Positions 1 through 64,000 of a DNA stretch of 64,000 nt are shown here, piece by piece. Under the pieces are notes generated by a model. The model saw nothing but the letters and a program-made list of their open reading frames with translations. It ran no database searches and was not told where the DNA came from. Origin of the DNA: Monodelphis domestica (lineage: Eukaryota > Chordata > Mammalia > Didelphimorphia > Didelphidae); contig NC_077232.1 in assembly GCF_027887165.1 (NCBI RefSeq), positions 18,678,755-18,742,754 of the forward strand, in the 5' to 3' direction. Position 1 is the first letter of the stretch; each line of letters opens with the position of its first letter. The position numbers and the translations under genes were made by a program.

Positions 1-344
1 CCTACTGGTAAGTCAGTTGACTTTTTCCACTTCCTTTAAAATATGCATGATGATAATTCTGTACACATCTCATAGGGCTATTTTAAGTCTCCAATAAGAT
101 CATGTCTGTAACTTGTTTTCCAACATCTAAAAACTCTAGAAACAACACCTGAAGATTTTCAAGTTCAGCATCCTTCAGTAACTGAAGGAATATTTTCAGT
201 AATGGTTTACTTTGCAGTCCTAATGAAGACTTAATTAAATAATGTCAGCAATGGATATATTGTGAGCACAGCACTGCATTAAATTTGTGAGAGAGGGAGT
301 TGATAACCAAGTTTAGGTGAGACATACTCCTTGTTATAAATGCT

Positions 345-560
345 AACAACTCACATTTATATAGGACTTAAATATTTGCAAAAGCTTTCCATCACTCTTC
401 TCATTTGAATCTCCTGAGAATTATGTGAGATGAATACTATTATTATTGTCCTCATTTTAATAGATAAATAGCTTGAGGTTGATTGACTTAAATGACTTTT
501 ACATATATATGTATATATATATATATTATTTATCAGATTCTGAGGTAGAATTTTAATTCA
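345..560. repeat. MIR-type relic (unit A)
   Basis: Begins AACTCACATTTATATAGGAC and continues through a CTCATTTGAATCTCCTGAGA-like core to ATAGATAAATAG, the worn pattern of a MIR/THER1-class SINE arm. Paralogous relics lie in units C and D, so it predates the duplications. A short TATATG microsatellite (about 502-527) interrupts it. Confidence 0.55.
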
Positions 561-1084
561 GGACATTCTTTCTACTTCTGAATATTGCTATTTTGGAATG
601 TTTTCCTTACATCAAACCTAAATTTGTTTCTTCTTAATGTCTACCTTCTGCCCATCATTCTTATCTTTGAGTATCTTTGAGTACAAGTAGAGCAAGTCAT
701 ATCCTTCCACTACATAAAAATCCTCAAATATTTGAAAATATCTCTACCCCTGCCCTGACACCCAGATTTTCTCTTTTCTAGGCTAAGCAAACTCAGTTTC
801 TTCCAGCAATTCCAAAAAGTGAGATTTCAAAGCCTTTTGCCATTTTGAAATTCTCTAGCCAATCAATGTCCTTTTAAATGTGGAGAACGTACAACTGAAC
901 ACTTTGGTCCAAGTGCTGAGTATTAAAGATCATATTTTGTTTCTGGTTATTGTTTATGTCAGGTCAATATGAAGTCAAATTCCTTTTCTTTCTAGCCACA
1001 TAGGTCCCAAAGTTGTGTTGGAGAACAAATGATCCAATGTATTTAAAATACTTTGTGAAATTTAAAGAGGCTCCTCTGGTACAT

Positions 1085-1330
1085 GGGATAGAGCTGTGTG
1101 AACAGAATTAAGAAGCCCCATGTTGAAACTCATCCTCAGACATGATGTAACCCTGGGAAAGTCACTTAATCTTTGTTTGCCTTAGTTTCCTCAACTTTTA
1201 AATGTATTTGTTTAATAATAGTCCTTAATATATCTCAGGATCATCATGGGAATCAAGTCATATCATCTCAAAATGTCTGGTATGGCACTTGCTACATAAT
1301 TCATGCTATGTAAATGTTCCTTTACTTCTC
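1085..1330 (+). repeat. MIR/THER1 SINE (unit A)
   Basis: Recognisable MIR order: TGTAACCCTGGGAAAGTCAC, then TTAATCTTTGTTTGCCTTAG, then a TTTCCTCAACTTTTAAATG block and a TCTGGTATGGCACTTGCTAC-like tail. The paralogue in unit C is at 37295-37550. Confidence 0.75.
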
Positions 1331-1364
1331 TTAATCAATATATCTACTAGTTTGCATTATTGTT

Positions 1365-2418
1365 TTAATTAACTTTTATTTTTTCAATTACAAAAAGAAA
1401 CAATTTTTAACTTTCTATTTTTATTTTTTTAACTAATTAATTTATTTAGTCAATTTAGAATATTATTCCTTGGTTTCAAAAATCATATTCCTTCCCTACC
1501 TTCCCACTGCAATTCCAATGTTTATTATGAGTGTCCTGGATCGAAACTTATTCCTATGTTGTTGATGTTTGTACTAGGGTGATTATTTAGAGTCTACATC
1601 CCCAACCATATCACCTGGACACATGTGATCAAGTATTTTTTTCTTCTATGTTTCTGCTCCCACAGTTTTTCCTCTGAGCTTGGATAGTGTTTTTTCTCAT
1701 AGATCCCTCCAAATTGTTCAGGATCACTGCATTGCCACTAATGGAGAAGTCCATTGCATTCGATTGTAGCACAGTGTATTGGTCTCTGTGTACATTGTTC
1801 TCCTGATTCTGCTCCTTTCGCTCTGTATCACTTCCTGGAGGTTGTTCAGTTCACATGGAATTCCTCCAGTTTATTATTCCTTTGAGCACAATACTATTCC
1901 ATCACCAACAGATACCACAATTTGTTCAGCCATTCCCCAATTGAAGGGCATCCCCTCATTTTCCAATTTTTGCCACCACAAAGAGTGCAGCTATGAATAT
2001 TCTTGTACAAGTCGTTTTCCTTATTATCTCTTTGGGGTACAAACCCAGGAGTGCTATGGATGGATCAAAGGGCAGATAGTCTTTTCATAAATCCACCAGC
2101 AATGAATTAATGTCCCTACTTTGCCACATCCCCTCCAGCATTCATTACTTTCCTTTGCTATCATGTTAGACAAACTGCTAGGTGTGAGGTGATACCTCAG
2201 AGTTGTTTTGATTTGCATCTCTCTGATTATAAGAGATTTAGAACACTTCTTCATGTGCTTATTAATAGTTTTGATTTCTTTAACTGAAAATTGCCTATTC
2301 ATGCTTCTTGCCCATTTTTCAATTGGAGAATGGCTTGATTTTTTTTTGTATAATTGGTTTAGCTCTTTATTAATTTGAGTAATTAGACCTGTGTCAGAGG
2401 TTGTTTTTTTATGAAGAT
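1365..2418 (-). mobile_element. L1, 5'-truncated 3' end, antisense (unit A only)
   Basis: Reverse complement of the L1 3' UTR and ORF2 C-terminus found forward at 13986-16059; for example the antisense of CAGAGAGATGCAAATCAAAA and of the short 3' UTR with CTAAATTGACTAAATAAATT. Imperfect target copies flank it (TAGTTTGCATTAT near 1349 and TAGTTTTCATTAG near 2420), and unit C has an empty site (TAGTTTTCATTATCG near 37560). Inserted after units A and C separated. Confidence 0.85.
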
Positions 2419-4149
2419 TAGTTTTCATTAGCTTCAGTATCAAATACCTATTAACTGTCATTGTTTCATTGTCATTCCAAAGATCATTCTCATTGTCAGA
2501 AAACAGAAGCAAAATCCAGCCAGTGGCTCTATTTTCTCTGTGGTTCTTTGCACTTAGTGCAACAACCTTGAGAATCAGATCATTTCCTTACTGGATTATC
2601 TATTGTTTCCTCAAATGGACAGATGAATTAATCCTCTCCTTTATTCCTTTAGCTTTCTTTGCTTCCCTCATCTCAACTTCATCCCTACCACTCCTCTGAT
2701 TATATTACTAAAAGTTAAGATCTCCTTTTGCTTTCATACTCTATCACATGCATTTTTCTTTGGTGCTACAGACATTTTTTCATATCTAAGTCTGTCTAAT
2801 TGAATTTTTTTCTTTTTTTATCCTCAAAATTTCATTGTTGAGATCATTCTGTCTTTTCTGATTGCAACTCTCCATAGAATTAAGCCATAAAATCCTATTT
2901 TATTTTACCTTTGTCATGTGGGGAATTGACTCTATGCAAACCTAATGTGCATGTCTGACAATTGGTAGTTTTTCCTTCTTCATGTATCACAGACTTTAGG
3001 ATGATTTGATGAGTTTCTCCTCACTCCTCCAACATTCCTATTTACTTTGATCCTACCCAACAATTCCTTATCCCTTGTGAGAATCCAGTGTAAAATGGAA
3101 TTTCCTGATATTATTCCTTCACTTTTCAACTTCTGATGAATTATAATATCTTCATCATCAAGAAATCCACAACCATTATTTGAGGAGATGCCCAGATACA
3201 TAGATTGATATACAGATGATGACAAATAAATAGACAGTTAGAAAGAGACAAAGAGAGAAACCAGCAAAATCAAAATGAAAAAGAGGCAGTCAGAAAGGAG
3301 TGACAGTGATGAAGAGATACAGTGAAATAAAGAAAAACAAACAGAAACAGTGCTAGAATGAGGGAGACAGAAAAAGAGAATACATTCTGGCATATATCCA
3401 GATAATTGAAGTCTCTCATCAAAATTCTGATAACTGTATCATTTATTTCTATAATGTTCCTCTACTCTGGTTCCCAGATTATCTTTTTATTTTCTAAGTA
3501 GGAAAAAAAACTGCAACATCCTGCTATTACCTATTCTATTTCACTGGAATAAGGAAGTATCCTTTCCATAACCATATTCTCTGAGTCCTCTGCCTCAAGC
3601 CTACATGTTATGCGAAGAGTGGATTTAGCTATCTCCTGATTGTAACAATGAAGATACTTAGCTCTTCCTTTTAGTGAAGCTAGAATTGTAAGCTACAATC
3701 TATTTTTAGATTTAACTCCAAAAGGTGAATTTACCACAATTAATTTTTAAGTTACCTTGGAAGCTAGATTTCTATTTGTGTGTCAAAGATTTTAATTCAT
3801 CTTCCTTGAGAGGGACCTGGATATGCTACAAGGATGTTTTATTTTCCAACTTTCATTCTTCCTAATTAACCAGCTCTGACCATCCTGACTTGAGATTCTC
3901 TGATTTGGTTTTCTAGAATATTTTCAAGGTGAAACTTGTTCTAGAGAGAAAGTGGCAGCCCTTCTTAGAACTACCATGAAAACATTTTCTGGCGTCTCAT
4001 GGTGGAAAAGATCAATTAAGTATTCTAGGTGCAAGTGACTGATGAATGGCAGGACCTTCCAAGCTCTGATGGCTTTTACTCTGGGCTGTTATTACTCTGG
4101 ATTTTTTGTTGCACAAAGGCTACCTTAGCTTCGTTAAGAGAGGGAAGGC
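2419..4149. other. Unit spacer, no gene
   Basis: Colinear with 37570-38560 in unit C (which lacks about 3250-3880) and with 59660-60900 in unit D. It holds a purine-rich GAAAGAGACAAAGAGAG-type stretch at about 3230-3390 and a block CTTGAGATTCTCTGATTTGG near 3888. Short open frames here have no family resemblance that I can see. Confidence 0.6.
3230..3390. repeat. Purine-rich low-complexity stretch
   Basis: Long A/G-rich run with GAGACAAAGAGAGAAACC-like words. The unit D paralogue is at 60105-60290; missing from unit C. Confidence 0.6.
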
Positions 4150-4262
4150 TACCACTGGTCAATCAGTGAGTGAAATTTATTGTCTACTATGGTATCCTAG
4201 GCATTGTGCCAAACCTAGAGAATACAAAGAAAAAGTAGAGGCCCTGTTCTCCTTGAAATGGA
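4150..4262. repeat. Ancient interspersed relic (units A and D)
   Basis: GTCTACTATGGTATCCTAGG then CATTGTGCCAAACCTAGAGA then ATACAAAG...GAGGCCCTG: the pattern of a common old mammalian repeat (class not resolved by eye). Unit D keeps a longer copy, 60905-61190, extending through CCAGGAGCTCACAATCTTAA and GACTTCCTGGTGGTGGTGTC. Confidence 0.45.
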
Positions 4263-4279
4263 TATTGAAAACAATGTAA

Positions 4280-6720
4280 TTAGGCTACACAGTCAATATG
4301 GAAGAGCCCATACAGAGAAAGCTTGAACCACCCTCGGGATGCCCTATCCCAAAACTTAAAATAACACTTCTAATTGAATACTGGATTGACAGAACCAATG
4401 AGAATTCCGAGTGAAACAACTTTCTTGTAGAAAACATCCTGAAAATTAGGCAGAGAATGCCTGGCTCACTGGGGTGTGAAGGGAGCAAAGCTCACAGAAA
4501 GGCCACACAGCTTGTAGCAAGGCTCCTCCAAGGAATACTGGCACAAGCCAACAGCCAGTCCCATCCCTCAAACCTCATATACTATTCCAAGGTTCTTCAA
4601 GTGGGTCCAATTCAACCCTGAGAACATGAAACCCTGTCTAATCTAAGACAGTGAAACTCCACACACATCCCTTAAAGTTCTAAGGCCCAAATCAAGCGTG
4701 CAGTGAGAATCTAAGTCTTAGCACAGGGCAGTGAATGGTGTACCTGGCTGGTTCAGGCCTATATAACACTCTGAGCCCCAGCCCAATTCTAAACATAAGC
4801 CCCAAACTCCAGCACAAGATTGTTGGCAGGGCACCCAGCTGGTTCAAACCAAAAGGGGAGATCCAGAGCCCTTGCTGAAATCTTAAGGGAAAAAAATGAA
4901 GAGGGTGAAAAAGTGTTTTACAGTGAGTGAAAAGTGAAGGGACAGGAGGATTGAAGCAAATTATCTCATCTAAAGAGGTCCAAAAAACTATTAAATTGGA
5001 GGGCAAAATGGGGGTGGTGACAGGCATTTTTTAACCATTATTCTCATTATAATTGTCTCAGAGGCAATAATAACCATACTTATTCTGGTTTAGAATCCTG
5101 TCTTATCCTACAAAGAATTAGGTGGGGAACAAGAGGAGGGGGTATAAAAGAAAAGACGGGAAGTAAGGAGTTGTATTTAAAAGTAAAGCATTTGTGTGTA
5201 GACACAAGGTGAAAGGAGAGAGAAAGGATAATAAGGGGGGAAATAGGACTGAGAGGAATACACAATTGATAATCATAACTGTAAATATGAAAAGGATGAA
5301 ATCACCCATAAAACAGAAGCATAAAATAGAGTGAATTGAAAATCAGAATCTTACAATATATTGTTTACAAGAACCATATTTGAAGCAGGAAGACCCATAA
5401 AGAATTAGGGTAAGAGGCTAAAACAGAATATATTGTGCTTCTTCTTTGCAGTTAGGCAAGACAGGACCCAGTAGAGATCCTGGATCCAGAAGGACCCGCA
5501 GACCTAGTCTTACAGACAAATGACCCAGAGCAGTTCAGGACCACACCAGGAAGCTCAGTAGATGACAACAAGCCAGGGTTTAAGCAGGTAAGATGGGAAA
5601 AACAAGGTAGAAACAGCCAAGTGAAATCAGCCAGTCCCTCCAGGTCAAACCAGAGAAAGACTTTCCCCCTCACATTCTAGAATTGTTTCTGTGCATCTGT
5701 ATCTCCCTGCTGACCTACCTCATATACTCAAATACTCTATTCCTTACAACAATAGCTAGGAAGTGTCTGAGGCCAGATTTGAACCTAGGACCTCCTGTCT
5801 CTAAGCCTGACTTTTAATGAACAAAATTATCCAGATGACTCATTTTCTTGATTAGTAAATGCAAATTAAAACAGCTTAGATATACTGCCATATACTTACC
5901 AAATTTTAACCAATATTAAAGGAAAGGTGATATGGCAAAACTGGAACACTAGTGCATTGTTATTGTAGTTGTGAACTGGTCCAACCATTCTGGAGGACAA
6001 TTTTTAAGTGTGTCTAAAGGGATATAAAACTGTGCATATCCTTTGATCACTACTGGGCCTGTATAACAAAAATAGCATGAAAAAGGGGAAAGGACATACT
6101 TATAGAAAAACATATTTAATGGCTCTGTTTTTGCTGGCAAAGATTTGGAAATTGAAGGAATTTCAATCATTTGGGGAATGGCTGAATAAATTAGATTAAA
6201 TGTTGGTAATATAGTATTATTGAATTATAAGAAATGATGATCAGGAGAATTTCAGAAAAAGCTGGAAAGACGTATATCAACTGATACAGGGAAAAATAAG
6301 CAGAACCAGGAGAACATTATATGCAGTTACAGTAATCTTATGGGATGATCAACTGTGAAAAACTTTGCTACACAGTAATATAATGAATGATCTGGGACAA
6401 TTAAGAGGGATGTGTGACACAGAATGCTGTCTGCCTCCAGAGAAATAAATGTTAGGAGTTGAATGCAGATCAAAGCATCCTATTTTTCACATTAGTATAT
6501 TGGGTTTCTTTTGAGGGGGGTTGGTTTTATATGACTCTTCCCTCACATCAATGACCAATATGGAGGTGTGTATCACATGATAACATATGCATAACCCAGA
6601 TCTAATTGCAGGAAGGGGATGGAGGGCAGGAAGACAATTTGAATCTTTTAATTTTAGTAAATGTACATTGAAATTTGTTATTACATGTAATTTGGAAAAT
6701 AAAATACATTTGAATAAAAA
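4280..6720 (+). mobile_element. Old L1, internally deleted, upstream of OR (unit A)
   Basis: 5' UTR-like GC-richer part from about 4290 to 4900 (AGCCCAATTC and CCCCAAACTCCAGC words), ORF2 beginning near 5250 (the AATCATAACTGTAAATATG block equals the ORF2 start of the younger L1 at 52480), a foreign stretch at about 5455-5816, then the ORF2 tail and 3' UTR from about 5830 to 6720. The middle of ORF1 and ORF2 is missing. Unit C has a fuller paralogue (38815-42380), unit B only its 3' end, unit D its start and middle, so it predates the array. Its 3' end stops about 230 bases before the OR. Confidence 0.75.
5455..5816. other. Foreign stretch in old L1, ending in a SINE fragment
   Basis: Sequence from CAGTTAGGCAAGACAGG to about 5750 matches nothing else in the window; no gene recognised. 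At 5752-5816 lies an antisense fragment of the SINE1/WSINE1 family (CTAGGAAGTGTCTGAGGCCA, TTTGAACCTAGGACCTCC). Confidence 0.55.
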
Positions 6721-6953
6721 GGTAAAGATTAATATATTATTCTCTCTAAGAAACTTGATGAATGATTTGAGGTACCTAGTATAATTGTGATAACAGCTAT
6801 CTAGATGTTCTATGACACTTAATTCTCTATTTCTACCATCCAAATAAGATATGTCTATGATTATGATTTATGTTTTGGAGTAATTTATCATGAATTGTTG
6901 ATTTTTTGTGATGGTTACTCTGTTTTGTTTCAGGATAATGACATCACTCTCAA
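6721..6953 (+). promoter_or_regulatory. OR upstream block, units A/B/C
   Basis: Non-repeat stretch between the L1 3' end and the OR exon, kept in all three units (6721-6953, about 23170-23388, about 42370-42573), including TCTCTAAGAAACTT- and ATTTCTATGACTG-like words. It is intron plus acceptor, and possibly part of a promoter. I found no clear palindromic EBF (O/E) site in it by eye. Confidence 0.4.
6910..6935 (+). other. Splice acceptor before OR exon (unit A)
   Basis: A T-rich tract ends in TTTCAG at 6933, followed by GATAATGACATCACTC and the first ATG 20 bases later. Mammalian OR genes usually keep the whole coding region in one exon with one or more 5' UTR introns; this acceptor fits. 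The same motif stands at the same distance in units B and C. Confidence 0.7.
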
Positions 6954-7907
6954 ATGACATTTATGGAGAACACATCTGAAGTGAATGTCTTCATCTTTAC
7001 AGGATTAACAGATGACCCAGAACTTTATATTCCTCTTTTCATAATGGTCACCCTAATCTATCTCATCACCCTGGTAGGGAACCTGGGGATAGTAGCTCTG
7101 ATCTCCTGGGACTCCTGCCTCCATACTCCTATGTACTTTTTCCTCAGGAATCTATCTCTGGTAGATTTTGGTCTTTCCTCAACCATTATTCCCAAGGTGA
7201 TGACTGGGCTCCTCACAGGGGACATGGTCATCTCTTATAATGGATGTGCTACTCAGTTGTTCTTTTTTGGGGGCTTTGCTGCCATTGAAAGTTACATGTT
7301 AGCCTTCATGGCCTATGATCGTCATGCCGCTGTGTGTAGGCCCCTACATTATACCACGATTATGACATCAAAAATAGGTGCATATATGGCTAGTGGGGGT
7401 TACATCTGGGGATTTCTCTCCTCCTCCATCTTCATAGGAAGTATTTTTAGCCTTTCCTTCTGCAGGTCAAATGTAGTCCATCACTTTTTCTGTGATATTC
7501 CCCCTCTCTTGGTTCTCTCTTGCTCTGAAATTCACATCACTGAATCAATCATCTTCATCATAGGTTCATTAAATGTATCCCTCCCATTTCTTATCATCTT
7601 TTTCTCTTACTTGTTCATCTTCATCACTGTCCTGAAGATTCATTCTGCTAATGGGCGCCAGAAAGCTTTCTCCACCTGTGCTTCCCATCTCACAGCAGTG
7701 TTCATATTTTATGGGACAGTCATCTTTATGTACTTCCGACCCAGCTCAAGCCATTCAATGGACTCAGACAAAATGGTGTCATTGTTTTATACCACAGTTA
7801 TCCCGATGTTGAATCCAATCATCTATAGTTTGAGAAACAAAGAAGTTAAGAATGCTTTCAGAAAAGCTGTGAGGGGACAACGCCTTCAATTTGATCAGCC
7901 TTTTTAA
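6954..7907 (+). CDS. OR5B-like: Olfactory receptor, class II, OR5B-like (unit A)
   Basis: Intact single-exon odorant receptor of 317 residues: a seven-helix GPCR of the olfactory neuron membrane, expected to signal through G-olf. Visible motifs: N-glycosylation site NTS at residues 6-8, GN at 42-43 (TM1), LHTPMYFFL at 56-64, [10 protein letters not shown] at 119-128 (the DRY motif reads DRH), Cys98 and Cys180 for the conserved disulfide, [10 protein letters not shown] at 237-246 (TM6), PMLNPIIYS at 284-292 (TM7). The N-terminus and the LTDDPELYIPLFI stretch match my memory of human OR5B members. Two in-frame ATGs lie 9 bases apart (6954, 6963); the second gives MENTSEV, which matches the usual OR5B start, so it may be the real one. 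A splice acceptor ends at 6933, so the 5' UTR probably has an upstream exon. It differs from the unit C receptor at 48 positions by my count. No frame defects seen. Ligand unknown. Confidence 0.96.
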   Translation: MTFMENTSEVNVFIFTGLTDDPELYIPLFIMVTLIYLITLVGNLGIVALISWDSCLHTPMYFFLRNLSLVDFGLSSTIIPKVMTGLLTGDMVISYNGCATQLFFFGGFAAIESYMLAFMAYDRHAAVCRPLHYTTIMTSKIGAYMASGGYIWGFLSSSIFIGSIFSLSFCRSNVVHHFFCDIPPLLVLSCSEIHITESIIFIIGSLNVSLPFLIIFFSYLFIFITVLKIHSANGRQKAFSTCASHLTAVFIFYGTVIFMYFRPSSSHSMDSDKMVSLFYTTVIPMLNPIIYSLRNKEVKNAFRKAVRGQRLQFDQPF

Positions 7908-7917
7908 TTGGAGAAAA

Positions 7918-7923
7918 AATAAA
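7918..7923 (+). promoter_or_regulatory. Candidate polyadenylation signal, unit A OR
   Basis: AATAAA begins 11 bases after the TAA stop. Units B and C have AATAAA 3 bases after their stops, so the position is kept. If used, the 3' UTR would be only about 20-30 bases; use is not shown by sequence alone. Confidence 0.35.
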
Positions 7924-8129
7924 GTTCCACCTTCCTCCCTCTGTGATCCAGGCCCCAATAAGGCTATTTTTCTTATTCACCCAGAAGTGTGATCCACCTT
8001 TTTCCAAGAGTAATGCCATTTAGCAGCAGATGTAAGATTTAGAATTTAGGAAGTTTTGAATTTAAATTCTGTGTCTAACACTTTCATGTTGTGTAACATT
8101 AGGCCCATATTGTGTAACCTAGAGAAACT
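7924..8129. other. OR downstream flank (unit A)
   Basis: Shared with 24354-24608 and 43539-43794: CCTTCCTCCCTCTGTGATCC and TGTAGCAGCAGAAGTAA-like words. No gene. Confidence 0.5.
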
Positions 8130-8372
8130 AGGCAGCACAGCGGATAGAGAAATGCATCTTGAGTTGGAAATAACTGAGATAAAATGTGGCCACAGACTCT
8201 TACTATTTTTGTGACCCAGAACAAGTCACTTAATTCTGTTTCCCTCAATTTCCACATCTGAAAAATGAGTTAGAGAAGGAAATACCAACCACTGCAGTAT
8301 CTTTGCCAAGAAAACTTCTCATGGGAATCTGATGTTTTGAATAGAACCCAAAAATGACAGAAAAACAACAAC
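8130..8372 (+). repeat. MAR1-type tRNA SINE (unit A)
   Basis: Starts GGCAGCACAGCGGATAGAGA, has AAGTCACTTAATTCTGTTTC in the middle and the MAR1-typical end AGAGAAGGAAATACCAACCA ... TTTGCCAAGAAAAC ... AACCCAAAAATGACAGAAAA. Paralogues sit at the same place after the unit B and C ORs, so it inserted before the array formed. Confidence 0.85.
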
Positions 8373-9244
8373 CTTATCTACATCAGTTAAAGTCTGAGCC
8401 TCAATTTCCTTATGTTTAAAGAGCCTTAAGAGTGAAACTTGTAATATTGTTTTGTAAAATGAAGGTTATTTGTGTACATAAGCTCACAGACACAGATGCA
8501 TCTAGACCTCCCTATAGACATGTATATACATAATCATTATATAGAAATTCTAGCTATTATCCTTTTAGAGGAAGAAAAAGCTACCTGACTTTAATGGTAT
8601 TGTACTTGCAGAGTAAAGCCACTAAGATGCTTGGAAAGTGTCCTGTTTAAGGCAATCATGTTGCTTATTTAATAAAGCCTGTATCAGAGGTTGGTTACTA
8701 AATGCTTAAGAATTTAAGCTCTACCAAAAAAGTATAACACAATATAAAAGTTAAGCCTTATTTTTTCTAACACTATATGAATTATAAATTATGAAAAATT
8801 GTGTCTTGACTTTTAGCATTTGCTGATTTCTATGCTCTATTACACTTGAAGTCATCATTAATTATCTCTATGTGAGCCATTTAAAACTGGCCCCAACATA
8901 CTCCTACAGTAAGGTTAGCCTGAGGAAGGAAAATAAATTAAAGGTGCTCCCCTAATGGGTGGAGAGATCATTGAGAGATTAGGAGGAAGAGAGGCCTTTC
9001 ATTACCCTGTCAGTGTACTATCCTGATACCAACATCAATAGAAATTCCATTTTAACTACTAGGTTCTTTAGGTTCTTTACATGTTTCTGGGTCTGAATAG
9101 GGATTCCTGTGAATTTCTATTAACATAATTTGATTTTTGTGGGGGATGAAATGAAGGCTTTTTATTATTGGGTAACCTGAATTATTTTATAGGAGCTAGA
9201 GATCCATATTGCCCATATTGGGAGAAACATAAGAACATGCTCTA
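8373..9244. other. Unit spacer after MAR1, no gene
   Basis: Colinear with 24838-25667 (B) and 44024-44861 (C). In B and C it contains an expanded (CA)n/(TA)n microsatellite where A has only a few CA and TA steps (8470-8540). No coding signal. Confidence 0.5.
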
Positions 9245-9560
9245 CTATTTGCATGTAAATTGATTTTTGAAAAGATATTTTATTTACCCAATTACAGGTA
9301 ATAATAATTTTGAACATAAATCTTCTGAGATTATAAGATCAAAATTGTCTCCCTCCTCCCTCCTCCACCCTTCTAAAGATGGCAAGCAATTTGATCTGTA
9401 TTATAGTTATTATCATGCAAAATGTTCTTCCATATTGGTCACTGTTGTAAAAGAACACCAAAATAAATCCCAAACCCAAACATAGAAGCATAAACTACTG
9501 TGGTAATTTGATATTCTAGAACATCTCTATTCAAAGAGTAATACAAAATTAATTTTTACA
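9245..9560 (-). mobile_element. Old L1 3' UTR fragment, antisense (unit A)
   Basis: Antisense of the marsupial L1 3' end seen forward at 6480-6720: TTTATTTACCCAATTACAGG, CTCCCTCCTCCCTCCTCC, AAGATGGCAAGCAATTTGAT, CAAAATGTTCTTCCATATTG. Paralogues at 25668-25925 and 44862-45110. Confidence 0.65.
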
Positions 9561-9980
9561 TCCCACTTTTTGTTTTATTTATTTTTGTTGCAAATTGTAT
9601 TTTTTCACTAGTATCAATATTTCAATTTCAAATCTAGTCTTGTGGACCTCAATGGTATAATTCATGAGAGTTTAAACTCCCTATTTATGTGGCCTAAAGT
9701 AGAATCCTAAAAAGCCACATTTGGGAAGTTTTCCTCACCATGGTGAGATATGAGTCAATTTGGGTATTGGATGTATGCTCATCCCAAGACATTTAAGTGG
9801 ATGTGAGGCAATAAGGTTAAAGATATTTGCTAATGTTTGACACAGCAACACCACTACTGGGTCTATATTCTAAATAAATCAAGGAAAGGAGGGAAAGGAT
9901 CTTCTTATACAAAAATATTGCTTGCCATCTCAGCAGGGAGGAGGGAGAGACATGGGTTGCAAAACATCAGCAAATGATTA
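9561..9980. other. Unit spacer, no gene
   Basis: Colinear with 25926-26340 and 45111-45545 (for example AACACCACTACTGGGTCTAT against AACACCTCTACTGGGTCTCT). No gene recognised. Confidence 0.5.
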
Positions 9981-10679
9981 TTATAAATTATTTACTTGTA
10001 GTTGGAATGATACAATTAAAAAAGTTAAAAAAAGATAGTTGCTCACCACTAGACTTCCAGAGGATGTTATTAATTTCTGTGTTTTCCCTATTGCCTTCGG
10101 TTATGGAAATCCCCCCTCTATGAATCAAAAGAAGCAAACTCTATCCTTTATCATTGTGCAATCAACACAACCTTAGTTTACTTTCCATCACATTACTTGG
10201 GTTATCTTATTAAACCAACTCTTTAAAAGAGCTGCTTTGATTATCCAATGCATCTTTGCTACTGAGTAGCCTTAGATCCCTTTTGTTGGTCATTGTTGGA
10301 CATTCTTTCCAATTGATTATCTTCTGATATTTGTACCTCATTTTCTCTTTTTCGCAGATTTTTATTGTGACAGTAAGACACCAAGAAGAGAGAAAGAGAG
10401 AAATGTTTTTTGCAGGTCTTTTCCCAGGAGTAAAGGTGTTCTATCAGAGCCTAGAAGTCATGGTCAGACATGAGGGTCTATTGTAGGTCTTTGATGTTTT
10501 TTTTCCCCAATTGAACTTCACACTTTCTTTGGACTCAAGACAGCTGGCACTAGGTCACTCTATAGAAGACATTGTTCATCTGCAAAAGTTCAATGAGTAT
10601 TATTGGGCTTCAAGAAAAGTATCAGTCAATTGTAGGATTTGGAAACATAAATGATAATGCCATACATGGCCATATTGAA

Positions 10680-11225
10680 GAGATTTTTGTCCTTACTGAG
10701 AGAGGTGATCCTATTTATATTCTCTGATCATCTTAGAGTACATCTGAAAATTTTATTCAGTCCAGGATGTGACATCTTGGGAAGAAGAATAAGACTTGGA
10801 AAAGCCACCGAGAAAATCTACTGTAGACTATTCCTCATGAGGATCAATAAGGGCATATATTCATCTAGAAGAGGGAAAATGTTGATATGGGTGGGTAAAG
10901 TATTGGATTCTATGTCCCATGGAAGAGGGAATACAGACATATTGTGTCTAGAATTTTTTAGAATTTTGTTTAGAATTTAGAATTTGTTTAGAATTGTTTA
11001 GAATTGTGGCTAGAATTTTGAAGCAAATTTGATTTCTTCCAAGGAAACATTTTCTTTTAAAATGGAGCAATTCCAAACTGTTTTTGTCCCCTGAAGAATT
11101 TGTCTTCACTGTATCCTTCAAGTGGGATATCCACTTGCTGAATGTGTTGTAGAAAATATCCCTTTTCAGGAATACATAAGATTTGATGACTTCTGAGACC
11201 ACTCTGATTCTAAGAATCTGTGACT
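10680..11225 (+). mobile_element. Probable CR1/L3-family LINE 3' fragment
   Basis: Worn words in the order expected of a CR1/L3 3' region: GAGGTGATCCTATTTATATT, CATGAGGATCAATAAGGGC, CCATGGAAGAGGGAATACAG, then GAATGTGTTGTAGAAAATAT, TTTGATGACTTCTGAGACCA and a GATTCTAAGAATCTGTGACT end. The open frame 10651-10980 is a by-product. A local TTTAGAATT tandem run (about 10955-11020) lies inside. Confidence 0.5.
10950..11020. repeat. Short TTTAGAATT tandem run
   Basis: Six or so imperfect copies of TTTAGAATT(TG) with variable spacing, probably replication slippage. Confidence 0.8.
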
Positions 11226-11765
11226 TACTCCTCTATTCAACTCAAGCTTTTTCCACAGACCTCTGGTACGTGACCTGATATACACATAATACCACTGCAT
11301 CCAGATCCCTGGAACCCTATTGGGGCAAATCAAACTTGTACCTTTTGTTATTATCTATCTATAACCTCATACGCCATTAAGACTTTGGATTATAAAATAT
11401 GAAAAGTTAACACACTCTACCATTCCCTCAACAAGTTTAAAATCAAATAGGAAATGATAAGGATGTTCAGGTTTATTTTTAAAATATCAATATCCTTTTA
11501 TATTAAAACTGTGAAAACAATTTATGTATTAGTATTCATTGTTTATAATTTTAATGAGGGCCAGGATCTATGATTTTTAGTCTTTGATTTACTAGCCCTT
11601 AACATATTATCTTCATAGAAGATGAATGAAGAAAAACAAATTTATTAAATAATTATTTTTTATCATGCACTATGGTTAGCAGCAAAAAAAGAAATATAAA
11701 ACCATGATACTTCCTAATTTTAAGGAATTTATTATTTTATAAGTAGTTTGTTATTATTTTATAAG

Positions 11766-12050
11766 CAGTTTGGTCATATAGAGGTTGAAAATCTGGAACT
11801 GAAGTCAAGAAGTCCTGAATTTGAATTCTGCCATAGTGATTAACTAGTTCTGTGATTTTGGCCAAGTCACTTAACTTCTCCTATCCTCAATATCTTCATC
11901 TATATATACGAGCGCAAGGTTTCACCACCAATGGAGCTAAATGACTTTTACCACATCACAAAGTTTATTCATGACTGATCATTGACTTGAATCTGGGTCT
12001 CCTTTCTCTCAGCCCAGTACTTTAACTATTATAGCACAAGTCTGCCAAGA
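11766..12050. repeat. MIR-type relics
   Basis: 11766-11900 reads as a forward MIR/CORE-SINE (AAGTCCTGAATTTGAATTCT, GGCCAAGTCACTTAACTTCT). 11930-12050 looks like an antisense MIR arm (CTTGAATCTGGGTCTCCTTT, CAGCCCAGTACTTTAACTAT). Confidence 0.55.
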
Positions 12051-12429
12051 AGATTGTGTACAAATAAACTCTCATTATTTTTGTTTTCCATTCCTGACTT
12101 TTTTTTTTCTAAAACAGAGTTCAGTTCTCTAATAAGAGGGGGTAAAGAAGATAAAATTCCATGCTCATGGTTGCCATATATCACCTAACAATCATGCCAA
12201 GTCCTGATATACTTTTATTTTGCTTATTTTGTAGGCTTTGACACTCAATACTGTTTAGCAGCAGGCCAGGATGAAAATGGTGTCATTTAAATTTACAAAA
12301 AAAAAATCTCTTTCCTGTTTCAGCTGTTTTATATTAGATTGTTTTGTTACTTGAAGGATTACTTTGAAACATTTTGTCATGTTTACCCCATAAAATGTCC
12401 TTTTTAAGAGTTATAGAATTCATTTGTGG

Positions 12430-12668
12430 GGTATTTAAGTGGAGCTTTGATAGAGCAGTGAGGGTGGACTCATAACAGCTGATCGTTATGAGTTCAAATC
12501 TGGATTCAGACACATTCTAGTTGTGTGAAGTTGGGCAAGTCACTTAATCACTTTGCTTCAGTTCCTCTTCATTAAAATTAACTGGGGAAGGAAATGGCAA
12601 GCCTTTCCAATATCCTTGCCAAAAGAACTCCAAATGTTATCACATAAGTTTGGACATGACTAAAACAA
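12430..12668 (+). repeat. MAR1-type tRNA SINE (unit A only)
   Basis: TTTGATAGAGCAGTGAGGGT, AAGTTGGGCAAGTCACTTAA, GGGGAAGGAAATGGCAAGCC, and GACATGACTAAAACAAATGG near the end. Lies in the 3.4-kb stretch absent from units B and C. Confidence 0.8.
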
Positions 12669-12722
12669 ATGGATAACGTTAACCAATGCACAGGCCATTT
12701 TTTGGAAAAAAAAAAAACAAAA

Positions 12723-12885
12723 ACCTTTTACCGTCTGTTAGAATAAGAAGATTGGCAAGAGCTAGGCAACTAGGATTAATGACTTGTTCAAAGTCACTAA
12801 ATTAGGTTGTGTTTATGGCCATATTTGAACCCAGGACTCCCTATCTCCAGGCCTAGTTTCTTATCCACTAAGGTAACAAGTTGCT
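12723..12885 (-). repeat. SINE1/WSINE1-type CORE-SINE, antisense
   Basis: Antisense order of the marsupial SINE: CTTTTACCGTCTGTTAGAAT, GGCAAGAGCTAGGCAACTAG, CATATTTGAACCCAGGACTC, CAGGCCTAGTTTCTTATCCA. Older and more worn than the copy at 31299. Confidence 0.75.
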
Positions 12886-13299
12886 CACATTAGAAGCTCC
12901 TTTTGAAAAGTATTCCCAGAGTATGACCTTAGGTTCTGCCGTCAATATCATGGAGCATAACTACTCTGGAGGAGATCACTATTATCAACCATCAAAAGAA
13001 ATTTCTGACTAGCTTTCATTATTAAGGCAGGACGTTAGCCTAGCTGATGCAATAATGCCACTGAAGGAAGGGAGAGAAGGCAGCAGAGAGCAGATGTATC
13101 AAATCACCATAATCACCATCTTCAACACCACCAGAATCTTAGATCTCTCATGGAGGTTAGAATCTCTCGTGGATACAGTTCATAACGTAGAGTCTAGTAT
13201 GTGGCCACTATCTAATGTCCATAATTGCAAATAAAAACTCATGTGGAGAAAAGAACTAGCAACTACTATTACTAAATAAAAATAACAACAAAAACTCAT

Positions 13300-13375
13300 A
13301 TTTATATAGTACCTACTATGTGCCAGGCACAGTGCTAAATGCTTTATAAATAGCATCTCATTTGATTCCCACATC
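13300..13375. repeat. MIR/ancient repeat arm
   Basis: TACCTACTATGTGCCAGGCA, then AGTGCTAAATGCTTTATAAA, then TCTCATTTGATTCCC: the arm common to old mammalian MIR-class repeats. Confidence 0.6.
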
Positions 13376-13985
13376 CCTGGGACATTAATGCTATCTGGGA
13401 GATCAAGAAATTATTCCCCCTACCACCAATTCAGATCACTAAACAATTGCCACTGAAAGAATCTTAGGATCCTGGAATAGTGGAAAACCTGAAGCTATCT
13501 ACCATGCTTTCAGCATATTCCCTGAAGCCATAATCCAGGGGGAGTAGCTCTTCTGGAGATGTAATCTGGCAGCCGTTTATCCATATTCTAGACTCTCTAC
13601 TTTTTCTTTAACCAGTTCTACTGAAGGTCACCAAAGATACTGACCACTTGCAAATGGTTGATCATTAGATATTAATATTTTTTACCATTGAAATAAAAAA
13701 ATGCATATTAATATAAATGGAAAGAGCATTAAGGCATATGCATTACCATGTGCTCCAGCAAAGCAGCCTAGTCCTTTATATAAGACTTCCATGAGAAAAG
13801 TCCAGCATGTGTCTTTTCTGAGGCCATAACAATATAGAATGTTTTCTTTTAAATATTTATCACCAGGAGAGTAGGGATCTAATGAATGCTTTTCACCATT
13901 CACTTATTCATTATTACTTTTTATCCTTGTGAGCATAACACAGTAGGTAGTCACAGGATTCGATTCAATAAACACAATAGGATTT
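13376..13985. other. Unit spacer ending at L1 insertion site
   Basis: Colinear with 26359-26990 (B) and 45557-46215 (C): shared GGCATATGCATTACCATGTG, GCAGCCTAGTCCTTTATATA and ATTCAATAAACACAATAGG. No gene; the short antisense frames with TFLMEVLYKGLGCF are not kept open across units. Confidence 0.55.
13967..13985 (+). repeat. Target-site duplication, left copy
   Basis: AATAAACACAATAGGATTT, identical to 16060-16078. Single-copy equivalents in B (near 26972) and C (near 46198) mark the empty site. Confidence 0.92.
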
Positions 13986-16059
13986 TATGGTGGTCTTCTT
14001 AAAGAATCCTAGAAAATCAACCAAAAACTAGTCAAAATAATCAACAACTTTAGCAAAGTTACAGGATGCAAAATAAACCCACATAAATCATCAGCATTTG
14101 TATATATTACCAACATATCTCAGCAGCAAGAATTAGAAAGAGAAATTCCATTTCAAATCACCCTAAACAATATAAAATACTTAGGAAACTATCTGCCGAG
14201 ACAAACACAGGAACTATATGAACACAACTACAAAACACTCTCCACACAATTAAAATTAGATCTAAACAATTGGAAAAACATCAATTGCTCATGGGTAGGA
14301 TGAGCTAACTTAAAAAAATGACAATCCTACCCAAATAAATTTACTTATTTAGTGCCATACCCATTGGACTACCAAAAAAAAAAACATTTTTACTTAATTA
14401 GAAAAAAACATAACAAAGTTCATTTGGAAGAAAAAAAGATCAAGGATATGCAGGGAAATCATGAAAAAAATTCAAAGGAAGGAGGCCTTGCTGACCCAGA
14501 TCTCAAACTATACTATATAGCAGTGGTCATCAAAACAATTTGGTACTGGCTAAGAGAAAGAAAGGAGAATCAGTGGAATAGACTTGGGGTAAGTGACCTC
14601 AGCAAGACAGTCTATGATAAACTGAAAGATCCCAGCTTTTGGGACCAAAGTCCACTAAATTTGATTAAAAACTCCTGGGAAAATTGGAAGACAATATGGG
14701 AGACATTAGGTTTGCATCAACACCTCACACCCTACACCAAGATAAACTTAGAATGGGTGAATGACTTGAATATAAAGAAGGAAACTATAAGTAAATTAGG
14801 TGAATACAGCATAGTATACATGTCAGATTTTTGGGAAAGGAAAGACTTTAAAACCAAACAAAAGCTAGAAAAAAACACAAAATGTAAAATAAATACATTT
14901 GATTGTATCAAATTAAAAAGGTTTTGTACAAACAAAACCAATGCAACCAAAATTAGAAGTGAAGTAACAAATTGGGAAACAATATTCATAACAAAAACCT
15001 CTGATAACTGTCTAATAACTCAAATTTATAAAGAGGTAAATCAATCATACAAAAATTGAATCCATTCTCCAATGGATAAAAGGGCAAGGGACATGAATAG
15101 GCAATTTTAAATTAAGAAATCAAAACTATTAATAAGTACATGAAAGCGTTCTATATCTCTTATAATCAGAGAGATACAAATCAAAACAACTCTTATGTAC
15201 CACCTCACACCTAGCAGATTAGCTAATATGACAGCAATGGGAAGTAATGAATGCTGGAGGGGATGTGACAATGTCGAGACATGAATGCATTACTGGTAGA
15301 GTTGTGAATTGATTCAATTATTCTGGAGGGCAATTTGTAACTATGCCCAAAGGGCACCAAAAGACTGTCCTTTGATCCAGAGATAGCACTGCTGGGTTTG
15401 TACCCCCAAAGAGATAAGGAAAAACATTTGTACACGCGTATTCATAGCTATACTCTTTGTGGTGGCAAAAAATTGGAAAACGAGGGGATGCCCTCCAATT
15501 CAGGAATGGCTGATCAAATTGTGGTATATGTTGATGATGGAATAGTATTGTGCTCAAAGGAATAATAAACTGGAAGAATTCCATAGGAACTGGAACAACC
15601 TCCAGGAACTGATGCAGAGCAAAAGGAGAAGAACCTGGAGAACATTGTACACAGAGACTCATACACTGTGGTACAATTGAAGGTAATGGACTTCTCCATT
15701 AGTGGCAATGCAGTAATCCTGAACAACTTGGAGGGATCTACTAGAAAAACGACTATCCACATTCATAGGAAAATCTGTGGTAGTAGAAACATAGAAGAAA
15801 AACAACTGCTTTATTACATGGGTCGAGGGGATATGGTTGGGAATATAGACTATAAATGAACATCCTAATGCAAACACCAACAACATGGAAATAAGTTTTG
15901 ATCTAGGACACATAGAAATTGAACATCAGCTACAGAAAAGTTGGTGAGAGGGGAGTGAGGGAAATAATATGATTCTTGTGACCAAGGAATAATGTTCTAA
16001 ATTGACTAAATAAATTAATTAAAAAATAAAGTGTCACATAAATTGTAAAAAGATAAACA
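13986..16059 (+). mobile_element. L1, 5'-truncated, with perfect TSD (unit A only)
   Basis: Starts inside ORF2 just after the RT FADD region (TGGTCTTCTTAAAGAATCC), keeps the ORF2 C-terminal part, part of it open at 14352-15059 (235 codons with VVIKTIWYWLRERKENQWNR and PYTKINLEWVNDLN, typical of L1 ORF2), then the 3' UTR and an A-rich tail. Flanked by a perfect 19-bp target-site duplication. Units B and C are empty at this site. The TSD argues for a fairly recent, post-duplication insertion. Some stops near the ORF2 end; not mobile because truncated. Confidence 0.96.
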
Positions 16060-16078
16060 AATAAACACAATAGGATTT
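16060..16078 (+). repeat. Target-site duplication, right copy
   Basis: AATAAACACAATAGGATTT, after which the unit continues as ATTTAAGGAAAATCTC, matching GTACAGGAAAATCTC in unit B. Confidence 0.92.
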
Positions 16079-16189
16079 ATTTAAGGAAAATCTCATTTAT
16101 TATTGCAAGGAGAGAATCCAAAAGTTTTGAAGAATGTACATTTTGTAGACATCACTGTTGTCCCATTTATAATATATTTGAGTTAGAGA

Positions 16190-16569
16190 AGAGTTTCCAT
16201 TTACTTTTTAAAATTTATTTTTAATTTTTCACAAAATTTTAGAAAACAAATAATGAAAATTCCCATAATTTCTAATTCCTTAACACCATAAAGAGAGTTG
16301 CTATACACTTTTGATTTATTTTCCTCATTCCCTGATACTCTTGTGAAACAAACTCAGAAATACCATAGCTGCTTTTAAGGATGTACACAGTTTGAGAGCC
16401 TTTGGGTATAATTTTAAATTGCTCTCTAAATGATCAGATAACTTCACAGTTCCACCAAGAGGATATTAATGTACTCATTTTTTCACAATCTCACAAACAT
16501 TTACAATTTTGCTCTTTTTTCACTTAGGCCAATTTGGGTGTGAGATATTACCTCAGAATACTGTTAGTC
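16190..16569 (-). mobile_element. Second reversed L1, 3' end (unit A)
   Basis: Antisense L1 3' sequence (AATTTATTTTTAATTTTTCA; CAGTTCCACCAAGAGGATAT; CAATTTGGGTGTGAGATATT). At GTCTATAT (about 16562-16569) it is joined directly to antisense ORF1, whereas unit C continues into ORF2. The unit B paralogue is 27110-27487. Confidence 0.65.
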
Positions 16570-17827
16570 TATATTTTGCTGGGTAGTTAATTCTTGGTTG
16601 GAGGCCTAGTTCCCTTGCTTTCCAGAATATCATATTTCATGCCTTCTGGTCCTTCAGAGTAGATGCAGCTAGGTCCTGTGTTATCCTAACTGAGGTTCCA
16701 TTATATCTGAATGGTCTCTTCTTACTAGTTTGTAGTATTTTTTCCTTGCTCTGATAATTCATGTATTTGGATATAATATCCCTGGGTGTTGTCAATTGGG
16801 GATTAAATGCAGGTAGTGATCTGTGGATTCTTTCAATCTTCGCTGTTCCCTCTTATTCAAGGATGTTGGGGCAGTTTTTTTTTTTTTTTGCAAAATTTCC
16901 TGTGGAATGATGCCCAGGGTTTTTATTTTGCATGATTTTCCAGTAGTCCAATAATTCTTAAATTGTCTCTTCTGGATCTATTTTCCAGGTGTGTAGTTTT
17001 ACCAGTTAGGTGCTTCATATTTTCTTCATTTTTTTATTCATTTGATTTTGTTTTATACACTTACTGCCTTGTGAGGTCATTTGCTCCTAGTTGATGGATT
17101 CTAATTTTTAAAGACTAAATTTCATCCCTGGCTTTTTGGTCATCCTTCTTCTGGTCTGTTTTTCTCTGTAGGTCATCTTTCACTTTCTTTGCCTCACGTT
17201 CAAGCTAGTCAATTCTGGCTTTCAAGGCACTATTTTCTTCTTTTAGTTTATGTGCCTCTGTTTCCAGAAGAGCTTTTAGTTCTTTTCCAATTGTCTTCAT
17301 CCTCTCTTAATCATTTTTTGAATTCTGTTTTGAGTTCTTCCAAAACCTGAGTCCAATTTGCTGTCATTTCTGTGTTTTTGCTTGGTCCTCCATGGTCCTC
17401 CTCTGTTCCATTTGATCTTTGTTCATTACTTGGATAGAAGCTGTTTATTGTAATTTCTTTTTTTTTATGTTGTTATTCATACCTTTTTCCTTCCTTCCTT
17501 CATGTCATTGGCTGTAATATTGCTCCTCTTATTATTTGCTAGATCTGTGGGTTTGGGCTGTTCTGTACTGAAGGGGCTTCTTCTCTGCTCTGCTGATTGA
17601 CAAGATTAGGTTGATGGAGTATTAATGAGCTCTGAGATTGCCAGCTGGCAACAGAAGTTGAGATGTAGGTGTAGATGTGTGGAGGTTGAAGTGAGCTATG
17701 CTTCCTGCTTTCTTATCAAAATATTCTGTTAAGGTTGCAGACTTTGTCCTGGTATCTAAGTCAGCAGGATTCGTACTACAGCTCCCAGTGTAGTTGATGG
17801 GAGAAGGGTTGGAGATTGATATGTTTT
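16570..17827 (-). mobile_element. Second reversed L1, ORF1 and 5' UTR (unit A)
   Basis: Reverse complement encodes the L1 ORF1 C-terminal domain (words equivalent to TQDLAASTLKDQKA and LQPRINYPAKY, compare forward L1 ORF1 at 51470-51640), then the ORF1 coiled-coil part and the 5' UTR up to about 17827. Frame is broken. Same structure in unit B at 27488-31498, there split by a provirus and a SINE. Confidence 0.75.
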
Positions 17828-18305
17828 TAAAATGGGTGAAAAGTAATCTTAAGGTGAGTTGGTACTAGCTACTTGATAATGTGTCTCAGTTTCTTACTGA
17901 GTTAGACTTGGTTAGAGTGGTTTTTAAACTGATATTAGCTCATGACTTCCTTCAGATATTTCCTATATGATTGGTATGCCTTCCATTAGAAGATTCTCTT
18001 CTTCCTGTTTCTGAGTCACAAGGTGAACAGGACTTGAACCTGGATAGGAGCACACCATATTGAAAAATACTGACTTGTTAGCTTATAAGAAGATACATGA
18101 ATAAGAGGTTACATAGAAAAAAGGATAAATACATTACATTCTGGTTGCTTTATGTACTTACTATAATTTTACTAATTATTAATGAGTCATCTTTAATCAC
18201 TCTCTTTGGCTAAGTATTATGTACTTCTAATACCTAGAATCTTCTTATTTTTAAAGTGATCAAAGGATTCTCATTTTCTTCAGTCCCTTCACTGATCCTG
18301 AAGAT
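17828..18305. other. Unit spacer, possibly LTR of the reversed ERV
   Basis: Shared by all three units (17828-18305, 31492-31985, 47645-48115; TATGTTTTTGAAATGGGTG start; GACTTCCTTCAGATATTTCC). It adjoins the reversed ERV fossil on the side where its 3' LTR should be, but I could not define LTR ends. Confidence 0.35.
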
Positions 18306-18605
18306 TGTATAATTGAAAATCTGTTTCCCTTAAAAAAAGAACTACATTTCCCAGGAGCCCACTGACTTCCTATCATTACATACTTCCTATAGACAGAGGA
18401 TAGAGTAAGTGGGCATTGAGGTTCTCCCTCTCTTTGCCATGTAGCCAGCATAGTGATGGCATTGAAGGAGATTTTGAAAATGGCTAATAAACCATGGGCC
18501 CATGGTCTTTATTTTATATCCTATTTATTCCTTGATTTTTAATGATCACTTAATAAACCTGAAATATTATATTTTCATTATTGAGATTTAATTTTAATTT
18601 TTACA
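18306..18605 (+). mobile_element. Solo LTR, class I ERV-like (unit A only)
   Basis: 300-bp block starting TGTATAATTG and ending TTTTTACA, flanked by AGAT and GGAT (4 bp with one change). Units B and C have an uninterrupted GATCCTGAGGATCATC-type site. Contains ACTACATTTCCCAGGAGCCC and AATAAACCTG, resembling the LTR at 54289-54656. No internal genes; a fossil younger than the duplications. Confidence 0.75.
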
Positions 18606-20940
18606 GGATCATCATAATCTATGGACAATGAAAGATGTTTACAAAAGTCCACACAGAGGATATTACACTAAAGATCAATGGACAATACAGAGGAGGCATT
18701 TTAGTAATGAGATACATCTGTAATTTATCTAAGACTAAAATAATGGATATAATTTATAGGAAATTTACTACAGTTACTTCTTTACAATACAAGCTTAATG
18801 AAAAAAAAGCAATATATTTATATGAAGCAGAGATAGAATGTAAGAAACCAAACTCAATAATGTGGAGGTCCCATCAGAGTGATCAAATAACATATTCTGC
18901 TAGATTTTTCCTTTTCTGCATTGGTTTCTAGAATATTCTCAGATTCTGTCACTCTCACTAGAATTGCTTATAGAGTTATGGTCTTTTTCTGAGAATGTTT
19001 ATTGGACTTTTTGGAGTGGTATAATCTAGGTATAGACATCAATCTTATGAACCTCAGAAGAAGGATTTAAACTTTAATAAAGGAACACTTTCTAGCATAA
19101 TTAATATTGTCAATAGATTCATTAAAGACTATGCCATAAAATGCTTTTCTGTCTTTAGAGTTAGGTATTTTTTATTCCACAGAGAAAAATATGAACAACA
19201 CCTCAGATAACCAAAAGTAATTACACGTATTACTAGAAGAATGCTGAGAAGCCAAAAAGAAAAGCAAGAATTCTTATTTCTTAATGGAAAATAAGAATAG
19301 GAAACCTGTTTAGGATTAAGATTGTGAGCTATGGTCCCCATAAAAGTTCCAAGAAACATAGTTGGGCATTCAGAAACTGATGTGTCAGTCATTAGCTTCA
19401 TGAGCTCTGAGATAATTTGGTTAAAACCTTCAGTAAGGAAGAGGTTTCAATAATCTATACTATAGATTCTATTGATTCTTATTGGTGTATTTACCAGACT
19501 CTTCATCTGTGATACATTAATCCAGTTAGCAGTATTAAAGAAAATGGTTATGTTAGTAATTTCCTGCATGATCTCCTCAGGAGTAAAATTGTTTTTGGTC
19601 AGGTTCTGTGTCTTGATATTATCCTCCAAAAGGCTTGTGATAGGGCTACTATCAGGCCCTATTTTGAGAGTCTTCATGAATACAGTGAACATAGTATATA
19701 ACATAAACTTCATTAGTTCAGTCGTCTCAGTCTATACCCTATATTTAGAGGGTACCTTAGAACTTGGTAAGCTCAGTGAGTTTACTATTGTAAATAATGA
19801 AGGGACTTCACCAGTAGTAGTGATTCCATTTTAGACCAGCTAGGCAAACTAACCCTGTTTTCTGTTGGTAAGAGATGTAACTTTATCCCAGTGAGACTTG
19901 TGATTTCATGTAATATCTTATTTTTTATCAAAATCAGTTCTATACATTTGTATGAGACACAATAACTTGAATTTTTAGGGGACACATAATAGCTGGAGCA
20001 TTAGTAAAATAACTCTGCTTTTGTTAAGTAGTAGCAATATATTTTTGGAGGAACGTGTTGGTCTTTCTGATAAAAATATTTTATCTCACCAACATTCCAT
20101 GAAGGAAAGACAATAATAAATATCTTCATGGACAAAAAAGGAGGCGAGCATTTATATCCTTCATTAAACATCAGACTACAAAAAAAAAAGATTAGCTTGT
20201 GTTATTATATTTAAGTTCAAAAAATAAAAGGACATATTAACAGAAAACAGAGCATTCATTAATCCAGTTGTCTAAATAAGCTTGGATCAGGCAATCTTTG
20301 GAACAGGTAAACCTCTCCTGTAAGCCAGATTATAACTAGGGCTATCATAAGATTAAACAGAATCCCTTTCCAGAATGTAATCGGTCAGAGGAATTTAAAA
20401 AGGTTGCCAGAGTACCATTGGTCTTCATTAACATGATAAGGCACCATTAATGGTGAAAAAAAAATGTGCAGTTTTCCTTTGAGATCAATGAATCCAGGAG
20501 TCTTTTTGACCAATCTTAATTTGATTTGGAATGGTCAAAAGAACTTGGAAAATGCTTCCCCATGTAGGTTGCCATTTACTGGGATGTTGAAAGTTCTTAA
20601 CATAAACATAAGATCCTCACTAGAAATTATGCCATGATAAATCTATCGGCTCAGTCTGAACCATTGCTTAGAATAGAGTATTTCCCAAGATGACAGTGAG
20701 CCATTATTGAATCCTTTTTGGTTCAAATATTCAACAAATTCTGAATCTGTCCTTCTTTGCATCTTTTACTCAAGAGCAGTTGTAGGAAACTTGTCAAAGA
20801 TTCAACAAAAATCTTGACAAATTATCTCTCCAGTGTTCCCCTGCATTACCAATATACTAGATCTTTGAGGGCAAGTGTCCTTGAAGACCAGAGTTTGCAG
20901 GACTAGACAGAGATTGGGGAAAATAGTTAACTGTAATAAT
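18606..20940 (-). mobile_element. Reversed class I ERV fossil (unit A)
   Basis: On the minus strand: an integrase C-terminal (GPY/F-type) remnant at about 20510-20620, followed downstream by an env-like region to about 19130 with several N-glycosylation motifs and a hydrophobic anchor-like segment near its end. Gag, most of pol and clear LTRs are not recognisable. Paralogues in unit B (about 31986-35030) and a scrap in unit C/D (57115-57400) show that it predates the array; A and B copies differ by roughly 12% by eye. Heavily broken. The env assignment is tentative. Confidence 0.5.
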
Positions 20941-22039
20941 TTCTAATTTACAAATTACTATCCTCATAATGGTCCTGGGAGTGAATGCACACATAAAAAT
21001 ATACATATGAGCATTTTACTACTAAGGAAATCAGCCTTCTTATAGGATAAATTATTTGCCTAAAGTTTCACAGTAATCTCTAATTCCATCCCAAACATTT
21101 TACCACCAAATTTAGTCATCTTTTCCCTTGGAGACCATGAAGAAATCTCTGCACTTCCTAGGCTTTCTTTGATGGTCAGTATCACATTTTATGTTAACCA
21201 CCACCTTTTGACTGTATTCAGGTTGAGATTATTTTCTTCATTTAAAAAATGAATTAAATAAGACTTGGAGATATTCAATGACTTAATCAATGTCACATAC
21301 CTAGGAGGAATAGAATCAAGCTTTAATCAGTGGCCTTAGGCAAGACCCTTTCTACCTCACTTTGCTAACAACATGCTAAGAATAACAAAATATCCATGAG
21401 GAAATCATCTCTGTGCATACTCTCATTTTTCCCTTAATGGTCACAGAAGAATTTAATGGCTTGTTTTGTTCATGAGTTGGCAGCAGAGTTGCTATGTTTC
21501 TCCAAGGGACCACTAGTTCCTCAGAGATGCAGGTCTCCCACATCTGGATAAAGGCCCTGCCTCAGTCCTAACTATAGATCTTGACATTGAAACATTCCTC
21601 TCCAGTTTTCCATACTGTGTTAACAGCTTGTGGGTCCAATTTAGTCATTTATTCATTCATCTAGCTTCTTTTGTGTTTCATGAGGCTGAGTTGTATGGAA
21701 GATAGGAGTGGGCTGTAATGTCATACATGCCACAGCAATGGCAAGGAGTGACCACTGTGCCAGTAGAAACATTTGACATTTTTTCCCCTGTAACCAGGGA
21801 GGTGTTTCTATAATGGAATCACATACTGACTCAGCTTAGAATTTCAAGGTCAAACCTTGAATATAAAATTCTTGGCCAACCCTCCTGGCCACCTTTCTCC
21901 ATATCAAGTCAGGTAGGTTCTAGGATACCCAGTCTAAGACTGCAGTCCTTATGTAGACAGCAACATGGCATAGTGGAAACATTTCTAGACCAGGAGGCAA
22001 GAAGAATTGGGAAAATCTCGCTATCCAATCCACCATTTC
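20941..22039. other. Unit A/B boundary spacer
   Basis: Colinear with 35031-36157 and 57400-58599. From about 21497 to 22030 it is almost identical to 35618-36150 (about five mismatches seen). No gene recognised. Confidence 0.6.
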
Positions 22040-22422
22040 CACACTGGTAAGTCAGTTGACTTCTTCCATTTCTTTATCTTGATAATATGTATAATGATAT
22101 TTGTGGCACAAATCTCATAGGCTTGTTTTGGGGGCCCCAATAAAATCATGTCTATAAGTTGTTTTCCAACAAACAAATGCTCTAGAAACATCTTATGAGC
22201 CTTTTCAAGTTCAGCATCCTTGAGTAACTGAAATAGCCCTTTGAGAAATGATTTACAGCACAGTCCTAAGGAAGACTTAATTGAATAATGTTGGTGATGA
22301 ATATATTAGTTGCACAGCACTGCATTACATTTGGGAATGAGGGGGTTGATAACCAAGTTGAAGTGAAACATAATCCTTGCCATCAATGCTAATAACTCAC
22401 ATTTATATAGGACCTAAATATT
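22040..22422. other. Start of unit B, up to deletion junction
   Basis: Paralogue of 1-380, 36158-36535 and 58600-58980. The MIR relic is cut at about 22423, where the L1 3' end begins. Confidence 0.7.
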
Positions 22423-23180
22423 CTGATGAATGTCTAATTTCTCAAAATTATATTGAATTAAGTAAAATTTATGAGAATATAAGGCATTCCCCAATTGACA
22501 AATGGTGATTATGCAGTTTTCAGAGGAAGAAATCAAAGTTATCAATAAGCATATAAAAATGTTCTAAATCACACTTGATTAGGAAATGCAAATTGAAACA
22601 ACTGAGGTGCCACCACACACCTATCAGTAATGGCTGAAGAAATTGTATTATATGTTAGTGGGGTAATACTATTGTGTTTTTAAAAATGATGATCATGATA
22701 ATTTCATAAAAGCAAACAACAAAGACTTATATGAACTTATGCAGATCAAAATCAGCAGAAAAAGAAAAATACTGTATGCAGTAACTGCAGCTTTGTGAGA
22801 TGATCAAGTGTGAAAGACTTTCTGTACTCACAATATAAAGATCTGGGCCAGTTCTGAGGGAGATGTGATAAAAATGCTATCCACCTCCCAAAAAAAACTG
22901 CTGAGTTTCGATCGATATCAAAGCATACCATTCTTCACATTCGTTTATTATTTTATTTGGGGGTTTTGGTTTGATATGAGTTTTCTCATATAACAGTGAC
23001 ATATAGGAGTCTGTTTTCCATGATAGCACATTCATAAACCAGATTAAATTGCTTATCATCTCTGAGAGAGGGGAGGGGAAGAAGATGATTTGAATCTTTT
23101 AATTTCAAAAAATGTCCATTAAAATTATTATCAAATTTGGAATTTGGTAAATAAGATATCTTTGAATAAATAGGTAAAGA
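22423..23180 (+). mobile_element. Old L1 3' end upstream of OR (unit B)
   Basis: ORF2 tail and 3' UTR of the same old L1: CAAATTGACAAATGG-like block, GAAATGCAAATTGAAACAAC, then the G-rich 3' UTR (GAGAGAGGGGAGGGGAAG). Paralogous to 41617-42380 in unit C at about 97-98% by eye. Directly joined to the MIR relic at 22423 by deletion of everything between. Confidence 0.75.
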
Positions 23181-23347
23181 GTAATACATAAAGTATTCTC
23201 TATAAGAAACTTTATTATTTAATTTTGGGAACTCGAGTAATTGCTCTCAGTCACTTAATTCTTTATTTCTAACTTTCACATAAAATATTTCTATGACTGT
23301 TTTAAGTCTTGGAAACAATTCATCATGAAAAATTGATTTTTCTGACG

Positions 23348-23370
23348 CTTATTCCTTTTTTGTTTCAGGA
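23348..23370 (+). other. Splice acceptor before OR exon (unit B)
   Basis: Tract TTCCTTTTTTGTTTCAG ends at 23368, with the first ATG at 23389. Sequence and spacing are as in units A and C. Confidence 0.7.
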
Positions 23371-23388
23371 GAATGACATCACTCTCAA

Positions 23389-24345
23389 ATGACATTTATG
23401 GGGAACACATCTGAAGTGAATGCATTCATCTTTGTGGGATTAACAGATGTCCCAATGCTTCAGGTTCCTCTCTTTATAATGGTAACCCTGATCTATCTCA
23501 TCACCCTGGTAGGGAACCTGGGAATAGTAGCTGTGATTTCACATGATTCCTGCCTCCATACTCCTATGTACTTTTTCCTCAGAAACCTATCTCTGGTGGA
23601 TTTTGGTCTTTCCTCAACTGTTATTCCCAAGGTGATGACTGGACTCCTCACGGGAGACAAAGTCATTTCCTATAATGGATGTGCAACCCAATTGTTTTTC
23701 TTTTTGGCCTTTGCTAATATCGAAAGTTTACTTTTAGCCTTCATGGCCTATGATCGCCATGCAGCTGTGTGTAGACCCCTACATTATACCACTACCATGA
23801 CTTCAAAAGTCTGTGTATATTTGGCCAGTGGGGCTCATATCTGGGGTTTTCTGACCTCCTCCATCTTCACAGGAAATATTTTTAGTCTTTCCTTCTGTAG
23901 GTCCTATGTAGTCCATCACTTTTTCTGTGATATTCCCCCTCTCTTAATTCTCTCTTGCACTGAAATTCACACCACTGAGTCAATAATCTTCACTTTTGGT
24001 TCATTCAACGCATCCTTCTCATTTCTTGTAATCTTTTTCTCTTACTTATTAATCTTCATCACCATCCTGAAGATCCGTTCTAATGATGGGCGCCAGAAAG
24101 CTTTCTCCACCTGTGCTTCCCATCTCACAGCAGTGTTCATATTTTATGGGACATCCACCTTCATGTACTTCCAACCCAGCTCAAGCCATTCAATGGACTC
24201 TGACAAAATGGTGTCAGTATTCTACACCATGGTTATCCCTATGTTGAATCCTCTCATCTATAGTCTGAGAAACAAAGAAGTTAAGAATGCTTTCAGAAAA
24301 GCTGTGAGGGGACAAAGCCTTCAATTTGATCATCCTTTTAATTAG
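23389..24345 (+). CDS. OR5B-like: Olfactory receptor, class II, OR5B-like (unit B)
   Basis: Intact single-exon odorant receptor of 318 residues with every class II hallmark: glycosylation site NTS at 6-8, LHTPMYFFL in TM1-TM2, [10 protein letters not shown] at the end of TM3, the paired cysteines 98 and 180, [10 protein letters not shown] in TM6, PMLNPLIYS in TM7 and [11 protein letters not shown] after it. Start choice: ATG at 23389 or the in-frame ATG at 23398; the latter gives MGNTSEV and matches the family start. A pyrimidine tract and CAG acceptor end at 23368. It differs from the unit C receptor at 44 of 318 residues, although the DNA just outside the exon on both sides is far more alike. 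Differences include residues 21-24 (VPML against DPWL), 52 (H against W), 106 (L against V) and 262 (Q against F). AATAAA lies at 24348-24353, right after the stop. Appears functional. Confidence 0.96.
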   Translation: MTFMGNTSEVNAFIFVGLTDVPMLQVPLFIMVTLIYLITLVGNLGIVAVISHDSCLHTPMYFFLRNLSLVDFGLSSTVIPKVMTGLLTGDKVISYNGCATQLFFFLAFANIESLLLAFMAYDRHAAVCRPLHYTTTMTSKVCVYLASGAHIWGFLTSSIFTGNIFSLSFCRSYVVHHFFCDIPPLLILSCTEIHTTESIIFTFGSFNASFSFLVIFFSYLLIFITILKIRSNDGRQKAFSTCASHLTAVFIFYGTSTFMYFQPSSSHSMDSDKMVSVFYTMVIPMLNPLIYSLRNKEVKNAFRKAVRGQSLQFDHPFN

Positions 24346-24347
24346 AG

Positions 24348-24353
24348 AATAAA
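24348..24353 (+). promoter_or_regulatory. Candidate polyadenylation signal, unit B OR
   Basis: AATAAA begins 3 bases after the TAG stop at 24343-24345. The equivalent motif is present in unit C. Confidence 0.35.
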
Positions 24354-24608
24354 TCCATTTGTACCTTCCTCCCTCTGTGATCCAGCAGTCAAAAAGACTA
24401 TTTTTTTATTTATACAGAAGGGTAATCCATATTTCCCCCAGGAGTAACATTATGTAGCAGCAGAAGTAAAAGACTTGGAAATAAAGAGGCAAAGCCATGA
24501 TGTTAGCATAGTAAGACTAGGAATTAAGGGATCCTGTAATATAAGTTCTGTGTCAGATATTTCTTGTTGTATAACCTTAGCTCCATACTGTGTAGCCTAA
24601 GGAAACTA

Positions 24609-24837
24609 GGCAGGACAGGGGATAGAGCAGTGGATCTGGAGTGAGCAACATCTGACTTTACAGACACTTATTAGTTTTGTGACTCAGAACAAGTCACTTA
24701 ATCCTGTTTGCCTATGTTTCTTCATCTGAAAAATGAGTTAGAGAAGAAAATACCAACCATTTCAGTATCTTAGCCAAGGAAACTTCCCATGGGGTTGTGA
24801 AGTGTTGAACAGAACTGAAAAATGACTGAAGAACAAC
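24609..24837 (+). repeat. MAR1-type tRNA SINE (unit B)
   Basis: GGCAGGACAGGGGATAGAGC start, CAAGTCACTTAATCCTGTTT middle, CTGAAAAATGACTGAAGAAC end. Nearly identical to the unit C copy. Confidence 0.88.
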
Positions 24838-24969
24838 CTTATCCATGTCACTAAAGTCTGTCTCGATTTCCTTTCGTATAAAAGGCTTTAATAGTTTGAC
24901 ATAATATTGGTTTGTGGATAGAAGGGGATCTGCGTATGCACACCCACACATAGACATACCTAGACACCC

Positions 24970-24970
<1 letters not shown>

Positions 24971-25028
<58 letters not shown>
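24971..25028. repeat. (CA)n(TA)n microsatellite (unit B)
   Basis: About 20 CA repeats followed by a short TA run. Open frames reading through it are repeat translations only. Confidence 0.97.
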
Positions 25029-25667
25029 ATCGTAATATAGAAATCCTAGCTATTATCCCTTTAAAGAAGAAAGAGCAGCTACTTAACTTTGAAAGGTGTA
25101 GTACTTGCAGAGAAAAGCCACTAAGTTGCTTGGAAAGGGCAACATTGGTGGTAACAGCTTTGCTTATTCAACACCCCCTCAACCAGAGGTCTGCTGCTAA
25201 ATACTTAAGACCCAGCTCTTCAGGAAAATAATTGTACACAACATAGTCTGCTGATTTCTATACTCACTCAAAATCGAATCATCACTTTGTGAGATGGTTA
25301 AAGCTAGATCCAGCACACACCTACAGTAAGGCTACATTTGGGAAGGAATATAAATTATTAGGTGGTCCTTTAAGGGCTGGAAAGTCAAGGAGAGAGGCCT
25401 TTCACTGTAATGTCAGTGTAGCATCCCAAAGCCAATCTCAATAGAAATTCAATCTAACAAATGGGTTCTTAACTGTTTTACATGTTTCTGTGTTTGAATA
25501 GAGATTCTTGTGAATTTCTCTTTATAATATTTTTTTATTTTCCTGTGGGATCAAATAAAGGCTTTCCAATATGTGGTAACTTAAATTATTTTCTAGGAGC
25601 TGGAGATCCATATTGCCTACATTGGGAGAAACAGAAGAACATGCTATACTATTAGCATGTGAACTGA

Positions 25668-25925
25668 TTTTTAAGAGATATTTTATTTGTTTTCCCAATT
25701 ACAGATAATAACAATTTTCAACATTAAATTTCTGAGATTATGAGGTGGTAACCAATTTGATCTGTATTATGCAGGTATCATGCAAAATGTACGGCCATAT
25801 TGGTCCTTGTTATAAAAAGAACACTGTTATAAAACCAAAACTCCAAAATAGAAACATAAACTCATGTGGTAAATTGATTTTTTTAGAACAACTCTATTCA
25901 GAGAGATGAAATTGAAATTTTATAT
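25668..25925 (-). mobile_element. Old L1 3' UTR fragment, antisense (unit B)
   Basis: Paralogue of 9245-9560 (CCCAATTACAGATAATAACA; CATGCAAAATGTACGGCCAT), lacking the C-rich segment. Confidence 0.6.
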
Positions 25926-26358
25926 CAACTTTTTATTTTATTTATTAATTATTGACTGAAAATTATATCTATGCACTAGAATCAATATTTGTGGATCAAC
26001 TCTATTCTTATGGGCTTTGGTGGTAAAATTTGCAAGAGTTTAACCTCCCTAATTTCTTTGGGCTAAAGTAGAACCACCAAGCCCCAAATCTATGAAGGTC
26101 TCCTCACCACATTGAGATATGAGTCAACTTCCTTATTGGACGTTGGCTCACCTCCAGATATTTCAGGGGATGTGAGTCGACAAAGTTATAAGATATTTGC
26201 TAACCTTTCACACAGCAACACCTCTACTGGGTCTCTAACCTTAAGAGATCAAATATAGAGGAGAAAGGAATTACTTATGCCAAAATATTGCCAGCAACCT
26301 TAGCAAGGGAGAGCATGAGAACAGTGGTTGAAAAATATCAGAAAATTATTATTATGAA

Positions 26359-27109
26359 GTGGGACATCAATGCTAGCCGGGAGATCGAGAAACTATTTCT
26401 CTTACCAACATAAATCACTAAATAGTTGCCAATGAATGACAGGTAAACCTAAGGGTCTTGGGAATAATAGAAAGGCTATGACTATCTACCCTTGTTTCAG
26501 TTCATTCCCTGAAGCCATAATCCAGGGGGAGCAGCAGTTTTGGAGATGTAATCTGGCAACTGTTTCTCCATATTCTATACTCTCTACTTTCTCTGTAATC
26601 AGTTCTAGGACTAGGGAGAAAAATATTCTTGACACCAAAGATATTGACCACTTGCAAATGGTTGATCATTAGATATTGATGGGTTTTTTTGCCACTGAAA
26701 AAAAAATGCACATTAATAGAAATGAAAGGGCATTAAGGCATATGTATTACCATGTGCTCCAGCAAAGCAGTCTAGTCCTTTATATAACATTTGCATAAGA
26801 AAAGTCATTTAGTGTCTTTTCTGAGCCCCTGAGAATATGGGATGTTTTCTTTTAAATATGTATCACCAGAATAGCAGGGACCTAATGAATGTTTTTTCAC
26901 CAATCACTTATTCATTATTACTTTTTATCCTTGTGAGTACAACACCGTAGGTAGTCACATAATTCTCTTCAATAAATACAATAGGCTTCATTGTACAGGA
27001 AAATCTCACTCATTACTGCCAGGAGAGAATCTGAAAGTTTTAAAGAATGTACATATTTGCAGACATCACTATTGTCCCATTTGTGATACATTTGAGTTAG
27101 AACAGAGTT
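26359..27109. other. Unit B spacer with empty L1 site
   Basis: Matches 13376-13985 plus 16079-16190 of unit A without the L1: CAATAAATACAATAGGCTTC near 26971 continues directly. No gene. Confidence 0.6.
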
Positions 27110-27594
27110 TCCGTTCACTTTTTTAAATTTATTTTTAATTTTTTCCAATTTTTATAAAACAATTTATAAAGATTCCCTCAATTTCCAATTCATTACCACA
27201 AGAAAGAGAGATACTATAAACATATCATTTATTTTCCTCATTCCCTGGTACTCTTGTGAAACAGACCCAGAATTACCATGGCTGGTTCTAAGGATATACA
27301 CAGTTTGAGTCTTTGTGTATAATTTCATACTGCTCTCTAAATGGTTAGATAACTTTACAGTTCCACCAACAGGATATTAATATGCTCATTTTTTTTCACA
27401 ATCTCATGAACATTTACAATTTTGCTCTTTTTTATTTTAGCCAATTTGGGTGTATGATACTACCTCAGAATAATTTTAGTCTATATTTTGCTGGGTAGTT
27501 GATTCTTGGTTGTAGACGCAGTACTCTTGCTTTCCAGAATACCATATTCCATGCCTTCTGGTCCTTCAGTGTGGATGCAGCTAGGTTCTATGTG
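27110..27594 (-). mobile_element. Second reversed L1, left part (unit B)
   Basis: Antisense L1 3' end to about 27487, then antisense ORF1 (AATACCATATTCCATGCCTT; CTTCAGTGTGGATGCAGCTA) up to the provirus insertion. Confidence 0.7.
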
Positions 27595-29524
27595 AACTTC
27601 AGGGCCTCTCTCCAGCACCCAGTATGAACGGCCCTCGAGCCCACCTGCCAAAATGGGGGGAGGGAGCACAGGCAGCCCGGCTATCCATGGTCCGCCGAGG
27701 CACCTCAGTTCTGCGGTATCATCACACTTAGGGGGGATTCTCCTACTGCTTCCTATATACAGGAATTATAGCACAAACTGCATGAACTTCATGAATCCAG
27801 AGCTGCAGTACAAGCTGGACCACTAGACTTTTCACTTCACGACCTGAACCCAGAAGACAAGGTGTATATAAAGAACTTCCAGCTAAGGGGAGCAACTCAT
27901 CCTTCCTGGGAAGGACCATTCCAAATATTGTTAACTACTCCAACAGCTATAAAGATTGGAGAGAAGGACTCTTGGATTCATTGTTCACATGTAAAGAGAG
28001 CATCTTCTGTTGAGACTGATTGACTCTATCCTATCACATGCATTGAAGATAATAACCCATTGACAAGTGGATCCTGTTTTTTTTAACATATTGAATTCCT
28101 GAATTTATTTTTCTGTTTTCTCTTTTTCCTTATTTTATTATTTTTTTCTTTTATTTTTATTAAAATATTTGATTTTTCCCTTTTCTCATTTCTATGTACT
28201 TCGGGTACATATAGTCAATATTAATTTTATTCTACTATAATAAAACTTTAAAGATATATACTTGCCATAATATTAATACATACAGAAACAGCTTAAGACT
28301 GTGGGATCCTGCCACTTATTGATAATTTTTATGGGACTGTGTCTGATTATGCTTGTGTCTGATTCTAGGAAACTGGATCAAAAAGGAGCATAAACATAAC
28401 CTGAATTGTGCCAAAAGAGCACACAGATTAAAAAAAAAGAAGAAGAAGAAAAAGAAAAAGAAACCAATCTAGGTAGGATTGATGCACTTCTAAGCCAATA
28501 CTAAGGACTTGAACTGAGTGTGAGACTCGAGGTTGCGATGCTTGACATACGTTAAGATGAAGGCCTTCCTTGTATCCACACTCTTCGTGAAAATACTTAC
28601 AGACAAGTAACAAAGGTTAGCTATCATCCTGGATCCCTCTATCTCTAAGAATAAAGGTAAAATCAGACCAGGGAATGACACTTCCCTATAAAAATAAAAA
28701 TCTGGTCCTTTTTCTCTCCTATAGTATGGCAACTTCCTATAGCCGTAGCTGCAAATGGATAAGTGAAATATTACTGCATTCTGTCCTACAGACTTGTGGG
28801 ATTAGAAATTACTTAATTGGACCCTAATACAATGGCTTGTGAGAAATGTATTCTTTCTTACTCAAAATTTTGTATACATAGATTTTTGATATTTTGATAC
28901 TGATTTTGAATTCCTCTTTAAATATATATATATATGTACACATATATAAATAACTTAAAAGGGTTTAATTTTTCTTTTATTATTTATTCTTTCTTTTGTT
29001 TTGTTTTCATTTTTGATTTTGTTTTTAAAATTGACTCACATACCCCCATAATTAATCCTTGCATCCTGAGCTGAACTGGGTGTTTTTCAATACCTTCTTC
29101 AGGTGGGATTGTATTTTCATAAAATCCAAGATTTAAATTTTTGTTCGAGAAAGATCTTCAGAGAAGAAGCTTGCTAACTCCTAAATCCAGAGAATGCTGA
29201 AAGATACCTAAACCCTTACACTACAGGAAGATCCAGAATGAACCTTGGGGTGTGGTTGATTGAACATTTATTTTTAATGTACACTCATGCCAAAGGGGAA
29301 TGCCCCCTAATTGGCTTTTGTCAATGCACCCAGCAAAAACATTGGTTTTACTGTGTGTGTCTCTCTCTCTCTTCTATTTCCGCCTTATCTATAACTATTG
29401 TAGTCTTCCTCTTAAAAACTAAAAATTTTGTATACACCTGCAGTTAGAAATTCTTGGGGTGCAGGATGCTTATGTTTAGTGATCAATTGGGGAGACTAGT
29501 CCCCCAATAATCATCAGGGGGGAT

Positions 29525-29906
29525 TGTGATTTTTAAATTCTCTCCATCTTGCTTGGTCTAGCACCCAGGAATGTGTACACCCACACTACACAGGCATATG
29601 CTAGCTAATGACAAATCAGAAACAACTAACCTCCCCCCTGGGCTGTCCTAAGCCAATCTTGAGTCACCATTGGCACATGTGAGACACAGGAAGTGAGGTA
29701 GAGAAAAGCCTCTGGAGTTCTCATCACTTCCTGTGAAGAAGGATGAGCACCAGTTTGATCCTGGAGCTCAAGTTTGGAGGAGCCCCTCAGACAGCTTTCC
29801 TTCAGATTGGTCACATGAGTGATAAGGACTGACTCTTTGCTTTGCTCTCCAAGGCCTTAAACTCCCACCTTGGATCAATCTGAGCCAAAGTGATTTTGAG
29901 TTAAAC

Positions 29907-30002
<96 letters not shown>

Positions 30003-30137
30003 CTCCCTCCTGCTGTAATTAAGTCACCATAAAAACTCCATTCTGACTTGAGTGTTTCATTTAGGATTTTATAGATAAAATCCTTGGCAACCAATAATTA
30101 TTATATTCAGTCTCAACCCCTAAATTTAACCTTAACA
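29525..30137 (+). mobile_element. 3' LTR of the unit B provirus
   Basis: 613 bp, TGTGATTT...CCTTAACA, preceded by a polypurine tract. Contains GACAAATCAGAAACAACT and CATGTGAGACACAGGAAGTG, shared with the solo LTR at 32654-33376, and an inner (TC)n microsatellite. Confidence 0.8.
29911..29997. repeat. (TC)n microsatellite inside LTR
   Basis: About 43 uninterrupted TC steps within the 3' LTR. The sister solo LTR has only TCTTCTACTCTTTCCCTCTT at the matching spot, so this is local expansion. Confidence 0.97.
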
Positions 30138-31298
30138 TGTGTTATCCCAACTGTGGTTCCATGATATCTGAAAAGTTTAATCTTACCAGTTTGTAGTATC
30201 TTTTCCTTGGTCTGATAATTCATGAATTTGACTATAATATTCCTGGGCATTCTCAATTAGGGATGAAATGCAAGTAGTGATCTTTAGATTCTTTCAATCT
30301 CCACTGTTCCCTCTTATTCAAAGATGTTGGGGCAGTCTTCTTGCAAAATTTCCTGTAGAATGATGTCCAGGCTTTTTCTTTTGTCATGATTTTCCAGTAG
30401 TCCAATAATTCTTAAATTGCCTCTTCTGGATCTATTTTCCAGGTGTGTACTTTTATCAATGAGATGTTTCATATTTTCCTCAACTTTTTAGTTCTTTTGA
30501 TTTTTTTAATAGAATCTTGCTACCTTGTGAAGTTATTTGCTTCTAGTTGTTGGATTTTATTTTTTAAAGACTGAATTTCATCCCTGGCTTTTTGGCCATC
30601 CTTCTCTTTCTGGTCTGCTTTTCTTTGTAGGTCATCTTTCACTTTCTTTGCCTCATTTTCAATTCTGATCAATTCTGGCTTTCAAGACATTATTTTGTTT
30701 TAGTTTATGTACCTCTGTTTCCAGAAGACTTATTTTCTTTTTAAGTTCCATTCCCAATTGTCTTCAGCCTCTCTTAATCATTTTTTTTTAATTCTGTTTT
30801 GAGTTCTTCCAAAACATGAGTCTAATTTGCTAGTTTCTGTGTTTATACTTGGTGCTCCTTGGTCCTCCTCTGTTCCATTTGCTCTTTGTTCATTACCTGG
30901 ATAGAAGTTATTGATTGTAATTTCTTTTTGCTTTTTCTGTTGCTATTCATATTTTTGCCATCTTTCCCCCCTGTCATTAGCTGTAATCTTGCTTCACTTA
31001 TTATTTGCTGGATCTGTGCATTTGGACTGCTGTCCTGAAGGGGATTCCTTTCTGCTCTGCTGATTGACTAGATTTGGCTGATGGAGTATTAATGCTCCCT
31101 GAGGTCAGATCTTACCAGCTGACAGCAGAAGCTGAAGATGTAGGTGCAGGTGTGTGGAGGCTGAAGTGAGCTGTGCTTCCTTCCCTGTTATCAAGGTATT
31201 CTGTTAAGGTTTCAGCCTCTGTCCTGGAATCCAATTCAGCAGGATTCTTATTGCAAGTCCTAGTGTCATCAGTGGGGAAGGGTGTTGGAGATTGATAT
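30138..31298 (-). mobile_element. Second reversed L1, ORF1 rest and 5' UTR (unit B)
   Basis: Continues the L1 cut by the provirus: GTTATCCCAACTGTGGTTCC, CAAAGATGTTGGGGCAGTCT, then 5' UTR to about 31298. Colinear with 16670-17827. Confidence 0.75.
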
Positions 31299-31481
31299 TT
31301 TTTAAACCCTTACCTTCTATCTTATTGGTTCCAAGGCTGAAGAGTGGTAAGGGCTAGGCAATGGGGGTTAAGTGACTTGCCCAGGGTCACACAGCTGGGA
31401 AGTATCTGAGGCCATATTTGAACACAGGACCTCCTATCTCTGGACCTGACTCTCAATTCACTGAGCCACCCAGCTGCCTCC
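31299..31481 (-). repeat. SINE1/WSINE1-type CORE-SINE, antisense (unit B only)
   Basis: Well preserved: AACCCTTACCTTCTATCTTA, GTAAGGGCTAGGCAATGGGG, TTAAGTGACTTGCCCAGGGT, CACACAGCTGGGAAGTATCT, GACTCTCAATTCACTGAGCC, ACCCAGCTGCCTCC. Flanked by imperfect 10-bp copies (AGATTGATAT, AGATGGACAT). Absent from unit A. A strong marsupial marker. Confidence 0.92.
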
Positions 31482-31985
31482 AGATGGACATGTTTTTGAA
31501 ATGGGTGAAATATGCATCTTATCATGATTGGGTACTAGCTTCTTGAGAATGTGCCTCAGTTTCTTGTTGAGTCCCAATTAGTTAGAATGATTTTTAAACT
31601 ATTAGCTCATGACATTCAGAAATTTTCTATACAATTAGTATACCTTTCATTAGAAGATACTCATCTTCCTATTACTGAGTCACAAGGTGAACAGGCCCTG
31701 AACCTGAATAGGAGCACACCCTATTGAAAAATACTGGCTTGCTACCTTATAAGAAGTTACAGGAATGAGTTAATAAGAGGTTACATAGAAAACAGCTAAA
31801 TACATTACATTCTGGTTGCTTTATGTAGTTACTATAATTTTACTAATTAGTAATCAGACATTATCTTTAATTAACCACTCTCTTTGGCTAAATACTGAGT
31901 GATTCTAATATCTTGAATCTTATTTTTTTAATTGAGTAAGGGATTCTCATTCTCTTCAGTCCCTCCTCTGATCCTGAGGATCATC

Positions 31986-34900
31986 ATAATCTATTAACAA
32001 TGCAAGATGTTTATCACAGTCCTCACAGAGGATATTCCACTAAGGATCAATACACAATACAGAGGGGGCATTCTCGTAATGAGACTCATCTGTACAATTA
32101 TTTATCTAAAAGAATGGATAAAATTTATAGACAATTTATTACAGTTACTCAAATTTAATGGAAAAACAATATATTTATATGAAGCAGAGATAGAATGTAA
32201 GAAACCAAACTCAACAATGTGGAGATCCCATCAGAGTCATCAAATAACATATTCTGCTTGAATTTCTTTTTCTACTTTGGTTCCTAGAATATTCTCAAAA
32301 CTGTCACTCTCACTAGAATTGCTCATAGAGTTATGGTCTTTTTTTGAGAATGGTTTTTAGATGTTTTAGGAATAGTATAATCTAGGTATAGACATCAATC
32401 TTATGAACCTCAGAAGAAGGATTTAAACTTCAATATAGGAATACTTTCTAACATAATATGGTCAATAGATTTGGTGAGGACTATCCCATAAAATGCTTTA
32501 CTGTCTTTGGAGTTAAGTATTTTTTTATTCCACAGAGTTAAATATGAACAACACCTCAGATAACCAAAAATAATTACACTTATTACTAGAAGAATGATGA
32601 GAAGCCAAAAAGAAATGCAAGAATTCTTATTTCTTAATGGAAATTAAGAATAGTGTGTATTTTAGATTTATCTCACCTTGATTAGTCTTTAGAATTATAG
32701 CAACCAGGAGTGTATACACCCCCACTTGAGGATTAACTGTAGGGTAGGATGGCCTATGACTGGCATGTGCTAGCTAGTGACGAATCAGAAACAACTCACT
32801 AACCCCTGGGCTGTCCTAAACCAAGATTAAGCCACTGTTGGTACATGTGAGACACAGGAAGTGATGAGAAAACTGCCTATATATTTCATATCACTTCCTG
32901 TGAGAAGCTCTTGGAGATGTTGGGAACTTTTGGTGGCATTTTGTGTGCTTGTGGCTTTGGCAGACTTGGCATTGGAGTTTATTGGGAAGAGTCTAGAGTG
33001 GTTTAGGTGAGGCACTTCTCCTGAAGGACCTTGGTGAGTGAGAAGGCTGACTCCCTTTTATCTTGACCTTCTGAAGACTATCCTCTGAGAAGACCCCTTG
33101 ACTTGGAGGAGGCCTCATGGCTGGCAGTCAAACTAGATTTAATCTTCTGAGAAAGCCCCTTGGCTGAGGACTCTGAACTCCTCTTGGATTACACCAAGCC
33201 AGAGCAGATCTTCTACTCTTTCCCTCTTCTCCTGATTCTTAATTTCTTCCTTCTATTGTAATTAAACCACCATAAAGTCCCAAACTAACTTGCATAATTC
33301 ATTGGGATTGAATTTTAATCCTTGGTGAACACTAATATAATTTATTCACTCAACAACCCTAAATTTTATCCTAACAATAGGAAACTTGCTTATAATTAAG
33401 ACTGTGGGCTGTGGTCCTCACAAAAAATCCAGGAAACATAGTAGGGCATTCAGAAACTGATGTGTGAGTGATTAGATTCATGAGCTCTGAGATAACTTGA
33501 TTAAAACCTTCATTAAGTAAGAGGTTTCAATAATCTATACTATAGATACTGTGCTACAGGTTTTTATTGATGTATTTACCAGACTCTTCATCTGTGATAC
33601 ATGAATCCTAGTTAATAGTATTAAAGCAAATGGTTACATTAGTAATTTCCTACATGATCTCCTCAAGAGTAAAATTGTTTTTGGTCAGGTTCTGTGTCTT
33701 GATATTATCCTCCAAAGGGCTCATGATAGTGCTACTATCAGATCGTATTTTGATAGTTTTCATGAATACAGTGGACTTAGTAAATAACATAAACTCCTTT
33801 ACTCCAGTGATCTCAATCTATACCCTGTGCCCAGAGGGTCCCTTAGAACTTGGTAACCTCAGTGAGTTTATTGTAGTAAATAATGAAGGGAAATCACCAG
33901 TATTAGTGATTCTATTTTAGACCAGCTAGGCAAACAAACCCTTTGTTCTGTTGGTAATGGATATAACTTTATCCCAATGAGACTAGTGATTTAATGTAAT
34001 ATTTCTTTTTTATCAAAATAAGTTCCCTCACCTCTACATTTGTATGGGACACCAAAACTTGAATTTTCAGGGGACACATAATAGCTGCAGCATTAGTGAA
34101 ACAACTCATCTTTTGTTGAGTGGTAGCAATATATCTTTGGAGGAAGATATTGGTCTTTCTGATATGATTTTTAAAAAAGCCTACTTCATCTCACCAACAT
34201 TCCGTGGAGGAAGGACAGTATTAAGTATCTCCAGAGACAAAAAAAAAGGAGGAGAGCATTTATAGGTTTCATTAAGCAAAGATTAGCTGGTGTTATTATA
34301 TTTGAACTTCCAAAAAAGAAAAGGACATATTAACAGAAAACAGACCATTCATGAAACCTGTTGTCTAAATAAGCTTGGATCAGGCAATCTTTGGAACAGG
34401 GAAAACACTCCTTTAATCCAGATTATAAGTAGGGCTATCATAAGATTGAACAGAATTCCTTTCCATAATATAATAGGTCAGAGACATTTACAAAGATTGG
34501 CAGAGTACCATTGGTCTTCAGTAACATTGTAGGGCACCATTATGAGTGAAGAAGAGGTGTAGGTTTTCCTTAAGATCAATGAATACAGGACTCTTTTTGA
34601 TCAATCTCAATTGCAGTTGGAATGATCAGGAGAACTTGGAAAGTGTTTTCCCAAGTAGGTTACAATCTACTGGGATGTTGAAAGTTCTTAATATAAACTT
34701 AAGCTCCTCTATGGAAATCATGCCATGATAAACCCATAGGTTCAGTATGAACCATTGCTTAGGATAGAGTATTTCCCAAGGTAACAGTGAGCCATTATGG
34801 AATCCTTCTTGGGTTCAAATATTCAACAAATTCTGAATCTGTCATTCTTTGCATCTTGTTTTCAAGAGCAACTGTAGGAAATTTATCAAAGATTCTACAC

Positions 34901-35030
34901 AAATATTGCCAAATGATTTCTCCAGGGTTCCCCTCCATTACCAATAAACTTGAACTTTGAAGACAAGTGTCCTTTAAGGTCAAAGGATGCAGGAGTACAC
35001 ATAGATTTGGGGAAATAATTAACTGGGATA
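31986..35030 (-). mobile_element. Reversed class I ERV fossil (unit B)
   Basis: Paralogue of 18606-20940. Integrase C-terminal remnant on the minus strand at about 34560-34720; env-like remnant below it, split by a solo LTR at 32654-33376. Heavily broken; older than the array. Confidence 0.5.
32654..33376 (+). mobile_element. Solo LTR, same family as the unit B provirus
   Basis: 723 bp, TGTGTATT...CCTAACA, with a 4-bp duplication ATAG on both sides (32650-32653, 33377-33380). Unit A shows the uninterrupted site AAGAATAGGAAACC near 19285. Shares several blocks with the LTR at 29525-30137. No internal region, so formed by LTR-LTR recombination. Confidence 0.9.
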
Positions 35031-36157
35031 ATTTATAATTTACAAATAACTATCCACATAATGTTCCTGGGAGTTAATCTCCCAGGAACATTATCATTAG
35101 TTTTAAAATAATAATATATGTATATTAGTATTTTAAAACTAACGAAATCAGGCTTCATCCAGGATAAATTACTTGCTTAAAGTTTCACAGTGACTTCTAA
35201 CTCCATGTCAAAAGTTCTGCCACCGAATTTAGTCGTCATTTCCCTTGGGGACCATGATGAAATCTTTGCACTACCTAGGCTTTCTTTGATGGTCAGTATC
35301 ACATTTTGTGTTAACCACCACCTTTTGATTATATGCAGGTCTGAGATTATTTTCTTCATTTAAAAAATAAATTAAATAAGACTTGGAGATATTCAATGAC
35401 TTAGTCAATGTCACACACCTAGGAGGAAGAGAATCAAGCTTTAGTCCGTGGACTTGGGCAAGACCCTTTCTACCTCACTTTGCTAACAACATGCTAAGAA
35501 TAACAAAATATCCATGAGGAAATCGTCTCTGTGCATATTCTCCTTTTTCCCTCAATGGTTACAGAAGAATTTGATGGCTTGTTTTGTTCATGAGTTGGCA
35601 TCAGAGTTGCTAGGTTTCTCCAAGGGACCACTAGTTCCTCAGAGATGCAGGTCTCCCACATCTGGATAAAGGCCCTGCCTCAGTCCTAACTATAGCTCTT
35701 GACATTGAAACATTCCTCTCCAGTTTTCCATACTGTGTTAACAGCTTGTGGGTCCAATTTAGTCATTTATTCATTCATCTAGCTTCTTTTGTGTTTCATG
35801 AGGCTGAGTTGTATGGAAGATAGGAGTGGGCTGTAATGTCATACATGCCACAGCAATGGCAAGGAGTGACCACTGTGCCAGTGGAAACATTTGACATTTT
35901 TTCCCCTGTAACCAGGGAGGTGTTTCTATAATGGAATCACATACTGACTCAGCTTAGAATTTCAAGGTCAAACCTTGAATATAAAATTCTTGGCCAACCC
36001 TCCTGGCCACCTTTCTCCATATCAAGTCAGGTAGGTTCTAGGATACCCAGTCTAAGACTGAAGTCCTTATGTAGACAGCAACATGGCATAGTGGAAACAT
36101 TTCTAGACCAGGAGGCAGGAAGAATTGGAAAAATCTCGCTATCCAATCCACCATTTC
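35031..36157. other. Unit B/C boundary spacer
   Basis: Near-identical to the A/B boundary over its right half. Contains the hairpin at 35058-35094. No gene. Confidence 0.6.
35058..35094. repeat. Perfect 16-bp hairpin, 5-nt loop
   Basis: ATAATGTTCCTGGGAG, loop TTAAT, then the exact reverse complement. Units A (near 20965) and D (near 57485) have only the left arm, so the right arm is a unit B novelty. Confidence 0.92.
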
Positions 36158-36512
36158 CACACTGGTAAGTCAGTTGACTTCTTCCATTTCTTTATCTTGA
36201 TAATATGTATAATGATATTTGTGGCACAAATCTCATAGGCTTTTTTGGGGGGCTCCAATAAAATCATGTCTATAACTTGTTTTCCAACAAACAGATGCTC
36301 TAGAAACATCTTATGAGCCTTTTCAAGTTCAGCATCCTTGAGTAACTGAAATAGCCCTTTGAGAAATGGTTTACAGCACAGTCCTAAGGAAGACTTAATT
36401 AAATAATGTTGGTGATGAATATATTGGTTGCACAGCACTGTATTATATTTGTGAATGAGGGGTTTGATAACCAAGTTTAAGTGAAACATAATCCTTTCCA
36501 TTAATGCTAATA

Positions 36513-36718
36513 ACTCACATTTATATAGGACTTAAATATTTGCAAAGGCTTTCCATTACTCTTCTCATTTGAATCTCCTGAGAACTATGTGACATGAATA
36601 TTATTAATATTATTATTATCCCCTTTTTATAGATAAATAGCTTTAGGATATTTGACTTTAGTCCCTTTCCCATTGCTATATTATTAATAAGAATCTGAGA
36701 TGGCATTTAAATCCAGGA
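36513..36718. repeat. MIR-type relic (unit C)
   Basis: Paralogue of the relic at 345-560, with the same block order; older than the array. Confidence 0.55.
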
Positions 36719-37294
36719 AGCTCCTTCTATTTCTGAATATTACTATTTCTGGAATGTTTTCCTTACATCAAACCAAAATTTTTTTCTTAAGATCTACCTT
36801 TTGGGGGGATGCTGGGTGCCTCAGTGGATTAAGAGTCATGCCCAGAGATGGGAGTAAGGGTTTAAAAAAAGATCTACCTTTTGCCCATGGTCCTTACCTT
36901 TGAGTACAAATAGGACAAGTCATATCCTTTCGCCACATAACAATCCATGAGATACTTGAATATAACTTTAATCTAAACTCCTGCCCCAACACCCATATTT
37001 TATCTTTTCTAGTCTTAAAATCCATCAGTTTCTTCCACCAATTCTAAAAGTGAGATTTCAATGTATTTCTCCATTTTGAAATTCTTTAGTCAATTAATTT
37101 CCTTCTCTAAATGGAGAACATATAACTGAACACATTGCAGTGTGCCAAATACCAAAGACCATATCTGTGAGCCTTGTTATTTTTCTCTGTTCAATATAAG
37201 ATCAAATTTCTTTTCTTTTTAGCCATGTAGGTCAAAAAGTTGTGGTGGGGATCAAATATTCTAATGTATTTAAAGTGGTCTGTGAAATTTAAAT
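36719..37294. other. Unit C spacer
   Basis: Colinear with 575-1085 of unit A and 59165-59660 of unit D (AATGTTTTCCTTACATCAAA block). Carries the small SINE fragment at 36804-36868. No gene. Confidence 0.6.
36804..36868 (+). repeat. Internally deleted SINE1-type element with TSD (unit C only)
   Basis: GATGCTGGGTGCCTCAGTGG, TTAAGAGTCATGCCCAGAGA, then AAGGGTTTAAA; only about 65 bp. Flanked by exact 15-bp copies of AAGATCTACCTTTTG (36789-36803, 36869-36883). Units A and D have the single-copy site. Confidence 0.88.
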
Positions 37295-37550
37295 GGGCAG
37301 CCTTGGTACCATGGATAAAGCTGTGTGAATAGATTTGGGAAGTCCTAAGTTGAAATTCATATGGTGTGACTCTGGGAAAGTCACTTAATCTTTATCTGAT
37401 CTAGTTTCCTCAACTTTAAAATGTGTTTGTTTAATAATAGCCCTTATATCTCAGGGTCATCATGAGAATCAAGTAATATCATGTTATTAAAGTGTCTGGT
37501 ATGGTACTTGTTCCATAATTGATGCTATAGAAATGTTCCTTCACTTCTCT
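37295..37550 (+). repeat. MIR/THER1 SINE (unit C)
   Basis: Same element and position as 1085-1330: GTGACTCTGGGAAAGTCACT followed by the CTAGTTTCCTCAACTTTAAA block and a GTCTGGTATGGTACTTG tail. Pre-duplication. Confidence 0.75.
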
Positions 37551-38610
37551 ATAGCTTGTAGTTTTCATTATCGTTGGTATCAATTCCCTATTAACTGTCA
37601 TTATTTCGTTGTAATTGGAAAGATCATTCTACTTTTCATAAGACAGAAGCAAAATCCAAAGTGAGTGGCTCTATTTTCTCTATCATTCTTTGCACTTCTC
37701 ATCAACCTTGAGAATCAGATCCTATCCTTATTGGTTCATCTTTTGTTTCCTTAAATGAACAGCTAATAAATTTCCCCCATTGTCATCTTTAGCCTCCTAT
37801 GGTCCCCTCACCTGATCTTGAGCAGTATCACATTGCTGATTATATTACTAGAAGATAAGATCACCTTTTGAATTTGTCTTTTGTCACATGGGTTTTTTTT
37901 TTGATACTACAGATTTTTTTTCATATCTAAGTCCGTCTAAATGAGCATTTTTTTTCTTTATTATACTCAAAATTTCATTGTTAAGATCATTCTGCCTTTC
38001 TGGTTGCAACTCTTCAAAGAATTAGTTCATAAAATCCCATTTTTTACCTTTGGTAGGTGGGAATTGGCAGTACTCAAATCTAATGTACATGTCTGACAAT
38101 TGCTAGTTTTTCCTTCTTCATGTATGACAGACTTTAGGATGATTTGATGAGTTTCTACTCACTACTCCAACACTACTATTTATTTTGAACCTACCCAACA
38201 ATTCCTTATCCCTTGTGAGAATCCAATATAAAATGGAATTTCTGGATATTATTCCTTCACTTTTGAACTTCTAGTAGATAAAAATATCATAATCATTAAG
38301 AAATAAAAAAATAATAATAAGATGTGATTTGTGGTAAATGACCTCTTAGGGGGCATCCTGCTTGAGATTCTCTGATTCAGTTTTCTATAATATTTTCAAT
38401 AAAAAGCTTGTTCTAGATAGCATTTGGCAGCCCTATTTTAGAACTGCTATAAACATTTTTTTCCTAATGTCTCATAATGGGAAAGTTCAATGAAGTACTC
38501 TAAGTGTAAGTGACTGATGAATAACTGTGGCAGGACCTTCCAAGCTCTGATGGCTTATACTCTGGGCTGGGGATGACTGGATTTGTGTGTTGCACAAAGG
38601 CTATCTTAGC
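37551..38610. other. Unit C spacer
   Basis: Colinear with 2430-4130 of unit A, but lacking the purine-rich part; junction near 38290-38360. No gene. Confidence 0.55.
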
Positions 38611-38800
38611 TTGAGAACCAGGCCTAGATACGAGAGATCCTAGGTTCAAATAAGGCCTCAGATACTTCCTAGCTGTGTGACCCTGAGCAAATAAGTCACT
38701 TGACCCCCATTGCCTAGCCCTTACCACTCTTCTTCCTTTGAACCAATACACAGTATTAACTGCAAGATGGAAGGTAAGGGTTAAAAAAATAAAAAGAAAT
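38611..38800 (+). repeat. SINE1/WSINE1-type CORE-SINE, sense (unit C only)
   Basis: TTGAGAACCAGGCCTAGATA, GATCCTAGGTTCAAATAAGG, CCTCAGATACTTCCTAGCTG, TGTGACCCTGAGCAAATAAG, CTAGCCCTTACCACTCTTCT, CAAGATGGAAGGTAAGGGTT plus an A-rich tail. Lacks the first bases of the family consensus. Confidence 0.9.
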
Positions 38801-38814
38801 TTGGAAAAGAAAGT

Positions 38815-41800
38815 GAGGGTAGTTCCATGGATAGAGTTAAGATAGAAGAGTATAAACCAAGGAATCTTGAACAACTCTGGGAATTTTCTCCCGCCAACTT
38901 TAAAATAACATTTGAAAATGAATTCTGGATTTAAAGAATTCACAAGATGGCATGAACCAACTTTCTTGTAGGAAACAATTTGAAAAATAGCCAAAGATGT
39001 TCTGGTCACTAGGCTGCAAAGGGAACACAATCTACAGATTAGCTGCACAGACTTTAGCAAGGCTACTCCAAGTAATACTGGCAGAAGCCAACAGCAAGTC
39101 TCCCTCAACACACATATTCTATTCCAAAGTTCAGAAAAGTGGGCCCAAGTAAACTTCAAGACCACTAAACCCTCCCCATGCTTAGAGTGGTGCACGTCCC
39201 TTAAAGTTCCAAGCCCCAGATCAAGCCTACAGTGAGGCCCCAAGTCCTAGCAAGCGATAGTAAATGGTGTGCCTGACTGGTACAGGGCCAGATGATGCTC
39301 TGAGCCCCTGCCAAAGATCAAACTGAAGCCTCAAGCTCCAGCTCAAGGCTATTCCCTAGATGGTCAAGCCAAAGGGGAGGGCCAGAGGCCTTGTCAAACC
39401 TTAAATGAAAACCTAAACCCCAGCACGAGGTAGTGTACGAGTAGAACTTCTGATCTGTGTAAACTGAGAGTGAGACCCAGAGTTGCCACCCAAACAAAAG
39501 GCAAGGTCAAAATCCAGAGAGTAAGTCAGTTGGCAGCATACCTGCTCCATACAAGCTCATGGTGAGGTCAAAGCCCCGGCTCAAGCCCAAGTGTTAGGGC
39601 GGCCACAAGCTCTGGGACGTGACGATTCTCAATGCACCTGGCCTATGCAATCCCAGACTGAGTCACAAAGTCCCATCCCAAGTTTGAGGCTAGACTCTGA
39701 GCTCCAGCACAAGATAGCTCCCAGGGCACTGAGCTTTGGAAAGCATCATTCATGGTAGGGGGTCAATGGATCAGCAATGTTAGGTGACTTACAGAACTCC
39801 CAGCCCATAGACTTAAATAGAACTGATCAAATACAAAATGAAGTTCAAAACCTCATGGAAGAAAACCATCCCTAAAAACATTGGAATTAGACAAGTAGAA
39901 GCTAATGACTTGAAGAGTTGGAAAGAAACAATGAAGCAAAATCCAGAGAGTGAAACAATAGGAAAAATAGGATGGAAGTAAGCTGATTAGGATGGCAGGA
40001 TATGCAGCAAAAAATGTAGAGGCAAAAAAGAGGATTACACTGAGAGAAAAGGGAAGAGACAGGAAGAATGGGGTAAATTATCTCACCTAAAGAGATCCAA
40101 AAAACTATTACAGTTGAGGGTAAAATGAGGATGGTGACAGGCAATGTTTAAACTTTACTCTCACAGTAATTAGCTCAGAGGCAATAGTAACCATGCTCAT
40201 TTTAGTGTAGAATCCTACCTTAACTTACAAAGAAGTAGGAGGGGAGCAACAAGAGGGGGTATAATAGAAGGAAGAGAGAGGAAGAGGTTGTGATTAAAAG
40301 GAAAGCATTTGTGAGAAGGGACACAGTGAGAGGTAAAAATGAGGACAAGATCAAAAGGGGAAAAAATAAGATGGAGGGGGATACATAGTTAATAATCACA
40401 ACTACGTATGTGAACAGGATGAAATCACTCCCCAAAAAAGAAGCAGCTAGAATGGACCAAAAACCATAATCTTACCATATAAAACATGTTTGAGGCAGGG
40501 AGAAACATACAGAGCTTGGTAAGGGACTAGAGAAGAATGTATTATGCCTCATCTAAGATAAGAAAAAGTAGGACTATCAATCACATTTTCAGATAAAGCT
40601 ATAGCAAAAATAGATCTAATTAAAAGAGACAAGGAAGGAAATTATTATACCTTGCTAAAATGCACCGTAGATAATAAAGTGATATAAATACTAAAACACA
40701 TATGCACTAAATAGGATAATATCCACATTTTTTAAGGAGGAGTTAAATTATCTTTAAGAGGAAATAAATGGTGAAACTACATTAGTGGAAGACCTTAACG
40801 TCTTCATCTCAGATCTAAATAAATTGAACCAAAAAATAAACAAAAAGAAGTGAGGCAAGTGCAAATTTAAAAATTAATAACAATACTCCAAGTATTATAG
40901 TTAATAAGATTTATTTATATTTAACTTGAAGTAAAATGAAAATAAAAGCCTTGAGAAATAGAGCTTACTAGCCTCCCACATGGAAAAGAGTAAGGGAGGC
41001 ACTATTCACAGTTTAAAAACCATAATGTAAAGGACACACATAAACAGAAAGAGGAAAATGATTCTTGGAATGAGGGAAGAATTCTGGGAGATGAAGTCCA
41101 AAGGATAAAAGTGAAATTTTAGAAAAATTAGAACTAATACATCTTCAGAGAAAATTTAATGGTACTGACTAAGAAATAGAATGATGAATTAATGAAATAG
41201 ATTAGATATGTAATATATAGGGTAAATGATCTAATGTTTGATTAAGTCAAAGGCCCCAAAGCTTTTGAGATAAGACCATGCTATTTGACAAGAATTGCTG
41301 GGAAAATTGGAAAATAATATAGCAGAAACTAAGTATAGATCAATATATCATTCCATATACCAATATAAGTTCAAAATGGGAATATGATGTAGTTATAAAG
41401 TGTGATATCATAAGTAAAATGGGGGAAACATAGAATGGTTTACCTGTCACATTTATGAATAAGGGAAGAATGTATGGCTAAAGAGGAGGTAGAGAATAAT
41501 ATAAAATATTAAAGGAATAATTTTGATTTTATTATATTAAAATACTTTTGTAGAAAAAAACAACATAAGATTAGAAGGTAAGAACAAATTGGGGGAAATT
41601 TATAGCAAATTATTATAATAAATGTCTAATTTCTCACAATTATATTGAATTCAATAAAATTTATAAGAATACAAGGTATTCCCCAATTGACAAGTGGTGA
41701 ATAGGCAGTTTTCAGAAGAAGAAATCAAAGTTATCAATAATTATATGAAAAAAATGTTCTAAAATTCACTTGATTAGGAAATGCAAATTGAAACAACTCT

Positions 41801-42380
41801 GAGGTACCACCTCACATCTATCAGCAATGGCTGAAGAAATTGTATTATATGTTAGTGGGGTAAAACTATTGTATTTTAAAAAATGATGATAAGGATAATT
41901 TCAAAAGAGCAAGCAAGAAAGACCTATATGAACTTATTCAGGGCAAAATCAGCAGGACAAGGAAAATACTGTACGCAGTAATAGTAACTTGGTGAGATGA
42001 TCAAGTGTGAAAGACTTTCTGTACTCACAATATAAAGATCTGGGCCAGTTCTGAGGGATATGTGATATAAATGCTATCCACCTCCCAAAAAAGAACTGCT
42101 GAGTTTGGATAAATATCAAAGCATACTATTTTTCACATTCATTTATTATTTTATAGGGGGGTTGGGTTTGATATGAGTTTTCTCATATAACAGTGACATA
42201 TAGGAGTCTGTTTTCCATGATAGCACATTCATAAACCAGATTAAATTGCTTACCATCTCTGAGAGAGGGGAGGGGAACAAGATGATTTGAATCTTTTAAT
42301 TTCAAAAAAAGTCCATTAAAATTATTATCAAATTTGGAATTTGGTAAATAAGATATCTTTGAATAAATAGGTAAAGAGTA
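38815..42380 (+). mobile_element. Old L1, fuller copy, upstream of OR (unit C)
   Basis: 5' UTR from about 38815 with degenerate GC-rich units to about 39760 (repeated CTGGT..AGGCC and CCCCAGCTCAAG-like words), an ORF1 remnant near 39790-39980, the start of ORF2 near 40380, endonuclease-domain remnants at 40540-40860, an inserted LTR-like piece (40880-41115), then the ORF2 C-terminal part and 3' UTR from about 41200 to 42380. Many frame breaks; not active. Its 3' UTR ends about 190 bases before the OR ATG. Confidence 0.75.
40880..41115 (-). mobile_element. Probable solo LTR relic inside old L1 (unit C)
   Basis: About 240 bp interrupting L1 ORF2 sequence. Minus strand contains ACTTCATCTCCCAGAATTC, like the ACTACATTTCCCAGGAGCC block of the LTR at 18306, and AATAAA-type signals. 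Shares CAATACTCC(A)AGTATTAT with 61815-62084. Ends not defined. Confidence 0.45.
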
Positions 42381-42532
42381 ATACATAAAGTATTCTCTAT
42401 AAGAAACTTTATTATTTAATTTGGGGGAACTCGAGTAATTGCTCTCAGTCACTTAATTCTTTATTTCTACCTTTCTATGACTGTTTTAAGTCTTGGAAAC
42501 AATTTATCATGAAAAATTGATTTTTCTGATGC

Positions 42533-42555
42533 TTATTCCTTTTTTTGTTTCAGGA
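42533..42555 (+). other. Splice acceptor before OR exon (unit C)
   Basis: T-rich tract followed by TTTCAG ending at 42553, with the first ATG at 42574. Same layout as the other two units, supporting a conserved spliced 5' UTR. Confidence 0.7.
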
Positions 42556-42573
42556 GAATGACATCACTCTCAA

Positions 42574-43530
42574 ATGACATTTATGGAGAACACATCTGAA
42601 GTGAATGAGTTCATCCTTATAGGATTAACAGATGACCCATGGCTTCAAATTCCTCTTTTCATAATGGTCACCCTCATATATCTCATCACCCTGGTAGGGA
42701 ACTTGGGAATAGTAACTCTGATATCCTGGGATTCCTGCCTCCATACCCCAATGTACTTTTTCCTCAGGAACCTATCTCTGGTGGATTTTGGTCTTTCCTC
42801 AACTGTTATTCCCAAGGTAATGACTGGACTCCTCACGGGTGATAAGGTCATCTCCTATAATGGATGTGCTACCCAGTTGTTTTTCTTTGTGGCCTTTGCT
42901 AATATCGAAAGTTTACTTTTAGGCTTCATGGCCTATGATCGCCATGCAGCTGTGTGTAGACCCCTACATTATACCACTATCATGACTTCAAGAATGTGTA
43001 CATATATAGCCAGTGGGGCTCATATCTGGGCTTTTCTGACCTCCACCATCTTCATAGAAAACGTTTTTAGTCTTTCATTCTGCAGGTCCAATGTTATCCA
43101 TCACTATTTTTGTGATATTCCCCCTCTCTTAGTTCTCTCTTGCTCTGAAATTCACATCACTGAGTCAATGATCTTCATTTTTGGGTCATTAAATGCATCC
43201 TTCCCATTTCTTGTCATCTTTTTCTCTTACTTGTTCATCTTCATCACTGTCCTGAAGATTCGTTCTGCTGATGGGCGCCAGAAAGCTTTCTCCACCTGTG
43301 CTTCCCATCTCACAGCAGTGTTCCTATTTTATGGGACATCCATCTTTATGTACTTTTTTCCCAGCTCAAGCCATTCAATGGACTCAGACAAAATGGTGTC
43401 AGTATTCTACACCATGATTATCCCTATGTTGAATCCTCTCATCTATAGTCTGAGAAACAAAGAAGTTAAGAATGCTTTCAAAAAAGCTGTGAAGGGACAA
43501 CGCCTTCAATTAGACCATACTTTTAATTAG
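42574..43530 (+). CDS. OR5B-like: Olfactory receptor, class II, OR5B-like (unit C)
   Basis: Intact single-exon odorant receptor of 318 residues, the third member of the array. It carries the NTS glycosylation site near the N-terminus (residues 6-8), [19 protein letters not shown] (DRH instead of DRY, as in the other two), cysteines 98 and 180, [19 protein letters not shown] and [11 protein letters not shown]. Start at 42574 or the in-frame ATG at 42583 ([10 protein letters not shown]), which fits the OR5B family better. An acceptor ends at 42553. Substitutions relative to units A and B fall largely in and around TM3 (106, 107, 110, 114, 115), TM4 (139-157) and TM5-TM6, the regions lining the odorant pocket in class II ORs, so its ligand range probably differs. 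AATAAA is at 43533-43538. No frame defects. Confidence 0.96.
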
Positions 43531-43532
43531 AG

Positions 43533-43538
43533 AATAAA
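43533..43538 (+). promoter_or_regulatory. Candidate polyadenylation signal, unit C OR
   Basis: AATAAA begins 3 bases after the TAG stop at 43528-43530, as in unit B. Confidence 0.35.
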
Positions 43539-43794
43539 TACATTTGTACCTTCTTCCCTCTGTGATCCAGCAGTCAAAAGGACTATTTTTCTTATTTACA
43601 CAGAAGGGTAATCCATATTTTCCCCTGGAGTAACATCATGTAGCAGCAAAATTAAAAGACTTGGAATTAAAGAGTCACAGCCAAGATGTTAGCATAGTAA
43701 GACTAGGAATTAAGGGATCCTGTAGTATAAGTTCTGTGTCAGATATTTCTTGTTGTGTAACCTTAGCTCCATACTGTGTAGCCTACGGAAACTA

Positions 43795-44023
43795 GGCAGG
43801 ACAGGGGATAGAGCAGTGGATCTGGAGTGAGCAACATCTGACTTTACAGACACTTATTAGTTTTGTGACTCAGAACAAGTCACTTAATCCTGTTTGCCTA
43901 TGTTTCTTCATCTGAAAAATGAGTTAGAGAAGAAAATACCAACCATTTCAGTATCTTAGCCAAGGAAACTTCCCATGGGGTTGTGAAGTGTTGAACAGAA
44001 CTGAAAAATGACTGAAGAACAAC
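43795..44023 (+). repeat. MAR1-type tRNA SINE (unit C)
   Basis: Same element as 24609-24837 with almost no differences; both carry GGGGTTGTGAAGTGTTGAAC. Confidence 0.88.
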
Positions 44024-44155
44024 CCTATCCATGTCACTAAAGTCTGTCTCGATTTCCTTTCGTATAAAAGGCTTTAATAGTTTGACATAATATTGGTTTG
44101 TGGATAGAAGGGGATCTGCGTATACACACCCACACATACACATACCTAGACACCC

Positions 44156-44156
<1 letters not shown>

Positions 44157-44224
<68 letters not shown>
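44157..44224. repeat. (CA)n(TA)n microsatellite (unit C)
   Basis: Longer version of the unit B array at the same site. Confidence 0.97.
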
Positions 44225-44861
44225 ATCGTAATATAGAAATCCTAGCTATTATCCCTTTAAAGAAGAAAGAGCAGCTACTTAACTTTGAAAGGTGTAGTAC
44301 TTGCAGAGAAAAGCCACTAAGTTGCTTGGAAAGGGCAACATTGGTGGTAACAGCTTTGCTTATTCAACACCCCCTCAACCAGAGGTCTGCTGCTAAATAC
44401 TTAAGACCCAGCTCTTCAGGAAAATAATTGTACACAACATAGTCTGCTGATTTCTATACTCACTCAAAATCGAATCATCACTTTGTGAGCTGGTTAAAGC
44501 TAGATCCAGCACACACCTACAGTAAGGCTACATTTAGGAAGGAATATAAATTATTAGGTGGTCCTTTAAGGGCTGGAAAGTCAAGGAGAGAGGCCTTTCA
44601 CTGTAATGTCAGTGTAGCATCCCAAAGCCAATCTCAATAGAAATTCAATCTAACAAATGGGTTCTTAACTGTTTTACATGTTTCTGTTTTTTTAATAAAG
44701 ATTCTTATGAATTTCTCTTTATAATATTTTTTTTGTTTTTCTGTGGGATCAAATAAAGGCTTTCCAATATGTGGTAACAAATTATTTTCTAGGAGCTGGA
44801 GATCCATATAGCTCACATTGGTAGAAACAAAATAACATGCTCTGCTATTAGCATGTAAACA

Positions 44862-45110
44862 GATTTTTAAGAGATATTTTATTTTCCCAATTACAGATGA
44901 TAACAACTTTCAACATTAAATTTCTGAGATTATGAGGTGGTAACCAATTTGATCTGTATTATGCAGGTTTTATCATGCAAAATGTACGGCCATATTGGTC
45001 CTTGTTATAAAAAGAACACTGATATAAAACCAAAACTCCAAAATAGAAATATAAACTTATGTGGTAAATTTATTTTTTAGGACAACTCTATTTAGAGAGA
45101 TGAAGTTGAA
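44862..45110 (-). mobile_element. Old L1 3' UTR fragment, antisense (unit C)
   Basis: Paralogue of 25668-25925. Confidence 0.6.
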
Positions 45111-45556
45111 ATTCTATATCACACTTTTCATTTTATCTACTAATTTTTGACTGAAAATTATATCTATGCACTAGAATCAATATTTGTGGATCAACTCTAT
45201 TCTTATGGGCTTTGGTGGTAAAATTTGCAAGAGTTTAACCTCCCTAATTTCTTTGGGCTAAAGTAGAACCACCAAGACCCAAATTTATGATGGTCTCCTC
45301 ACCACATTGAGATATGAGTCAACTTCATTATTGGATGTTGGCTCACCTCCAGATATTTCAGGGGATGTGAGTCGACAAAGTTATAAGATATTTGCTAACC
45401 TTTCACACAGCAACACCTCTACTGGGTCTCTAACCTTAAGAGATCAAATATAGGGGGGAAAGGAATTACTTACACCAAAATATTGCCAGCAATCTTAGCA
45501 GGGAGAAGCATGAGAACAGTGGTTGCAAAATATCAGAAAATTATTATTAGAAAGTG

Positions 45557-46330
45557 GGACATCAATCCTAGCTAGGAGATTGAGAACCTATTTCTCTTAC
45601 CAACACAAATCACTAAACAATTGCCACTGAATGACAGGTAAACCTAAGGTTCTTGAGAATAATGGAAAAGCTGTGACTATCTACCCTGGTTTCAGTGCAT
45701 TCCCTGAAGCCATAATTCAGGGGGAGTAGCTCTTCTGGAGATGTAAACCAATAACTATTTATCCAAATTCTATACTCCAACCCTTCTCTGTAAGTGCTAC
45801 TGTAAACCTAGGGAGGAAAATTTTCTTGTCCCCAAAGATACTGACCACATTCAAAGGATTGACCATTAGACATTGATATTTTTTCAATGAAATGAAAAAA
45901 GCTTCTTAATATAAATGGAAATGGCATTAAGTAATATATACCACCATCTACTCCATCAAAGCAGCCTAGTCCTTTATGTAACACTTGCATTGGAAAAGTC
46001 CAGTATTTGTCTTTTCCTTGATTCAATCTGAACCTTTGGGAATAGGAGATGTTTTCTTTTCAGTATGCATCCCCAGGATTTGTCACAGTTCTCTGCACAT
46101 TGTAGGCACCTAATGAATTTTTTTTATCATTCACTTATTCATTAAGAATTTTTATTGTTGGAGTACAAAACAGTAGTTAGTCACATGATTCTCTTCAATA
46201 AACACAATAGGCTTCATTAAACAGGAAAATCACATAGTCATTATTGCCAGGAAAGAATCTGAAAGTTTTGAAGAATGTACGTTTTGTAGACATCACTATT
46301 ATCCTATTTATGATATATTTGGGGTAGGGC
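45557..46330. other. Unit C spacer with empty L1 site
   Basis: Colinear with 13376-13985 and 26359-27109. CAATAAACACAATAGGCTTC near 46197 is unbroken here. No gene. Confidence 0.55.
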
Positions 46331-47385
46331 GGAATATTCATTCACTTTTTAAAATTTATTTTTCTTTTCCCCCAAAGTTTACAAAACAAAAAATTAATGA
46401 ATATTCCTTCAACTTCTAATTGGTTACCATCAGGAAGAGAGCTGCTATAAATATGTTGGAATATATGGTTTCTTTTCCTCTTTCCTTGATATTCTTGCGA
46501 AACAGTTCCAGAAATACCATGGCTGGTTCTAAGTGTATAAACAGTTTGTGAACCTTTGGGTATAATTTCAAATTGCTTTCTAAATGGTTAGCTAACTTCA
46601 CAGTTCCACCAACAGGATAATCATGACCTCATTATTTCACAATCTCATGAATATTTATAATTTTGCTCTTTTTTCCCGTTAGCTGATTTGGGTGTGTGAT
46701 ACTAATTCACAACTGTTTTAGTCTATATTTCTCTAATAATAAGTGATTTAGAGCATTTTTTCATATATTTATATGTAGCTTTGGTTTCTTCATACAAAAC
46801 TGTGTACTCATATCTTTTGCCCATTTATCAGTTGGAAGATGATTCTTATTCTTTTAAATTTGAGAAAATTATATATTTTAGACATGAGACTTCTATCCAA
46901 GAGACTGCTTTAAGTTCTGCCCCATCCCAACCCCCCAATTTGTGCTTTGCTTGTCTTGGAAACATTTGTTTTATCTGGATCTCAATAAGATCCATTTTAC
47001 ATTTCACAATGCTCCCTATCTCTTCTTTACTCAAATTCCTCTTCTATCCATAAATCTGATAGATTATATATTCTCTGTTATAATTTGATTTTTAATTTCT
47101 TTTTTATGTCTGGATCATGTATCCCTTTTGATATTATTTTAGTTAACTGTATAGATATTTGTCTATACTTCATTTCTACCAAACTAGTTTCCAGTTATCC
47201 CAGCAAATTTTACCAAATAATGACTTCTTATCCTAATAATCTAAATCCACTCTTTTGTCAAGTTCAATGTTACTAAAATCTTTTATTACTGCTTGTTATC
47301 TGTCTGTTCTATTCCACCAATCTACCCTTGCATTCATTAGCCAGTTTTGATAATGACTGCTATATAAAATGATGAACAAATTTTG
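46331..47385 (-). mobile_element. Second reversed L1, 3' end and ORF2 C-terminal part (unit C)
   Basis: Antisense L1: AATTTATTTTTCTTTTCCCC, CAGTTCCACCAACAGGATAA, TTCTCTAATAATAAGTGATT, TTTTGCCCATTTATCAGTTG, CATTTTACATTTCACAATGC, CCACCAATCTACCCTTGCAT and CAGTTTTGATAATGACTGCT, that is, the C-terminal part of ORF2 read backwards. Units A and B lack this and have ORF1/5' UTR instead. Confidence 0.75.
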
Positions 47386-48560
47386 ATCAGTCTTAGAGAA
47401 ACAAAGAGACAAAGCTCCAAGACAATAATAGGTTTGTTCAAAGACCAATGTTGCTCAACAAAGGTGAGTCCTTAGACTTCCTTACTCCTAAAGGCAATTG
47501 AATGAAGATTTCTCTTTTCTTATATACCCTAAAGTTACATAAAATTGATATATATTTTCATGATGATGGGTAGGGAGAAAACTTTTTTTCTGAATAGCTG
47601 AGAGATATAATGGGTGGGGATTACCTTTTCTGACTTTTCACAATATGTTTTTGAAATGGGTGGTATATACATTTTGTTATAATGAGTGGGTACTAGCTTC
47701 TTATTGAATCCTAATTTGTTAGAATGGTCCTTAAGCTGATGTTATGTCATGACCTCCTACAGATATTTATTATATGGTTGGTAGACCTTCCATTAGAGGA
47801 TGCTGGTCTTCCCATTACTGAGTCACTTGATATACAGGCCATCTGCCTGAATAGGACAACACTATTGCAAAATGCTAGTTTGCTAACTCATAAGAAGTTA
47901 TAGAAATGACAGTTAATATGATGTTATATAGAAAACAGCTAAATTCTGATTGCTTAATAAACTTATAAAAATAGTTACTATAATTTCATTACTTTCTCAT
48001 TAATTATCCTCAATCACTTCCTTTGGTTGAATATTGATTGATTCTAATATCTGGAGTCTTTTTTTTAAAGGGGTCAAAGGATTCTCATTCTCTTCATGGT
48101 CTCCTCTGATTCCAAGGATCATTATAATCGATGGGCCATGCAAGATATTTACAATAGTTCTTACAGAACATATTCCACTAAGAATCAATGCACAATGCAG
48201 AGAGGGCATTCCAGTAATGAGGCTCATCTGTGCAATTATTTATCTTAGGACCAAAAGAATGAGTACAACACATAGGGAACTAGTTACAGTTATATGATTA
48301 CAATACAAACTTATTGAAAGAACACTATACTTATTTGAAGCAGAGATGGAATATAAGAAATTAAAGTGAATAATGTAGAGATCCAATCACAGTGGTCAAA
48401 TAAATTCTTCTTGATTTTTTTCTGCATTGCTTTCTAGAATATCCTCAAAAACTTTGTTACTCCCATTAGAGTTGCTTACAGAATTTTTTTCCTGAAAATT
48501 TGGAACATTCTCATTTGTTTGTCTTTTTAGGGATAGTATAGTCTGGGTCAATGTAATTGT
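47386..48560. other. Unit C spacer, partly shared with A and B
   Basis: 47645-48555 is colinear with 17828-19040 and 31492-32380 (AAGAATCAATGCACAATGCA; GTATAGTCTGGG near the end). 47386-47640 is not matched elsewhere. No gene. Confidence 0.5.
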
Positions 48561-50192
48561 ACCCAAATATCTGAGAAATCTTGTGACATTATATTATGGC
48601 TATATTATGAAGTTTTCTGTTGTTGATGTAGCCAAAATATCAGGTTGTTTGGACTCATGAGACATTCTCATTACAAGCCTTCTTTAAACCATCTTTAGAC
48701 CATCCCAAATTTTCCACAGAAATAAACCTAATATTGCCTCTCATTTCAGTATTTTTCCAATTTTTATATTTTTCCAAAATTGAAATCTCCAATCTAAACC
48801 CATTGTCAAATATTATTGTTCTTCTACCGGTGAATTTTCAAATAACCCAGGTGAGAACACTGGTCAGTCATTCCATACATTTCTTTGAGAGTAAAGCCAG
48901 TGTACCAGTGCTAACGTAATAATAATAAAGACAATGGTGATTATGGTGATGATGCTAGATTGTAGTTATGTAGCACCTACTATATGCCAGGAACTGGGCT
49001 AAGTGTGTCACAACATCCAGAAGATACAGGTACTATTATTAACACCATTTTAAAGTTGAGAGCACTGAGGCAAACAGAAGTGAAATGATTTGACCAGGCC
49101 AAACAGCTAGTCTCTGATCATGGATTTGAAATGAGATATCCCTGAGTCCAGACCCATTGAATTTTCCAGTGTGTCCAGATTCTACCTCTAAGAAAATAGT
49201 AATTCTTTAATCATTTTTTCCCTATTGAGCTTAGGCTCTATCTAAATGTTGGTAAAAGGAAAGCAATATTTGAGATTGAACTTTAAGTACATTTCTTATT
49301 CTTTTTTTCCTTACTTTCTAAATGAGGACTATCTTTTTCATCTTTTTTGTATTCTCAGCACATAGAACAGTGTCTGGCACATAGTAAGAGCTTATTAAAT
49401 ATTTTTGACTTAATGATTATTAGCCAGTAGAAAAAGCAAATAGTTCATTTTGTATCTAGTTATTTATTTTCAGTGATTGGTTAGGAAGCTAAATTTACAA
49501 ATAAATAATTCCTCTTCTGCACAAAATAAATTATAAGATTGTCCTACCACTTTATATTTGATATTTATAAGAGAAAAGAGAATATATAGATGTTCACAGA
49601 AGACTAGTACCTATGGTTTGTGGGTTTTCCAAGTCCTTTTCAGAGCTGTTCTCCTCCTTTGGACTTCAATAACTCTGGAAGAGAGAGTAAGGCAGAAGAC
49701 TCGAACTCTGCCTCACTTAAATCTAATTAATTCACAAGTCAAGGGACATCACCACTATGTCATTTTGGTCCTCTTCCATTACCAAGATCAACAACCAAAT
49801 GAGCAAAATTTAATTTTATTCTTATTATAAATTAAAATAAAGATATAAACTTGATATGTAGCCATGCTTAAAACAGTTTCTGGTGTTCAGTCAAATATTG
49901 TAATACTTTGTTCCATTCTTAAAATCTAGCTTAAATTTTTCATTATATTTATATACATAGTAAACATGATATATCATAAACATATTTTAACATGACTGAA
50001 TTTATTAAAATGTTAATTATATTCAATAAAATGTATAGAACAGAAAAATGTAATATACAATTTGATAGATAATAGCAAATATTTAAGTTCTTGCTGAATA
50101 AGTTCTTTTAATTCTTCCATCATGTCCCACATAAAATGTTGGAAATAATTAATTGGAGTTTTATAACTTAGTATTTCGGGTTTTCAAAATCC
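48561..50192. other. Non-array sequence in unit C
   Basis: Departs from units A and B. Contains a MIR relic (48955-49195) and a MIR/L2-like tail near 49330-49400 (GAACAGTGTCTGGCACATAG, TAAGAGCTTATTAAATATTT). The rest is unassigned AT-rich DNA without coding signal. Confidence 0.5.
48955..49195 (-). repeat. MIR/THER1-type SINE, antisense
   Basis: GTAGCACCTACTATATGCCA, CATTTTAAAGTTGAGAGCAC, TGAGGCAAACAGAAGTGAAA, GGATTTGAAATGAGATATCC in the order of an antisense MIR. Confidence 0.7.
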
Positions 50193-50200
50193 TAGGATCA
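50193..50200 (+). repeat. Short target-site duplication, left
   Basis: TAGGATCA directly before the L1 5' end; repeated at 56236-56243 after the L1 tail. Confidence 0.6.
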
Positions 50201-52199
50201 GAGACTTCCAGATAAACATGGCAGCAGTCTAGACACGGGAATCTACATCTCCCCATCACCTACTGATACATCAAAAGGTTAAAAAAACAAAACAAATTCA
50301 TATGGATGGAGAGACTCTACCGTAGGGCTCAGCACTGAAGGTACATGGGATTTGGGCATCTCCAAACTATAAGGGGGTGGAAAAGCTTCCATCAAAAGGG
50401 GAGCTGATCAACCCTCAACCACCACATCCTACAGAGCCAGAGTGCACTAGAATCAGTGAGTGAGCAAGGTACACCTCTAGAGCAAGTGAAGAGCACCTCT
50501 AGGACCTTGGCAGCTGACTAAGACCACCAAAGACTTACCCCTACGTGCAGATATTCCTGAAACCCCATCAGGCTGAGAAGCTCAGTCCCATGGGGAAATA
50601 GCACAGAGAAGGTCAGCAAACCTTAGAAGTTGCAGAAACTCAAGAGGTGACCTCAGGCAAAAACATTGCTCCTTAGCTCCATACATAGAGATACTGCCCT
50701 CCCCACTCAGATTTCTGACTGGAAAGTGAAGAAAAAAACACCATAATGATGGCAAACAGTGACCAGGAACAAGAACTTCCCAACACCAAAATAAAAACAA
50801 GAAGAATGTGTTGATAATGCCCTGGATAATTTTTATGGAGAAAAAATCCAGACTACAGAGGAAATAGCAGAAGAGGAAATGCAAATAATACAATTAAATA
50901 AAACCAAACCTTCCCCCAAAAAACAGAAATTGGCCAGAACCTCTTGAAGAATTTGAAATGAAGCTTATAAAAAAAAATGGAAGCCTTCTGGCAAGGAAAG
51001 TGGCAAATAGTTCAAGAAGAAAATAACAGTTTAAAGGACAAGAACGCCCAATTGGAAAAATAGCTGGAAGCCACAAAAAGCAGGATAGACCAAACTGAAA
51101 AGGAAACCCAGTTTTTAAAGACCAGAATTAGGCAATCAGAAGACCATAATCTTGCAAAACAACAAGAATTAAAAAAGCAAAGTCAAAATACTGAAAAAAT
51201 ATCTCACTGACAAGATGACAGATCAGGAAAACAGATCACAAGGAGACAATTTGAGAATCATTGGTCCACCTGAAAACCCAGAGAAATAAACAGAAATCTT
51301 GACATCATACTACAAGACACAATCCAAGAAAAATGCCATGATATTCTTGAATGAGGGGGCAAAATAGACATTGAAAGTGTTCATAGAGCACCCTCTACAC
51401 TAAATCCTCAAAAGACAACCCCTAGGAATGTAATTGCCAAATTAAAGAGCTTCCAAGCTAAGGAGAAAATTCTACAAGAAGCTAAAAAGAGACAATTCAG
51501 ATATCAAGGAGCACCAATTAGGATTACCCAAGATCTGGAAGCTTCCACACTGAAGGACCACAAGGCTTAGAATATGATATTGAGAAAGGCAAGAGAATTG
51601 GGTGTTCAAGCAAGGATCACCTACCTATCAAAACTGACTATATACTTCTAGGGGAAAATATAGGCATTCAACAAAACAGAAGATTTCCAAGTATTTGTAA
51701 AGAAAAGAAAAGAACTAAGTGGAAAGTTTGATATCCAAACACAAAAAAAATCAAGAAAAACATGAAAAGATAAGTAAGAAAGAGAGCAGAAAGGGATTTT
51801 TTAAATTTAAACTTTTTTCGTTAAGGGCTTCAATAAGATCAAATTGTTTATATTAATATATGGGAAAATGTTATTTGTAAATCTCAAAAATTATATTCAC
51901 TATTATAGTAATTAGAAGAATAATTCACAGGAAGAGACTGGACTAATAAGTGGTACATGATGATATACAAAAAAGAAAAAGGGAGAGGGGAATCGAAGAT
52001 GGCACCAAAAGAAAGATGAAGAAATGAGATAAATGGGATAATCTATATCACACAAAGAGGCACATAGGAAGGGGAGGGGAGGAATACTATTATAATAAGG
52101 AGAAGAAGAGAGCGCTAAAAGGTTATGCTTAAAACTTACTCTCAGTGAAATCAATTCTGAGAGGGAAGAGCATCTAGATCCATTGGGGTATCAAATTCT

Positions 52200-52440
52200 A
52201 TCTTACCAGACAAGGAAAGTTAGAAGGGAAAAATAAGGGGAGGGAGTGGAGCGGGAGTACAAAAAAAAGGAGAGAAAGAGAGGGAGGGGAATTTAATAGA
52301 TCTTAAAAAATAATAAGAAGAAGGGAACAAAAAGGGAGGGGGCAGAAAGGGAAGTAAAATAAGGGTGGGGATTGGGGGATTGATTAAAAGCACACCACTA
52401 GTTTAAAAGGAAATAGTGAAAGAAGAAAGGGCAGAATTAG
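52200..52440. repeat. Purine-rich ORF1-ORF2 spacer of L1
   Basis: GGGAGGGAGTGGAGCGGGAG and AGAAAGAGAGGGAGGGGAAT type sequence; normal for this L1 type, not an independent repeat. Confidence 0.6.
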
Positions 52441-52912
52441 GAGAGGATATCAAAATGTTAGGGAATACACAAGTGGCAATCATAACTGTGAACATGAATG
52501 GAATAAACTCACCCATAAAAAGAAAAGAAATAGCAGAGTAGAGTAGAAACCAAAATCCTACCATATGTGGTCTACAAGAAACACACATGAGGCAGGTAGA
52601 CACACACAGGGTAAAGATCAAAGGCTGGGGCAAAATCTATTGGACCACACCTGAGAAAAAGAAGACAGGAGTTGAAATCATGATATCTGACAAAGCCAAA
52701 GTAAAAATAAATCTGATTAAAAGGGATAGGGAAGGTAACTACATCCTGAAAGAAAGCAGTATAGACAATGATGAAATATCAGTAATCAATATGTATGCAC
52801 CAAATGGTATAGCATCCAAATTTCTAAAGGAAAAACTAGTGGAATTGAAGGAGGAAATAGTTAAACTATACTAGTGGGTGACCTGAACTTTCCACTATCA
52901 AATCTAGATAAA

Positions 52913-52935
52913 TGAAATAAATAAATAAATAATAA
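52913..52935. repeat. (AAAT)n short microsatellite
   Basis: AATGAAATAAATAAATAAAT inside L1 ORF2, probably an A-rich slippage. Confidence 0.85.
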
Positions 52936-54288
52936 AGAGTTAAGAGATGTGAATGAAATCTTAGAAAAATTAGAGGTAATAGATATATGGAGAAAAACAA
53001 ATAAGGTCAAAAAGAATACACCTCCTTTTCAGTAGCACCTGGTACATTCACAAAAATTGACCATGAACTAGGGCATAAAAACATGGCAAACAAGCGCAAT
53101 ATGCATAAATAATAAATGCAAACTTTTTAGATCATAAGTCAATAAAAATAATAATTAATAAGGGTATATGGAGAACCAAATCAAAAATTATTTGTAAATT
53201 AATTAATATGATTCTACAGAATTGGTTAAATAACAAATCATAGAAACTATAATTTCATTTAAAAAATTACAGTGATTCTTTCAAAATATATGGGATGCAA
53301 CCAAAGCAGTACTCAGGGGGAAATTTATATCCTTGAGTTGATATATTAACAAATTAGGGAGGGCAGAGGTCAGTGAATTGGACATGCAAATCAAAAAACT
53401 TGAAAGTGAACAAATTAAAAATCCCCAGTTGAAAACTAAATTAGAGATGATAAAAATTAAGGGAGATATTAATAAAATCAATAGTGAAAGAACTGTTGAA
53501 TTAATAAATAAGACTAGAAGCTGTAATTTGGAAAAAATAAACAAAATGGACAAAGTCAATCTAATTAAAAGAAGGAAAGAAGAAATTAACAGTATCAGAG
53601 ATGAAAAGGGAGACCTCACCTCTAATGAAGAGGAAATTAAGGCAATCATTAAAAACTATTTTGCCCAATTATATGACAACAAATATGGCAATCTAGGTGA
53701 TATAGATGAATATTTGCAACTATAAAAATTGCCTAGATTAACAAAAGAAGAAATACAATTATTAAATAATTCTGTATCAGAAAAAGAAATTTAAAAATCC
53801 ATCAAAGAACTCCCTAAGAAAAAATTCCCAGGTTCAGATGGATTCACAAGTGAATTCTATCAAACATTCTAAGAATAACTAATGCAATACAATACAAACG
53901 ATTTGACATAATAAGCAAAGAAAGAGTTCTACCAAATTCCTTTTCTGACATAAATGTCGTACTGATTCCAAAGCCAGGCAGGTCAAAAACAGTGAAAGAA
54001 AACTATAGACCAATCTCCTTAATGAATATAGATGCAAAATCTTAAATAGAATACTAATAGAAAGACTCCAGCAAGTGATCACAAGAGTTATTCATTATGA
54101 TCAAGTGGGATTTATACCAGGAATGCAAGGATGGTTAATATTAGGAAAACCATTCACATAATTGACCAAATTCACAAGCAAATCTACAAAAGTCAAATGA
54201 TTATCTCAATAGATGCAGAAAAAAACCTTTCACAAAATGCAATACACATTCCTATTGAAAACACTAGAAAGGATAGGAATAGAAGGGC

Positions 54289-54656
54289 TGTAAAAAATAG
54301 ACTCGAATACAGGACTACAATCCCCATGAGCCTTTGCTCCACTTCCCCAAAATGACTTGTAATCTCACCTGGGACGAGATCAAGAAGGTATTTAAGCTGA
54401 TTCAAAGGCTTTTGAGGCTCTCACTTTTTTGAACTTCCATTTTGGAACAGACGTGGCTTTTTTTCATAATGTAGGTGAGGTTGTGTCTAGGCCACTCTAT
54501 GGCCTGGACACGTGTTTCTTATCCTGTATTTTCTTTAATCCTTAATTTTCAATAAACCTCTAAAAAAAATAATACTCCTTGCAGAGAGAAACTAATTTCT
54601 ACCTGCCTCAGCTCCTGCCTCAGTCTCCCCCTCTCCTCTAAATTTTAACTGTTACA
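54289..54656 (+). mobile_element. Solo LTR nested in L1 ORF2
   Basis: 368 bp, TGTAAAAAATAG...CTGTTACA, with exact 4-bp duplication GGGC on both sides (54285-54288, 54657-54660), as gamma-like class I elements make. Contains GACTACAATCCCCATGAGCC and the poly(A) signal in TTCAATAAACCTC. Younger than the L1 it interrupts. Confidence 0.9.
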
Positions 54657-56235
54657 GGGCCTTTCCTAAAAGTAATAAACAGTATATATCTAAAACCATC
54701 AGCAAATATCTGCAACGGGGATGAATGAGATACATTTCCAATAAAATCAGAAGTGAAAAAAGGATGCCCATTATCACCTCTATTATTTGATATTGGCCTA
54801 AGGACACTAGCAATAGCAATTAGAGAAGAAAAATAAATTAAAGGTATTAAAATTGGCAATGAGAAGATCAAACTATCACTCTTTGCGGATGATATGATGG
54901 TCTACTTAAAGAATCCAAGAGAATCAACTAAAAATCTAGTAGAAATAATCAACAACTTTAGCAAAGTTTCAGGATACAAAATAAACTCACATAAGTTATG
55001 AAAATTTCTATATATTTCCAACACATTTCAGCAGCAAGAATTAGAAAGAGAAATTCCATTTAAAATCACCCTAGAAAATATAAAATACTTGGGAATCTAT
55101 CAGCCAAGACAAACACAGGGACTATGTGAATACAACTACAAAACTCTCTCCACGCAATTAAACTAGATCTAAATAATCAGAAAAACATTAACTGATCATG
55201 GATAGGATGAGCTAACATAATAAAAATGAAAATTCCAAATCAATTTGCTAATTTAGTGCCATACCCATTGACCTACCAAAAAAAAAAAAACTTTTTTTAC
55301 TGAATTAGAAAAAGAAAAACATGACAAAGTGGGCTAAGTGACCTCAGCAAGACAGTCTATGATAAGCCCAAAGATCCCAGTTTTGGGGACTAAAATCCAC
55401 TATTTGCTAAAACCTGCTGGGAAAATTGGAAGACAATATGGGAGAGATAAGGTTTGGATCAACACCTCACACCATACACCAAAATAAATTCATAAGTACT
55501 TTGAGATTAGAGACTGACTTGCTTTCATATTTATTTTCTTGGTACTATACATGGTTCTTGGTACATGGTTCTTTGATCCAGCCATAGCACTGCTTGGTTT
55601 GCATCCCAAAGAGATAATAAGGAAAAAGACTTGTACAAGAATATGCATAGCTGCACTCTTTGTGGTGGCAAAAAATTGGAAAATGAAGGGATACCCTCCA
55701 ATTGAGGAATAGCTGAACAAATTGTGGTATATGTTAGTGATGGAATACTATTGTGCTCAAAGGAATAATGAACTGGAGGGATTCCATGTGAACTGCAACA
55801 ACCTCCAGGAATTGATACAGTGTGAAAGGAGCAGAACCAGGAGAACCTTATACACAGAGACTGATACACTGTGGTACAATCGAATGTAATGGATTTCTCT
55901 AGTAGCAGGAATGCAGTGATGCAGTAAAATTTGGAGGGATATATAAGAAAAAACACTATCCACATCCAGAGGAAGAACTGTGGGAGTAGAAACACAGAAG
56001 AAAAACAATTACTTGATCACATGTTTTAATGGGTATATGATTGGGAATGTAGACTCTTAAGGTTCACCCTAGTGCAAACATAATAGTATGGAAATAGGTT
56101 TTGATCAAGACACATGTAAAACCCAGTGGAAATGCCCATAGGCTACAGGAGGCATTGGGGGAGATGGGAAGGAAAGAATATGACTCATAACCAAGGAAAA
56201 ATATTCTAAATTAAGTAAATTAATTTTTTTAATTA

Positions 56236-56479
56236 TAGGATCAATAAAATTTTGTATTTTATATTTATAATTGAATAGTCTGTATTTTCTTAGTAGTATT
56301 TCAGACAAAAGTTCTCATTGTATTCATTAAAAAACATATCCCCCTCACCCTGCAGAAACATGTAAATTACCAGGAACTGGGTCTGTGTGACCCCAGAATA
56401 TGAGCTAAAATTTCTGAGACAGTATATATCAGGCTTCATATAACCCAAGTAGAAAGTCTGCATAAACAAGACATAAGGC
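56236..56479. other. Unassigned sequence
   Basis: Starts with the right TSD TAGGATCA of the L1. AT-rich, no feature recognised. Confidence 0.4.
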
Positions 56480-56705
56480 ATCACTTTTCACATGTATATA
56501 TGCATAGGTGATTTGGTGTTTGGGCTTTAAAAATTGCTTTAAAGCAAAAGTGAATAATATGGAAATAAGTATCAAATGATAATATTCCTCGAGCCCAGTG
56601 GAATTTCATGTCAGCTCTGAGAGGGGGAGGGAAAAGAGGAAGGAAAGAAAATGAATCATGTAAGCATGGGAAAATATTTTAAAATTTTAAATAAATTTAG
56701 AAAGA
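56480..56705 (+). mobile_element. L1 3' end fragment, sense
   Basis: ATATGGAAATAAGTATCAAA, GCCCAGTGGAATTTCATGTC, GAGAGGGGGAGGGAAAAGAG, GAATCATGTAAGCATGGGAA, then ATAAATTTAG tail: the 3' UTR of an L1 like that ending at 56235 but more worn. Confidence 0.65.
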
Positions 56706-57114
56706 AGTTTGCATGCTTTCCTTCAAAATTTCATCTAGTTGAATTCAACTGACAATTCTAGCCTGCTGAGCTATTTCTGATCTTTGAATAGACCACAAAG
56801 TACTTTAATCCCCCCTCCTGCTTTTTTTTAAGCTTGTAATGTGATTAGGGTGACAGTATTTGTCCAAGTAAGAGATTAATTAAATTCATCAACAATTTAC
56901 AAAACCACTACCTTGAATAAGATCAAGTTATAAGTATGGTAAGAAAAACAAACGTTTTGTCTGATCTTGAGGAACCAAATTCTATTTGGTGAAACTAAAC
57001 ATACAAACTTATAATAAACTTTATATATAAATAGAAGTCAACATAAATATATATGAACAGTAAATACAAGAGAATTTTTCAGTGAGGAGTAGATAGTAAT
57101 GGGCAGGAGGTGAG
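56706..57114. other. Unassigned sequence before array resumes
   Basis: AT-rich, no repeat or gene recognised. Colinearity with unit A (near 20685) resumes at about 57115. Confidence 0.4.
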
Positions 57115-57400
57115 GAGACACTATTTCCCAAGATGACAGGGAGCCAATATTCAATCCTTCTTGGATTCAAGTATTCAATAAATTCTGAATCTGCCACACA
57201 GTGCTTTTCCCTGTCTTTCTTTACATATTGTCCTCAAGCATAGTAGTAGGACACTTGTCAAAGTCTCTATCTAAATCTAATCAAATGGTGACTCCATTGT
57301 TCCCCTGCATTATCAGTAAACTAGACCATTAAAGGCAAATGTCCTTGAAGGTCAGAGTTTGCAGCATTAGATGAAGATTGGAGGAAATGGGTAAACTGGA
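57115..57400 (-). mobile_element. Scrap of the reversed ERV fossil (end of unit C)
   Basis: Matches 20685-20940 and 34765-35030 (ATTTCCCAAGATGACAGGGA; AAATTCTGAATCTG; TTCCCCTGCATTA). Only the edge of the fossil region is kept. Confidence 0.5.
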
Positions 57401-58599
57401 AACTCTGAGCAGATTTTAAAAAGGAATAGTTATAATATTTATAATGATGATAATATAGTTTATAATTTATAAATGAGAATCCTCATAATGGTCCTTAAAG
57501 TTAACACATACTTGCAAACATGCTTATTTGTATTTTACAAATGAGGAAATCAGGATTGAACCAGGAAAAATTACTTCTTCCAGGATAAATTACTTGCCTA
57601 AAGTTTCAGTGACCTCTAATTCTATCTCAAACCTTCGGCCACCCAATTCAATGGTGTTTTTCCTAGCCAAACTTTTTGATATCTTGGTATTCACTTTGCA
57701 CCTCACTTTCTTTCATGGTCACTATTGCGTTTGATCTTAACTAAAACCTTTTGATCGTTTTCAGATATGAGAGGATTATCCTATTTCAAAAATGGATTAA
57801 CTGAGATTTGGAAATGTCCAATGACTTCATCAGCATCACATATTTAGGAGGAAGAGAATCAAGCTTTAGTTAATAGCCTTGTCCAGGTCCCTATCTACCT
57901 CAGCTTGCTAAAAACAAGGTAAGAATTACAAAATACCCATGAGAAAATGGTCTCTCTGTATGCTTATATTTCCCCCCCAATGGTCAGAGAAGAATTTAAT
58001 GGTTTGTTTTCTTCACGAGTTGGCAGTAGAGCTGCCTTGTGTCTCCAAGGGACAACCAGTTCCTCAGAGATTGAAGTCTCCCAGATCTGGATAAAGTCCC
58101 TGCCTCAGTCCTAACTTCAACTCTTGACATTGAAACGAGTTCTGTGGTGCGACCAGATTGTGAGTCCAATTCACTTAGTCATTCATCTAGTTATTTGTTT
58201 TTTGGGGTGTGTGTTTCATCAGCCTGAGTTGAATTGAGGATAGGAGAGGTTGTCGTTAACTATATTGTCATCCATGACACAGCAAAGGCCTGGAGTGACC
58301 ACTCTGCCACCAGGATCTTTTGATCTCTTTGTCCCAATGATTAGGGAGATGTTTCAATAATGATAGCAGGTGTTTCCTCAGCTTGGAATTTTATGGTTAA
58401 ATCTTAAATATAAAATTCTTCACTAATTCTCCTCTTTAGTGTCCTAGCTACCTTCCTCCATATTAAACCAGATAGATTCTAGTATTCCCAATCCAAGACT
58501 ACAGTGCTTTTGTAGATAGCAACATGTTATAGTGGAAACATTTCAGGACCTGGAGACATGAAGAACTGGAAAAAACCTCTCCATCTAATGCACCATTTC
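57401..58599. other. Unit C/D boundary spacer
   Basis: Colinear with 20941-22039 and 35031-36157 but clearly more diverged (roughly 85% by eye): GGACAACCAGTTCCTCAGAG against GGACCACTAGTTCCTCAGAG. No gene. Confidence 0.55.
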
Positions 58600-58954
58600 T
58601 CCACTGGTAAGTCAATTGACATCTTCCATTTCCTTATCTGTAAAGTACTCATAATGATATTTGTAGTGCACGTCTCATAGGATTCTTTTTGGACTCCAAT
58701 AAAATCATGTCTGTATATTGTTTTCCAACATACAAATGCTCTAGAAACAGCTGAGAGTTTTCAAGATCATCATTTTTCAATAACTGCAAAAGTACTTGGA
58801 GCAGTGGTTCACTATTCAGTCCTAATGAAGACTTAATTAAATAATGTCATTAATGGGTATATTGTGTGCACAGTATTGCATTAAATTTGTGAGGGAGGGA
58901 GGCTGGTAACCAAATTTAGGTAAGACATTCTTTGCCGTCAATGCTAATCATTCA

Positions 58955-59165
58955 TTTATTTATACAGGACTTAAGCATTTGTGAAAACTTCCCATCGACC
59001 TTCTCATTTGAATCTCTTTAGAACTATGTGAGATGAATACAGTTATTTTTATCCCCCCCCTTTTATAGATAAATAACTTGAGGGCAATTGACGTAAGTGA
59101 CTTTTTCATATATAATATTAAATAGAATTTGAAATGGTATTTAAATACAGGAAGTTCCTTCTACT
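58955..59165. repeat. MIR-type relic (unit D)
   Basis: Paralogue of the relics at 345-560 and 36513-36718. Confidence 0.55.
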
Positions 59166-60104
59166 TCTGAATATTGTTTGTTGGGGTTTTTTTTTTTTGG
59201 AATGTTTTCCTTATATCAAACCTGAATTTATTTCTTTTTAAGGTCTACCTTTTGCCCCTGGTTCTTACCTTTGAGGATAAGTCATAATCTTCTGGCATAC
59301 TACAATCCTTCAGATACTTGAAAATAACTTTAATCACAATAGCTGCCCTGACAACCATATTTTATCTTTTATAGGTTAAACAGCCCCAGTTTCATTCACC
59401 AATTCTAAAAAGTGAAATTTCAAAGTATTTCTCCACTTTGACATTCTCTAGCCAATCAATATCCTTCCCAAAATGGAAAACATACAACTCAACATATTGC
59501 TCTAAGTGCCACATACCAAAGACCGCATCTGTGTGCCTGGTTATTGTTCTCTGCTTAATATAAAGTCAAATTCCTTTTCTTTTTAGCCACGTAGGTCACA
59601 AAGTTGTGTTGGGGATCAAATGATCCAATGTATTTAAAATACTTTGTGAAACTTTTCAGTACTACAGATTATTTTTTTTATAACCAAGTCTGGCTAATTG
59701 AAAATGTTTCTTTTTTACCTTCAAAATTTCACTGTTGAGATCATTTTGCTCTTTCTGGTTACAACTACTTCTAGAATTAGTCCATAAATTTCTATTTTAT
59801 TTTACCTCTGGAATGTAGGGAATCGACTGTACACAAACCAAATATAAATGTCTGACAATTGCTAGTTTCTCTTTATCTATCTTAAATTTAGGATATCTTA
59901 ATAAGTTTCCACTCTTTTCTTCAACATTCCCACTTATTTTGATCCTACCCAACAATTCCTCATCCCTTCTGAGAATCCAATGCAAAATGGAATTTCCACG
60001 TATTGTTCCTTCACTTTTGAAATTCTGATAGACAAAATTATCACAGTCATCAAGAAATCAAAGGGATTTTTTGAGGAGAAAGAAGCCACGGTATATAGGT
60101 TGAT
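59166..60104. other. Unit D spacer
   Basis: Colinear with 590-1085 and then 2760-3230 of unit A; the part carrying the MIR/THER1 (1085-1330) is missing, junction near 59650. No gene. Confidence 0.55.
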
Positions 60105-60290
60105 ATGTAGATGATAATAGTTAAAGAGACCGATAGAAAAAGACAATGAGAAAAAACAAGCAAAGTCAAAGGGAAAAAGAGACAGAAGGGAGTCACAGAT
60201 AGTGATGAAGAGATACTGTGAAATAGAGAAAAAGAACCAGAGACGAAAACAAAACTAGAATGAGGGAGAAAGAAAAAGGGAAAACATCCT
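60105..60290. repeat. Purine-rich low-complexity stretch (unit D)
   Basis: Paralogue of 3230-3390: GAGAAAAAACAAGCAAAG and AGAGAAAAAGAACCAGAGAC type words. The open frame antisense to it is serine/phenylalanine-rich, as low-complexity DNA gives, and is not a gene. Confidence 0.6.
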
Positions 60291-60904
60291 GGCAGATGTC
60301 CAGATAATTGAAGCATCTCATCACAACTCTGATAACTGTATAAATTATTTCCATAATGTTCCTCCACTCTGGTTCCTATATTACCTTGTATGTTTTCTAA
60401 GTAGAAAAAAAAATTACAATGGCCTGCTGTTAACTATTCCATTTCATTGGAATAATGGAGTAACCTTTCCGGAACCATATTCTCTTTGAGTTGCCTGCCT
60501 CAAGCCTACATGTTTTGTTGAATGTTAGATCTCTATTCATGTGTTAAATATTTCAATTCATCTTCCTTGAGAGGGACCTTGATACACTACATGGATGTTG
60601 TATTTTCTAACTTTCATTCTTCCTAATTAACCAGCTCTGACCATCCTGACTTGAGATTCTCTCATTTGGTTTTCTATAATATTTTCAAGATGAAACTTGT
60701 TCTAGAGAGCATGTGGCAGCCCTTCTCAGAACTACCTTGGAAACATTTTCTGGCATCTCATGGTGGCAAAGTTCAATTAGGTACTCTAAGTGTAAGTGAA
60801 TGATAAATAACTGTGGCAGGACCTTCCTATCTCTGATGGCTTATACTCTGGGCTGGGAATGACTCTGGATTTGTCTGGTGCACAAAGGCTACCTTAGCTA
60901 AGTT

Positions 60905-61190
60905 AAGAGAGGGAAGGCTACCACTGGTCAATCAATGAGTGATATTTAGTGTCTACTACTGTATCCCAGGCATTGTGCCAAATCTAGAGAATACAAAGAA
61001 AAGGTAGAGGCTCTGCTCTCCAGGAGCTCACAATCTTAAGGCAAATGCAAATAAATGTACAAACAAGCTCTATCCAGGATAAATTTGAGATCATCAAAAG
61101 AGGGAAGGTACTGGAATTGAGATGGATCAAGAAAGACTTCCTGGTGGTGGTGTCTTAGTTCAAACTTGAAGGAGATGAAAGCAGAAATTA
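60905..61190. repeat. Ancient interspersed relic, longer copy (unit D)
   Basis: Same element as 4150-4262 with more of its 3' part: CAGGAGCTCACAATCTTAAG and the AGACTTCCTGGTGGTGGTG block. Family not assigned with confidence. Confidence 0.45.
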
Positions 61191-61814
61191 GTGATTTCCC
61201 AGGGAAATCTTATGCTAAATAAATGGACAAATGTCCCTTCTTGGTGGCTGCCTTCTGCTTGCACAGTGGCAGGGTAGAATATTGAAAAAGGGACAGGCTA
61301 TGTGAGGAAAAGAAACTGAGAAATCATGTATTTATTGTTAAGTGATCTACCGGTGATCTTTTAGACAAAAAATTCCCACAACTATGGAACTGGCATTCAC
61401 TGGCTGCTGTTTCAACTCAGGACCTGATGACTTTAGTTCACTGAATACCCCTGATAGCTACAACAATTCCAGGACTAAGCAGAATCCCAATAAAATCTCA
61501 GCCAACGTTCTTGGATACTCTGCTCACTTCACTCAGTCTCTTAACTTTCCTGTCATTTTGTTCCTCCATTTTTCTCCTTTATTCTATTTTTAATTATTCT
61601 TCACTGGAGTGAACCATATTCAAGTAGGTCTAGTTCTTCCACTCTTACAAACAATAGGCCCCTTGTTATGATTATTTTCACTGGAGAACAAAGCATTTAC
61701 AATTCCTGAAGTGAGATATTTTACTTTGGTAATTATTAAGTGTGTAGAAGATTGAAAAAAAAAATAAGGAGAGGACACAGAGACAAGAAGAAAGGGTGTA
61801 GGATTTATATTAAT
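61191..61814. other. Unassigned sequence (unit D)
   Basis: Lies between the ancient relic and the LTR relic, with no counterpart in units A or C. Open frame 61384-61593 (69 codons) has no recognisable domain; treated as chance. Confidence 0.4.
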
Positions 61815-62084
61815 GGCCAATACTCCAGGTATTATATTTTATAAAGTTTATTAATAATCACTAGAAGTGAAGAAATAAAAGGGTAATTATTTAACAAAGT
61901 AAAACCATGTGACAAGTTTTTCTACTTGCTCAAAAACCCCATGTCTACAGCTGGCACCACAGGAAGAGAAGAGAGTGAGAGGTGGAACTACATAGAATTG
62001 ATATCTTGTCTATATCAGCACATAACATGAGAAGGAAAGTGGGGTGCCAGGAATTATAGTTTTTAGGGTAATTCTAATTACACA
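61815..62084 (-). mobile_element. Probable solo LTR relic (unit D)
   Basis: Shares the CAATACTCCAGGTATTAT start with 40880-41115 and ends near GCCAGGAATTATAGTTTTTA, next to the 5' end of the old L1. A fossil with no coding parts; ends uncertain. Confidence 0.4.
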
Positions 62085-64000
62085 AATGACAGAGCCAAGA
62101 TGGAAGAGTATAGAGAAAGCTTAAACTGATAAATAATATTAGTAGTTGATTTTATGAAAAAAGCAAATAAAATAGAAGGCTGGTTAATTTTATTTAAAAA
62201 GGAAATAAAGAAAATCAAATTACTAGTACCAAAAAGAAAAAGGGTGAATTTGCCATCAATGAAGAAATTAAAGCAATTAGGAGCTATTTTTGCCCAATTG
62301 TATTCCAATCAATATGACAATATAAGCAAAATGGATGGATATTTATAAAAATATATAAATTAACTAGATTAGCAAAAGAGGAAATAGAATACTTAAATAG
62401 GTCCTTCTTAGAAAAAGAAATTGAGCAAGACATAAATACACACCCAAAGAAAAAATTTCCAGGGCAAAATAGATTCACAAGTAAACTCTTTCAAACATTT
62501 AAAGAACAATTAATCCTGATACTAAATAAGTTATTTGATAAAATAAGCAGAGATGGAATTCTACCAAATTATTTTTATTACACAAATATTGTACTCTTTT
62601 CTAAGCCAGAAAGAACAAAAAGAGAAAGAAAATTATAAGTCAATAACCTTAATGAAAATAGATGTAAACATTTTAAATAAAATATTAACAAGGAGATAAT
62701 AGCAAATATATCATAAGGATCATTCACTATGACTAGGTATAATTTAAACCAGAAATTCAGGGCTTGCTTAATCTTTGGAAAACATTCAGCATAATCAAGC
62801 ACATTAATAACCAAAGTAACAGAAATCACATGATGGTCTCTTTAGATGCAGAAATTGCATTTGACAAAATACAATACCCATTCCTAAAATAGGATAAAGC
62901 ATGAGAATAAATTGACCATTCCTCAAAATAATATAGTTTTTACCTAATATTACAACAAAAATGTTAACTTTATCAATAAGAAAGGAAAAAAAGAAATCAA
63001 AAGAATTTAAATAGGCAGTAAAGAAAATAAACTATCACTTTGTGAATGATATATTGGTATACTTAAGAGAATCCCAGAAAATCAACTAAAAGACTAGTTG
63101 AAATAATTTTAGTAAAGTTGAAGGATACAAAATAAACCCACCTAAATCATCAGCATTTCCATCTATTACCAAAAACCTTCAGGAACAAGAGATAGAGAAA
63201 TCCCATTTAAAATACCTCTAGACATTATAAAACACCTGGGAATTTGCTAGGAAAAATGGAGGGATTCTATGAACCCAATTGCAAACATTTCCCACAAATA
63301 AAGTCACATCTAAACAATTAAAAATATTAATTGCTCATGGGTATGCTAAATAACTTTATAGATTCAGTGCCATACTAATCAAAATAATAAAATAATTATC
63401 TTATAGAACTAAAAAATAATAAAATTAATCTGAAAGAAAAAAAGGTCAAAAATATCAAGGGAATTAATGGGAAAAAAGTCAAAGAAGATGGTCAAGGAGT
63501 ACCAGATCTCAAATTGTATTATAAAGCAGTAATCATCAAAAGAATCTGGTACTGGCTGAAAAATAGAGTAGTGGATCAGTGGAATAGATTAGATATACAA
63601 TAAAGAGTCATAAATGACCTAATGTTTGATTAATTCAAAGACCCCAGCTTTGAAGAGAACTCAGTATTTGAAAAAAGTTGATGGGAAAACTAAAAACAAT
63701 GTGGTATAAACTAGGTATTGATCAATATGTTACTCACTAAACCAATATAAGTTAAAAATGGATATATGATTTAAATATAAATAGTGATGCCATAAGTTAA
63801 TTAGGGGAAGTTATAATAGTTTACCTATCAGATCTATGGAAAGGGAAGAATTAATGACTAAAGAGAAGGTAGAGAGCATTATAAGATGTTAAATGAATAA
63901 TTTTTATTATATTGAATAAAATAGCTTTTCTACAAACAAAACCAATGTAACTAAGATTAGGAGGCAACAATAAAATGGGAAAAATTTGTACCAAATTTCT
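62085..64000 (+). mobile_element. Old L1, internally deleted, runs off window (unit D)
   Basis: Begins with an L1 5' end-like AGAGCCAAGATGGAAGAGTA, jumps to the ORF2 linker/reverse-transcriptase region (an open stretch at 62154-62348 includes FAQLYSNQYDN, typical of L1 ORF2 just before RT) and continues to the ORF2 C-terminal part at 63500-64000 (AGCAGTAATCATCAAAAGAA, TCAGTGGAATAGATTAGATA). Stops throughout. It sits where units A and C carry their pre-OR L1. Confidence 0.75.

Follow-up and report, generated by a model that had tools for sequence, protein, structure and literature searches.

In the opsin genes, exon divergence is retained between homogenised introns, and several species as well as known functional residues back the role of selection there (PMC3924837). 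For V1R promoters, i.e., in tandem chemosensory genes, conversion has been proposed to homogenise non-coding blocks of over 500 bp; in that system the coding sequences mostly show less divergence than the block, with the promoter situated far upstream (PMC1955453). Mosaic receptors generated via gene conversion, including mosaic exons inside olfactory receptor (OR) clusters, are treated in a review (PMC1995454), which cites Sharon et al. 1999. Microsatellite-linked exchange has been proposed for the sea urchin Sp185/333 immune gene cluster, in which diverse tandem copies share similar proximal flanks and have microsatellites close by (PMC3091723), and the copepod GOT1 paralogues show divergence islands amid conversion (PMC3728101). 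Among the titles and abstract openings listed from the open-licence literature on gene conversion and olfactory or odorant receptors, neither the locus described here nor a flank–exon pattern of this kind in ORs is reported.

The window analysed here, a stretch of 64,000 nucleotides from Monodelphis domestica (NC_077232.1, 18,678,755 to 18,742,754), carries three OR units (A, B and C), whose exons and alignment are as follows:

6954..7907, + strand: OR exon (317 aa) in unit A, which serves as the outgroup; intact ORF, Pfam 7tm_4 at E=1.4e-56
23389..24345, + strand: OR exon of unit B, 318 aa; intact ORF, Pfam 7tm_4 at E=5.6e-54
42574..43530, + strand: OR exon of unit C, 318 aa, the partner of the B exon; intact ORF, 7tm_4 at E=1.8e-56
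22416-27488: unit B, aligned against unit C (41608-46730) over 5.1 kb

The B/C locus is a clear case of an already known pattern; a divergence peak between homogenised neighbours is present, as it is in the opsins. As at the red/green opsin peak, an exon of tandem paralogues has diverged further than the adjacent non-coding DNA that conversion homogenised (PMC3924837). Unlike the opsins, however, B and C are one pair, their ligand is not known, and the exon seems to receive sequence from another gene. The likeness to the V1R genes lies in the homogenised non-coding DNA of tandem chemosensory genes for which conversion is proposed (PMC1955453), but at B/C the tracts lie directly against the coding exon and have diverged less than it has. 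With the OR mosaics covered in the review (PMC1995454), B and C share a mosaic receptor exon inside an OR cluster, yet here the flanks are homogenised within one pair and a third gene seems to take part in the exon mosaic.

The three ORFs are intact single coding exons of 317, 318 and 318 aa (A, B and C, respectively), i.e., within the range of about 310–320 codons, and Pfam 7tm_4 was found in 3/3 of them at E 5.6e-54 or better. A solved-structure search, used for family naming only, returned consensus OR5 as the best solved relative of B, and the most similar named proteins among the best 120 of 7986 matches were OR5B2/OR5B12-like. Judged by their sequence, A, B and C are mammalian class II olfactory receptors of family 5 (OR5B-like). 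TM3, which usually ends in DRY, ends in DRH in all three receptors (23753-23761 and its counterparts in A and C); among the 120 relatives (best 120 of 7986 matches), DRH is contained in 102 and DRY in 16.

B (22416-27488) and C (41608-46730) were globally aligned and the differences recounted per interval, which yielded the following unstranded features:

22600..22967: outer upstream flank of B, where divergence from C persists (56/551 sites differ over 22416-22967)
22968..23401: upstream near-identical tract, against C 42165-42586 (7/420 differ, 98.3% identical)
24346..24498: 3′ part of the divergent island beyond the stop codon (13/153 differ)
24601..25490: downstream near-identical core, against C 43787-44686 (5/890 differ)
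B 24972-25016 and C 44124-44210: (AC)n repeat about midway along the downstream core
25491..26257: downstream shoulder of intermediate divergence (35/760 differ)

The coding exon (23389-24345) differs at 89/957 sites (9.3%) and the proteins at 44/318 residues, in agreement with the roughly 9% of bases and 44 of 318 residues of the original prediction, whose central claim, i.e., that the exon is more diverged than its near flanks, likewise holds (89/957 vs. 7/420 for 22968-23401 and 6/891 downstream). The expected 98–99% identity downstream, with about six mismatches, was recovered over 24600-25490 (6/891 differ, 99.3% identical), and the outcome named in advance as telling against the claim, a flank identity equal to that of the exon, was not found (99.3% identity downstream vs. 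9.3% difference in the exon). Upstream, the same expectation for 22900-23360 proved too high: this interval is 96.4% identical (16/446 differ), with 9 of the 16 differences within 22900-22967, and only 22968-23401 taken alone reaches 98.3%. Nor does the divergent stretch fully equal the exon. The dense differences, at 23423-24498 (101/1076), cover 923/957 CDS bases, but they start at codon 12 and end 153 bp beyond the stop codon. At three-way sites of the outer upstream flank (22600-22972), B and C differ at 36/357, and on the downstream side divergence rises again farther out (29/270 in 26258-26527 and 188/952 in 26528-27488).

The (AC)n repeat differs in length between B and C, and A is without a clean repeat. 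That this repeat helped start conversion is speculation, and while repeats bound the similar flanks in the Sp185/333 system (PMC3091723), the (AC)n repeat instead lies near the middle of the B/C tract. GC-biased conversion was considered as well: the GC content of the downstream core is 39.4% in B and C vs. 34.7% in A, and that of the upstream tract 28.1-28.9% in B/C vs. 29.6% in A. Tandem repeats of such kind are prone to assembly error, so that near-identical flanks might partly represent a collapsed or misplaced copy. However, the downstream core carries 5 substitutions and differing (AC)n lengths and the upstream tract 7 substitutions and one 14-bp indel, and we regard such an artefact as very unlikely.

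The mosaic is significant by several measures. When the aligned B–C sites of 22416-26515 were shuffled, neither a 1000-site window with 10 differences nor an identical run of 340 sites was reproduced (0/2000 shuffles each). The longest run of B=C among A/B/C-variable sites spans 86 sites (24955-25287), vs. a maximum of 53 in 1000 shuffles. The top max-chi2 peak (33.8, at 23316-23321) exceeds the maximum of 1000 shuffles (23.2), and the second peak (16.8, at 25491) exceeds the 99th percentile (15.5), under which the values near the outer upstream edge (14.6, at 22794) and near the 3′ part of the exon (14.5, at 24201) remained. Two penalised segmentations both left the upstream tract joined to the exon; downstream, a broader low segment (24501-26257, 43/1750) came out under the heavier penalty, and only the lighter one yielded 24601-25490 as a low segment (5/890). 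B and C share near-identical tracts within more diverged homologous DNA, beyond chance, as is required of conversion.

Unit A served as a control for the flanks. In the tracts, A differs from B by 24.8% and from C by 24.5%, vs. 12.9% (A–B) and 11.6% (A–C) in the exon, as is usual, while the same comparison of B with C runs in the opposite direction (11/1237 in the tracts, 89/954 in the exon). At three-way sites, B and C differ at 6/387 in the upstream tract and 5/850 in the downstream core. One would expect the splice acceptor of the exon and the 3′ UTR to fall within the regions that the tracts occupy, and functional constraint might on that ground be supposed to keep the flanks alike. Yet since A stands about 25% away from both B and C in these very tracts, their likeness is not explained by constraint, unless this were specific to B and C, and we consider such an origin extremely improbable.

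The age of the exon was estimated from its synonymous sites. B–C exon dS is 0.198 (NG86), 0.165 (YN00) or 0.164 (ML), with a bootstrap range of 0.136-0.271, and omega is 0.37 (NG86) or 0.47 (YN00, ML), with a bootstrap range of 0.23-0.61; there are about 37 synonymous differences, and a dN/dS above 1 for B–C over the whole exon was not found (0.37-0.47). Four-fold exon sites (14/111 differing) are comparable to the outer upstream flank (36/357, p=0.48), but differ from the upstream tract (6/387; Fisher p=4.3e-6) and the downstream core (5/850; p=2.5e-10). The B–C exon is therefore not accelerated but roughly as old as the pair, and the tracts look young; the exon appears unusually diverged because the flanks are unusually alike. 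The earlier suggestion that conversion homogenised the flanks stands up well to these counts (6/387 and 5/850 in the tracts vs. 14/111 at four-fold sites, with A about 25% away), although gene conversion as the process, and its recency, are what we infer from the sequence pattern. A recent duplication followed by exon drift is ruled out by the exon dS together with the diverged outer flanks.

Diversifying selection, the other cause originally put forward, fared less well. That it alone separated the exons after a recent duplication could appeal to the 44 residue differences and their clustering at aa 136-211. Nevertheless, because synonymous sites carry the divergence (dS 0.165-0.20) and omega lies at 0.37-0.47, it is not the cause by itself; the outer flanks have diverged too, and we give this explanation next to no credence. 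The B–C residue differences do cluster at aa 136-211 (20/76 vs. 24/242 elsewhere, p=0.0009), a share equalled by 1/91 other Monodelphis pairs, which leaves room for a local contribution of diversifying selection. The differing positions include 3.33, 6.52 and 6.57 (numbered from motif anchors), which presumably are of the kind that lines OR pockets.

The same observations bear on a selection-protected divergence peak, in which conversion would act unit-wide while tracts homogenising the exon would be purged since they erase a distinct receptor. Such protection, which would add a cause to flank conversion rather than replace it, accords with the coverage of 923/957 CDS bases by the island, with the residue cluster and with the pocket-numbered positions. 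On the other hand, the island extends 153 bp beyond the stop codon, omega is below 1, the exon itself seems to take conversion from another OR, and, for this one locus, a randomly placed 1076-bp island covers the CDS equally well in 188/1443 placements (13%). Selection against conversion within the exon is possible on this single locus, though on balance we lean against it.

The relationships of the exon were examined among protein relatives, for which 7987 candidates were scored and the best 120 of 7986 matches kept; A is not among these 120. P0001 is the protein of B and P0005 that of C (the C protein is identical to P0005). Besides these, 14 proteins among the listed matches are named Monodelphis, 13/14 of which entered the distance counts and the column-shuffle scan (P0040 being left out) and 12 the trees (P0040 and P0007, the latter apparently chimeric and from UniRef only, being left out). 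All listed Gracilinanus proteins (8/8) were used, 11 proteins from other marsupials entered the 34-protein tree only, and P0010 and Gracilinanus agilis P0004 were compared at the protein level. P0007 shows 0 mismatches to P0006 across 111 variable columns (aa 4-174) and 0 mismatches to P0009 across 85 variable columns (aa 166-317); seen only in UniRef, it would be an OR chimera arisen via either conversion or assembly.

Gracilinanus agilis P0004, the closest other-species protein among the best 120 of 7986 matches, is 32 residues from B and 36 from C, and B and C (44 residues apart) are no closer mutually than they are to it. P0004 is the partner of B in the 34- and 23-protein trees (99/93 and 95/93, respectively), and Monodelphis P0010 is that of C (99/91 and 97/91). 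We take the whole-exon tree as suggestive, since AU tests on the whole exon reject neither B and C as sisters (p=0.059) nor B, C and P0004 together (p=0.178). The signal divides along the exon. In the tree of residues 1-68, C, whose own branch has zero length, groups with P0010 (98/85), and P0004 joins B (96/95), whereas the tree of residues 69-318 unites B, C and P0004 (77/80). AU tests did not reject B, C and P0004 together for residues 1-68 (p=0.193), or C with P0010 for residues 69-318 (p=0.508). B–C dS is 0.366 in codons 1-68 vs. 0.157 in codons 69-318.

The C–P0010 pair has the second lowest N-terminal share of differences of 276 pairs (binomial p=0.012, uncorrected). It reached 19/500 in a column shuffle, a scan that was not relied on because it ranks between-species pairs high and mostly reflects uneven conservation. 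Moreover, in two intervals picked after inspecting the data, sites with A=C outnumber those with B=C (14 vs. 6 in 23402-23592, p=0.005 against the remainder of the exon; 12 vs. 8 in 23991-24099, p=0.007). P0010 is also identical to B at aa 222-254, where C differs at 3 residues; it thus resembles C at the N-terminus and B at aa 222-254.

Together with the split of the trees, the dS contrast points, with moderate support, to a candidate import:

42574..42777, + strand: codons 1-68 of C, probably imported from an OR resembling P0010, with approximate edges

Conversion from such a receptor probably supplied roughly these 68 codons of C, the edges and direction being read from the pattern. The suggestion that the exon was converted by another OR is in this way moderately borne out for that segment, but not for the whole exon. 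A wider version would have one broad recent conversion or duplication over 22.97-26.26 kb, including the exon, followed by replacement of the whole B or C exon from other ORs. The tracts do flank the exon on both sides without significant difference in divergence (6/387 vs. 5/850, p=0.11), and part of the C exon looks imported. Still, B–C dS remains 0.157 in codons 69-318, the tree of that part unites B and C with P0004 (albeit at just 77/80), and no suitable donor of codons 69-318 is present among the Monodelphis proteins in the matches listed, which leaves so broad an event rather unlikely.

Further features lie around the units. From about 26.56 kb onward, A is a nearer match to B than C is (dAB 0.123 and dBC 0.263 in 26560-26759, with 35 sites of A=B vs. 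10 of B=C), so that the relationship of the three units switches:

B 26560-27488, A 13378-13984 and 16060-16576, C 45755-46730: stretch of switched relationship

B is continuous across 22416-22422, where the counterparts in C (33372-36540 and 41608-46730) lie about 5 kb apart (36540-41608); this difference may be either a deletion in B or an insertion in C. The downstream flank of A is interrupted, relative to B and C, by two extra stretches (9987-13378 and 13984-16060), the second of which carries a 235-aa ORF (14352-15059) reminiscent of the end of LINE-1 ORF2; a Pfam search with this ORF gave no match up to E 0.1. A perfect (TC)43 microsatellite is located at 29912-29997, between units B and C.

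The best explanation, to which we assign a probability of roughly 0.75, is that recent patchwork ectopic gene conversion acted in the flanks while most of the exon keeps an older paralogue divergence. B and C would be fairly old tandem paralogues within the opossum OR5B cluster, whose older divergence of about 10–16% at neutral sites would persist in the outer upstream flank and at the synonymous sites of codons 69-318. More recent ectopic conversion would have copied one of the two units over the other in two places: an upstream patch of about 430 bp that reaches just inside the 5′ end of the coding exon, and a downstream core of some 890 bp. The shoulder of this core, at 4.6% divergence, points to older or overlapping events. 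Between the converted tracts, the exon would have escaped homogenisation. In a separate event, roughly codons 1-68 of C would have come by conversion from another OR of the P0010 type, an import that would raise the divergence of codons 1-68 to the level seen against A.

At the B/C locus, an age read from flank identity would be far too young for the OR duplication, and a tree of the whole exon can also mislead, since adjacent stretches within one 4-kb unit differ in history. Should other OR pairs show the same exon island, this would offer a direct test of selection keeping receptor diversity against homogenisation. Finally, it may be, although we consider this doubtful, that conversion maintains alike non-coding shells of neighbouring opossum ORs while selection purges exon homogenisation and the exon trades short segments with ORs of the cluster. 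If this were true, the exon would be an exchangeable cassette in a homogenised shell, and neighbouring genes would be equal competitors for receptor choice.
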